From: Lactarius indigo
Taxonomy: Eukaryota > Basidiomycota > Agaricomycetes > Russulales > Russulaceae
Assembly: GCA_025766275.1 (NCBI GenBank)
Contig: JAFKAC010000064.1
Span: forward strand, 248,001 to 312,000
DNA: 64,000 nucleotides
Reading direction: 5' to 3'
In this document: one piece after another, positions 1-64,000 of the stretch
How positions within the stretch are numbered: the stretch's first letter is position 1
How the letters are laid out: each line of letters starts with the position of its first letter
Made by a program: the position numbers and the translations under genes
Notes under the pieces: model-generated
Told to the model about the DNA's origin: nothing
Databases searched by the model: none
The model's input: the letters and a program-made list of their open reading frames with translations, nothing else

Positions 1-256
1 ATGCACGCCTGGATATTTTGAAGTTAAGGGGCTACCAGACCCAGTCTCCTTGCGCATAGCACAGGGGCTAGGAAAACAGTAGGGGTGAAAGTAGGACTAC
101 TGGGCAGTACATACACAGGAGGTTCCTTAGCAGAGACAAGTGGCGCCCCACTGCTCTCTGCCTTGGGCAAGGCTGGTAAGGCCCCAGACAGACCTTAGCC
201 TGGTGTGTCCTCCTAGGAAGACAGTGACCAGCCAAGTGGAGTGGCTAGGGCACCAG
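1..256. other. Unassigned left flank of E1
   Basis: This short stretch precedes the first LTR. No reading frame in it resembles a known protein. The five bases before the LTR are ACCAG and do not match the five bases after the E1 3' LTR, so no target duplication is seen. It may be part of another old repeat that runs off the window. Confidence 0.4.
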
Positions 257-785
257 TGTTACGTTTCGGTTCGTACGAGTTGGACCCTTACTGTACTGGT
301 TGCAACTACAGCGGTAAGGTAGATTAGTTGCGGACTTAACCACGGTGATACGGCAGTGCGATAGGAGATACGGTACGATTGCTGACTGAGGACCGACGCC
401 ACTAATACTGGTAGTAGTGGTATTAGGATCGAGCTACTTACACGATACGTTGGATGCTTACTTACTGTGACTCATAGCAGCGCTTCAAAGCCTGCTCGAC
501 TTGTATTTATAGTGTCTCGTGAAGACCAAGATACGCCATCTTGGTCTTCTTGAATCGTCACTCTTCTTCTCTTCTCCTCTTTCGTCTCTATCCATCTATT
601 TGTCTATCTAAGAAGTGTCTGACTCCGATCGTGACTCACCGTATTATAAGCTTGCCAGTGTACCTCCGCGTATTCACTAAGGCAGGGACTTGGACCTTCG
701 AGTCTTCAAGTTGACCAATCTTACTTCGCTAAGTTGTTACCGCCATTCCGTGCTCACGTTGAGCTAATGTCGTGACGATGTAACA
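257..785 (+). repeat. E1 5' LTR (family A)
   Basis: The LTR is bounded by TGTTACG and GTAACA, the inverted termini shared by the families here. Inside is a TATA-like TATTTATA at 504-511, followed by an 11-bp inverted repeat with arms at 522-532 and 538-548 around a 5-nt loop. The right arm ATCTTGGTCTT begins 34 nt after the TATA box, is the likely transcript 5' end, and is complementary to the primer-binding site after the LTR. Confidence 0.93.
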
Positions 786-787
786 TT

Positions 788-798
788 AAGACCAAGAT
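788..798 (+). promoter_or_regulatory. E1 self-priming primer-binding site
   Basis: AAGACCAAGAT begins 2 nt after the LTR and is the exact reverse complement of ATCTTGGTCTT at 538-548 in the LTR, where transcription probably starts. Elements of the Tf1/sushi group prime minus-strand synthesis by folding the first 11 nt of their own RNA onto such a site instead of using a tRNA. The same 11-nt pairing is kept in E2-E5. Confidence 0.85.
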
Positions 799-805
799 CC
801 CAACC

Positions 806-2872
806 GTGGCCATAACAACAAGAGATCAGTGGACGAATTTCCATCCGTATTCGCTCCCAAGGAGAGGAGAACGAAATGTTCCCACGCACTTCCTACAAGC
901 TGCCAGTTGGAGGGAAAGACAAGAAGAAACCGGATACTTTGTGGAATTTAACGGACCTACCAGGTTCCGCCCAGTTGAGTTCAACTTCGACCACTTGTGT
1001 TGGGTAGAGGTTACGTGGAACCCCATAGACTCCCAGTGGGACGCCGTACGACCGGCCAGACCCAGATATCAGTGTGATATCGACGCACGAGAACTTAACA
1101 GCCGAGCAGATTGGGGCCCTATTGACGGGCAAGTACGAGAGCACTCCACAGGGGAAGTGGTATTGGAAGGAACCGCAGAAGACGAACAAAGCCAGGAAGA
1201 CAGCGAAGGATGAGAACCAAACCAAACGGAAACTAGCAGAGGAGCAATACAAGATCTCCTTGTCGAACGAGCTGAGTCCACGTACATCACAGAACCAGAA
1301 CCGATTCACATCCGATCACCAGCTATCATGGCGACATTAACGCAAGCAATGGAAGAAGTCGCACTAGAAGAATCACGCGCAATACGAGCAGAGGCAAGGG
1401 AAATCCTCATGCCCATCAATCCGGAAACCGGCATACGGATGACCGCTGACGACGCCACGATCTTTCGAGCAATAGGCTCCGATCGAGGAGACCCCCCATC
1501 AGAACGACAACCTGTGCTGGAACTTCCCCCGGGTGTGGGAGGACCTGGTGGAGATCCACCACCACCACCAGGAGGAGGTGTCCCATTCGACCTGCGAAGG
1601 ACTGAGCCACCAGGAAGACCACCCGCTGGACTGCCCGGAGGTGGCAGAGGCGGAGGTGGAGGAGGAGACGGCAGACACGTGGGAGGAGGGGGACACAATA
1701 ACGAGAAATTAACCGGCGAGCCACCTTCCATCTTCGACGGCGACAGACTCAAAGTAGACCAGTTCCTAACACAGTGGCACGTCTATTGGGGCATGAACCT
1801 AGACGCCCCTATCATGCAAAATGACTATAGGAGATGTCTCCTATTTCTGTCCTACATCAAGGGAGGAGTGGTCAGCGAATGGGTCCTGTCCTTCCTGAAC
1901 TGGCTCAATCGACAAATACAACAAGGGATTAGCCCCTACACAAGAGGACTATGGGACGCCATAGCAGACGGTTTCAGCCAACGATTTGAAAACACATTGG
2001 AATGGGAACAAGCGCAAGCCATACTACGAAAGGGCTTCAAAATGGTGGGGGAGGACATTGACAAGTACGTCAATGACTTCGAACAGCCGGCATGGAAAGC
2101 TCATTATCACCTCAACGAACCACAAACCATTGACCTCTTCACGTCGGGGTTACCCAAGGAGCTGTTCAAAAACGCATTCCAGTTTGATGATCCAGTTACG
2201 TTCGACGACTGGAAACAGGCCGTCCTCAAGCGGCAAAAGAACTACATACACCTCAAGGCAAGGCTCAACGAATACAAGAATACTTCTACGCAGCTGAAGA
2301 AGCAGAGCGGCAACGCAGGATGGGCACTTCCGCAGAACCTGCCACAGATGAACCCCTGGGCCATGGATACATCGGCAGACCGTGCCAAGGTAAGGCTCGC
2401 AGGCTCAGAAGATATCGACTTCAATAGACTGCCCCATCGCGACTGGCCCACACCACCCTTCCCACCAAGGGGAGGGCCCGGAGCGAGGGGACGAGGACGA
2501 GGAGGATCCCAACGGGACTTAAGGAACGTCCTGTGCTATAACTGTAACGCCCCGGGGCACCTCTCACGAAATTGACCATATCCAAGGAATCAGAGGCAGG
2601 GGCCTAGCGCCCCCTCCAGCAGCAGAATGACCGAGACCGCCTGGCCGCCTCAGTGGCCGGGGTCTCCAGGCCCTACGTTGCAATACGAGCCGTCGCTGCC
2701 AGGTTACGCAACACCAGCACCCAGCGTGACGCCCGCACCGCAAATTAGCGCCACAAAAACGGCAGGAGAGCAAGCAAAGGAATGGCTAACGCAAGTAGCC
2801 AACAGCATGGACAAGGTGAAAGACCTCATACTACAAGATCTGTGGGGAAAAGAGGGTTTTCAGGGCGCCTGA
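806..2872 (+). pseudogene. E1 gag, GTG start, two in-frame stops
   Basis: Gag packages the element RNA. The frame opens at GTG 806 with A at -3 and G at +4, and has no ATG until 1328. The first 135 residues form a conserved N-terminal domain with motifs W-x-R, GYFVEF and CWVEVTW. TGA at 1211 ends this part, and the frame then continues through ATG 1328. A Pro/Gly-rich linker, a retrotransposon-gag core (QWHVYWGMN, SYIKGG) and a zinc knuckle starting CYNCNAPGH follow. The last Cys of the knuckle is replaced by TGA (2573-2575). The tail runs in frame to TGA 2872. E3 has a TGA at the same place as 1211. Start choice is inferred from conservation in all five copies. Confidence 0.85.
2845..2860 (+). 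promoter_or_regulatory. E1 gag-pol -1 frameshift site
   Basis: Two canonical X-XXY-YYZ heptamers lie in the gag phase: GGGAAAA at 2845-2851 and GGGTTTT at 2854-2860. They sit just before the gag stop at 2870-2872, in a region where the pol frame (-1) is already open. A short ACCC/GGGT stem can form downstream. The arrangement predicts programmed -1 frameshifting to make Gag-Pol. Confidence 0.75.
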
Positions 2873-5800
2873 ACCCGTCAGTCTGGGTGAGGGCATTACA
2901 ATGTAATTCTGTAATTGTGACAACACACTATCGATCTCTACGAATCCCAGTGACTGTCTGCACGAATTACCAAATGACTGAAACAAAAGCACTGGTAGAC
3001 TCCGGAGCTACTGACAACTTCATTAAGCCAGGCATGGCTGCCCGAGCAGGGATCCCGATACAGCCACTGGAAACACCTCGCAAAATATGGAATATAGACA
3101 ATACGGAAAACAAAGCTGGGTTAATCACTCATTACGTTAACCTAGAAGTGAAAACACGAGGACAGATTAAGAAGATGACCTTCCTGGTCACTGACCTCGG
3201 TAGCGAAAACATGGTATTGGGTTACCCATGGCTGAGCGCCTTCGAGCCTACCATCAGTTGGGCAACGGCAGCCATGCATCCCGATATGCAACTGGTGGTA
3301 TTGGCAACCTCCGAAGAACTACTCGCGACGCCCACCATCCGGGCCCTGATCACGGCTGAAAAGGATGCGATAGTCCAGGAATTGGAAGAAGAAACCTTCG
3401 CCCGGGCCACCACCTCGACGGAGTTGGCCATATCAGCAAAACAACAACAGACGGCAGCAGCACTCCCGCCGGTCTACGCAGAATTTAGCACACTATTTAA
3501 CAAACAGGCTTCGCATCACTTCCCTCCTTCACGACCCTGGGACCACACGATTGACTTCAAACCATCAGCGCCAGCGTCGATCAACTGCAAAATATACCCC
3601 ATGACACAAAACGAAGAGAAAGAGCTAAAAGAATTCCTCGACGAAAAGTTAAGACAAGGGTATCTATGCCCTTCCATCTCCCCGTACGCCTCCTCCTTTT
3701 TCTTCATCAAAAAGAAGGACGGAAAGCTGCGTCCAGTACAGGACTACCAGGTCATCAACTCGCACACAATTCGCAATCAGTACCCCCTGCCACTCATCCA
3801 GGACCTTATCCTCGACCTCAGTAACGCCCACATCTACATGAAACTCAACATTCGCTGGGGCTATAACAACATCCGAATTCGCGACGGTGACCAAGAAAAG
3901 GCCGCATTCAAGACCAAATTCGGCCTTTTTGAGCCCACAGTCATGTTCTTCGGCCTTACCAACTCTCCCGCCACCTTCCAAGCAATGATGAACCACATCT
4001 ACTGCGATACGATCGCAAAGCATGAACGCCTCGGAACTACGATACGTGTCTACATGGACGATATTGGCATCGCCACTCACTTTGATCATGATTTGGCAGC
4101 CCATATCATGGCCGTGCGCAACGTGTTACGCGTCGCAGAAGAACACGACCTCTACTTCAAGCTCAAGAAGTGCCTGTTCCATCAGCCACGGATGGATTAC
4201 CTGGGGGTAATCCTTGAGAGGGGGGCGACCCGAATGGACCCAGTAAAAGTTCAAGGCATCAAAGACTGGCCAACGCCAACAAAAGTCAAAGACGTCCGAT
4301 CATTCCTTGGCTTTTGTAACTTTTACAGACTTTTCATCCGCGGCTTCGCAACCCATGCCAAACCACTCACCAAACTGACGCGAAAAGACGAAGAATGGTG
4401 CTGGACAAAGGACGAAGACGAGGCATTCAACACATTAAAACGCCTTGTAACAGACAAACCTGTATTGGCACACCCAGTACTTCAAGATCCGTTCGAACTG
4501 GAGGTTGACGCCTCTGGATATGCGGTGGGAGCCGTACTACTACAACGAAAATCTGACGGAAAACGACACCCCATAGGCTATTATTCGGCCACACTCTCAG
4601 AAGCGGAACGAAACTATGACATTTACGACTTAGAATTGCTCGCAATAGTCAAGGCCCTGTGAAATTGGAGACTGCTGCTCGCAGGAGCCCCACACAAGAT
4701 CAAAATCTACTCAGATCATCTTAACCTGCAATATTGGAAGTTGCCACAGAAAATCAGCAGACGGGTCGCAAGGGAGGTGCTCGAACTTTCTGAATACGAC
4801 TTCGAAATTCACCACATCAAGGGAAAGAACAACAGCAGAGCAGACGCTCTGTCAAGACGCCCAGATTACGACCAGGGGATAAGCGACAACAGCGAAGTCG
4901 TCATCCTACCTCCCGAAGTCTTCGTGAGAACTCTCAACGTCGCACGCACTTTCGTTGCGAACCCAAACCTGCTACAACCACGTCATCAACAAGACAACGA
5001 AGTGATCAAAATGTGGGTAGACCCCCATCGCCTCAAGCAGATAGAGGGGGAGTGGTACAAGGACGGCAGGTTTGTGATAACTGGACCCGCATCAACATAC
5101 CGCGTACTGATACATGACCACCACGACCTGCCAATACACGGTCACCCCGGAATCGCGAGGACGCAACGAATCCTAGAGCAACATTACTGGTGGCCGCGAC
5201 TACAAAAAGACGTGTACAAATATGTACGAGGCTGCACAGAGTGCCAACGGAACAAAGTAAACATGAGGCCCATACGGGCCGCATTACACCCTATCATGCC
5301 GGTGTTAGAAGCTATGCCCTTCCAGACAGTCACCATGGACTTCATCACCAAACTCCCACCGTCAAAAGGGTACGACAGTATATTGACCGTCACGGACCAT
5401 GATTGCAGCAAAGCCTCCGTCTTCATCCCATGCTGAGAAGAGATAACGGCAGAGGAAACAGCAGCCCTGTACGTCACCCATGTATTCAAATGCTTTGGAT
5501 TACCACGCAAATGCATCAGTGACCGGGACCCCCGCTTCGCATCAAAATTCACCCAAGAAGTTTGTCGCATTCTGGGCATCCAACAGAACATATCCACGGC
5601 GTACCACCCACGCACAGACGGGCAGTCCGAACGCACAAACCAGTGGCTAGAACAGTACCTGCGTTTCTGGGTAAACGAACGCCAAGATAACTGGACTACT
5701 TATCTGCCAATCACCGAATTCGCGCACAACAACTGGCCACACGAGCATACGAAGCAGTCCCCATTTCAACTTTTGATGGGATATGACCTGCAAGCGGACT

Positions 5801-5908
5801 GGACTGACAAGCCATCCCCCCTTCCTCAGGTAACAGCGTGGCTGAAGCAACTAAAAGAGGCTAGGGAGGATGCCCAACGCCTCATGAAGAAGGCCCAAGA
5901 AGCGTGGA
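2861..5908 (+). pseudogene. E1 pol, part 1: protease, RT, RNase H, integrase
   Basis: The frame is -1 to gag. Order of domains: aspartic protease with LVDSGATDNFI, reverse transcriptase with FFGLTNSPATFQ and the YMDD box (VYMDDIGIA), RNase H with ELEVDASG and NYDIYDLELLAI, then integrase with the HHCC finger (HGHPGIARTQR, CTECQRNK), the first catalytic Asp in TMDFITKLP and SDRDPRF. Nonsense codons TGA at 4660 and 5434 replace arginines kept in sister copies. The frame is cut at 5908 inside codon ATC by the E2 insertion and resumes at 13572. Confidence 0.93.
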
Positions 5909-6361
5909 TGTTACGGTTGCCCATGTTGTACCCTTACTGTACCGGTTGTGACTACGGCGGTAAGGTAGATTAGTCACGGACTCGGCATTTACGATAGGAG
6001 TTAGGCGTTGAAGGATGACTCGATCCTAGTACAGGTAGTAGTAGTATTAGGATTGCAGTACTTACACGATACGTTGGACGCTATGATACGGTGACTCATA
6101 GCAGCGCTTGAAAGCCTGCTCGTCTTGTATTTAAGATAGCTGCGGAAGACCAAGATATGCCATCTTGGTCTTCTTCAATCGTCACTTCTTGTCTCGGAAA
6201 CTCGCTCTGCCTCTATCTAGAATAGAGAGTCGTCTGCTTTCACTAGTGTCTTTGAACATCTAGAAGTTGCCTTCGTGCCATACGCCTCGTGCGTGATTAG
6301 CTAAGTCACAGTCGCCCCTCCATACACGCTCAAGTCGAGCTAACGTCGTGACGGTGTTACA
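5909..6361 (+). repeat. E2 5' LTR (family B)
   Basis: Bounded by TGTTACGG and GTTACA. TATTTAAG lies at 6128-6135, and the inverted repeat has arms at 6146-6156 and 6162-6172. ATCTTGGTCTT at 6162 is 34 nt from the TATA box and pairs with the primer-binding site. Family B LTRs share the central and terminal blocks with family A but differ in length and in the region after the presumed start site. Confidence 0.95.
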
Positions 6362-6363
6362 TT

Positions 6364-6374
6364 AAGACCAAGAT
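6364..6374 (+). promoter_or_regulatory. E2 self-priming primer-binding site
   Basis: AAGACCAAGAT starts 2 nt after the LTR and is exactly complementary to 6162-6172 in the LTR, as in E1. Confidence 0.85.
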
Positions 6375-6382
6375 AATCAATT

Positions 6383-8362
6383 GTGGCGACTGTCAATACT
6401 CGAGAACAGTGGACAAGTTTCCACCCCTATCATCTCGAACGAAGGGGGGACCATAACGTACCAACCCGATTCCTGGGAGCAGCCCAGTGGAGAGACCGAG
6501 GAGACAAAACCGGATATTTCGTCGAATTTAACGGACCTACAAGGTTCAGACCCGTTGAGTTCAATTTCGACCATTTGTGTTGGGTAGAAATTACGTGGAA
6601 CCCTATAGACCATCGCTGGGATGTCGTCAGACCAGCAGGAAGACAGTATCAGTGCGACATTGACGCACGAGAACTCAATTCGCGAGCAGACTGGGGACCG
6701 ATCGACGGTCAGATACGGGAACACTCCACAGGAGAAGCTGTGAGTGAAGAAACCGAAGAGGAAGAACAAAGCGAGGAACATCGACCAGCAAGCGTTGGGC
6801 CTATTGAGCAATATACTATCCAACGAGCTGAGTCTCTACACATCTCAGAACAGCCAGAAGTCATTCACGTACGATTGCCTGCAGCAGAAATGGCCACCAC
6901 CACGATGACGGCAGAAGAAATCATGATTGTAAGAGAGCAGGCGGTGCGAGAAGCAGCTGAAGCAATCAGAGAAGAATCCCAATGACATCTCCTACCTATT
7001 AACCCCGAGACGGGACACCGAATGACTGCAGACAACGCCGCTATTTTCCGAGCCATCGGACCCGACCAAGGCGACCCTCCATCTGGAGACAGACCGAGAC
7101 GAGGACTACCACTCGATCCCCCGCCAGGATGGGGAGGACCACCAGGAGGAGACTTCCCCCGGAGACCGGGTGGAGGAGGGAACCCACCAGACCTTCCAAA
7201 CAACCCACCAGAAGGAGGACCCCCAGGCGGAGGCGGAGGCCCACCAGGAGGAGGAGGACACGGACACGAGAAATTAACCGGTGAACCTCCCACTATTTTT
7301 GACGAAGATCGCACTAAGGTCGACTCATTTCTTACGCAATGGCACGTATATTGGGGCATGAACCTTGACACCTCGGTCATGCAAAACGACTATCGACGAT
7401 GCCTCCTTTTCCTCTCCTATATCAAGGGAGTGTCGGTCAGCGAATGGGTGCTCTCGTACCTCAAATGGCTCAATCGACAAATACAATGAGGAATAGATCA
7501 GCATACAAGGGATCTATGGAACGCAGTAGCAGAGGGTTTTAACCAAAGGTTTGTCAATACCCTCAAACGAGAACAAGCTCAAGCCCTGTTGAGAAAGGGG
7601 CTCAAAATGGTCGACGGAGATATCGACAAATATGTCAACGAATTCAAAGAAGCCGCCAGGAAGGCCGGCTACCGCCTCAACGACCCCCAGACCATCGACT
7701 TGTTCACAAAGGGGTTACCCAAGAAGTTGTACGAGAAAACCTACGATCTAGACGAACCAGAAACATTCGACGAGTGGAAGCGGGCAACCCTCCATCGACA
7801 ACGCAACTACATTCACGTCCGTGCAAGGGTGGATGAATATAAGGACACTAAGCCGAAGAAGACGGGCAATGCTGGGTGGACGGTCCCTCAAAACCTTGCA
7901 AATCCATGGGCAATGGATACTTCCGCTGATTGAACAAAGGCAAGGTTGGCAGGGTCGGAGGAGATTGATTACGGTAAGCCACCGTATACGAACCAGCCTC
8001 CCTTCCCGCCAAGAGGAGGACCAGGAGTACGAGGACGGGGAAGAGGGGGGTCGTGACGGGATCTAAGGACGGTGTTATGCTATAACTGCAACGCGCCAGG
8101 CCATCTCTCACGAAATTGCCCCCATCCCAGACAACCACGGCAGTGGCAGCCACAGAACGCCGGACCCTCGAACGTCCATGCAACAGGAACCAATTACTAC
8201 ACGCAAGAACTGCCGCCGGCCCAAATACAAGCTGCCTCCACTAGTAAAACAGCAGAAGAATGTGCCAAGGAGTGGCTTACCGGGGTCGCAAATGCACCAG
8301 ACGAAGTAAAAGACCTGATATTGCAGGATTTATGGGGAAAAGAGGGTTTTCGGAGCACCTGA
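6383..8362 (+). pseudogene. E2 gag, GTG start, four in-frame TGA codons
   Basis: The frame opens at GTG 6383 (A at -3, G at +4) and, unlike family A, passes without a stop from the N-terminal domain (GYFVEFNGPTRFRPVEF) into the coiled, Ala/Glu-rich segment and the Pro/Gly linker. The retrotransposon-gag core and an intact CCHC knuckle (CYNCNAPGHLSRNC) follow. TGA codons lie at 6983, 7487, 7931 and 8054. For 7487 and 8054 the sister element E4 still has CGA, so these are CpG transitions. The conserved end KEGFRS(T/A) overlaps the start of pol. Confidence 0.87.
8335..8350 (+). promoter_or_regulatory. E2 gag-pol -1 frameshift site
   Basis: GGGAAAA (8335-8341) and GGGTTTT (8344-8350) occur in the gag phase, 12 nt before the gag stop. 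The segment ACCCA...TGGGT just downstream can form a 5-bp stem. Confidence 0.75.
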
Positions 8363-11300
8363 ACCCATCGGCCTGGGTGAGGGCTTTAAATTGTAATTCT
8401 GTAATCATGACGCGCTTTCGCTCCCTTTGAATTCCAGTCTCGATTTGCACAAATTACCGAATGGCCGACATAAGAGCATTAGTGGACTCCGGAGCCACCG
8501 ACAATTTCATACACCCGGACTTCGCAACAAAACTGGGTATTGGCGTCCAACCACTAGCCCAGCCACGAAAAATTTGGAACATAGACAATACAGAAAATAA
8601 AGCTGGGTCTATCACTCACTTTACCGATCTAAACATATACGCCAAAGGATATCACAGGACTATGCGCTTCCTCGTTACAAATCTCGGGAGCGAAGACATC
8701 GTTCTGGGATACCCCTGGCTGGTGACGTATGAACCCACCATCAACTGGAGAGACGCGGTTATACACGAGGATGTTATGCCAATTGTGATCAGTACGCAGG
8801 ACAGTCTAGATCATCATACCATTATCACATCCGCCCTCACTGACGAGCAAAAAGAAACGATCATCCTGGAGATGGACGAAGACGACACGTACTTGCGGGC
8901 AACTACATCTACGGAGCTGGCCATCAGGGCAAAAACGGACGAAAAACCTGTAGAACTGCCAGCAGTATATCGGGCCTTTCAGAAACTTTTCAGCGAAGAC
9001 GCATCCCAGAGGTTCCCCCCAGCCAGGGCTTGGGACCATGCGATCGACTTCAAACCCGGCACACCCTCTGCAATCGATTGTAAAATATACCCATTAACGC
9101 AGGAGGAGGAAGGAAAACTTAAAGAGTTCCTGGACGAAAAACTTCAGCAGGGGTATCTTCGCCCTTCCATCTCCCCATACGCATCATCATTCTTCTTCGT
9201 TAAAAAGAAGGATGGAAAGCTGCGTCCAGTACAGGACTACCGCGTCATCAATTCGCATACCATACGCAACCAATACCCGCTTCCATTAATTCAGGACCTC
9301 ATTTACGACCTCAGCAACGCCCACATTTACACAAAGCTTGACATTCGCTGGGGGTATAACAACATCCGCATACAGGAGGGCGACCAGGAAAAGGCAGCCT
9401 TCAAAACCAAGTTCGGGCTCTTTGAGCCAACAGTCATGTTCTTTGGGCTCACAAATTCACCGGTGACCTTCCAAACCATGATGAATCATATTTACCGTGA
9501 CACCATCGCTAAACATGAACTTTGTGGTACAATCATTTGGGTCTATATGGACGACATTGGCATCACAATGCGTGAAGGATCTATGTCCGCCGACCACATT
9601 GCAGCAGTTACGGACGTCCTTCGCGTCGCCCAGGAACACGACCTTTATTTCAAGCTCGAGAAATGCCTGTTCCACCAACCACGGATGGATTACCTGGGGG
9701 TAATCCTTGAAAAGGGGGTGACACGTATGGATCCGGTAAAAGTTCGCGGCATCAAAGACTGGCCAACGCCGACCAAAGTCAGAGATGTACGATCATTTTT
9801 GGGTTTTTGCAACTTTTACCGTCTTTTCATCCGAGGTTTCGCAACCCACGCACGACCACTCAACCGACTAACCAGGAAGGATACGGAGTGGACATGGGGA
9901 GACGATGAAGATCACGCATTCAAAACTCTAAAACGTCTCGTGACTGAAGAACCAGTGTTGGCGCATCCCAGCCTGCAAGATCAGTTCGAACTGGAGGTCG
10001 ACGCGTCGGGATTCACGGTAGGTGCGATACTCCTACAAAAGAAAAATGACGGTCACAAGCACCCAATAGGATACTATTCAGCAACACTAAACGAAGCCGA
10101 GCGAAATTATGACATCTACGACCTAGAGATTCTCGCCATCGTCAAGGCCCTTCGGCACTGGAGACCCCTACTCGCAGGATCCCCACACAAGATCAAAATA
10201 TTTTCCAACCACCTCAACCTCCAATATTGGAAGACCCCGCAGAAGATCAGCCAGAGAGTTGCCCAAGAAGTATTGGAATTGATGGAGTACGACTTCGAGA
10301 TCCATCATATCAAAGGGAAAAACAATGGCAGAGCAGACGCTCTATCCAGACGACCAGACTATAACCAGGGAGAGGAGGATAACCAAGGTGTGGTCATCCT
10401 ACCTCCGGAAGTTTTTGTACGGGTTGCTAACACCGCACGCGCACTGGAAACGCACCCAATGCTACAACAACCGAGACGGGTCCAAGACCCAACCATCATC
10501 AAAGCATGGGTCAACGCCCACCAGTTGAAGAAGATTGAAGGAGAATGGTACAAGGATGGAAAGTTGGTAATCACTGGCCTGATGACTGCGTACCAGGCCA
10601 TAATACATGACCACCATGACCTTCCTGTTCATGGACACCCCGGCATCAGCAGGACTCAGCGGATCGTCGAACGGCATTACTGGTGGCCGCGTCTTCGTCG
10701 GGACGTATATGAGTATGTGGTAGGATGCGCCGACTGCCAGCGGAACAAGGTTAACACAAGACCGACCCACGCACCGCTATACCCCATTACCGTGATAGCG
10801 GACGCTCCCCCATTTCACACCATCGCACTGGATTTCATCACCAAACTACCGGCGTCCCAATCATACAATAGCATCCTCACTGTTACAGATCACGACTGCA
10901 GCAAGGCGTCAATATTCATCCCATGCAATGAAGAAATAACGGCAGAAGAGACCGCCATCCTGTACGTCAATCACGTGTTCAGACGATTTGGATTACCACG
11001 TAAAATTATTAGCGACTGCGATCCCCGATTCACATCCAAATTCACCAAAGAGGTATGCCGGATCTTGGGTATCAAACAGAACATTTCAACAGCATACCAT
11101 CCACGGACGGATGGACAATCGGAGCAGACCAATCAGTGGTTGGAGCAGTATCTGCGATTCTGGGCCAACGAGCGGCAAGATAACTGGGCGGCGTATCTTC
11201 CCATAGCAGAATTCGCTCACAATAACTGGCCCCATGAGCATACGAAGCAATCCCCATTTATGCTACTCATGGGCTACAATCCGACAGCTGATTGGACGGA

Positions 11301-12177
11301 TAAGCCATCCCCTATCCCAAACATGATCACCAGATTGACACAATTAAAGGAAGCGCGACAACTGGCCCAGAACCTTATCAAGAAGGCACAAGAAGGGTGG
11401 GTGAAACATCAAAACACACCCTGTTATCAAGTAGGAGATCAAGTGTGGCTGGAAGGGAAGCATCTTCGGACCAACCAACCAACGGCAAAACTAGCGGCAC
11501 GACGCCACGGACCATTTAAAGTAGTCCAGGTGATGTCCCCCTATAACTATCGTCTCGAGCTTCCCACGCAGTGGAGCATCCACCCGGTGTTTCACATAGA
11601 TCTTCTCACGCCGTACAAAAGCACGACCATTCATGGCGAAAATTTCCCGCGACCACTGCCAGACCTCGTAGAAGGGGAAGAAGAATACAAAGTCGAGGCT
11701 GTTCTGGACTCACGGCATTTCGGCCGCCGCAGGAAGCTCCAATACCTCATCAAGTGGAAGGGGTATCCAGACTCAGAGAATCAGTGGGTCGATAAAGATG
11801 ACGTATTCGCACCGGAAGCAATAGAGGCGTATCAAGCAGGCCGGACAACCGTGAGGGTCCTTAAAAGCCAACCTACGGACGACCATGAGGAGTATCCCCT
11901 TTACCTTCGATCCACTTACACCTCTATGCCCACTTCCCCTCTCAGACATGTCACCACAGCGATCCTCCTCGACCAAGTCGCACAAGACGCCGCCAGCCTC
12001 GTCGAAGACGGTGAAGAAACCGTGGTTCCACAGGTCCAGCTCACTCCGTACACACCTGCAAACATGCGAGCAGGGCATATCACTGCTCAAGAATGGGCTA
12101 ATGTCCTACAGAGGTTCCCCGACCCGACTCACCAGCCCAACAACGAGCAGCAGCATGCTGTCGCTCACATCTTCTGA
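8351..12177 (+). pseudogene. E2 pol: protease to chromodomain
   Basis: After one early TGA at 8428 (CGA in E4) the frame is open from 8461 to TGA 12175. It contains the protease motif LVDSGATDNFI, RT with YMDD (VYMDDIGIT), RNase H, integrase (HGHPGISRTQRIVERHYWW, CADCQRNK, ALDFITKLP, SDCDPRF with the expected Arg changed to Cys) and a C-terminal chromodomain (YLIKWKGYPDSENQWVDKDD). The chromodomain probably binds modified histone tails and guides insertion to heterochromatin, a known role in this group. The stop at 12175 is shared with E4, while the frame continues into ORF3 beyond it. Confidence 0.94.
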
Positions 12178-13083
12178 GACGACAACAGCAATCGAGAACC
12201 CATCGCCGTCATCCCCCCAGGTGATGACCTCATCGGCACGCGGGGAATTCTCCCTGCCGACTGCCCCCTCGAAGACCCAACAGGAGTTAGAAGCAGTGGA
12301 GGACTGGCGGAGAGTGGCGAAGGAGTGGGCCGACGAACAGCTGCGCTTAGCGCAGAGGAGATTGAGCGAGTTGTGGCAGCACAGGCAGCGCTCCATAACG
12401 ATGAAGCTCATGTTGACGATGAGGATTACTACCCGGTCAGACACCCCCTCCTTCGAACGCACAGCCACCCTACTAATCCCCGAATCACCCCATGGCTCGT
12501 CCACACCGACGGAACCGCCATGTCTCGAGGACGTGTGCGACTGCCCGGGGTCGCACTTCACACCCCCATTACGCGCGACGACAACCCTGCACAGGTCCTT
12601 GCACCTGAGGGGTTCAGGGCGAATCGACAGCCCCATTACATTCACTTCCCCATCACCGGACCCGATGGCGTAGAGAGGAACACCAGTCATGTCCAGATTG
12701 TCGGAGGTGCGAACCCATTTGTGCTGGGACTTATCCCCGGCTCTCCCCATCTTTACGGCAAACCCCTCTACGCCTTCCCAATGCTATTGGCTGCGGGACG
12801 CACCTTCATCGCCCACAAGGATTTGGTCATCCTCGCCTCCGACAAGATCACAGACCGTGCACTGAACCGCATCGGAGACGAGTCTCTGACTGCGGAGGTG
12901 ACACGCTACTGCGCGGCTGCGTATGAGGAAGAGCGGTTAGCGGCCCGTATCCGCCAACTCCAGGCCATGCGGCTGTTGGCAAGGGACGACAAGAGGGACT
13001 GCATCTACCGACTGGAGAGGGCCAACGTGTTTGAGAGGATCAGTGACGAGCAGTCAACTTGGACGGCGTGAGACTTTCGGTGA
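12178..13083 (+). pseudogene. E2 ORF3 region downstream of pol
   Basis: The pol frame continues after TGA 12175 with the segment NREPIAVIPPGDDLIGTRG and then a conserved domain (PGVALHTPI, PEGFRANRQPHYIHFPITGPDG, ESLTAEVTRY) ending in a helical Glu/Arg-rich tail. An ATG-started frame opens at 12325. A late TGA at 13069 is CGA in E4, and the natural stop is at 13081. I do not recognise the domain from known retroelement proteins. It occurs in all six elements, so it is a real element gene. It may be read by stop readthrough or translated separately. Confidence 0.7.
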
Positions 13084-13113
13084 GTCTGGGGTCTCACGCT
13101 GAAAAGGGGGTGA

Positions 13114-13566
13114 TGTTACGGTTGCCCATGTTGTACCCTTACTGTACCGGTTGTGACTATGGCGGTAAGGTAGATTAGTCACGGACTCGGCATTTATGAT
13201 AGGAGTTAGGCGTTGAAGGATGACTCAATCCTAGTACAGGTAGTAGTAGTATTAGGATTGCGGTACTTACGCGATACGTTGGACGCTACGATACGGTGAC
13301 TCATAGCAGCGCTTGAAAGCCTGCTCGTCTTGTATTTAAGATAGCTGTGGAAGACCAAGATACGCCATCTTGGTCTTCTTCAATCGTCACTTCTTGTCTC
13401 AGAAACTCGCTCTGCCTCTATCTAGAATAGAGAGTCGTCTGCTTTCACTAGTGTCTTTGAACATCTAGAAGTTGCCTTCGTGCCATACGCCTCGTGCGTG
13501 ATTAGCTAAGTCACAGTCGCCCCTCCATACACACTCAAGTCGAGCTAATGTCGTGACGGCGTTACA
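13114..13566 (+). repeat. E2 3' LTR with polypurine tract
   Basis: 453 bp, the same length as the 5' LTR, with 12 CpG transitions between them. The polypurine tract GAAAAGGGGG at 13101-13110, followed by TGA, precedes it and would prime plus-strand synthesis. Confidence 0.95.
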
Positions 13567-13571
13567 GTGGA

Positions 13572-13942
13572 TCCGCAATAAAGATATGCCCAGATTCAAA
13601 ATAGGGGACCTCGTGTGGTTAGAGGGCAAACACCTCCGAACCAATCAGCCCACAGCGAAACTAGCGGCGCGACGCCACGGACCCTTTTGGGTGACACAGG
13701 TGATGTCCCCTTACAACTATCGATTGGAACTTCCCACGCAGTGGAGTATTCACTCAGTGTTTTATATCGATCTACTCACGCCATACAAACAAACCCCGCT
13801 TCATGGGGAAAACTTCACACAACCGCCACCCGAACTGATTGATGGAGAAGAGGAATACGAGGTCGAGGCCATTCTAGACTCTCGGCATTTCGGCAGAGGG
13901 AGACGCCTCCAGTATCTCATCAAGTGGAAGGGGTACCCCGAC
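13572..13942 (+). pseudogene. E1 pol, part 2: integrase C-terminus and start of chromodomain
   Basis: Resumes the E1 frame after the E2 target duplication. It encodes the GPY/F-like segment (HGPFWVTQVMSPYNYRLELP), HSVFYIDLLTPYK, and the first half of the chromodomain (LQYLIKWKGYPD). It is cut at Asp (codon 13940-13942) by E3 and resumes at 37860 with SENQWVNKDD. Confidence 0.93.
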
Positions 13943-14463
13943 TGTCACATTTCGACTTGTACGATACATACGAGTAAGGACCCTTACTGTACCAGTTGCA
14001 ACTACGGCGGTAAGGTAGATTAGTTGCGGACTTACGATAGGCGATACGAGTACGATAGGAGATTGCGCACTGATTGCTGACTGAGGACTACGCCACCGAT
14101 ACTAGTACTAGTAGTACTAGGGTTTGAGATACTTACGCGATATGTTGGACGCTTTACTACGGTGACTCATAGCAGCGCTTGAAAGCCTGCTTGACTTGTA
14201 TTTATAGTGTCTAGTGAAGACCAAGATACGCCATCTTGGTCTTCTTGAATCGTCACTTGTCTTCTCTCTCCTCTTACTTGCTATCCTAAGGAATTGTCTA
14301 AACTCCGCTCGTAATTCGAATATTCGACTTGCCGGTGTACCTCCGCGTATTCACTAAGGCAAGAGCTTGGACCTTCGTGTCTTCAAGTCAACAGATCGCC
14401 GCATCACTAAGTTGTTACCGCCCCCTCGCGCTCAAGTCGAGCTAACGTCGTGACGGCGTTACA
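13943..14463 (+). repeat. E3 5' LTR (family A)
   Basis: 521 bp, starting TGTCACAT and ending GGCGTTACA. TATTTATA is followed 34 nt later by ATCTTGGTCTT at 14233-14243. The middle has a local repeat of the trinucleotide pattern CTAGTA. Confidence 0.94.
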
Positions 14464-14465
14464 TT

Positions 14466-14476
14466 AAGACCAAGAT
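14466..14476 (+). promoter_or_regulatory. E3 self-priming primer-binding site
   Basis: AAGACCAAGAT starts 2 nt after the LTR and is exactly complementary to 14233-14243. Confidence 0.85.
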
Positions 14477-14482
14477 CCCATC

Positions 14483-16534
14483 GTGGCCGTAACAACAAGA
14501 GACCAGTGGACAAGCTTCCGTCCTTATTCGCTCCCAAGGAGAGGAGAACGAAACGTCCCCACTCACTTTCTACAAGCTGCTAGTTGGAGGGACAGACAGG
14601 AAGAGACCGGATACTTCGTGGAATTCAACGGACCTAGCAGGTTCCGCCCAGTTGAGTTCAACTTCGACCATCTGTGTTGGGTAGAAGTTACATGGAACCC
14701 CATAGAGTCCCATTGGGACGCAGTACGACCAGCAGGACCTCGATATCGCTGCGACATTGACGCGCGAGAACTCAATAGCCGAGCAGATTGGGGCCCCATC
14801 GACGGACAAGTAAGAGAGCACTCTACCGGAGAAGTGGTGTCAGAAGAAGAAGAAGAAGGACAAAGTCAAGAAGAGAGCAAAGGGTGAGAACCAGAACAGA
14901 CAGAAACCAGCGGAGGAGCAGTACAAGATCTCCTTCTTGAATGAGCTGAGTCCGCCCATATCACAGAACCAGAACCAATTCACATTCAGTCGCCAGCCAT
15001 CATGGCAACCATCACTCAAGCTATGGAAGAAGTGGTGCTTGAAGAATCGCGCGCTGTACGAGCAGAGGCAAGAGAGATACTCATGCCCATCCACCCAGAA
15101 ACCGGAAGACGAATGACGGCCGACGACGCCGCAATATTTCGAGCAATAGGGTCTGACAGAGGAGATCCGCTGTCAGGACGACCCATCGCGTTAGAACTAC
15201 CTCCAGGAATCGGAGGGCCCAGTGGAGATCCGCCACCGCCACCTGGAGGGGGAGTCCCTTTCGACTTACGAAGAACTGAGCCACCGCGAAGACCGCCCAG
15301 TGGACCACCAGGAGGTGGAGGCGGAGGCGAAGGTGGAGGCGGAGGGGGACATCATAACGAGAAACTCACCGGCAAGCCACCCTCCATTTTTGACGGGGAC
15401 AGACTCAAAATAGACCAGTTCCTAACACAGTGGCACGTCTATTGGGGCATGAACTTGGACGCCCCCATCATGCGAAACGACTACAGGAGATGCCTCCTGT
15501 TCCTATCCTACATCAAAGGTGGAGCAGTCAGCGAATGGGTGTTGTCCTTCCTGAACTGGCTCAATCGACAAATACAACGAGGGATTAGCCCCTACACACC
15601 AGCACTTTGGGAAGCCGTTGCCGATGGCTTCAGTCAGCGTTTTGAAAACACGCTCGAACGAGAGCAAGCCCAAGCCATACTGTGCAAGGGCTTTAGGATG
15701 ACAGGCAAGGACATTGACAAGTACGTCAATGACTTTGAACAGCTCGCACGGAAGGCTCACTACCGCCTCAACGAACCACAAACCATCGACCTTTTTACGT
15801 CGGGGTTGCCCAAGGAACTTTTCAAAAACACATTCCAATTTGACGACCCAGTCACATTTGATGACTGGAAAAGAGCCATCCTCAAACAACAAAGGAATTA
15901 CATACACCTCAAGGCGAGGCTCAACGAACACAAAAGCACAACGATGCAGCCAAAAAAGCAAAGCAGTAATGCAGGATGGACGATTCCACAGAACCTGCCG
16001 CAAACCAACCCCTGGGCCATGGACACCTCAGCCGACCGTGCAAAGGTAAGACTAGCAGGGTCCGAAGACATCGACTTCAACAAAATGCCACATCACAACT
16101 GGCCCACGCCGCCATTCCCACCAAGAGGGGGACCGGGAGTAAGGGGACGAGGAAGAGGAGGCTCGCGAAGAGACTTGAGGAATGTCCTCTGCTATAACTG
16201 TCATGCCCCGGGACATCTCTCACAAAATTGCCCACACCCGCGCGTTCAACAAACATGGCCAACCGTCGCGTCCAGCAGCCGCATGACTGAGACTGCCGGA
16301 TATCCCCAAGGACCCGTATCCCAATACGCACCCTCACAGTATGCCCTGTCGCTGCCAGGATATATGTCACCCGCACCAAGTGCGACACCCATGCCCCAGA
16401 TCAATGCGGCAACTACAAAGATGGCCGGAGAACAGGCGAAGGAATGGCTTACACAGGTAGCCAATAGCATGGACGAGGTGAAGGACCTCATACTGCAGGA
16501 CCTATGGGGAAAAGAGGGTTTTCGGGACGCCTGA
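14483..16534 (+). pseudogene. E3 gag, GTG start, two in-frame TGA codons
   Basis: GTG 14483 (A at -3, G at +4) opens the N-terminal domain, which ends at TGA 14885, the same place as in E1. A second TGA at 14942 is CGA in E1. From ATG 15002 the frame is open for 510 codons: Ala/Glu helix, Pro/Gly linker, gag core (QWHVYWGMN, RCLLFLSYIKGG) and a CCHC knuckle CYNCHAPGHLSQNC, with an RGRGRGGSRR basic patch before it. The 15002-16534 part is therefore an intact core Gag and may be the functional start in family A. Confidence 0.88.
16507..16522 (+). promoter_or_regulatory. E3 gag-pol -1 frameshift site
   Basis: GGGAAAA at 16507-16513 and GGGTTTT at 16516-16522 lie in the gag phase, 12 nt before the gag stop, with pol open in the -1 frame. 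Confidence 0.75.
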
Positions 16535-18765
16535 ACCTGTCAGTCTGGGTGAGGGCCTTACATTGTAACTCTGTAATCGTGACAACGCGCTATCGATCAT
16601 TGCGAATTCCAGTAACTGTCCGTACAGAACACCAAACGACTGAAACCAACGTGTTGGTCAACTCTGGAGCGACCGACAATTTTATCCGACCAAGTATGGC
16701 AAAACGGGCAGGAATCCCGGTACACCCACTAGAAACACCACGCAAGATATGGAATATCGATAATACGGAGAATAAAGCTGGGTTAATCACTCATTACATT
16801 AACCTAGAGGTGAAAACACGGGGACAGGTCAAGAAAATGACATTCCTGGTCACAGATCTCGGCAGCGAGGACATCGTCCTCGGTTACCCTTGGCTCAGCG
16901 CTTTCGAGCCCACTATCCAGTGGGCCACGGCAACCATACATCCCGACATGCAACCAGTGGTGCTGGCCACCGAAGAAACGCTACTCTCAACCGCTACTCA
17001 AGCCCTAATAGTGGCCGAGAAGGAAGATATCGTACAAGAACTGGAGGGGGAAACGTATGCAAAAGCCACTACTTCGACAGAACTGGCAATACAAGCAAGA
17101 CAACATCAAGCAACGATCGTCCTTCCCTCTGAGTATACCGCATTCAGCAAGCTATTCAGTGAGCAGGCCTCGCATCGCTTTCCCCCGACTCGACCTTGGG
17201 ACCACGCAATCGACTTCAAACCGTCCGCACCAGCAGCCATAGATTGCAAAATATACCCTATGACGCAAAAGGAAGAAGGTGAACTCAGAGAGTTCTTAGA
17301 CGAGAAGCTGAAACAGGGCTATCTACGCCCTTCCATTTCCCCGTACGCATCATCCTTCTTTTTCATCAAAAAGAAGGACGGAAAACTACGCCTGGTACAG
17401 GACTACCGGGTCATCAATTCGCACACCATTCGCAATCAGTACCCACTGCCGCTCATTCAAGACCTTATTCTCGATCTCAGCAACGCCCACATCTACACCA
17501 AACTCGATATTCGATGGGGCTACAACAATATACGTATCCGCGATGGCGACCAAGAAAAAGCAGCTTTCAAAACCAAATTCGGCCTTTTTGAGCCTACGGT
17601 CATGTTCTTCGGCCTTACTAACTCCCCCGCGACCTTCCAAGCCATGATGAACCACATATACCGAGACACAATCGTGAAACATGAACGTCTCGGGACCACG
17701 ATACGTGTCTACATGGATGACATTGGAATTGCCACTCACTTCGATCACGATCTTGCAGCCCACGATGCGGCTGTCCGCGACGTCCTCCATGTCGCGGAAG
17801 AACATGACTTGTACTTCAAGCTGGAGAAATGCCTCTTCCACCAGCCGCGAATGGATTACCTGGGGGTAATCCTTGAAAGGGGGGTAACTCGCATGGACCC
17901 CGTAAAAGTTCAGGGAATTAAAGACTGGCCAACGCCCACGAAGGTCAAGGACGTTCGATCCTTCCTTGGTTTCTGCAACTTTTACAGACTGTTCATTCAC
18001 GGCTTTGCCAATCACGCCAAGCCACTAACCAGATTAACACGAAAAGATGAAGAATGGTGGTGGACAGACGAAGAAGACAAGGCATTCAACACGCTAAAGA
18101 ACCTCGTGACTGAAGAACTGGTTCTAGCACACCCGGTGCTTCAAGATCCATTCGAACTGGAGGTAGACACATCAGGATACGCGGTGGGAGCTGTCCTACT
18201 ACAGAAGAAGTCTGACGGAAAGCGACATCCCATAGGGTACTACTCTGCAACACTTTCGGAAGCAGAGCGAAATTACGACATCTACGACTTGGAGTTACTA
18301 GCAATAGTCAAAGCTCTGAGGAATTGGAGGCCACTGCTTGCGGGGGCCCCACACAAAATCAAGATTTACTCCGACCACCTCAATTTACAGTACTGGAAGT
18401 CGCTGCAGAAAATTAGCCGACGAGTCGCCAGGGAAGTACTCGAACTCTCCGAGTACGACTTTGAGATTCACCACATTAAAGGGAAGAACAACGGAAGGGT
18501 GGACGCCTTGTCAAGACGACCCGACTACAATCAAGGGACTGAAGACAACAGTAAGGTCGTCGTCCTTCCCCCTGAGGTCTTTGTGAGGACCCTCAACACG
18601 GTGCGCACCTTTATCGCAAACCCGAACTTACAACAACTGCGTCACCAACAAGACGAAGAAGTCATCAAAATGTGGGTAGACCCCCATCAGCTCAAAAAGA
18701 TACAGGGAGAGTGGTATAAGGATGGCAGGTTTGTAATAACCGGACCCGCATCAACGCACCGCATA
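16523..18765 (+). pseudogene. E3 pol, part 1: protease, RT, RNase H, start of integrase
   Basis: Open throughout. Protease carries LVNSGATDNFI, that is Asn in place of the catalytic Asp (DSG to NSG), which should inactivate it. RT has FFGLTNSPATFQ and VYMDDIGIA, and RNase H has NYDIYDLELLAI. The frame is cut after the codons for H-R-I by E4, just before the HHCC finger, and resumes at 26462. Confidence 0.93.
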
Positions 18766-19229
18766 TGTTACGGTTGCGCGCATTGGACCCTTACTGTACC
18801 GGTTGTGGCTACGGCAGTAAGGTAGATTAGTCACGGACTCGGAGTTTACGAAGGAGTTAGGTGTTTAGAGATGACTCGATCCTGATACAGGTAGTAGTAG
18901 TATTAGGATTGCGGTACTTACGCGATACGTTGGACGCTACTTTACTGAGACTCATAGCAGCGCTTGAAAGCCTGCTCTGCTTGTATTTAAGATAGCTGCG
19001 GAAGACCAAGACACGCCATCTTGGTCTTCTTCAATCGTCACTTCTAGTCCCTTCCGTTCTCCCTGTTAAAGACGAGCCTTCCATCAAGAGAAGAGCTTTA
19101 TCCGATCCTAGTGTCTGCGTACATCTAGAACCTGCCTTCGAAAGCCATACGCCTCTGCGCGTGATCAGCTAAGTCGTGGAAGTCGCCTTAACCGAGCTCA
19201 AGTCGAGCTAACGTCGTGACGGCGTTACA
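18766..19229 (+). repeat. E4 5' LTR (family B)
   Basis: 464 bp, TGTTACGG to GTTACA. TATTTAAG is followed by ATCTTGGTCTT at 19018-19028. The left arm of the LTR hairpin has one change (AAGACCAAGAC), while the right arm, which must pair with the primer-binding site, is unchanged. Confidence 0.95.
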
Positions 19230-19231
19230 TT

Positions 19232-19242
19232 AAGACCAAGAT
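19232..19242 (+). promoter_or_regulatory. E4 self-priming primer-binding site
   Basis: AAGACCAAGAT starts 2 nt after the LTR and pairs exactly with 19018-19028. Confidence 0.85.
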
Positions 19243-19249
19243 ATTCACT

Positions 19250-21241
19250 GTGGCGACTGTCAACACCAGAGAACAGTAGACGAGCTTCCGTCCTTATCAT
19301 CTAGACCGAAGAGGGGATCGTAACGTACCAACCCGATTCCTAGGAGCAGCCAGGTGGAGAGACCGAGGAGACGAAACCGGATATTTCGTGGAATTCAACG
19401 GACCTACGAGGTTTAGACCTGTTGAGTTCAATTTCGACCATCTGTGCTGGGTAGAAGTTACGTGGAATCCCATAGACCACCGCTGGGACGTCATCAGACC
19501 AGCGGGAAGACAATACCAGTGTGACATTGACGCACGGGAACTCAACTCACGAGCCGACTGGGGCCCAATTGACGGCCAACTACGAGAACACTCCACCGGA
19601 GAAGCAGTGAGCGAGGAAACGGAAGAAGACGAACAAAGCGAAGAGAATCGACCCGCGAGCATCGGTCCGATTGAACAATATACCATCCAACGAGCTGAGT
19701 CCCTGCGTATCTCAGAACAACCAGAAGTCATTCACGTACGATCACCGGCAGCAGGGATGGCAACTACCACCATGACGGCTGAAGAAATCATGACCGTCAG
19801 AGAACAAGCGGCGCTAGAAGCAGCCGAAGCTATCAGACAAGAATCACAGCGGAATCTCATGCCCATTAACCCTGAAACAGGGCATCGTATGACTGCAGAC
19901 GACGCAGCAATCTTTCGAGCCATCGGACCCGACCAAGGGGACCCCCCGTCAGGGGATGGGGGAAGACGAGGAATGCCGCTGGACCCCCCACCGGGATGGG
20001 GAGGACCACCCGGAGACGACTTCCCCCGGCGCCCCGGAAGAGGAGGAAACCCGCCTGATCTCCCGAACGACCCACCGGAAGGAGGACCCCCGGGAGGAGG
20101 AGGAGGCGGTGCGGGAGGAGCAGGAGGAGTAGGAGGAGGACAAGGGCATGAAAAACTAACCGGTGAACCTCCCACCATCTTTGACGGAGATCGCACTAAA
20201 GTGGATTCGTTCCTCACACAATGGCATGTCTACTGGGGGATGAACCTCGACACCTCCGTCATGCGCAACGACTATCGACGAAGCCTCTTGTTTCTGTCCT
20301 ACATAAAAGGGGTGTCAGTCAGCGAATGGGTACTTTCGTACCTCAAGTGGCTTAACCGGCAAATACAACGAGGGATTGACCAACACACGCGCGATCTGTG
20401 GAACGCGGTGGCAGAAGGATTTAACCAGAGGTTCGTCAACACCCTTGAACGTGAACAGGCTCAAGCGCTCCTTAGAAAAGGACTCAAAATGGTTGACAGA
20501 GACATTGACAAGTACGTCAACGAGTTCGAAGAAGCCGCCAGAAAGGCTGGGTACCGCCTCAATGACCCCCAAACAATTGACCTCTTCACCAAGGGGTTAC
20601 CCAAGAAACTCTATGAAAAAACCTACAACCTGGACGAGCCAGAAACGTTCGACGAATGGAAGCGAGCAACACTCCGAAGGCAACGCAACTACATCCACAT
20701 TCGGGCACGAGTGGATGAGTACAAAGACAAGCCCAAAAAGACAGGAAATGCCGGATGGACCGTCCCCCAGAATCTCGCCAACCCGTGGGCAATGGACACC
20801 TCCGCTGACCGCACCAAGGTACGACTGGCAGGGTCAGAAGAAATCGATTATGGCAGACCACCGTATACCAACTCACCTCCCTTCCCGCCGAGAGGAGGAC
20901 CAGGAGTTCGGGGCCGAGGAAGGGGAGGGTCGCGATGAGACCTAAGGACGGTGTTGTGTTATAACTGCAACGCACCGGGTCATCTCTCACGAAATTGCCC
21001 CCATCCTAGGCAGCCGCGGCAGTGGCAACCACAAAATCCCGGACCCTCCAGTGTCCGGATGACGGAAACCGACTACTACACACAAGAGTCGTCGCCAGCC
21101 CAGGTGCAGGCTGCCTCAACTAGCAAAACAGCCAAAGAATGTGCAAAAGAATGGCTCACCGGGGTCGCAAACGCGCCCGACGAAGTAAAAGATCTGATAT
21201 TGCAGGATCTGTGGGGAAAAGAGGGTTTTCGGAGCGCCTGA
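19250..21241 (+). pseudogene. E4 gag, GTG start, TAG and TGA inside
   Basis: GTG 19250 with A at -3 and G at +4 opens the frame. A TAG at 19277 replaces a Trp kept in E1-E3 and is not a CpG change. The frame then runs open to TGA 20936 through the N-terminal domain, helix, Pro/Gly linker, gag core and RGRGRGGSR patch. The CCHC knuckle (CYNCNAPGHLSRNC) follows from 20951. The end KEGFRSA overlaps pol. Confidence 0.88.
21214..21229 (+). promoter_or_regulatory. E4 gag-pol -1 frameshift site
   Basis: GGGAAAA at 21214-21220 and GGGTTTT at 21223-21229 lie in the gag phase. A potential stem ACCCA/TGGGT starts about 12 nt downstream. Confidence 0.75.
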
Positions 21242-24200
21242 ACCCATCGGCCTGGGTGAGGGCTTTAAATTGTAATTCTGTAATCATGACGCGCTTTCGC
21301 TCTCTTCGAATTCCAGTCTCGATTCGCACGAATTACCGAATGGCCGACATAAAAGCACTAGTGGACTCGGGAGCCACCGATAACTTCATACACCCAAATT
21401 TCGTCAGGAAAATGGGCATAGGGACCCAACAACTAACCCAACCACGGAAGGTCTGGAACATAGACAGTACGGAAAATAAAGCTGGGTCCATCACTCATTT
21501 CACCGACCTGAATGTATACGCCAACGGATACCACAGGACCATGAGATTCCTCATTACAAACCTTGGAAACGAAGAGGTTGTCTTAGGATATCCCTGGCTG
21601 GCAACCTACGAACCAACCATTAACTGGCGAGACGCAGTAATACATGAAAAGGTCATGCCGGTCGTGATCAGTACGCAGGACAGTCTGAACCATCACACCG
21701 TTATCGCGACCGCTCTAACTAACGATGAAAAGGAAGCGATAAGCCTCGAACTAGACGAAGAGGACACGTACTTGCGAGCAACTACGTCCACAGAGTTGGC
21801 AATCCAAGCCAAAAAGGAAGAAGAGCCTGTAGAGCTGCCGGCAGTCTATCACGCTTTCCAACAACTTTTCAGCGAAGAGGCGTCACAACGATTCCCCCCT
21901 GCCAGGCCGTGGGACCACGCAATAGACTTCAAGCCGGGTACCCCTTCAGCTATAGACTGCAAAATATACCCGTTGACACAAGAAGAAGAAGGGAAACTCA
22001 AGGAATTTTTAGACGAGAAATTGCAGCAAGGATATCTGCGACCTTCCATATCTCCGTACGCATCTTCATTCTTCTTCGTCAAAAAGAAGGACGGAAAACT
22101 ACGCCCCGTACAGGACTACCGCACCATCAATTCGTATACCATACGAAACCAATATCCACTCCCGTTGATTCAAGATCTCATTTACGACCTCAGTAATGCC
22201 TACATTTATACGAAGCTCGACATCCGCTGGGGATATAATAACATCCGAATACGAGACGGTGATCAGGAGAAGGCGGCCTTCAAGACCAAGTTTGGCCTCT
22301 TCGAGCCGACAGTCATGTTCTTCGGTCTCACCAACTCGCCGGCCACCTTCCAAACAATGATGAACCACATTTATCGTGACACCATCGCAAAGCACGAACT
22401 CCGAGGCACCGTCATCCGCGTCTACATGGACGACATTGGCATCGCCACACGAGAAGGCGCCACGTCCGCTGACCACATAGCCGCGGTGACGGACGTTCTT
22501 CGCGTCGCCCAGGAACACGACCTCTACTTCAAGCTCGAAAAGTGCCTTTTCCACCAACCTCGGATGGATTACCTGGGGGTAATCCTTGAAAAGGGGGTAA
22601 CACGTATGGACCCGGTAAAAGTTTGCGGCATCAGAGACTGGCCGACACCAACCAAGGTCAGGGACGTACGGTCATTCCTGGGTTTTTGTAACTTTTACCG
22701 CCTTTTCATCCGAGGTTTCGCAACCCACGCACGACCACTCAACCGGCTGACAAGGAAAGATGCCGAGTGGAACTGGGGAGACGATGAAGAACGGGCTTTC
22801 AAAACCCTAAAACGACTCGTAACGGAAGAACCGGTACTGGCACACCCCAACCTACAAGACCAGTTTGAGCTAGAGGTCGACGCGTCAGGATTCGCGGTAG
22901 GCGCAGTACTCCTACAAAAGAAAAATGACGGTCGCAAGCACCCTATAGGATACTACTCGGCAACGCTGAACGAAGCGGAATGAAATTACGACATTTACGA
23001 CCTAGAACTCCTCGCCATAGTCAAAGCTCTTCGCCACTGGAGACCTCTGCTCGCAGGGTCTCCGCACAAGATCAAAATATTCTCCGACCACCTAAATCTC
23101 CAGTACTGGAAAACTCCGCAAAAGATTAGTCGGAGGGTCGCTCGAGAAGTACTAGAATTAATGGAGTACGATTTCGAGATCCATCACATCAAAGGAAAGA
23201 ACAATGGCAGGGCGGACGCGCTATCACGACGACCAGACTACGACCAAGGAGAGGGAGACAACCAAGGTGTGGTCGTCTTACCTCCGGAAGTATTCATACG
23301 AGCTACTAATGCTGCGCGTGCATTGGAAACGCATCCGATGATGCAACCGCCGAAGCGACGACAGGATCCCGCCATAATCAAATCATGGGTTGATGCCCAC
23401 CACCTCAAAAAGATAGAAGGGGAGTGGTACAAGGACGGACGATTGGTAGTCACAGGACCCATGACAGCGTACCGGGCCATCATACAAGACCACCACGACC
23501 CACCAGTACACGGACACCCCGGAATAAGCAGGACGCAACGAATCGTAGAGCGACATCACTGGTGGCCAACTATCCGCCGGGATGTATATGAGTACGTCAC
23601 AGGGTGTGCGGACTGTCAGCGAATCAAAGTCAATACAAGACCAACTCGCGCACCTCTACACCCAATCACCGCTATCAAGGACGCCCCTCCCTTTCACACC
23701 ATCGCCCTCGACTTCATTACCAAACTACCGGCTTCGCAGTCATACGACAGTATCTTAACCGTTACTGATCATGATTGCAGCAAAGCGTCCATATTTATTC
23801 CCTGCAACGAAGAAATCACAGCAGAGGAGACCGCCATTCTGTACGTCAATCACGTATTCAAACGATTCGGACTACCGCGTAAAATTATTAGTGACCGAGA
23901 CCCCCGGTTTACCTCCAAATTCACACGAGAGATATGCCGCATACTGGGTATTCAACAGAATATCTCCACGGCTTATCATCCGCGCACGGATGGGCAGTCA
24001 GAGCGGACTAATCAATGGCTTGAACAGTACCTCCGATTCTGGGCCAACGAGCGTCAAGATAACTGGGCGGCGTATCTTCCGATAGCAGAATTTGCTCACA
24101 ACAATTGGCCCCATGAACACACGAAACAATCCCCATTCATGCTTCTGATGGGGTATAACCCGACCACCGATTGGACGGATAAGCCATCTCCAATCCCAAA

Positions 24201-25056
24201 CGTAATCACCAGACTAACACAACTAAAGGAAGCACGCCGGCTGGCCCAAGACCTCATCAAAAAGGCACAGGATAGCTGGGTTCGACACAAGGATACTCCA
24301 CGCTATCAAGTCGGTGATCAGGTGTGGCTGGAAGGAAGACATCTACGAACCAATCAACCCACGGCGAAATTGGCGGCGCGACGCCACGGACCATTCAAAG
24401 TGGTGCAGGTGATGTCCCCATACAATTACCGTCTAGAACTTCCCACGCAGTGGAGCATCCACCCAGTGTTTCACATCGATCTTCTCACACCATACAAGCA
24501 CACGGCCTTTCACGGCGAAAATTTCCCGCGACCGCCACCGGATCTTGTAGAAGGAGAAGAAGAATACGAGGTGGAGGCTATTCTAGACTCACGGCATTTC
24601 GGCCGCCGCAAAAAGCTCCAATACCTCATCAAATGGAAGGGGTATCCGGACTCGGAGAATCAGTGGATCGATAAGGATGACGTATTCGCCCCGGAAGCAA
24701 TAGAAGAGTACCAGGCGGGCCGAACGACTATACGACGCCTTAAAAGCCAATCTGGAGACGGCCAGGGAGAGTATCACCCCTACCTTCACTCCTCTCATAC
24801 TTCTATGCCCACCTCTCCTCTCAGACATGTCACCACGGCGATCCTCCTCGACCAAGTCGCACAAGACGCCGCCAACCTCATCGAAGACGACGAAGAAACC
24901 GTGGTTCAACAGGTCCAGCTCACTCCGTACACACCTGCAAACATACGAGCGGGGCATATCACCGCTCAAGAATGGGCTAATGTCCTACAGAGGTTCCCCG
25001 ACCCGACTCACCAGCCCGACGACGAGCAGCAGCATGCCGTCCCTCACATCTTCTGA
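21230..25056 (+). pseudogene. E4 pol: protease to chromodomain, one internal TGA
   Basis: The frame runs from the slippery site through protease (LVDSGATDNFI), RT (VYMDDIGIAT) and RNase H to TGA 22981, which is CGA (Arg) in E2. It then continues with integrase (HGHPGISRTQRIVERHHWW, CADCQRIK, ALDFITKLP, SDRDPRF), GPF module and chromodomain (YLIKWKGYPDSENQWIDKDD) to TGA 25054. A single reversion would restore the domain order. The terminal stop coincides with that of E2. Confidence 0.94.
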
Positions 25057-25962
25057 GACGACAACGGCAATCGAGAACCCGTCGCCATTATCCCCCCAGG
25101 TGACGACCTCATCGGCACGCGGGGAATTCTCCCTGCCGACCGCCCCATCGAAGACCCCACTGGAGTCAGAAGTAGCGGAGGACTGGCGGAGGATGGCGAA
25201 GGAGTGGGCCGACGAACAACTACGCTTAGCGCAGAGGAGGTTGAGCGAGTTGCGGCAGCGCAGGCAGCGCTCCCTCACGACGAGGCTCACGCTGACGACG
25301 AGGATTACTACCCGGTCAGACACCCCCTCCTTCGAACGCACAGCCACCCTACTAATCCCCGAATCACCCCATGGCTCGTTCACACCGACGGAACCGCCAT
25401 GTCTCGAGGACGTGTGCGACTGCCCGGCGTCGCATTTCACACCCCCATCACGCCCGACGACGACCCCGCGCAGGTCCTTGCGCCTGAAGGGTTCCGGGCG
25501 AATCGACAGCCCCATTACATTCACTTCCCCATCACCGGACCCGACGGCGTAGAGAGGAACGCCAGTCATGTGCAGATCGTAGGAGGTGCGAATCCGTTTG
25601 TGTTAGGGCTCATTCCTGGCTCCTCCCATCTCTACGGCAAACCCCTCTACGCCCATCCGATGCTATCGGCCGCGGGACGCGCCTTCATCGCCCACGAGGA
25701 CCTAGTTATCCTCGCCTCCGACAAGATCACGGACCGCGCACTGAACCGCATCGGGGATGAATCTCTGACTGCGGAGGTGACGCGCTACCGCGCCGCTGCA
25801 TATGAAGAAGAGCGGCTCGCGGCCCGCATCCGTCAACTCCAAGCCATGCGATTGTCGGCAAGGGACGACAAGAGGGACTGCATTTACCGGTTGGAGCGGG
25901 CTAACGTCTTCGAGAGGATTAGTGACGAGCAGTCTACGTGGACGGCGCGAGACTTTCGGTGA
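25057..25962 (+). CDS. E4 ORF3 region downstream of pol
   Basis: In the pol frame and open from 25057 to TGA 25960. An ATG-started frame of 252 codons begins at 25204. Conserved motifs are PGVAFHTPI, PEGFRANRQPHYIHFPITGPDG, GSSHLYGKPLY and ESLTAEVTRYRAA, followed by a charged helical tail (RIRQLQAMRLSARDD). The function is unknown. The position after integrase is where env or other accessory genes lie in related elements, but no signal peptide or membrane span is visible, so an envelope is unlikely. Confidence 0.7.
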   Translation, partial: DDNGNREPVAIIPPGDDLIGTRGILPADRPIEDPTGVRSSGGLAEDGEGVGRRTTTLSAEEVERVAAAQAALPHDEAHADDEDYYPVRHPLLRTHSHPTNPRITPWLVHTDGTAMSRGRVRLPGVAFHTPITPDDDPAQVLAPEGFRANRQPHYIHFPITGPDGVERNASHVQIVGGANPFVLGLIPGSSHLYGKPLYAHPMLSAAGRAFIAHEDLVILASDKITDRALNRIGDESLTAEVTRYRAAAYEEERLAARIRQLQAMRLSARDDKRDCIYRLERANVFERISDEQSTWTARDFR

Positions 25963-25992
25963 GTCTGGGGTCTCACGCTGAAAAGGGGGTGA

Positions 25993-26456
25993 TGTTACGG
26001 TTGCGCGCATTGGACCCTTACTGTACCGGTTGTGGCTACGGCAGTAAGGTAGATTAGTCACGGACTCGGAGTTTACGAAGGAGTTAGGTGTTTAGAGATG
26101 ACTCGATCCTGATACAGGTAGTAGTAGTATTAGGATTGCGGTACTTACGCGATACGTTGGACGCTACTTTACTGAGACTCATAGCAGCGCTTGAAAGCCT
26201 GCTCTGCTTGTATTTAAGATAGCTGCGGAAGACCAAGACACGCCATCTTGGTCTTCTTCAATCGTCACTTCTAGTCCCTTCCGTTCTCCCTGTTAAAGAC
26301 GAGCCTTCCATCAAGAGAAGAGCTTTATCCGATCCTAGTGTCTGCGTACATCTAGAACCTGCCTTCGAAAGCCATACGCCTCTGCGCGTGATCAGCTAAG
26401 TCGTGGAAGTCGCCTTAACCGAGCTCAAGTCGAGCTAACGTCGTGACGGCGTTACA
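25993..26456 (+). repeat. E4 3' LTR with polypurine tract
   Basis: 464 bp and identical to the 5' LTR by eye. It is preceded by a GAAAAGGGGG polypurine tract and TGA. The conserved block GTCTGGGGTCTCACGCTG lies between the ORF3 stop and the tract in families A and B. Confidence 0.95.
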
Positions 26457-26461
26457 GCATA

Positions 26462-27134
26462 CTAATACATGATCACCATGACCTGCCAATACACGGACAT
26501 CCAGGAATTGCGAGAACTCAACGAATCCTGGAACGACACTACTGGTGGCCACGACTACGACGGGACGTATGTGAATACGTACAAGGATGTGTGGAGTGCC
26601 AGCGAAACAAGGTGAACACCCGACCCATATGGGCTGCACTCCACCCCATTGCGCCAATACTAGAAGCCACGCCGTTTTACACGGTGGCGATGGACTTCAT
26701 CACGAAACTTCCCCAGTCGAGGGGGTATGACAGTATATTGACTGTCACCAACCACAACTGCAGCAAGGCCTCCGTCTTCATTCCGTGCAGAGAAGAAATC
26801 ACCGCAGAAGAAACGGCGGCCCTATACGTAACCCACATCTTCAAACGTTTTGGATTACTGCACAAAATCATTAGTGACCGTGACCCGCGCTTCACGTCCA
26901 AGTTCGCCCGAGAAACATGCCGAATTCTAGGGATTCAGCAAAACGTATCAACGGCGTATCATCCACGCACTGACGGACAGTCCGAAAGGACCAACCAATG
27001 GTTGGAGCAGTATCTACGCTTCTGGGTGAATGAACGACAAGACGACTGGACGACCTATCTGCCAATCGCCGAATTCGCGCACAACAACTGGCCACATGAA
27101 CACACCAAACAGTCGCCGTTCCAACTTTTAATGG
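26462..27134 (+). pseudogene. E3 pol, part 2: integrase core
   Basis: Resumes E3 after E4 with LIHDHHDLPIHGHPGIARTQR, the finger CVECQRNK, and the catalytic core (AMDFITKLP, SDRDPRF, the QNVSTAYHPRTDGQSERTNQ region). It is cut at LLMG by an antisense solo LTR and resumes at 27667. Confidence 0.92.
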
Positions 27135-27661
27135 TGTAACGTCGCCACGACGTTAGCTCGACTTGAGCTCTAGGGGCGGTAACGACTTAGCGATATATCG
27201 ATGCGCTGACTTGAAGACACGGAGGTCCAAGCCTCTGCCTTAGTGAATACATGGAGGTACACTGGCAGATCCCACTATGTTGGTCACGAACGAAGTCGGA
27301 GTTGCTCTAGGTTCAAAGAAAGAGAGGAGCGAAAAGAGAAACAAGTGGCGATTCAAGAAGACCAAGATGGCGTATCTTGGTCTTCGCAAGACAGTTTAAA
27401 TACACAAACTAGCAGGCTTAGAAGCGCTGCTATGAGTCACAGTAAGTAGCGTCCAACGTATCGCGTAAGTAGCTCGAACCAGATACCACTACTACCAGTA
27501 TTAGTGGCGTCCGTCATCAGTCAGCAATCAGTACCGTATCACCTATCGTGCTACCGTATCACCGTGGTTTAAGTCCGCAACTAATCTACCTTACCGCCGT
27601 AGTTGCAACCGGTACAGTAAGGGTCATGAGCGCAAGAGTCCGTACAAGTCCGAACGTAACA
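27135..27661 (-). repeat. Antisense solo LTR, family A
   Basis: 527 bp, reading TGTTAC...GTTACA on the minus strand, with the perfect 5-bp target duplication AATGG at 27130-27134 and 27662-27666. It contains the family A TATA-like box and the AAGACCAAGAT/ATCTTGGTCTT inverted repeat. No internal element sequence remains, so it is the product of LTR-LTR recombination after a full insertion. It is the only LTR in the nest in the reverse direction. Confidence 0.94.
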
Positions 27662-27666
27662 AATGG

Positions 27667-29468
27667 GGTACGACCCCCAAGCGGACTGGACTGATAAGCC
27701 ATCCCCAATTCCCCTCGTAACCGAGTGACTGACACGGCTGAAAGAAGCTAGAAACGACGCCCAACGCCTTATAAAGAAGGCTCAGGAGTCATGGGTGCGC
27801 AACAAAGATACGCCCAAGTTCAGCGTCAATGATCTTGTGTGGCTCGAAGGCAAGCACCTTCGGACCAATCAGCCCACAGCAAAATTAGCGGCGCGACGCC
27901 ACGGACCCTTTCGGGTAACACAGGTGATGTCCCCTTACAACTATTGATTGGAACTTCCCACACAGTGGAGCATTCATCCAGTGTTCCACATCGATCTTCT
28001 CACCCCGTACAAACAAACCTCCTTACACGGGGAAAACTTCACACGACCACCGCCCGAATTGATAGATGGAGAGGAGGAATATGAGGTCGAGGCCATTCTA
28101 GACACTCGGCACTTCGGCAGAGGAAGGCGTCTCCAATACCTCATCAAATGGAAGGGGTATCCGGACTCGGAGAACCAGTGGATCAACAAGGACGACGTTT
28201 TTGCGCCCGAAGCGCTTCGCCTGTATCAGGAAATGCAAGCCCACGGCAGAAAGGATAAAGTGGGAGTGGCTCGGACAGAGGACAGTCATCCCCTCTTCCT
28301 TCGCTCAATCACTACTCTCATGCCCACCTCTCCATTGCGACATGTCACACAAGCGCAGCTCCTCGACTCCCTCGCAGAAGATGCCCGCGCCCTCTTGGCT
28401 GAGGACGACGACACCGAAGTTCCAAACACTCAGCTCACGCCATGGACACCTCTTACACCAGCAGAGGGGCCCATCACCGCACAAGAATGGATTAACGTCG
28501 TCACCAGATTTCCAGACCCAACAACTACCCCCGACGACGACCGAGCCGTCGTCCACGTCTTCCGAAACGATCGCGGCGAGCGCGAACCCATCGCCGCTAT
28601 CCCCCCAAGCGACGACCTCATCGGCGTTCGCGGAGTTTTCCCAAGCAATGACCAGCGTTCAAGTGCTGATGGAGTACGAGTTGGAGGGCTGGAAGAGGGT
28701 GGCAGCAGCGTGGCAGAAGGAGCAGTTGGACTCGGCAGCGGCCCGACTGAGGGAGATGCGCGAGCGACGGCAGCGATGGCGGCAGCTGAGGCTGGCCATG
28801 ACAACAAAGATTATTACCCGGCGAGACACTCCTTCCTTCGAACGAAACGCGACCCTCATAATCCCCTTGTCACGCCCTGGCTCATCTACACCGACGGCTC
28901 CCCCATGTATCGAGGACGTGTGCGCGTGCCTGGTGCCGCCGATCACTGTCCGTTCACCGCCGCCGACGACCCCGCGCATGTCATTGCACCTGAAGGGTTC
29001 CGGGCGAACCGACAACCCCATTATATTCGATACCCCATCACCGGACCAGACGGAGTAGAGAGGGACGCGTCGCACGTCCAAATCATTGGGGGGGCAGATC
29101 CCCTCATACTGGGGGTTATACCGGGCTCACCGCACGTCTATGGTAAGCCCTTCTACGCCGAACCCCACGTATCCGCCGCGCTTCACCCCACGTACCCGCA
29201 CGAGGACCTCGTCGTCTTCGAAGCGGACAAAATCACCGACCACGCACTCAATCGTATCAACGATGAGTCGCTTACCGCGGAGGTTACGCGCTTCCGCGCG
29301 GCCAGCTACAAGCTGGATCGACTTCGGGCCAGGGTGAGTCAGCTCCACGCAATGATCGAGTGTGCGCAAGACGACCGGCGGGACGCGATCTACCGTTTGG
29401 AGCGCGCCACTGCTTTAGAACGTATTGCCGACGAACAGCGTGATTGGCCCGCTCGAGACTTCCGGTGA
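27667..29468 (+). pseudogene. E3 pol, part 3: integrase end, chromodomain and fused ORF3
   Basis: Starts at GYDPQADWTDKPSP in E3 frame. TGA at 27727 and 27945 interrupt it; the second is CGA in E1. From 27948 the frame is open for 506 codons to TGA 29466. It covers the GPF module end, chromodomain (YLIKWKGYPDSENQWINKDD), a linker with REPIAAIPPSDDLIGVRG, and the whole ORF3 domain (PEGFRANRQPHYIRYPITGPDG, ESLTAEVTRFRAA). This copy shows that in family A ORF3 is translated as a C-terminal extension of Pol with no stop between. Confidence 0.9.
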
Positions 29469-29499
29469 GTCTGGGGTCTCATGCTAGAAAGGGAGGTGA

Positions 29500-29925
29500 T
29501 GTCACGTTTCGACTTGTACAATACATACGAGTAAGGACCCTTACTGTACCAGTTGCAACTACGGCGGTAAGGTAGATTAGTTGCGGACTTACGATAGGCG
29601 ATACGAGTACGATAGGAGATTGCGCACTGATTGCTGACTGAGGACTACGCCACCAATACTAGTACTAGTAGTACTAGGGTTTGAGATACTTACGCGATAC
29701 GTTGGACGCTTTACTACGGTGACTCATAGCAGCGCTTGAAAGCCTGCTCGACTTGTATTTATAGTGTCTAGTGAAGACCAAGATACACCATCTTGGTCTT
29801 CTTGAATCGTCACTTGTCTTCTCTCTCCTCTTACTTGCTATCCTAAGGAATTGTCTAAACTCCGCTCGTAATTCGAATATTCGACTTGCCGGTGTACCTC
29901 CGCATATTCACTAAGGCAAGAGCTT
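29500..29925 (+). repeat. E3 3' LTR, left part
   Basis: Begins TGTCACG after the tract GAAAGGGAGGTGA. It is split by E5 at AGCTT (29921-29925). The right part is 37760-37854. Confidence 0.95.
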
Positions 29926-30486
29926 TGTTACGATTTTCCGGACTCGTTCTTTTCCTTTTTCTCATTAACTCCCTACCTCCACATTACGAGCCCTGTATGA
30001 CTACGCGGACAATACGTTTACCTGGTTCCTATCACGCGCTTTGCTTATCATCGTTATCTTTTGATAAAGCTCGACAGGTGCTAGTTTCCGTTCACTTCTC
30101 AATCACGCGCAGACCCGCGTGATTCTCCCTTTGTTCCCGATACAGACCTCCTTTGTGCCCGTTATGTCTTACCTTTGTTCCCTGATGAGGGATGACCTTA
30201 CGCCCTCGCTCGTACTAAACATATTTAAGCCCAGTACTACCTAGCTTGTACGGTAGACTAGACTTCTTGTGTAATACTACACTCGTCTACGCAGAGTCTC
30301 TCGAACCTTCGATCCTCGCCTTACGCCAGACCTTCGCGCCTTGGCCCTCCTCTATAGTCCAAGTGACGTGTGTCCTTGTGACTCTTGTGCATCATTATTG
30401 CTGAAGTCGAGCCTTTGAGCTTGGACTACCAATTGTCTGACTGACTTAGTGCAGGTCGCACTCAACGCCCCTGTAGTGGCGTTACA
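29926..30486 (+). repeat. E5 5' LTR (family C)
   Basis: TGTTACG to GCGTTACA, 561 bp. TATTTAAG lies at 30222-30229, with AGACTAGACTT at 30255-30265, 33 nt downstream, as the presumed transcript start. The start-site sequence differs completely from families A and B. Confidence 0.95.
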
Positions 30487-30488
30487 TT

Positions 30489-30499
30489 AAGTCTAGTCT
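30489..30499 (+). promoter_or_regulatory. E5 self-priming primer-binding site
   Basis: AAGTCTAGTCT starts 2 nt after the LTR and is the exact reverse complement of AGACTAGACTT at 30255-30265. Both partners differ from the A/B pair and yet remain complementary, which is compensatory evidence for self-priming. Confidence 0.88.
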
Positions 30500-30507
30500 C
30501 TACCACC

Positions 30508-32142
30508 GTGGCTCTCACCAGCCGCAGCCGAACACAGTTTGTCAAGGAGTACCTGGAGCGACACCCCCACGACAACCTAAGGCCATCTATCAAGGGAACC
30601 GCCCTCTGGAGGAACACCCCACACGATGAAGGGTACTACGTTTACGACCCCGACAAACTCACATACGAGCCTATTGAATATATCAAGGACCAACATATCT
30701 GGGCCTACGTTGCCTACTCCGATACAAAACACTCCTGGTACTCATACAAACCCATTCCCGCACACCTTGGACTAGGACCAGGAAAAGGACAAATCAGCGC
30801 TATCGACGCAGATTCAGACGTCGAAGAACCATCCTCTGAACCAGATCTAGATAACCCTACCCTTACACCAACCATTCAACGCCCCATAGACTTTGCATCG
30901 TATGCCAACATGTCCACCACCCAACTCTCCACCACCCTCACCTCCTCGCAACCAACCGCAGGCTCCTCGACAACGAATTCTGCAAGTAGTGGAGGACATC
31001 CTGTGGGAGGAAGTATGTCAACAGGTGGAGGAGGCATTGCGGGAAGCGCAGGAGGCCATCATGGAGGCGGTGCGCCTGGAGGTGGAGGCGGTGCGCCTGG
31101 AGGTGGAGGCAGGGCGCCTGGAGGCGGAGCGGCAGCTGGCCCCGCAGCTGGAGGACCTCCCCAACCAAATGGACGACTCAGGGGAAACCCCCCACCCGAA
31201 TTCACAGGAGATCGGGAAGCCAGCCGAGCCTTCCTCAACGCATTCGCCTTATATCGAGGGATGAACCCAAATGTGCAACAACTCACCCTCCCATATTCGC
31301 GAGCAATGACGCTTCTATCCTACATTCGAGGACCGCTCGTCGACGATTGGGTAGAAGAGCAAATACAATGGCTGGCCGATCAACTAGCAGGCGGTGTGGC
31401 CATGAACGCTGAAAACCTATGGAACACCATTGAAACACGCTTCATCCAAGCGTACACCGACACTACTCAACAACAAAAAGCCCGCCACGCCATTCAGAAT
31501 CTACGAATGGATAAAGAAGACATCAACACCTACATAGCCAAGTTCTCTAATTTGGCCAACAAGGCGGGATACAATAAAGACGAAGCCACGACTTTAGAAA
31601 TCTTCCAGAAAGGCCTCCCGAATGCGTTAGTCATAAACGCAATCAAGTTCCATCACCCCATAGATTGGGACAATTGGAAAACAGCAGTCACGCTTCAACA
31701 AGCGGAATACCTTCTCCTTAAAGACAGACTCACCAAAGGAAGAACAGACAAGAAAGGGGGGGCCTCCCGCGACCAATGGCTAAACGCCCTCAACAAAACA
31801 AGAGACCCAAACGCAATGGACGTCAGTCGCACTCGCGCGAGAGCAGCAATGACAGAAGACGAAAAGAAGTTACTCCAGAAAGAAGGAAGGTGCTTCAGGT
31901 GCCGAGGACAAGGACACATCTCCTGATTTTGTCCCCAAAAGCCAACCACCACAATCAAAACTGCGAACACGAGCGACCCTACTCCAACCACTGCTACCAT
32001 TTCAATGACCTCATCACGTCCCCTCTCCAATGAGGAGCAAGCAGATGCCCAAGTAGCGGCCCTGTTCGCCCAAACCCCCAAAGTACGAGAACTAATGGTG
32101 GACAAGCTCTTCGGACAAAAGAAGGATTTTCTGAACGCTTAA
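30508..32142 (+). pseudogene. E5 gag, GTG start, one in-frame TGA
   Basis: GTG 30508 lies in the context ACCGTGG. The N-terminal domain is a distant match to that of families A and B (ALWRN, GYYVYD, PIEYIKDQHIWAYV). A Gly-rich run, the gag core (ALYRGMN, MTLLSYIRGPLVDDW) and a CCHC knuckle (CFRCRGQGHIS-x-FC) follow, where x is TGA at 31924, probably from CGA. The tail RELMVDKLFGQKKDFLNA ends at TAA 32140. No ATG occurs in the first 130 codons, so GTG or another non-ATG start is needed to make the conserved domain. Confidence 0.88.
32124..32130 (+). promoter_or_regulatory. E5 gag-pol -1 frameshift site
   Basis: GGATTTT in gag phase (G-GAT-TTT) lies exactly where families A and B have GGGTTTT. 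GGAUUUU is a known shifty heptamer in dianthoviruses. The pol frame is -1 and open across the site, and the gag stop is 10 nt downstream. Confidence 0.65.
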
Positions 32143-35100
32143 ACCCGGCGGCCTGGGCTAGAGCATTAAAACTTAGCATGTACAATAGCAGATTCCGATC
32201 CATGCGAATTCCAGTACTTTTCAAATCTGCTCACACGACGGCCGAACGAAACATCCTAGTAGACTCGGGCGCAACAGATAATTTTATAAGTGCAAACCTC
32301 CTGAAACGACTCAAAATAGCCTGGTTACCCACCGAACGTTCTATCAAAATATGGAACATAGACGGGACCCACAATCAAGGAGGAGAAATCACATCCTTCA
32401 CCGACCTTACCGTTAAAACCGGAGGGAAAACCCAAAACCTCCGATTCCTTATCACCAACTTAGGAAACGACGAGGTTATACTGGGATATCCTTGGTTCAC
32501 GGCTTTTGAACCCAAATTCCACTGGCGAGACGCCACGCTCGATGAAGAATTCCAACCAGTGGTCATTACCAGTCTGTATTTGTCCGACGAAGCCATGCCC
32601 CTTGAAGCAACTATCAAGGCATTGGAGACGTATCAACTGGACGAATCAGCCTGGGAACAGCTGCAAGAAGAGGACGAACCTTGCATCCGGCTGCGAAAGA
32701 CAACAACGGCATCAGAATTAGCACAGCAGGAAGCAGCGAAGAAACCTCAGAAAACCTTCAAGGAAATGGTCCCGGAAGAATACCGAAGGCACCAGAAAGT
32801 TTTCAGTGAAGAAGCATCTCAACGCTTTCCCCCCTCACGCCCGTGGGACCATGCCATAGATCTAGTCCCAAATGCCCCTGAGACAATGGACTGCAAAGTA
32901 TACCCACTCACGATCCCAGAGAACGAAAAACTGACAGAATTCGTAACCGAACACCTGGAGAAAAAATACATCCAACCGTCCAAGTCCCCTTACGCTTCCC
33001 CCTTTTTCTTCATCAAGAAAAAGGATGGAAAATTACGCCCGGTACAGGACTACCGTCGCCTTAACGAGTTAACCGTGAAGAATCACTACCCACTCCCCCT
33101 GATCCCCAAGCTTATCGACAGAATTCGAGAAGCGAAACTCTACTCGAAACTGGATATCCGATGGGGATACAATAATGTTCGAATCAAACAAGGGGATGAA
33201 TGGAAGGCGGCTTTCAAGACAAACCAAGGGTTGTTCGAACCATGAGTCATGTTCTTCGGCCTCACAAATTCCCCTAGTACATTTCAAACGATGATGGATA
33301 CCATTTTCCAAGAGCTGGTGTTGACGGGAGAAGTAATCGTCTACATGGACGATATTCTAATCGCAACTTCGGACAACCGCACCCACCATAGGACAGTACT
33401 ACACCAAGTTCTCGACCTCTGTGATAAACACGACTTGTACATCAAGCCAGAAAAATGCGTGTTTGAGGTCTACGAGGTGGAATATTTGGGGCTGATCATT
33501 GGGCATGGACGACTACGGATGGACCCAGTTAAAGTTCAAGGAGTCCGGGACTGGAAGGCGCCGACGTCACTTAAGGAAGTATGAGCCTTTCTGGGATTCT
33601 GCAATTTCTACCGGCGATTCATACGGGGGTTTTCTACAATTGCAAGACCCCTCCATGACCTTACAAAGAAGGACACCCCTTGGGAATGGACGGAGATCAG
33701 ACAGAAAGCTTTTGATACCATCAAGGGACGAATTAGTTCGGAACCAGTCCTATTATTCCCAAAACTAGATCAACCCTTCGAAATCGAAGTCGATGCCTCA
33801 GGATACACCCTAGGCGCCGTCTTAAATCAGAAAGGAGAAGACGACAAACTCCACCCAATCGCGTTCTATTCGGAGTCCTTATCCGAAGCAGAACACAATT
33901 ACGACATCTACGATAGGGAACTACTGGCAATCGTCAAAGCATTGCGAACTTGGCGCACGTATCTCGTAGGATCCCCCCACTTAATAACCATCCACACAGA
34001 CCATGCAAATTTGCAATACTGGAAGGAGCCCAGAAAAATCAATCGACGAGTTGCACGAGAATTTCAAGAACTATCGGAGTACAACTTTGTACTCAAACAT
34101 ATCTCGGGCAAGAAAAATACCCAGGCCGACTCATTATCAAGACGACCTGATTACAACGACGGTACCAACGACAACGATCACGTCACGGTACTTCCAGAGG
34201 AGGTCTTCCTCAAAATAACTCGTACATCCATGCACGATATGGATATATGGACCCAAATCACGCAAAACATGGACGAGGCAACACTCCTCCCATGGATCGA
34301 GCTGCACAATTTGAAAAAACACGATGGGCTTTGGTGGAAGAACGACGCCCTCGTTGTTGTGGGAAACAATGATCTTAAACGGGGGGTAATCACCTTTTTC
34401 CACGATACTCCAAGCGCCGGACACCCGGGAATCGCAAATACCCTAGAGCTGGTACGACACGACTTCTGGTGGCCAAATATGCGCAAAGATGTGGAGGCCT
34501 ACGTCAAGGGATGTGCAACATGTCAAAGCAACAAGATTAATTCCCACCGACAAAAACCACACCTATTTCCCATCACTACTGAACCAGAGGCCAAACCATT
34601 CGAGGTGGTAGCCATGGACTTCATAGTCAAACTCCCACTATCAGGGGGGTTCGACTCAATCCTCACCATCACAGACCACGATTGCTCGAAGGCGGCAATA
34701 TTCATACCTTGCAACGAAACCATAACATCAGAAGGAGTGGCCAAACTTTATCTCCAACACGTATACCCTCATTACGGCCTACCCCGAAAAGTCATATCCG
34801 ACCGAGATCCAAGATTCGCATCCACGTTCATGAGGCAGTTGTGCAAAACCTTAGGAATACAACAGAATATATCTTCCGTGTACCACCCACAGACGGACGG
34901 CCAATCCGAACGTACCAACCAGTGGCTAGAACAATATTTACGACACTGGTGTAACGTGCAACAGGACAACTGGGCCGAACTCCTACCAATGGCCCAGTTT
35001 GCCCACAATTCCTGGAAAAACGCCACTACCAAACACTCTCCCTTCTCACTCATCATGGGATGGGAACCACGAACCATGTGGACCCCTAAACCGTCCAACA

Positions 35101-35672
35101 ATCCCACGGTGGACCAAAGACTAGAGGAGTTACTGATACTCCGCCAGCACGCGCAAGACAGCATCACACATGCGCAACACCTCATGACACAACGAGGGAA
35201 AAAGGGGTTCACACCTTATCAGCAGGGGGACCAAGTATGGTTAGAAGGAACCAACCTTCGAACTTTCTACCCCACAAGCAAGCTAGCTCCGAAGCGATAT
35301 GGACCCTTTAAGATCGCCAAAGTTCTATCAGACGTTTCCTACGAGCTAGAACTCCCGAAGGCATGGAAGATACACCCAGTGTTCCACGCAAACCTTCTCA
35401 CCCCATATAAGGAGATGGAGATGCACGGCGCAAACTATACCCGACCTCCGCCGGACCTTATCGATGGCGAAGAAGAGTACGAAGTGGAACGAATTGAAGA
35501 CACTCAGGAACGAGGAAGAGGGCGCAAACTCCACTACCTAGTAAAGTGGAAGGGATTCCCACCGAGTGATAACACGTGGGAACCCGCAAGTAACATGACC
35601 CACGCCGCAGACGTCATCAAAGACTATTACCGACGATATCCGACCGCCAAAGGGGCTGGACGAACAGCATAA
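32131..35672 (+). pseudogene. E5 pol: protease to chromodomain, two internal TGA codons
   Basis: Protease LVDSGATDNFI; RT with KLDIRWGYNNVRI, TGA at 33243, then FFGLTNSPSTFQ and VYMDDILIAT; TGA at 33582 in EV-x-AFLGF, where the other elements have Arg; RNase H (EIEVDASG); integrase (AGHPGIANTLELVRHDFWW, CATCQSNK, AMDFIVKLP, SDRDPRF); KYGPFK-type module; chromodomain ([17 protein letters not shown]). Ends at TAA 35672. The domain set is complete and only two codons block it. Confidence 0.94.
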
Positions 35673-35710
35673 AAGACATCCTTCATCACATTATACCCCT
35701 CAGCCCAACA

Positions 35711-37159
35711 ATGACCGACACCCCAGTATCCGACACCACCCTCGTCCACATCCTCGACAACCCTCAACTCGAAGCCGTCCTCGAACGAGGGCTCGTCACC
35801 ATCGACCTCTCCGACATCCCCCGCCTATCATCACCACCATCCCCCCGACACACCGACATTGCCGACCATGTCCTCATCGAACGAGAACCCGGAGAACTTA
35901 CCCCGTCAACACCCGAGGAAGGACAGTACTCTCCGACACCCCCCCCTCAGCAACAGTCAACCCCTCCACCCAAACCACGGCCTCAGTCACCAACATCCTC
36001 TCCATCATCTACGCCACCCCCACCGCTAGAACCATTCACCCCAGTCCGCGTCCACACCCCCATTGACTATGACCGACCCAACTCCCCTCCTAACGACACA
36101 GATGACCCTGGGGCCCCATTTTTCCCGAACACCTTGGGAACCCCCAAGTACTATCCATTACAGATCCCACTACCAGACGGTGGATCCAACCCTGCGAAGT
36201 ATATCTACTATCGCAAGGGGTTCACCGAGGTAGTGGGAACAATGGGTGCAGGGCAACCCCACTACGGAGAGGAGGTCTATCTCTCGTCGCTTAGGCCGAA
36301 TGTCTCTGCTCCCCCCTTTACAGCCAAACAGCTCCAGTTCTTCGACCCCCACGACATTCGCACTTGCGCCCTGGATGAAACCCTCGTCGAGCTCAATTCA
36401 CCACGACTTACTGCCGAGATCACCAGGCTACGGACGGGGCTCTTGGCACTTAAAGAGATCGACAAGAAGTGCGAAAAACTGGAGGAGGACGCACAGAAGT
36501 TGCGATCGGAGCGACTTACTGTGGACTTAATGCTAGCTAGCACAAAGAGGCAACTTCAATATGCGGGGGCGCTGGCTACCATCGGCAACGAGTATGCGCG
36601 TATGACAGCCCTACCAACCCCACTCCGCTACTCTCGGTACGCTATCCCATTTTCCCCACGACGCGGGGGACCATTAGAATTCCCTCGCCTTGCCGATAAA
36701 CCCCATTGTCGACGCTGCTATCACTGCAACAGCCCCCACCACCTTGTACGCGACTGCCCCACCAGACCTCGACCAGCGTGCCGTCATTGTCAAAGTCAAG
36801 AGCATCAATCCTATCGATGCATCTTCCGACGAGCGGGCATGGTCGAAGAGGTGATTACAACCTACCAAGCCGATGAACGTATATGACAGGCAGTAGCTAC
36901 GGAGGCCACCACCTCGTTCACGGTCCCCAAACCACCGACCGTCGCGGCCCAAGTTCAAGGGAGGTGGTGCGGACGGTGCTTCCGCACTGATGCCAACCAT
37001 GACGAGATTCGCTGCCCACAGTACGAAATGTGTCGTAAGTGCGGCAGACGCGGCCCTTTCCTCTTCCTCAAAACACATTACTGCCAGCTCGACATTTCTC
37101 CTTGGCCGGAGAATAATTTGGACGCTGACATCTACGACCTCGTTGATCTGGAGTGTTGA
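35711..37159 (+). pseudogene. E5 ORF3: separate accessory protein with CCHC zinc knuckles
   Basis: A separate ATG frame starts 38 nt after pol, in a different frame. It has a Pro/Ser/Thr-rich N-terminus, the ORF3 core domain (VRVHTPI, YYPLQIPLPDGG, QPHYGEEVYLSSLRP, LTAEITRLRTGL) and a predicted coiled coil around residues 235-300. Two classic zinc knuckles follow, CYHCNSPHHLVRDC and CRHCQSQEHQSYRC. After TGA 36884 the frame continues with further Cys/His motifs (CGRCFRTDANHDEIRC, CRKCGRRG) to TGA 37157. The knuckles suggest nucleic-acid binding. E6 carries the same gene. I know no named family for it. Confidence 0.82.
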
Positions 37160-37193
37160 AGCCGAGGCGTCTTCAAGTCTGGACGGGGGGTAA

Positions 37194-37754
37194 TGTTATG
37201 ATTTTCTGGACTCGTTCTTTTCCTTTTTCTCATTAACTCCCTACCTCCACATTACGAGCCCTGTATGACTATGCGGACAATACGTTTACCCGGTTCCTAT
37301 CACGCGCTTTGCTTATCATCGTTATCTTTTGATAAAGCTCGACAGGTGCTAGTTTCCGTTCACTTCTCAATCACGCGCAGACCCGCGTGATTCTCCCTTT
37401 GTTCCCGATACAGACCTCCTTTGTGCCCGTTATGTCTTACCTTTGTTCCCTGATGAGGGATGACCTTACGCCCTCGCTCGTACTAAACATATTTAAGCCC
37501 AGTACTACCTAGCTTGTACAGTAGACTAGACTTCTTGTGTAATACTACACTCGTCTACGCAGAGTCTCTCGAACCTTCGATCCTCGCCTTATGCCAGACC
37601 TTCACGCCTTGGCCCTCCTCTATAGTCCAAGTGACGTGTGTCCTTGTGACTCTTGTGCATCATTATTGCTGAAGTCGAGCCTTTGAGCTTGGACTACCAA
37701 TTGTCTGACTGACTTAGTGCAGGTCGCACTCAACGCCCCTGTAGTGGCATTACA
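37194..37754 (+). repeat. E5 3' LTR with polypurine tract
   Basis: 561 bp, eight CpG transitions from the 5' LTR. The tract GGACGGGGGG followed by TAA precedes it. Confidence 0.95.
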
Positions 37755-37759
37755 AGCTT

Positions 37760-37854
37760 GGACCTTCGTGTCTTCAAGTCAACAGATCGCCGCATCACTA
37801 AGTTGTTACCGCCCCCTTGCGCTCAAGTCGAGCTAACGTCGTGACGGCGTTACA
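37760..37854 (+). repeat. E3 3' LTR, right part
   Basis: Continues the E3 LTR after the E5 target duplication and ends GGCGTTACA, followed by the E3 target duplication CCGAC. Confidence 0.94.
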
Positions 37855-37859
37855 CCGAC

Positions 37860-39164
37860 TCAGAGAACCAGTGGGTCAACAAAGACGACATCTTTGCGCC
37901 CGACGCCCTTCACCTATATCAGGAAGCACAAGCACACAGAAGAACAGTTAAAACAAGCAGGATAAAGACAGCGGAAAGTCATCCCCTCTTCCTCCACTCC
38001 ACCATCTCTACTCTCATGCCCACTTCTCCCCTGCGCCATGTCACCCAAGCAGCACTCCTTGACTCCCTCGCCAACGACGCCCGCGCACTCCTGGAAGACG
38101 ACGCCGACACTGAAGTTCCCAATACCCAAATCACACCATGGACTCCTCTCCGACCGCAAGAGAGCCCCATCACCGCGCAAGAGTGGGCGCACGTCATCGC
38201 CAGATTCCCAGACCCCACGCAACACCCCAACGACGAACACGCTGTCGTCCATGTTTTCAGAAACGAAGCCGGTGAGTGAGAGCCCATCGCAGCCATCCCC
38301 CCAAGCGACGACCTCATTGGCGTTCACGGAATTTTCCCGAGCAACGACGAGCGTTCAAGCTCTCCTGGAGTATGAGTTGGAGGGCTGGAGGAGAGTAGCG
38401 GCGGAGTGGCAGAAGGAACAGTTAGACTCAGCCGTGGCCCAACTGAGGGAGATGCGAGAGCGGTGGCAGCGATGGCGGCAGCTGAGGCTGGCCATGACGA
38501 CTCAGATTACTACCCGGCGAGACACCCCTTCTTACAAACAAAACGCGACGCTGATAATCCCCTCATCACGCCATGGCTCGTCTACACTGACGGGTCCCCC
38601 ATGTATCGAGGACGTGTGCGAGTCCCTGGTGTCGCCGAACACCGTCCGTTTACCGCCACCGAAGACCCCGCACATGTCATTGCGCCTGAAGGGTTCTGGG
38701 CGAACCGACGACCCCATTACATTCGATACCCCATCACCGGGCCCGACGGAGTAGAGAGGGACGCGTCGCACGTCCAGATCATCGGAGGGGCGGACCCCAT
38801 CATACTAGGGGTCATACCGGGCTCGCCACACATATATGGTAAGCCCTTCTACACCGAGCCCCACGTATCGGCCGCTCTCCGCCCCCAGTACCCGCACGAA
38901 GACCTCGTCATCTTCGCAGCCAACAAGATCACCAACCGCGCCCTCAACCGCATCAACGACGAGTCACTCACCGCCGAAGTTACGTGCTATCGCGCAGCAA
39001 GTTATGAACTCGACCGACTTTGAGCCCACGTCAGTCAACTCCGTGCGATGATCGAGTGCACACAAGACGACAGGCGTGACTCCATTTATCGACTTGAGCG
39101 CGCCACAGCATTGGAAAGGATTGCGGACGAGCAGCGAGATTGGCCACCGAGGGACTTCCAGTGA
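37860..39164 (+). pseudogene. E1 pol, part 3: chromodomain end and ORF3
   Basis: Resumes the E1 frame with SENQWVNKDDIFAPDA, then the linker and ORF3 domain (PEGFWANRRPHYIRYPITGPDG, ESLTAEVTCYRAA), to TGA 39162. Internal TGA codons are at 38277, 38373 (CGA in E3) and 39021. The final Arg of the C-terminus (DFR) is changed to Gln by another CpG transition. Confidence 0.88.
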
Positions 39165-39194
39165 GTCTGGGGTCTCACGCTGAAAGGAGGGTGA

Positions 39195-39728
39195 TGTTAC
39201 GTTTCGGTTCGTACGAGCTGGACCCTTACTGTACCGGTTGCAACTACAGCAGTAAGGTAGATTAGTTGCGGACTTTACCACGGTGATACAGCAGTGTGAT
39301 AGGAGATACGGTACGATTGCTGACTGAGGACCGACGCCACTAATACTGGTAGTAGTGGTATGAGGATCGAGCTACTTATGCGATACGTTGGACGCTTACT
39401 TACTGTGACTCATAGCAGCGCTTCAAAGCCTGCTTGACTTGTATTTATAGTGTCTCGTGAAGACCAAGATACGCCATCTTGGTCTTCTTGAATCGTCACT
39501 TTTCTTCTCTTCTCTTTCTTCTCTACCCGTCTATCCGTCTATTCGTCTATCTAAGAAGTGTCTGACTCCGATCGCGACTCACCATATTATAAGCTTGCCA
39601 GTGCACCTCCGCATATTCACTAAGGCAGGGACTTGGACCTTCGAGTCTTCAAGTTGACCGATCTTACTTCGCTAAGTTGTTACCGCCATTCCACGCTCAC
39701 GTCGAGCTAACGTCGTGACGACGTAACA
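39195..39728 (+). repeat. E1 3' LTR with polypurine tract
   Basis: 534 bp, TGTTACG to GTAACA, preceded by GAAAGGAGGGTGA. It differs from the 5' LTR at about twenty sites and by small insertions in the pyrimidine tract after the start site. Confidence 0.93.
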
Positions 39729-40207
39729 CTGGCCATTATATGGAATGCATAGCTTCTGTAGTTGTCACTACATGGAATGTTTGATGTTCCATATGCTAGC
39801 CAGTCCCATTGCAATGTGTTATCTAAGTCTCCAGATACATTTAGACATATGTGTATTCTATTGACTATTCCCACTTCAAGAAATTTCTCTGGAGCAAAAG
39901 AACTCCGAACCAACGTCAGGTGGCCCATGAGTTCCGGAAAAATCTAGTGCGTCAGCCGACATCGGTTGGCCCATGAGTCATGAGGGAATCTGCCCGTCGG
40001 GTGGCCCATCAACAATGGAAGTGATGGCAGATCATTATGTGCACACAGAAGCAAAGGAACTAGATGGAGTAAAGAGACATTCAGATCAAGACAAGTAATG
40101 CCACTAACAGTAGTAGCTCCTTTGGGTAACAAGGTATGGGACAGAAGGGGGAATGAACAAGATGAGAACACACTGTAACTGAGGTCCAAAGTGTCAGATC
40201 ATAACAC
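39729..40207. other. Unassigned segment between E1 and E6
   Basis: 479 bp with no recognised coding frame. It carries three imperfect copies of GGTGGCCCAT-like sequence near 39919, 39964 and 39998, spaced about 35-45 bp. The right end GATCATAACA looks like an LTR terminus in reverse, but no partner or target duplication was found. It may be the remnant that truncated E6. Confidence 0.35.
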
Positions 40208-41213
40208 TACTGGCCATTGTCAAAGCCCTCAGAACATGGCAGACATATCTGATCAGTTCACCCCACTTAATAACCATTCACACCGATCATGCCAACCTCC
40301 AGTATTGGAAGGAACCCAGGAAGATTAACCGATGGGTGGCCCAGGAATTCCAAGAACTATCAGAGTACAACTTCGTACTCAAGCACATCCCCGGCACCAA
40401 CAACACCCAAGCCGACTCCCTATCTAGACGCCCAGACTACAACAATGGAATGACAGATAACAACCACATTACCGTCCTACTGGAAGAAGTGCTCCTAAAA
40501 ATCATGCAAATGTCCATGCACGATATGGACATATGGACCCAGATTGCCCAGAATATGGAAGAATCTGTGATACTCCCATGGGTCGAACCCCATAACCTAA
40601 AGAAACACGACGGGTTATGGTGGAAGGGGGACACTCTCATTGTTGTGGGAAACAATGATCTAAAGCGGGGGGTAATTACCTTTTTCCACAATACCCCAAG
40701 CGCAGGACATCCAGGAATTGCAAATACTCTCGAACTGATACGACGCGATTTCTGGTGGCCAAACATGCAAAAAGACATAGAAGCCTACGTCAAAGGATGT
40801 GCGACATGCCAAAGCAACAAAATCAACACCCACTGTCAAAAACCCCACCTATTCCCCATTACAACAGATCCCTCAGCAGAACCATTTGAAGTCGTAACAG
40901 TCGACTTCATCATTAAACTCCCCAAATCAACTGGTTATGACTTGATTCTCACCATCACAGATCACAATTGCTCCAAAGTGGCAATATTCATCCCATGCAA
41001 TGAAACGATCACATCAGAAGGAGTGGTCAAACTCTACCTCCAACACGTATATCCCCATTATGGACTACCACAACAGATCATATCCGATCAAGACCCCAGA
41101 TTTGCGTCAATGTTTATGCGGAAATTATGTGTTACGCTGGGTATACAGCAAAATATTTCTTCAGCATACCACCCCCAAACCAACGGACAATCGGAACAAA
41201 CAAACCAATGGTT
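40208..41213 (+). pseudogene. E6 pol, part 1: RNase H end and integrase
   Basis: Open frame from RNase H through the HHCC finger (AGHPGIANTLELIRRDFWW, CATCQSNK) and core (TVDFIIKLP, SDQDPRF) to GQSEQTNQW, where the retroposon cuts it. CpG-type replacements such as Arg to Gln and Arg to Trp are common. Confidence 0.9.
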
Positions 41214-42286
41214 TTTTTTTTTTTTTTTTTTTTTGAATCAATTTATATCCCGGAGCAGTACGTTACAGGTACAAAGCCGGTGCTAGTTACTAAGCTGATT
41301 ACTCTGTAAGGAAACTTCTGAATCCGTCCTGGTCCCGTGCCCTCTCCTAGACCCTCCCACTACTAACAAACACGACCTACTTACGTTCCCTCAAGGACCC
41401 TTAGTAAGCAACTTCCACGAGTTGGACCTCACTGTGTGGTGCCTAAGTGGCGGTATGGGAACGGGCAGAGCCAGTTGCGTCTCTGACAGTCACATGGGGT
41501 CTCCAGGCCCATGGACCCGAGGATCACTGGATGGGGCGACCCATGGCAGTGCCACAGAGGTTCTTGCAGGGTTCTTGATTGAGGTCCGAGGACCCCTTCC
41601 CCTTATGGTCTCCCTGCAAGTGTCCGGCGAGGAGTCTGTCGAGGATGAAGCTGTTGGGGGTGTGTTCCTATACAGGGCGGTTCGGCAACATCCACGTTGG
41701 CGTCGGGGTTTCAGTCGGGGTTTGGTATAGTACGGTAGGAAACAAGACTAATATGTAGCGAAGTAAGTGTAGCGGTAGATGTACAGAGTCTGTGGGTCCG
41801 GGGACCCGGTGTGGGGTTATCAAGCCCAGGGTTGTAGGGGCGGGGGTTTAAACCCACCCACTAAAGCCACCTCCAGACACAGAGGAAGGCGGGTCAGGGT
41901 ATTTGAGTTGATTAGGTAATTGCGGTTTCCCGGTCCATCAGGAACCGGGGTGAAGGTTGGGGTGTTGGGGGAAGTGGGATGCGGCGGCTAGCGGCAGAGC
42001 CCGGGGTTACATAAGTGAGCGTGGGTAGTTGGTGTCATGGGATGTTAGTGGTGCAGCTTAACAGAGCCCGGGGCGTGAGAGCGAGGGTGAGGCCGGATAG
42101 GCCGAGGTTGTGTTTGTGTGTTTGTTGGGAAGGGCGGATAAGGAAGGAACCACGTAGGATCACGTGGGGATGCTGGCTGCCCGCAGGGAATGCACCAGCC
42201 CGGATTCGAACCCAGAGTCCGTCACCAGAGCTGTCCCGTGTGAGGCGAGGGGGGGGAGCGTTTGCCCATTGCACCACCCACCCCCC
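41212..42286 (-). mobile_element. tRNA-headed poly(A) retroposon (long SINE-like), antisense
   Basis: About 1.07 kb flanked by a 15-bp duplication AACAAACCAATGGTT (41199-41213 and 42287-42301). The left edge is a run of 23 T, that is a poly(A) tail on the minus strand. Near the right edge the minus strand has a B box GGTTCGAATCC (42212-42202) and an A-box-like TGGTGCAATGGG (42276-42265), about 54 nt apart, as in a tRNA-derived Pol III promoter. No long ORF or reverse transcriptase is present, so it must have moved by LINE enzymes. It is unusually long for a SINE. Confidence 0.8.
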
Positions 42287-42301
42287 AACAAACCAATGGT
42301 T

Positions 42302-43046
42302 GGAGCAATATCTTTGGCAATGGTGTAATGTTCAACAAGAAAATTGGGCGGACACTCTACCTATGGCACAATTTGCGCATAACTCGTGGACAAATGCCAC
42401 TACTAAACACTCCCCATTCTCACTTATCATGGGATGGGAACCCCAAACCACATGGCCCCCCAAACCCTCCAAGAACCCCACGGTGGACCAAAGATTAGAG
42501 GATCTACTGATACTTTGGCAACACGCCCAAGACAGCATTCGTCACGCACAGCAACTCATGACCCAACGAGGGAAGACAAGTTTCACACCTTATCAACAAG
42601 GTGATCACGTATGGTTGGAAGGAATGAACCTCCGTACCTTCTATCCTACAAATAAACTAGCCCCAAAAAGATACGGACCCTTCAAGATAACAAGAGTCTT
42701 ATCAGATGTATCGTATGAATTGGAATTGCCAGCGTCATGGAAGATCCACCCGGTATTCCATGCAAATCTTCTCACCCCATATAAAGAAACGGAGATGCAT
42801 GGGGTAAACTTTACTCAACTACCACCTGACCTTATCGAAGGAGAAGAAGAGTATGAAGTGGAACAAATCGAAGATACCCAGGAACGAGGAAGAGGGCACA
42901 AACTCCACTACCTGGTCAAGTGGAAGGGATTCCCACCAAGTGACAACACATGGGAACCCACGACCAATATGACTCATGCCGCAGACACCATCAAGGACTT
43001 CTATCAGCAATACCCATCCGCTGTAGGGGCTGGACGAAAGATATAA
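42302..43046 (+). pseudogene. E6 pol, part 2: integrase end and chromodomain
   Basis: Resumes at [15 protein letters not shown] and continues through [28 protein letters not shown] and the chromodomain ([17 protein letters not shown]) to the TAA after GAGRKI. No stop interrupts this part. Confidence 0.9.
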
Positions 43047-43088
43047 AGACCAAAGACGCAGCCCCCACTCTAAGTCCTCAGCACTACA

Positions 43089-44612
43089 ATGACCACCACT
43101 CCAGTTTCCAACACCACACTTGTCAACATCCTCAACAACCCCTGACTTGATGAATTCCTCGAACGAGGTGTCATCGTTATCAACATCACCAACATCCCCC
43201 ATCTATCACCACCACCATCAACCCCTAACTCCCCCCAATCCACTATGACCATTGACCCCATCCCCATCATCCCATGCTCCCCACTACGAGAACCAGGGGA
43301 GCTCACCCCATCCACACCAGAGGAGGGACAATATTCGCCAACTCCTCCTCCTCAACATGACCCAATACCATCACCACAGCAAAACCCAACACTGCCTCCT
43401 GTTCAACAACACCCCACTTCCCCACCAGAACCACCCACATTATCACCATCATCCACACCCTCCACACCACTGCTGCCCCTTGAACCCTTCACCCCAGTGT
43501 GAGTTCACACCCCCATTGACTATAACCGCCCAGAATCTCCCAAAGAAGACTCGGACAACCCAGGTGCCCCCTTTTTCCTGAACTGTCCTGGAACACCCAA
43601 GTACTACCCCCTTCAAATCCCACTACCTGAGGGTGGATTCAACATTGCGAAGTATATCTACTATCACAAGGGATTCACCGAGGTAGTGGGGGTGATGGGA
43701 GCTTGGCAACCACACTATGGCAAAACTGTCTATCTGTCCACACTCCACCCCAATGTTTCTGCACCTCCCTTCACCACAGAACAACTCCAGTTCTTCAATC
43801 CTAACAACATACGAGCTTGCACCTTAGACGAAACACTAATCGAGCTAAATTCTCCACACCTCACTGCAGAGGTCACTTGATTGCGCACTGGACTAGCAGC
43901 ATTAAAGGAACTAGACGAGAAGCACAAACAACTGGAGGAGGACGCCTGCAAACTAAGGGCCAAACGGCTCACAGTGGACCTGATGTTGGCTAGTACTAAG
44001 AGGCGACTACAGTATGCTGGCACCCTGACTACCATTGCTGATGAGTATGCTCGCCTCACTGCATTACTGACCCCCCTACGAAACTCCTGTTATGCCATTC
44101 CCTTTTCCCCTCAACGTGGAGGACCTGTCGAATTCCCCCACCTCGCCAATAAGCCATGGCGACGACGCTGCTATCACTGTAATAGCCCTCATCACCTTGT
44201 GTGCGACTGCCCTTCATGACCAAGGCCTGCCTGTCATCACTGCCAGAGCCAAGAACATCAGTCCCATCGGTGTATCTTCCACCAAACGGAGATGGTGGCC
44301 GAGGTTATCACCACACAACAAGCGGAGGAATGGATATGTCGAGAAATGTCCCCTGACACCACTACTTCATTCATGGTCCCCTCTCCTCCGACCAGCATAG
44401 CAGCAACTCAAGGACGGTGGTGCGGGCGATGTTTTCATCAGGATGCGAATCATGATGAGATCTGTTGCCCGCAATATGAGATGTGCCACAAGTGTGGAGC
44501 CCGAGGACCACTCTTCTTCCTCAAAACTCATTACTGCCAAATGGACGTGTCAGAATGGCCTGAAAATGACTTGAGTGCTGACATTTACAACTTGGTCGAT
44601 CCAGAAGCGTGA
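43089..44612 (+). pseudogene. E6 ORF3: accessory protein with zinc knuckles
   Basis: ATG 43089 lies 42 nt after pol. TGA codons at 43143, 43500, 43878 and 44217 interrupt a frame otherwise collinear with E5 ORF3. They replace Arg where E5 can be aligned. Kept features are LEPFTPV, QPHYGKTVYLSTLHP, the helical LEEDACKLRAKRLTVDLM, knuckles CYHCNSPHHLVCDC and CHHCQSQEHQSHRC, and the terminal CGRCFHQDANHDEICC. Conservation between diverged E5 and E6 shows protein-level constraint. Confidence 0.82.
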
Positions 44613-44646
44613 AGTCATGGTGACTTCAGACCAAACAGGGGGGTAA

Positions 44647-45243
44647 TGTTACAAAATTCCTCTTCCTTGATATCAGACTTGTTCTTTCCTTCTTACCAAT
44701 GTTCTATTCCCCATACTATATGAGCCCTGTACAACTACACGGACTTTACAATTACCTGGTTCCTATCACGCACCCTGCTTATTGATGCTCTTTTCTGATA
44801 AGGCTTGACATGTGCTAGTTTCCAACTTATTTCCAATCACGCGCGACCCCGTGTGATTCACCTTTATTCTTAATATATCCATGCCTTGTTCCCTTTATGC
44901 CTATCCCTTTATCCCTTGATCTAGCGATGGCACCATCTGTTTGTAACTGCCATACAACTCACCCTCTATTTAAACCTAGTCATACCTAGCTTGTATGGTA
45001 GACTAGACTTCTTGTGTAATAACTACACTCGTCTAACATGGACGCCTTCATGCCTATCCTTGTCTCACAAATCCCCACTCTTCGCTAGACCTTCGTGTCT
45101 TAGCCTCCCTCTACAGTCCAAGTGACTTACATCCTTGTGATCCTTGTGCACCACTCTACTGAAGCCAAGGCTTGGAGCTTGTGCTACCGCATCTCGACTG
45201 ACTTGGTACAGGTCGTACTTAACACCCCTGTAGTGGCGTTACA
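44647..45243 (+). repeat. E6 3' LTR (family C relative)
   Basis: 597 bp, TGTTACAA to GCGTTACA, preceded by the polypurine tract AACAGGGGGG and TAA. TATTTAAA at 44967-44974 and AGACTAGACTT at 45000-45010 keep the 33-nt spacing and the start-site sequence of E5. Confidence 0.93.
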
Positions 45244-45326
45244 CCCATAGGCCCATAGAGTCTGTACAAGGGAACCCAATAACCTCTAAGCTTGATAAGG
45301 CAAGCAGACCATAACACTGGTTCGGC

Positions 45327-45352
45327 GTGATATTTGCTGTCGCAAATATCAC
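45327..45352. repeat. Perfect 11-bp hairpin
   Basis: GTGATATTTGC and GCAAATATCAC are separated by a 4-nt loop. It may be the tip of a palindromic transposon end. No second copy was noticed. Confidence 0.6.
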
Positions 45353-45577
45353 ACTGAAACATTGTCATGTGAGTATGTTAGTCATGTGACCACTAACCGT
45401 CCACACCACAAATATGCAGCTCTGGCATACTCTTCTTGGTGCTGTAGCAGCATAAGCAGTGTGTCTTCTTTGTCTTCTTCTTCAGGAGAGTCAGCATGTG
45501 ACCAGCTGGACTCACAATACTCCCATTGAGGTCCCTCTCATGATGTTGGTAAGTCACATGGTCGAGGTGCATTCATT

Positions 45578-45867
45578 ACAACCGGCAACACAATATTCTC
45601 TAAGTTGAGCTCAGTTGCGTGACCATGGTCTTGATTTTCTACTGCCTGAAATTTATTTTCACTCTACATAAATACTTTGTAGTCCTAGAGTACATACCTC
45701 AGCCGTTTCTCCCAAAACGCTGAGGTTAGTAGTTCACTTTACTTCTCATATTTTTACTTTACTTACTGTGTATTAGTTGCGCTTCCCACGCTCCTACAGG
45801 TACATACACAATCCTAACAGCCGTTTCTCCCAAAATGCTGAGTCACGCTTCCCGCACTCCTACAGCC
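45578..45867 (-). repeat. LTR-like dispersed repeat, copy 1 (reverse)
   Basis: On the minus strand it reads CTGTAGGAGTGCGGGAAG, CTCAGCATTTTGGGAGAAA, GAAAATAAATTTC, CAACTGAGCTC and GTTGCCGG in that order, matching blocks of 58382-58560 in the opposite direction. The core CAGCCGTTTCTCCCAAAA-x-GCTGAG forms a hairpin and is present twice here about 107 bp apart with the adjoining GCACTCCTACAG-like block, so part of the repeat is tandemly duplicated. It resembles an LTR fragment, but the ends are unclear. Confidence 0.55.
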
Positions 45868-48283
45868 TTCTCCTTGATACATTTGGGCTGTCATTCATTC
45901 AGGTTTCGGAGGGTGTTCTCTCAGCTGAACACATCTGAACAGAGTTTACAGGGAATCCCAGGAAAGAAATGAGAATGCGTACATCATCGGTCCCTGTGCC
46001 TGATCGCATCTATTAGCCCACTCTGAATCCAAGAACGTTCGCTGAGGTCTTCGCGATCGAGTTCGACTCAAGAGTCACCATGTTCGAGGAGTGCTGAAAC
46101 CCAGAGGACGCCATGGACCCAGTGCTGCCTGGATTTTTTCACTTGATCGAAGTGATGGGCTTCCCAATTCTGCAGTTTCTTCACTTCTCAGCCAACTAAT
46201 CCTCGACATCCAATCACTACACCGCCTCAACATTACTAGCAGCATTACATTTTGAGCACGTCCACACGATTCTTGCCCAAGCCAGCCTAGCCTGTGCTTC
46301 GCTGGAAGGAAAGGTCGACTGAAACCAGAACGACATCCCTGTTGCAATATATACTGCTTGGTACCATGACTGCTAAAGACACCCAATTAGAGAACATAGA
46401 ACCGCGAATCTGTGATAGCACGGAATTTCCGTTCGACCCGTTAAGACTAAATCTCGCAGTATGTATCTGAACAATACGCGACACAGATCTGGAGTCGGTT
46501 AGCTGATCTGGCGGTGCCTGCCCTCATCACTTACAGTGAGTCCATCTATGCGTTTCTACTCAAACAAGGGTCCGACGACGTGAACACACGAACACGTTTA
46601 GGGGACCGTCCACAACTATTTTTCAAACGTACGTGATCAATTGAAAGAAATGTGTCTGATACCCTGGGCCCGGAGCTGACGTCAACGTGCGAGACGGTTC
46701 GTGCTGCGGTTTGATGCACCAGAGTCGATACGAGGACACATACACGCTTCTTAGCACAACCGCCTTAATGTATGGGTGATATGAGCGTAGCGCCCTTGCA
46801 CCCGTGGACCATCGAGGGAACGCTTCTGGGCTACTTGGGTCTTCATCGAGTCACAGCCTGAGAGCTAATGTTAGCGCACAAAGATAATGATAACGTCTTA
46901 CTAGTGGGTCGAGGAACGAAAAGATCGAGCGAGGTGTTGCACAGGGCGGATATGCGTGTCAAGGTGTGTGACTTACCAGACGGAAGGAAACTATCTCAGA
47001 AGACTGCCTAGAGGACCCTATGAAGTTGTACGACTGATATTGACATACAGTGAGAAGAGATACATATGCTTGGAAATAATCCATCTACATCTCTCTTAGG
47101 CCACTCGTTTCACACTGCCAGCTATAGGGTCTCAGAGAAATCTTGGGGGTTTACGTGGACGGTGTCCACGTTCAATGATTCTATAAAATATCATATCGGC
47201 GTCAAGATTGGCGCCTAATTCACATACTCCGCCCCACCGTAAGTCCGCCTTGAAAGGTCGCCCGGGTGAGAAAGCTGGGCAGGAGTGGAGATAAACGTTC
47301 GTCCCTGAATGCCATGAGGTATGAGTCACTTAACTAAGTCAGTCAGGACCCTGTTCTGATGGTGGTTGAGAGTGAGAATAATATGGAGGAGTGACGCTCT
47401 AACAAAAGCAAACAATGCAAGGCCGCTGACCGTATGTCACGATATGGGTCTGTCCGCAAGTCTGTCCGCCCACGGCGGTCGACACTAGTTCCACCAGTGC
47501 GTTCGGAAATGAACGCTGAGCATCACGCGGGCCATTTTCGAATTCCTCCCATTTAGTTCACACTATTTCCAGCGATGGGTACAGCGCTATATCAATGCAC
47601 GGTGACTGACGCACGAGGGTTGACGGAACTGCGTAGTATAAAGTTTGATAGAAATGAAATGGGCTTTTAGCGGGCATCTTTTTGACGCTAACGCTACACT
47701 CACCCTCTTATCGCGGTTTTGTTACAATACTGTAATGAATATATACGCCATAATACAGTACAACACTCTGTATTGTAGAGTCACAACTTGCAGTCCTATG
47801 GGCGGACTTCCAGTTAATGGTTCAGAGCGGAGGCAAAATAATTTGGGTGGACCAAGCGCCGGCAAAGGATGCCGAAGCTTCAGGATTGGTGGCCTAAACT
47901 GGTATTCAAATATTCAAACCTCGCCTATGCGGCGGTTGCGAGGGGCCTGACTATACTGTATCGATATGAAAACCGCGATACAATAGTTGTCTCATGCGCG
48001 CTTGCATGCGCGGGCCGTAAGTTACAACGGTACAAGACCCCATCTCGGACAGAAGCCGTGCTGTCACCAGGGGTGCAGACTTTTTTTTTAGGCACAGGCC
48101 GTGGGTGAGACTGCTTACACTGGCTCGGAATTCGGAAGTTGTCTCTGACGGACATCTTAGTCAAACACACGGTGTTATGGTTCGATCCGTTTGCACTCAT
48201 CGATTCGCATTAGAAAGACCTCCTCGTATACACATTCACATCCCTCACTGTCTCCGCTTTCTCTTGGTGCTGCTGTTGTGCTC

Positions 48284-49986
48284 ATGTCTTCGACTTCCGA
48301 GATATTGAGGGCTGGGTCACCATCCGCTTCCCCGGACATTAAGAAAATGTAGGTGTATATTTTACGATATTACTATAGCGGTTTATCTCATCCCTTGCCG
48401 ATCTTTCGCAGAGCTTCCCCTCTTGTACGTTTGGCCTCGTTCTGCCAACGTTCTGTTGTCCATGCTACCAATATCCTCAACCATGCACATAGCTCTTCGG
48501 CCCTCTATGCAACTGGGCTCTGTTCGGCGTCCTCTGTGTCCAGTTTTGTATGAGGCCTTTCCCTTGAAAGCTCGGCTTATTCCACTCACACACGTTCAGA
48601 CGTATACAGCTACAATTTTCCGAAAGACAGGCGATCCGTAAAATTTCTAGGTTGGTCTTTGACGTTTCATGGAAGCTTTGTGATGTCAACATTTCTTCTG
48701 AGAAGCTTATTTCGTTTTCCTGCTGGAGACCGCTCAAACTGCACTGAATGGGGCCGATGTCTACTATTGGTTTATTGCAGGATTTGGCGACGTGGAACGC
48801 CTCGCAAATTCCCATTTTGCCCCATAGACATTCCTATCATTACTGTAGTTATCGCGCTTGTCGTTCAAGCCTACTTCTGTTATCGAATTTGGGTGCTGAC
48901 TAGACGGTCGTGGATCTGTTGGGTCATTGCTGTCGTATGTATTCCTGACCCTCCTCGCATTCTTCAAACCGCTGACGGTTTCTTGGATACAGTGTACGGT
49001 TACTCAATCAGTCGGGGGTGTGTGGGCGGGCATCAAAGTTGGTTCTGCACGCACTGTACCGAAATGGCTCATCTCACGGCATTTAGTCGTTCATGGCTGG
49101 GAAATATGCAGTTTCCAAGGCAGGTATATATGTACGCACACTCTTTTTGATCAAAGTGGCTATACCGCCTGATACTTTGTCTTGTTAGTTATGGTCTACA
49201 TCAAGTGCCACGGCGGACATTCTGATTGCGGTGGCAATGATGTTACTGGTACGGCATCACCCTATCGGATCCTTTAGTGCATTGTTCTAGAATTTCTTTT
49301 GCACAGCTGAGAAAGACGACTGGCAAGCTCTGCAACTTCATATTAGTTCGCGTGATACGGCTTACTATTGAGACAAATGCACTTACTGGTATCTATCTCC
49401 CGGAATCACACAGGCGTGTATCTGACTCCTTGTTGAGCTAGCGCAGTTGTCATGACCCTTGTGCTTTATGTCGCCTTCCCCGTAAGTCGCACCGAGATAT
49501 GCTACGACCCACCAACTGACCTGGTCACATTGTTCATAGAACGATATATATTACGCATACACGTAGGTTCTCTTGACCCGTCACTATATACCTTTACGGC
49601 TGATGACTTGCAAAGTAGTGCGATTATTGGGAAACTGTGAGCGACAGATGCGCCATGTTACGAGTCAGAGCATTAACAAATGTGCCAGGTACTCCAACAC
49701 GCTCTTTGTGAGCCTCAACAATCGCATCTACTTCCGTGACCATCAATCGTCCGAATGTAGCGATAGCGCAAGCGTCCTGGACTTCGACCCGGTTCGTGCC
49801 ACCGCAGCGACGTCGCTCCATTTCGCCGGAACTGGGATACGGTCGCAAGTACCAACAGATGAGAGTTTCCAGCTCTCCACCAATACCCAGACAGTAGAGC
49901 TAAATAAGAGAAAAGGCGACGACACCAGCATTAACTGGTCTCTAGTAAGTACAATTACAGCTGCTATCCGATTCCAACTTTTCTGA
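48284..49986 (+). pseudogene. DUF6534-type membrane protein, copy 1 (broken)
   Basis: Twelve exons can be placed by analogy with copy 2: 48284-48348, 48412-48424, 48493-48547, 48600-48650, 48706-48934, 48993-49037, 49087-49131, 49189-49248, 49307-49388, 49438-49481, from 49540, and 49689-49986. Family motifs are PLLFGPLCNWALFGVLCVQ, LLETAQTAL, YYWFIAGFGD, CYRIWVLT, FILVRVIRLTIETNAL and YSNTLFVSLNNRIYFRDH. Exon 5 lacks one base near 48820-48823 (paralogues read HFAPID), and exon 11 has TAG after YYAYT. These lesions and a degraded TATA region indicate a pseudogene. The family has about seven hydrophobic helices and no established biochemical role. Confidence 0.82.
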
Positions 49987-52290
49987 ATGTTTCGATTCGC
50001 TGTCCAGTCCCACCCTAGGAAAGGTCGTCTGCTTTCTGATGACCCCGAGAGTGCGGTCGACACGTTGCCTCCCGTCCATAGTCAAAGGGGCGAGGAGTAC
50101 GTGATATAGTGAGAAGTTGGTAGCCATGGCGGCGTGGCTTGGCTTGGATGCTACTCTTGGCGCCACCATCATTTCGCTCCTGTACATGGGCAACGGAGAT
50201 TGGCTGCAGGATCGGACCCGGCGTCTCGCTGAATATGTGGGCCATTGCATTGGGAATGGCACACGTCTCGCGTAGATCGTGGACGTCTCGAGTCCCTAAA
50301 AATTAATTCCTCATATAAAGGCGATAGCGATGTATAATTCAGGCTCTTGACCTCCGGCTTCTCTTGTGACTAACACAATCTCTCTTGCGAGCTGTCTTCC
50401 CCACCATTCACTGCGATACGGACCAACCGACCAAGGCTTGTCTTCGATGTCTGGCCCGGTCCGGAAGCTTGTTCATGTCTATACTTTCCCTCACCTGGTG
50501 CACCTGGTCGTCGGACAGTCACGGATTGCCGCACTCCCCATTGAAACCCCGCTTGGCCTACTCAATTTCCAGTGTGGTATGTGCAACGTCAACATGCGGC
50601 GGACTACTAGATTATATGACCCTGAATTGTAGGCATCTTGTAGATACTATGGTGGTAATATGGTTGATGGGTATGCTGGGGGACTCTGCACAAGCAACCT
50701 AGGTCTGTCTTGTGGTCAGGAAGGTGCGAAGCTTCGCAACCGGTCGCGCCGGTCTCCGCGTGGTGTGAAACCTCGTAAGGACATTTTCTTCGTACAGGAA
50801 CATGGTATAATCGGATCTCTAAGGCTGCGCGCACATGCTGCGTTCTAGGTAACGCAAACAATAAACCACCTAGACTATATAGGGATCGGCGGCGCAACAA
50901 ATCGCGCACGTTCATCCATGACAAAAGATCTGGCCCGGAATACTAATAATTAGTGATATGATGTGCTTGGGTTTCCAAGGACGCGTATAAGTACAGAACG
51001 CTGGTGAACCCAACCACGCAAGCCGAGGGAGTTCTCTTGGCTGATGCCTCGGCTTACGACCTTTAGCAGGCAATTTCAGTAGCATTAAATGAAGGATACT
51101 CAAGCAAAATATTTTCAATTGTTTCCTGAAAAAATTAATTGTAATTTGAGTCGTTGGAACGCTGACCACCGTCTCGCAGCACTGTAGAAGAACCAAGTGA
51201 TCTATCTCGTCTCGTAAATACAGCGTGTCCCCAACCAGCACCAATCCACTCCGAGTTGGACAAAATGTAGAAACTGTGCTTCTGTTTCCAGCCGTTTGTT
51301 GTCTCAAGTTGTCATCTGGCAGTGAAGTTACTCCGCAGTTTGGATAGGTTTATAGCACCAATCCCCCAAAGAAGTCTGATGATGGCACCAAGATGGCACC
51401 ATCTCTGCACTGGCAGATTCTCGCTCTTCTGCCCTTGCTTCTGCCCCCCGAATGCGAGTCGTCGAACCGTCGAAGGACTGAAACGACAACAAGACTACAC
51501 GTACTAACTCACACTCGTGCCGTATTATGCCAGATTTTAAGACTATCCATAGCCTTTCCAGATATTCTCAGAGAGCTTCCGTACACGAAGCGTCTATGGG
51601 TTTTGTTGGGATTCAGTCCGGAACGTACACAGTCCGGCAAACCGAGGCTAGACCGACATATTAGATAATCGTAATATTACCGTAGTTAAACGGTTATCTA
51701 TGAATAATATCGTAAGGAGAGAGCTGGGTGACTTCCCGTAGGAATCTGGCGGGTCTAAATAATTATTAATACGGCTGTACCCGGAATGTGTAAGCAGGAA
51801 AATAAACTCTGGAAGGTTTGTATTTCCCGTAGACACAAGAAAAATCTAGAGGTGCTCATATCGTTATGACTTCTTTCGGGCTTGGTAGGCGACATGGCGA
51901 TGCAAGCTCATCCTCTCCGAGCCTGGTCGCCTTTCCACTGGCTCCGGCATATCGACATTTAGAGTTTAGAGCATTACAAAGATTCTGTAGGAGTAGAGGC
52001 TCCTTCAGATTTAAGGTCTGGAGGACGCAGTCGGTGTATGAAATGGCTTCTGTGAGGAGCGGCACCTCGGCGATCTGGAAAAAACTCCACTCTGGAGAAG
52101 AATTTAGAGGTTTCAGAGCCACGGGAAGCACCCGGCATCTACTTTGACCTCCATCGCTCCACGAGTTGTCACGTGTCACGGTTCACATATCCGACTGTCT
52201 CCGCCTCATACGTCTACAGGTCTGCCCATAAATACGCGTCTGCTTATATTTCAGTTTACCCCCCACGTCAGGTGGCCGAGTAGTTTGAAA
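49987..52290. other. Non-coding stretch between DUF6534 copy 1 and the P450
   Basis: The first ~430 bp match DNA downstream of copies 2 and 3, including a shared block CTTGACCTCCGGCTTCTC at 50346. The rest shows no gene. A near-perfect 11-bp inverted repeat at 51662-51700 flanks the palindrome GTAATATTAC. Confidence 0.4.
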
Positions 52291-54300
52291 ATGTCCATCT
52301 CCCTCGTCACAGCGATCGACTGCCTCGCCCTCTCTGTATTTCTCTATATCCTTCTCGCCTTTCGTGACCACAAAAGGCGAGGAGGTTTCCCATATCCTCC
52401 CGGCCCTCCATCTTGGCCTGTCATCGGCAACTTGCTGGATGTCCCAAAGCTCTCTCCTTGGTTAGGTTATGCTGATATGTCTAAGAAATATGGTAGGCTT
52501 GACCTCTCACTGTGTTTCTTCTCTGAATTGTTTATTAGGCGATGTCGTGTTCATTCGAGTCTTTGGCCAAGTAGTCGTCGTCCTGTGCTCGGTGACAGCC
52601 ATCAAGGACTTGCTTGAAAGGCGTGGAGAGCTGTACGCGGATCGGACACCGTGGACAATCTTTGAGATGTTCGCTTGATATTTGTCCTTCCTCCCTCGTA
52701 GGCGCTGATTCCACCAATGTCCTAGGATGGAAGTGGATTGGTTGTTTCTCTTAGCTAGAATGGGAAACGGTTGGCGCCAAGGCAGGAGGTTATTAGATCG
52801 TAGCCTCCGCCCTGGTGCGACAGCCTTACATCGACAAATGATCGAGGAAAAGACACGTGTATTTCTTGGCCAATTACTTGCCACCCCGAATGGCTTCCGC
52901 GAACACATAGATCTGTTAGTCCTGCTGCCACACTTTCCTAATAAATGTTGACCCACATTGTAGTCTTCAAGGAAATCTTATTATGCGCCTCACATATGGG
53001 TGTGACTTGAAGGAGAACGACGACATATTGATACCGCCAAGGAGGACTGGCAAAATTATGTCTCAGTTCGCTTTACCCGGAGCAGCATTAGTAAACCATC
53101 TCCCGTTTCGTGCGGTTCCTTCATCCCCTGCTGTCATTTGAGTGCCTCATGGTTATATACAGTCCGGCGCCTCCCTTCGTGGGTCCCTTGGTTCAGGTAC
53201 GAGCCACTGGCGAGTGAATGTCGGGAGCTGGCACAGAGGATGAGGAACGAACCTATCAACTTCGTGAAGAATTTCATGGTATGAATTGATTAACACTCTG
53301 GAAATTCACTTCTGCTGATGGATCACCAGCGCGACGGCACTGCAGTACCATCTCTGGCGACTGAGTACGTCCAAGAGGCAGACCGTCTGAGGGGTCTAGA
53401 ACGCCAACAGATGGTGAAAACTATCGAAGAAGTCCTAGGGACCTTGTTACAAGGTAGCCAGCTACATACGTTCTCTACAAATGCACGTAGCGCTTACACC
53501 GACCATCAGCCGGTTCAGACACGGCATGTATTCTCCCTGTTCCTGTGACTTGCTTGGCTGATGCGCGATGTTCAGACCGTTTCTTCAATATCTTCGCTCT
53601 TCCTCGCGATTGTTCTTTATCCAGAGGTCCAAAAGCGAGCACAGGCAGAACTTGACTCTGTCATCTCAAGAGATAGGCTGCCAACATACGAAGACAAGCC
53701 ACGTCTTCCATACATAGAAGCAATAAGCAGAGAGTTAATAAGGTGGCGTATGGTGACGCCACTGGGTGAGGGTTCCTTACTCTCGTCAATAAGGACGTGT
53801 ACTAACACCTGATTGGAGGTGTTCCCCACTCGCCAACTGATGACAACTTCTATAAAGGCTACTTTATTCCAAAAGGTCTGTGAGCATCCTTCAATGTTGG
53901 CTGAAGTAATAATAAGGCCTTCGTTCTGTAGGTGCTGTGGTCATAGCTAATGCATGGTGCGCGACAATCATATGACACAATTTCCCTCCAGAGGGTTCTG
54001 AGATGGGTCGATAGGGCTGTCCTGCATGACCCGGAGCTATATCCAGATCCAGAGGCATTCAAGCCCGATCGCTTCCTCGATGAGGATGGAACCTTCCGCG
54101 ATGATCCAACGATCTCGCTGGCGTTTGGTGCAGGCAGGCGAATATGTCCGGGGCGCCACTTCGTCGACGCGACGCTCTTCATCGTGACGGCGTCTGTGCT
54201 ATCTGTGTTCAACGTGACGAGGGCCAAGGACAAGAATGGGAACGTGATTCCGGCCGCAGTACAGCCCCTTGAATCAGTCCTACCTGATATAAGCGTGTGA
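52291..54300 (+). CDS. Cytochrome P450 monooxygenase, I-helix region possibly damaged
   Basis: Haem-thiolate oxidase, probably ER-anchored by an N-terminal helix (LSVFLYILLAF), with PYPPGPPSWPVIGN after it. Proposed exons: 52291-52492, 52539-52668, 52726-52914, 52964-53109, 53163-53278, 53330-53452, 53576-53765, 53819-53875, 53932-53956, 54015-54300, about 487 codons. K-helix ExxR is in SRELIRWRMVTPLG, the PERF-like segment is FKPDRFLDED, and the haem loop is FGAGRRICPG (54124-54153). The I-helix AGxDTT motif expected between GTLLQ and TVSSISS is missing, and no canonical splice joins these exons in frame, so the gene may be a pseudogene or mis-modelled there. It resembles the CYP64/OrdA-like enzymes common in Agaricomycetes; the substrate is unknown. 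Confidence 0.82.
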
Positions 54301-56104
54301 GTAAACCTATGACACGAGCTTGGTCGGTTTGTAGCTGATCTGATGAACTCCCTTGAAAGGTTTCCGTCAAAATTTGAGTGTTCTATTACGCCCAGAGATA
54401 AACTCGCGGAGGACTTGATAAGGGCGAGTGCCTTGGCTTGAATATCGCCCGTGCTACGCACACCCGGCAGGCGTCTGTTCTATCACCCTTTCCCCACACT
54501 GTTGAACCTATGTTTTGATAAATTAAAGGGCTGCTGCATCAAGCATTCTAGCAAAGACGGCAGGCCGAGCAGAGTCTCTCTTTATGTCTATAACAAATGT
54601 ACTCGATTAGTCTTAGTTTCCTCCGGCAATGTACAGTATGTCGAGAACGAAGGCGCCTTCCAAGAGAAGGACACCGGTCCATTCATTGGATTCGGCCATA
54701 ACCGTGATCTCTACCGAGCTACCAACACCTTCTCCATCAACAGCTAGGAAAGAGGCTCCCACAGCTCATAAACGCTTGTATTCGCTTGTATTCTCGAACG
54801 GCTCAACGACTTGCGGTTCGAATGGCTATTATGATAAGGCTGATCCGTGGCCGGGTTTCGGACACTCGTGAAGTAGGTTTCGTACAGTAGTACCTAGGAC
54901 CCTAGGTTGAGAAAAATTCTTTGGCTTCACTTCTCGCCGTTGGGCACGATTGTACACGTGCCGCGTGTGGTCCAGTCGCGCTTTTTTTTTAGCCACTCAG
55001 TTCCGTTCTACAGTAAGCAAGATTCTGAGCGCTAATGAGCAAGTACGGCACCCGGTAGCCTCATGTAGAGCTCCACTGCTTTTCCAGTATCGTTGGTAGA
55101 GGACGTTTCCATTGCTCGTGACTCTCGTTTGTCCGGAGATTGATCAGGGATGTCGTCAAGTGAGCCAGGTCGGTATGATCGTACACAGTCACCGCTGCGC
55201 GTCTGGTGGTACTACCCTGTAGTGGTCTTCGACGATTCACTTCACACAGGGGTGGGAATTGGTGGGGTTCTTAACGTTCCGAGAGCGTGATGAACACGGG
55301 CAGCGAGGAGTACACTGCCCTCCGTATCTGCCATGCGTCATCTTAGTTGGGGATCAAGTTGGAGTATCAGTACACTTGATCCCACCGCACCTATAGCTTC
55401 CGGCCTATAGCTTCCGGCCTATAGCTTCCGGGAACAAGAAATTTTTGAAAATAGGAAACTACGAGGAGAGTCAAGAGACTAAATGATGACGAAGATGCTG
55501 TTGATGATCAATCGATCAAGTCACGGTGTGTTCGAGGTTTAGGACGGTGTCAAGAATGTGACACGTAATCAAAGCATCATGCCAGTATACTCCACAGCAT
55601 GCTCCAACTTGAATGATAGTCAGGGCATGGGGTTGTCTGGGTCTACCCGGCCGTTCCATCGTGCTTCTCAAAATCCTCCCACTCTGTTCATACAGGATTC
55701 TCCATCGATGGGTGTACAGAGGGCCGCGTGCAAACCGTAACCAGTAGTACGTTCCGTGTATTCACTTCTCTCCGTTTTGCGCTCATTTGAAGCAGTTATT
55801 ATACTTGTGGTGTCGTGTGCATCATTCTTGATGCCTGATGAGAGCTTGTCACCTGTTGCAAGGATGGCGATGTTTCTCTATGGCGCTGCTTGCACAGCCT
55901 TTGATTTCCAGGAACTTGAAGTTGAAGAAGTTTCATGCTTCTAGTCCGCACCTGTCTCATGCTGGTGACCTCGGATGGATGATTGGCATGGAGATAAGAT
56001 AGGGGCAGTGACGGAGGTTTCGTCGTCTTTTTGACCCATCGGTTACGTCGGCATGATGGTCTCATTCGTGCTCACTTTCGCACCCACGAGCCAGTTCTTC
56101 GGAC
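54301..56104. other. Non-coding stretch upstream of DUF6534 copy 2
   Basis: No gene is recognised. It contains a short tandem repeat at 55391-55431. The last few hundred bases (around 55850-55910, ATGTTTCTCTATGGCG and neighbours) are similar to 63260-63300 upstream of copy 4, so the duplicated unit includes upstream DNA. Confidence 0.4.
55391..55431. repeat. 14-bp tandem repeat, about three units
   Basis: CTATAGCTTCCGGC is repeated head to tail, with the third unit slightly shortened. The units are identical, suggesting recent slippage. Confidence 0.85.
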
Positions 56105-56110
56105 TATAAA
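56105..56110 (+). promoter_or_regulatory. TATA box of DUF6534 copy 2
   Basis: TATAAA followed by GCCC lies 84 nt before the ATG. The same TATAA-GGCCC-like block precedes copies 3 and 4 at nearly the same distance. Confidence 0.65.
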
Positions 56111-56188
56111 GCCCGCCTTGTGGTCCGTGACCTCACAGTATCTACTCCGTGACAATATCCCCTCAGGCTATCCGAGCCCTTGATTTGA

Positions 56189-57763
56189 ATGGCCGAGAAC
56201 TCTGAATCACCAATCGTCTCCCCGGACGTCACCAATTTGTATGTTTGGGCACGCTACAGTGATGGTTTCCCTCATAACGCCCTGATCTTTCGCAGAGCTG
56301 CCCCTCTCGTGCGCTCGGGCTTGACTTCGTCCTGTTGTCCACGCAGCTGATGTCCCCATTACTGTATGCAGCTCTTCGGCCCACTATTGAATTGGACGCT
56401 GTATGGCGCGCTCTGCGTCCAGATTTGTAGGAAACTAGTCTCTCGGAAGTTTACTGGCGACTTATTCCACTCACCAACTTTCAGACGTATATAGTTACAA
56501 TTTTCCGAACGACAAACGATACGTCAAATTCCTAGGTCGGTCTCGACGTTACTCGGAAGCTTTATGTTGTCGAGGCGAACTTTGAGCAGCTTATTTCGTC
56601 TTCCTGTTGGAGACCGCTCAAACTGCACTGACTGGGGTCGATGTCTACTATTGGTTTATTGCTGGATTTGGAGACATGGAACGCCTCGGACATTCTCATT
56701 TTGCCCCTATAGACGTTCCCATCATGACCGCAGTGACTTCGCTCATCGTCCAAGGCTACTTCTGTTATCGTATCTGGACACTGAACAGGTGGTCATCGTG
56801 GATCTGCTGGATCATCGCCGTTGTATGTATTCCTTACCCTCCCTGTAATCGTGGCTCCTAATGTTTTACTGAATAAAGTGTTCGCTCACTCAATCAATCG
56901 GGGCGATGTGGTCGGGCATCGCGGTCAGTACACACTCTACCGAAACGACCCGTTTTATCTCACGGCTTCTAGTCACTCATTACTGGCGAGTTTGCGGTTT
57001 CCAAGACAGCTCTCTATGTACGCACACGCTGCGATCTAAGCTGGCACCCGCCTGATACCTTGTCGCATTAGTTATGGTCAATACCGAGTTCCCTGGCAGA
57101 CATTCTGATAGCGGTGGCAATGACTTCGCTGGTACGGGCTCACCTCACCGGACTCTACACATTGACCGAGATCCTTTTGCGCAGCTAAGAAGGGCGGGTA
57201 GCAACTTCTCTAGCTTCGTATTAATTCGTGTGGTACGACTTACCATCGAGACAAACGCACTTACTGGTATCTATTTCTCGAAACCCAAGACAGGTGTGCG
57301 TCTAACCTCTTCTTTAGCCAGCTTGGCCATCTCATCCCTTGTACTGTATGCCGCCTTTCCCGTGAGTCTAACCGTGATATACCCATTTTTCTGACCTGAT
57401 CACCTAGCTCACAGGATAAGATATATTACGCATACACGTACGTTCTCTGGTCGCTCTGCACATTTCTGGCTAATGCGGACCAAAGAACTGAGATTATCGG
57501 GAAAGTGTGAGTGACACATTATCACTTGCACGTCGGGCGAGCCAATACGTATCAGGTACTCCAACACGCTCCTAGTGAGCCTGAACAATCGCATCTACTT
57601 CCGTGAACACGAGTTACCCGGCCATGGGGATTGCGCTTACCTCACGGTCTCTGACCGGGTTCGCGCTGCTGTTCCGACACCACCCTTTTTTGCCGTACAT
57701 GAGCCGCGGCTGCAAGAATCAAAGGGTGACATTTCCTTGTTCAACACCATTTCCCATTGCTGA
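56189..57763 (+). CDS. DUF6534-type membrane protein, copy 2 (intact)
   Basis: Twelve exons give an uninterrupted 325-residue protein: 56189-56238, 56296-56308, 56372-56426, 56485-56535, 56590-56822, 56879-56923, 56973-57017, 57072-57131, 57185-57266, 57318-57361, 57415-57506, 57556-57763. The exon total (978 nt) is a multiple of three and all junctions are GT/AG. Motifs are LLFGPLLNWTLYGALCVQ, YVYSYNFPND, LLETAQTALTG, YYWFIAGFGDMERL, CYRIWTLNR, FVLIRVVRLTIETNALT and YSNTLLVSLNNRIYFREH. About seven hydrophobic segments predict an integral membrane protein with a polar C-terminal tail. The function is unknown; the family is greatly expanded in Agaricomycetes. Exon 2 is only 13 nt. Confidence 0.9.
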
Positions 57764-59819
57764 CTCATTACCTAGTATGCAGTTTCCTGTGACAGTTCCT
57801 ACCCGATCCCAATGTTTCTAACGGACTCGGTTTCGCTGTCCAGCCACACCCTAAGCAATGTCATTCGCTTCCCAGAGACCCCGAATGGGCGGTAGGCACG
57901 TTGTCTAACTGCCAAAAATGACGAAGGAGATGGCTGTATTGACTCGGACCAATGCTTATGCTTCAGTTATTGTTACATTTGATGTTCGCTGCATGGACAG
58001 CAGAGATCAGTCGGGGCCTTGTGTCGCGCTGACTGCATAGTAGATCGTCACATTTGACACAGTGGGCATTATTATAAACTTTGACGGTTCTGCCTGGGCC
58101 GAGAACGGTCCCGTGTCTTTGGGGTTTTCGCAAGAGTTTTCATCTTCGTGTTCATGAGAGCGGAAGCTGTGCACGCGTCATGATCAGGCCCTTGACCTCC
58201 GGCTTCTCCCGTAACCAACATGGTCGCTATTGTGGGCTATTCCCCTAGTACCATTTATCGGCGTATGCGTGTGCTTCCTGGATGACCGATGGTACCACGG
58301 TCCGTGAAGGTCAAAGTCAAAGTTGGGAGAAATACCCCAATACGATGGTGGAGACTTGAAGCTTCGAAAGCTTAGGCCACCCTGTAGGAGCGCGAGAATG
58401 CGCGACTCAGCCGTTTGGGAGAAAGGGTTGATGTTGTTCTACGTGAACTGTGAAGTATTCGTGAAGGGGAAAATTGATTTTCGTTAAGTAAAAACCGGCG
58501 AGTCCGCGGTCAAGTCCGCGGTCGAACAACTGAGCTCGACAACGTTCTTATGTTGCCGGTCCAGCCGGTCCGATACTTACGCAGTCCTCCAACACATCCA
58601 CCGGAACCCTCCCTGACGCTAGCCCGAGACCGGTGTCACAGTGCTTAAGCTTCCTGCAAGCCCTTGGATTCCGTATCGTTTCGTCGCAGTGCCTACTCTC
58701 TTAGCTACAACACCCTACGACTAATCTAACTGGCATCTTGATACTCTACGGCGAGTTGTATGGTCGACCGAGGGGAGTTGGTGACCCTCCTGCAAGCAAT
58801 TCGTGGATAGGTTGTATAAAGCTCAATCTGGTCTCTGAGAAATGGTGCATCCGGATATCCCACCAAATTCGGAACGCGAAGGAACAAAACGAAGGGGAAT
58901 CACTTCCTTGCTCTCCGTTTCAAGTTTGGCACAGGAGGGAAGGGGACCAGTGCATGATGCAGAGAAGTGTACCAGCTCTTGTGCGCAGTAATAGGAAGTG
59001 GCGAGAAAACAACTAAGCTGGCAGACTGAATAGAGAACGCGGTGACGCACGAAGTGCTTCTCAACCGGGAATGAAGGATTTTCGTTTCCGAGGCCAAGTC
59101 GCGACGGACGGGTGGGACGCTCTCAGAGCGAGCTGATGAAGGTCGGAAAACATGGAGTCTCATCATTGATCCTGGCAATTACTAGGCGTAGCGGGCGGGC
59201 GAAATAAAAGTGTTCTGGTTCTTTGAACCAGTCGAGGGCTTAAGAGGAACGCTTAGAGGAACGAGCATGTGCCGCCGCCTCGTCCGGTATAACTTACAAC
59301 CGCTCCTTCGTCGCTCCGGCAGAGGCCGGCCATATATGGCTTGTTCGCACCACGGCAAGATCGGTTATCACCATTCCGCGGGTCACTAGTCACTTCTCTC
59401 GATTACTCCGGACTTTATCGTAAAGCGAACCGTACTCCATCACTGATAAGCGCAATGCTGTCGTGAAGGAGACGAATTTTCTTTGCGGCGCAAGCAGAAA
59501 GTAATGCCCAAATGCCGTATGCATAGATTTCGATTTTCGGGAACAAAACATCCCGCGGGTCCACAGCGCGTAAATCCCAGTCTAAATAATCGCGAATACG
59601 ACTTGGAGCGCGTGCTATTCGTAGTTCGCACCAGATTCGACACATCCAACACATTGTTAGTGGGAGGTTCTTCCTGAACCACGCACTTCTGGTTTATAGC
59701 CACGGACGGAAGTGATTGGAACGACAGTAATTCTTCCGCCTGATGTGACAGTTTGTTCTTATCATGTTCGATGGATCCGACCACGCGGGTGTCTGAATCT
59801 CGTCACCACTCACAAGTTT
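57764..59819. other. Non-coding stretch between DUF6534 copies 2 and 3
   Basis: The first ~450 bp share blocks with DNA after copies 1 and 3 (CTTGACCTCCGGCTTCTC at 58191). It contains repeat copy 2 at 58382-58560. No gene is recognised in the remainder. Confidence 0.4.
58382..58560 (+). repeat. LTR-like dispersed repeat, copy 2 (forward)
   Basis: Carries CTGTAGGAGCGCGAGAATG, CTCAGCCGTTTGGGAGAAA, GAAAATTGATTTTCG, CAACTGAGCTCGACAACG and TGTTGCCGG in the same order as the minus strand of 45578-45867. It also holds a short direct repeat of AGTCCGCGGTC. Confidence 0.55.
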
Positions 59820-59826
59820 TATAAAG
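59820..59826 (+). promoter_or_regulatory. TATA box of DUF6534 copy 3
   Basis: TATAAAG followed by CCCTCTTTGTGG lies 79 nt before the ATG and matches the copy 2 block TATAAAGCCCGCCTTGTGG. Confidence 0.65.
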
Positions 59827-59898
59827 CCCTCTTTGTGGACAACAAACTTGCTGTCCCCACTGTTCACATTCTGCTTCTCGACATATACTGCGACACGA

Positions 59899-61573
59899 AT
59901 GACCGAGTCCTCTTGGTCACCAACTGCTTCCCCGGACGTCATGAGACTGTAAGTTCAGTAAACCTACGCCAAGAGTTTCCCTCATTGTCACACGACCTTT
60001 CGCAGAGCTGGCCCTCTTGTATGTTTGGCCTCAATTTATTATCAACACAACTGATAATCCCAACTATGTATGCAGCTGTTTGGTCCTCTATTCAACTGGG
60101 CTCTGTACGGTGTTCTCTGTGTCCAGATTTGTATGAGACCTTGCCCTTAAAAGCTCAGCTTATTTCACTCACACACGCTCAGATGTATACAGCTATAATT
60201 TTCCAAGAGACAGAGGATCCATAAAATTTCTAGGTTGGTCTTCGACATTACTTGGAAGCTCTGTGACTTCAAGGCGAACCTCGAGCAGCTTATTTCATTT
60301 TCCTGCTGGAGACCGCTCAAACTGCACTGACTGGGGCCGATGTCTACTATTGGTTTGTTGCTGGATTTGGCGACATGGAACACCTCGGGAATTCCCATTT
60401 CGCCCCCATAGATATTCCAGTCATTGCTGGAGTCGTTTCGTTCGTCGTTCAAGGGTACTTCTGTTATCGAATTTGGACACTGAACGACCGGTCGTCGTGG
60501 ATCTGTTGGATTATCGCTGTCGTATGTACACCCGGCTGTCCCCAAATTCTTCGATCTTACGTTTTTCTAAACAGGCTGCGGTGACTCAATTATTCGCGGC
60601 AACATGGGCGAGTGCCCAAGTTAGTACCATACTTTCGCCGAATCGTCTTTCTCACACAGCGTTTCAGTCCCTCACGGCTGGAGGGAAGTTTGTGGTTACC
60701 AAGGGGGCACTATACGTGCGCACTCTCGTTCAGGTTCAATTGACTATACAAGCTGATACCTTATTTTGTAAGTTATGGTCGATATCGAGTGCCTTGGCGG
60801 ATATTCTGATCGCGGTGGCATTGGCGCTTCTGGTACGGCATCGTACCATCTGGTCTTTTACTACATCTATTGAAGTCATTTTGCACAGCTGAGAAAGGCG
60901 AGTGACAACCTCTCGAGCTTCGTGTTGATTCGCGTGGTTCGGCTTACCATCGAGACAAACGCGCTTACCGGTACATCTGCCTCAGGAAACACCACACAGA
61001 CGTGCATCTGACTTCTTGTTTAGCTGCCTTGGCTATCATGTCACTCGTGCTCTATGTTGTCTTTCCCGTAAGCAAGACCGAAATGTGCTACTATCATCTT
61101 CTGACCCGGTCGCTTCATTCACAGGATAAGCTATATTACGCATACACGTACGTTCCCTCGGTCCATCACTCTACACATTTCCAGCTAATATCAACAAAAG
61201 GACCGAGACCATTGGGAAAGTGTGAGCGATACATTACACACCACGCACGAGCCAAAACGCTGACACATGTCCCAGGTACTCCAACACGCTCTTAGCGAGC
61301 CTCAACAACCGCATCTACTTCCGTGAACATAAACCACCCGGACAAGGCGATAGCGCTTACCTCACGGTCTCCGACCGGGTTAACACCAGCGATCTATCAC
61401 CTCTCTGCTTCGAAGCACCTGAACCGCAACCGCGAACACCAACAGGTGGTAATTTCCAGGTCTACACCCTTGCCCAGACGGTGGATCCAGATATGGGCGA
61501 AGGCGACGACACCAGCCTTCCCCGATCTCCGGTGAGTAGAATTTCCCGTCACAGCTGCTATCACCGACGCTGA
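59899..61573 (+). CDS. DUF6534-type membrane protein, copy 3 (late frameshift)
   Basis: Exons by analogy with copy 2: 59899-59948, 60006-60018, 60076-60130, 60183-60233, 60289-60521, 60575-60619, 60668-60715, 60773-60832, 60889-60970, 61024-61067, 61125-61221, 61276-61573. The first ten exons join cleanly to 227 codons with motifs LLFGPLFNWALYGVLCVQ, LLETAQTALTGADVYYWF, CYRIWTLNDR and FVLIRVVRLTIETNALT. Exon 11 is 97 nt against 92 nt in copy 2, a net shift that puts the last helix and tail out of frame. Reading straight on gives a different short C-terminus ending at TAG near 61294. It may be a truncated but expressed form, or a recent pseudogene. Confidence 0.78.
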
Positions 61574-63514
61574 AAGGAGCGGTTTACTATCCAGTCCAGC
61601 TCTATGAGTTTTCATCCACTTCCTGACGACCCCGCATCTATGGATGAGATGTCGCCCCTTACTCACAGCCGACAGGACGAGGGCTACGTATAACGATGAA
61701 AGTGGGTGATTCCATTGCAACGGAGGTGGAGCCTGCCCCTGGGTTACTACTACTTTTTTTGATGTGACTTCCCACTGGCGAGTCGGGCTATGTGCTACGC
61801 TGATACGTGAACCGTCGCATTGGGCACTTCACACTTCACTGTAGTCATTCTTAGTTCAGCATAGATCACTAACATCCCATGTCCCCAAAGTGATCGTCGT
61901 CATGTTAATGTAATAGGTAGTTACGCATACCTCGTGATAAGGGTCTTGACCTTCGACATCCCCTCGTCGCAGAACTAGCATGGCTGATCTCAGTTGTGCG
62001 TGATACTCCTTCTATTCGCCGTGTACGAGGCTCTTTCTTGAACTTGAATGGAACGAAATAGTTTGAACACTGTATGTACATATCGCCGCCCCTCACCCGG
62101 TCGGCCATATAGAAAACGTGTTATACTTGAGGATGTCGTGGTCTCCCCAACTCGGATATTTTCTCCATGATGCCAGTGGACGTGTTGTGATAGTGGTGTA
62201 AGGTAGCTCGATCTCGATGAAAGTATGTGCATAGAAAGAGTGAGCGAATGGGGTACTCGTGGAACGTGTGGAGGTCGGTATCAACCTAAGGATGAGGTCT
62301 GGTATGCTAGTAGACTGTACAGCGAGTGGCGAGCCATTCTGGGTCTCAACTATCCGCGCGGGTGTGCGCAGGCATTGAAACGTAGTAGGGTAGCTAATCA
62401 TCCAAACTGAACGGGTCGTCGAAAAGATGACCAAGGACCAAGATTCAAAGTCAACATGTGTGACCGTCTCGAGAGCAGCTGTAGGAGGCAGGATACCTAA
62501 GCCCAAAGTAGCGCGAGCAGCGGAAGTGGCGACAACTTGAATAGGTCCACAAAAAGGAGTGCCGCTGCGCCGCCAGGAGCTGTGAAGATTGGTGGATCCG
62601 TGGATGAGGCAGAGGTCCAAGGGTATTGTATGACCGTACTGGTACTAATATAAATTGATGATCAACCCCCAACCCCCCTCGGTGTTCGTGTATCACGAAA
62701 TGGATGATCACGAAATGGATGCCTGACGACCACATATCAAATGCTGAGGCTGTGACCTGGTGATATTCGATATTATAGGGGAAATGAAGAATGATCAATA
62801 CACTTGGCATGTTCTATGATCTTTACCGCATACTGTAGGGATGTCGCCTGGCCCATGATGCATGATAAATGATCCAAGTAATGATCAGCACCGCCACACT
62901 TCCATCATCTTCAAGTTGACCGCCATCGCGACTCGTGGGAATCAGTGGCGCTTGCCTAGGCCGACGTACCTCTCGAAGTCCCAACTCCCCTTCACTCGGT
63001 TCATATGATACATTGACGGGATATACACAAATCGAATGTGTACATGGATCATTTAAATGTGGCGCAGTAATCACTGATCAGGGCCACGTTCTCTCTTTGT
63101 GCTGACCCACATGCCAGTGAAGCCTTCCATCAAACTGATTCAAACACCTGCCAGAGTCAGCAGTACATTCCACGGCGTATTCCCTACTCTCGGCAGTCCA
63201 GTTGTCGAACTTACGGATCATGCCCTATCATTCGTGTGCAGGGCGCTGTCAAGGTGGCCATGTCTTGGGCCATGTTTCTTTATGGCATAGCAAGGCAGTG
63301 GGGGCTGCCGCTTGCGGTCACATGGTCTTATGACCATGACAGAGAAGCCACACGCCTCCACATTAACTCACATCCGGGCCTAGTCACCGAGTCGTCTGAT
63401 GGAAGCGAACGTGATTGGTACGGGAGCAATGTCTGCGCCAGTGATAGAGGTTTTCCATGATGTCGAGGCCACATTGGCGTCTTGACCTTGTACTCACCAC
63501 ACGAGAAATCAGAT
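61574..63514. other. Non-coding stretch between DUF6534 copies 3 and 4
   Basis: The first ~400 bp resemble DNA after copies 1 and 2, including CTTGACCTTCGACATCCC near 61945. A 15-bp tandem duplication lies at 62692-62721. A minus-strand open frame at 62093-62620 (175 codons) has no recognisable motif and is not called as a gene. The last ~300 bp resemble DNA upstream of copy 2. Confidence 0.4.
62692..62721. repeat. 15-bp tandem duplication
   Basis: ATCACGAAATGGATG occurs twice in a row. Confidence 0.85.
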
Positions 63515-63520
63515 TATAAG
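63515..63520 (+). promoter_or_regulatory. TATA-like box of DUF6534 copy 4
   Basis: TATAAG followed by GCCCTCCTTATG lies 97 nt before the ATG and is homologous to the boxes of copies 2 and 3. Confidence 0.55.
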
Positions 63521-63611
63521 GCCCTCCTTATGATGGTTCGCGGCGAACGCGCTGTCCCACTACCTCGTCACGCTAATCTCCATCCCCCTCTCGACATATA
63601 CCACAGCGGCA

Positions 63612-64000
63612 ATGGCCGAGTCCTCTGAGTCACCAACCGCTTTCCCGGGCCTCGTCAAACTGTAAGTTCGACGATATTGCAGTAGATGTCTTCTTCATAA
63701 TCCATTGATCTCTTCACAGGGCTTCCCCTCTTGTGCGTTTGGCCTCGTTCTGTTGTCCACGCAACTGATCTCATCCAATTCCTGCAGATCTTCGGCCCTC
63801 TATTCAACTGGGCACTCTACGGCGTTCTCTGTGTTCAGATTTGTACGAGACCTGTCCCTTGAAATCTCGGTTTATCCCACTCACACAATTTCAGACGTAT
63901 ATAGCTACAATTTCCCAACAGACGAACGATCCATAAAATTTCTAGGTTGGTCTTCGAAATTCCTCGGAAACCTTGTGAAGTTAACTTGACGGTGAACTTT
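63612..64000 (+). CDS. DUF6534-type membrane protein, copy 4 (5' part only)
   Basis: Exons 63612-63661, 63720-63732, 63788-63842 and 63895-63945 have the same sizes (50, 13, 55, 51 nt) as copies 2 and 3 and encode MAESSESPTAFPGLVKL, then ASPL, FGPLFNWALYGVLCVQ and YVYSYNFPTDERSIKFL. The window ends in the next intron, so nothing can be said about the integrity of the rest. Confidence 0.85.

Follow-up and report, generated by a model that had tools for sequence, protein, structure and literature searches.

The window analysed here is a stretch of 64,000 nucleotides of Lactarius indigo DNA (C253:248001-312000); the genome it belongs to measures 90.3 Mb and is assembled into 291 contigs. It contains an LTR retrotransposon, E5, lying on the forward strand (as do all features described below unless stated otherwise) and bounded by a 5′ LTR (29926-30486) and a 3′ LTR (37194-37754) that are 98.6% identical over 561 bases. 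The gag frame (30445-31926), a stop-to-stop stretch overlapping the end of the 5′ LTR and matching Pfam Retrotrans_gag at 1.2e-8, terminates within its own single CCHC knuckle, where CFRCRGQGHIS is followed by a stop. Pol occurs in two pieces, one with the protease and the start of the reverse transcriptase (32034-33245; Pfam gag-asp_proteas and RVT_1), the other with RNase H, integrase, SH3 and chromodomain (33585-35672; RT_RNaseH, rve, SH3_Tf2-1 and Chromo). Gag, the order PR-RT-RH-IN and a chromodomain after the integrase, as recognized by Pfam in the E5 pieces and in one frame of a family named D here, identify the host element as a Ty3/gypsy chromovirus. The pol stop of E5 (TAA, 35670-35672) is followed by a 38-nt spacer without internal ATG (35673-35710) and then by a further gene, ORF3, in a frame other than that of pol.

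ORF3 of E5 begins with the ATG at 35711. Its first part (35711-36886) encodes 391 aa up to a premature TGA at 36884-36886, and the remainder (36887-37159) encodes 90 aa; uninterrupted relatives are known. The proline-rich N-terminus (35711-36055) is the more weakly conserved part, with an omega of 0.16 in family C, to which E5 belongs; in one C relative of E5 the proline fraction reaches 0.25 over the first 110 residues. The conserved core (36056-36403) carries the blocks HTPIDY, PLQIPLPDGG and PHYGEEVYL and is common to families A, B and D and to unnamed metagenome proteins. It is followed, from LTAEITR onwards, by a predicted coiled-coil helix (36404-36613), which AlphaFold2 models as a long helix with pLDDT of about 71-94 in 10-residue blocks. 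Motif scanning then places four zinc modules, the first two of the form CX2CX4HX4C (36716-36757 and 36779-36820), the third CX2CX6HX4C (36968-37015) and the fourth CX2CX11HX1C (37031-37084), the last two lying beyond the premature stop. This array agrees with the first-pass annotation, made from the letters of the window, which had announced at least two CCHC knuckles and more Cys/His motifs in E5.

The same layout is found in ORF3 of E6 (43089-44606), which is 68% and 71% identical to the two E5 parts and has four in-frame stops in its main match. The description of ORF3 in E5 and E6 as a gene with its own ATG therefore holds for the start codon of E5, while the TGA in E5 and the four stops in E6 show that neither copy is open throughout. 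An intact family C ORF3 comprises about 482 aa, with N-terminus, core, coil from LTAE and four zinc modules, and 8 of the 15 C copies examined are free of interruption (the 15 include E5 of the window as well as L003 and L004, apparent duplicates of each other). Modules 1 and 2 are present in all 15 C copies and in all 22 D copies, module 3 in 13 and 22, and module 4 in 15 and 20, respectively.

The window holds a homologous core six times, at 12499-13068, 25378-25959, 28881-29465, 36053-36883 and 38658-39131, the sixth being contained in the E6 copy (43089-44606). The blocks quoted in the first-pass annotation are present, and its claim of a homologous domain after the chromodomain in all six elements is borne out. 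Family letters were assigned here by observed features, and their correspondence with the letters of that annotation is our own. In family A, core and coil (28881-29465) are fused to the chromodomain in an open frame (27948-29468) without zinc modules; a second A copy (38658-39131) is a degraded remnant. In family B, core and coil lie in frame with pol in E3 (25378-25959), after a stop at 25054-25056, and again in E2 (12499-13068), after a stop at 12175-12177. A and B proteins end after the coil and lack zinc modules. A functional stop between pol and ORF3, shared by E2 and E3, was considered for family B and rejected: a stop between chromodomain and core was seen in 1 of 20 further B copies sampled and is thus not a feature of the family. 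The extension of Pol said to be open in E3 is therefore closed in that copy by the stop at 25054-25056, and open in the family at large, where 108 of the best 131 scored places have an open frame of at least 600 aa and 64 one of at least 1500 aa. For family A, the corresponding figures are 92 and 51 of the best 119 scored places. E3 itself (18765-26456) has LTRs identical over 465 bases, yet stops in its coding region (22981-22983 and 25054-25056), so it may be a recent copy that used proteins from other copies. Elements in the region 257-29925 look nested, with pieces of one older family flanking E2 and E3 on either side.

Outside the window, Pol of family D continues into the core, the coil and the complete set of four zinc modules, its frame reaching 1645 aa at most; the open frame attains at least 1500 aa at 8 of 22 D places. 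Among the listed places taken to be C-type, no open frame above 559 aa was found. In the copies examined, the ORF3 domain directly follows the chromodomain in all four families. The first-pass annotation had opposed a separate, zinc-knuckled form to a fused one. The separate state of C and the fused state of A and B stand, but the two properties do not form one contrast, because D is both fused and zinc-bearing. Across the families compared, fusion and zinc vary independently, since D carries the modules while fused, and core and coil are the shared part.

The kinship of these cores is supported by profile comparison, in which a profile of C, D and outside proteins matches the A-type core over 136 columns with a probability of 95.6 and an E-value of 1.2e-8. 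Among the alignment columns that never vary in C, D, A, B and the outside proteins are PDG, YG and AE. In the integrase-chromodomain region A and B are 77% identical, and the other five family pairs 55-66%; in the ORF3 core, three of the four pairings between A or B on one side and C or D on the other reach 26-29%, and the fourth, A against D, gives no BLAST match. By these identities, the ORF3 domain changes faster between families than integrase, yet it is tightly held within the families tested. In a tree of 14 ORF3 proteins, A and B group together, D stands apart and C joins the metagenome proteins (support 84/100 for this last fork). If the midpoint root of this tree is right, fusion would be the older state and the free gene derived, a polarity that is not firm; the program flagged long branches. 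The domain occurs in high copy number, three protein queries having yielded 1518, 1854 and 1733 first-look candidates in overlapping sets.

The constraint on ORF3 can be compared with that on its neighbour. By Nei-Gojobori pairwise counts, with exact duplicates and copies containing stops removed, dN/dS of ORF3 is 0.056 in family C (8 of 15 copies used), 0.083 in D (20 of 22) and 0.088 in A (27 of 30); these values may be lowered by the choice of the D and A copies and of 7 of the 15 C copies by protein similarity, and in C synonymous differences are near saturation (median dS 1.08). The adjoining Pol segment gives 0.070 in C (11 copies), 0.135 in D (14) and 0.046 in A (26), the last showing Pol to be more constrained than ORF3 in family A. 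The analysis covers families C, D and A, the alignments named AB containing A copies only. C copies picked by DNA similarity give 0.054 for four intact ones and 0.060 for seven including broken ones. Alignments of ORF3 in its two wrong frames yield 1.3-3.5 in C, D and A, against the 0.054-0.088 of the true frame, which is far from the value near 1 at which the first-pass annotation would have given up its proposal.

Constraint is unevenly distributed along the protein. It is strongest in core and coil (0.030-0.065) and in the zinc tail (0.039-0.077), and weakest in the N-terminus (0.13-0.22). Along C copies, dN/dS starts at 0.26 at the N-terminus and drops to 0.01-0.03 in the coil and first knuckles (0.01 in the knuckle codons 321-380); along A copies it is 0.02-0.07 over core and coil and climbs as high as 0.72 in the linker. 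In both families the coil belongs to the most tightly constrained regions. In two-state codon columns whose minor state occurs in at least three copies, normalized N/S is 0.02 (C), 0.04 (D) and 0.05 (A) for ORF3, and 0.01, 0.07 and 0.002 for Pol; ORF3 singletons have higher ratios, from 0.07 to 0.27. The low dN/dS together with this pattern in shared columns is read as selection acting while the elements were copying. On these substitution counts, purifying selection acts on ORF3 in all three families counted (C, D and A), with a strength comparable to that on Pol. A domain kept about as strictly as the enzymes probably has a real job in copying the element.

Relatives of ORF3 exist outside the genome analysed. 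The closest named ones are two hypothetical proteins of Lactarius indigo, an agaricomycete belonging to the Russulales, with 86% identity over 72-76% of the query. Of the metagenome proteins, P0005 (40% identical to C) and P0009 (36%) carry the full set of four zinc modules; P0006 has three, and the shorter P0003, of L. indigo, has two. Modules 1 and 2 are present in these 4 proteins, the ones scanned among 7 outside proteins; the other three, P0004, P0007 and P0008, end before the zinc tail or have lost it. The metagenome relatives are recorded as free proteins of 299-503 aa. A fused relative was not found in the protein collection, in a weak search that needs shared exact words and spans a limited length range, and two scans of viral contigs gave no ORF3 relative of any kind.

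Searches for a known domain return the knuckles. Pfam recognizes only the CCHC knuckle in ORF3, which passes the cut-off in P0005 and P0009 and misses it in E5 and a second C copy; its other matches are weak and sub-threshold, and dUTPase is not among them, so that ORF3 is not a dUTPase. DUF6347 was considered as an identity and rejected, as 2 of 10 members match with a best E-value of 0.032, below cut-off. NCBIfam gives nothing above cut-off for four ORF3 proteins, and an ORF3 profile has no match in the PDB at E up to 1; the single E5 sequence has weak PDB matches (best E 0.029), mostly to nucleocapsid and LIN28 knuckles. Two AlphaFold2 models have mean pLDDT of 48 and 60, the first being too poor for a structure search. 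Foldseek with the better one, which is confident mainly for the helix, finds nothing below E 7.5, so that the structure search proposed earlier yields no fold match. Derivation of the core from Gag was also rejected, since a profile comparison with one D Gag matched 24 columns, only at the knuckle. The central claim of the first-pass annotation, an accessory protein or domain after the integrase, is thereby upheld: by dN/dS and profile searches it is real, selected and unclassified. The clear match to a described retroelement domain that the annotation had named as a refutation did not turn up in Pfam, NCBIfam or the PDB.

The position after pol is similar to that of errantivirus env genes, and an envelope-like gene in the env position is one conceivable reading. 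Unlike errantivirus env, ORF3 has no membrane span by hydropathy: in five proteins the maximum over 19 residues is 0.65-1.17, and the first 30 residues average no more than 0.43; moreover, ORF3 is part of the Pol frame in three families. An envelope function is extremely improbable on these grounds, as the first-pass annotation had already maintained.

Among the matches listed in a full-text literature search, assessed at title and abstract level and with most subscription papers and Repbase outside its reach, no description of the ORF3 domain was found. Comparison with described systems draws on PMC2864245, PMC10309623, PMC7264820 and PMC3248453. ORF3 resembles the extra genes in retroelements of other host lineages in position and in general idea; the word zinc is absent from the text of the paper on those genes. 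Fungal chromoviruses have been drawn with an 'add. ORF' and with dUTPase domains (PMC2864245). These elements are like the hosts of ORF3 in being fungal, in having a chromodomain and in carrying an extra coding sequence of unknown function. The text consulted specifies neither the place nor the nature of the 'add. ORF', which may be a prior depiction of ORF3.

The way ORF3 is made appears to differ between families. In A, B and D it would be produced as the C-terminal end of Pol, and in C from its separate ATG frame. The C spacer between pol stop and ATG measures 37-42 nt and is free of ATG in all 14 scored copies (of 15). A frameshift from pol into ORF3 was rejected for C, as the frame offset varies among copies (10, 3 and 1 copies for the three offsets), which argues against a programmed event. 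The most likely route in C would be restart of translation after pol termination. Expression from an internal promoter or a spliced mRNA, a matter independent of function, is a possible though less probable route. It draws on a TATAAA string overlapping with the pol stop, some 40 nt ahead of the ORF3 ATG, in 10 of the 14 scored C copies, and on a YAG present in 10 of 14 spacers; the TATAAA lies partly within pol coding sequence, where it may occur by chance, and is missing in 4 of 14 copies, E5 among them, and the position of the YAG is not fixed. In the D copy L069, gag and the joint pol and ORF3 frame overlap by 16 bases (1931-1946) in the -1 frame; the overlap contains a T-run and resembles a -1 frameshift site. 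Fused ORF3 would then be made at Pol level.

The existence of an ORF3 protein family is solidly supported; from its make-up and context we infer a function. The favoured reading, to which we assign a probability of roughly 0.45, is that of an integrase-linked, self-associating cofactor, a selected accessory domain in a group of fungal chromodomain Ty3/gypsy elements, which would bind nucleic acid in its zinc-bearing forms. Inside the particle, ORF3 would accompany integrase, in amounts as low as those of Pol, and would self-associate through its coil; the zinc modules of C and D, gained or lost as an add-on, may hold RNA or cDNA. The protein would thus help the reverse-transcription or integration complex to form or to reach chromatin. 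The cofactor reading is preferred over a second nucleocapsid mainly because ORF3 ends Pol in three families. The separate frame of C counts against it, as the protein is there not physically tied to integrase. So do the lack of a fold match, the low confidence of the models beyond the helix, the missing zinc modules of A and B, the tighter constraint on Pol in family A, the greater divergence of the core than of integrase between families, and the negative searches for fused relatives in the protein collection and for any relative in viral contigs.

A second nucleocapsid or RNA chaperone, as suggested in the first-pass annotation, would bind genomic RNA through the zinc array beside the Gag knuckle and help packaging, annealing or strand transfer. 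Modules 1 and 2 do have the CX2CX4HX4C spacing of retroviral and metavirus nucleocapsids, the weak PDB matches of E5 point the same way, the segment around these modules is basic (+4 to +15 in nine proteins) and the C knuckles have the very low dN/dS noted above. Typical nucleocapsids are basic; the rest of the ORF3 tail is acidic (-1 to -9). Unlike nucleocapsid, ORF3 lies outside Gag, after pol; it ends in an acidic stretch, has two further modules that are spaced differently, and counts relatives without zinc. The zinc tail of ORF3 comes on top of the knuckle that Gag already possesses in C (interrupted by a stop in E5) and in D. For fused forms, synthesis at Pol level would also be at odds with such a role. 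The proposal may apply to zinc-bearing forms, but it depends on a zinc tail that is missing from A and B, and so fails to explain zinc-less ORF3, while the coil ranks with the most constrained parts of C and A alike. It is unlikely overall.

The closest analogue found by position, size and general make-up is CERV of the C. elegans Ty3/gypsy element Cer1, a protein of 517 aa with a potential leucine zipper and a cysteine-rich loop that is required for export of genomic RNA (PMC10309623). The likeness is one of description. By analogy, ORF3 could be a regulator of unspliced RNA that self-associates through its coil and takes genomic RNA out of the nucleus, and the 482 aa and predicted coil of C ORF3 fit this comparison. 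In contrast to ORF3, CERV is spliced and has a gag-derived N-terminus, and a four-module zinc array is not mentioned in the accessible portion of the paper (PMC10309623). CERV comes from a spliced mRNA; the C spacers contain no conserved YAG (one occurs somewhere in 10 of 14), though an acceptor may lie upstream. An ORF3 at the end of Pol is hard to reconcile with a nuclear regulator unless it is cleaved. The CERV likeness leaves an RNA-export role open for ORF3, and we regard this role as doubtful.

Suppression of host silencing, with ORF3 binding RNA or chromatin silencing factors, is improbable. The high copy numbers and a variable N-terminus that could meet host partners are circumstantial points for it, while core and coil are highly constrained and not fast-evolving, and ORF3 has no match to any known family.

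It is generally assumed that gag and pol are all an LTR retrotransposon needs. An additional protein, kept about as strictly as Pol in the three families tested and present in many copies in a single fungal genome, suggests a step of the life cycle beyond these two genes. We tentatively propose, at somewhat less than even odds, a new retroelement protein family after integrase, in which an old core and coil would move between the end of Pol and a free gene, would independently gain or lose a four-module zinc array, and would constitute a second nucleic-acid-binding protein besides Gag, needed for transposition. Since nature supplies ORF3 both free and fused, and both with zinc and without, the question of its function is directly testable.

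Some minor observations concern the remainder of the window and the opposite strand. Six open frames chosen between 48 and 63 kb gave no Pfam hit at E 0.01; the region 48312-63985 contains a repeat of 1.3-1.6 kb near 48.4, 56.3 and 60.0 kb, with 72-73% identity. Over the zinc tail of E5, the minus strand has an antisense open frame of 173 aa (36674-37195), and a similar antisense frame of 207 aa is found in L070 (6873-7496); both are perhaps a side effect of composition.
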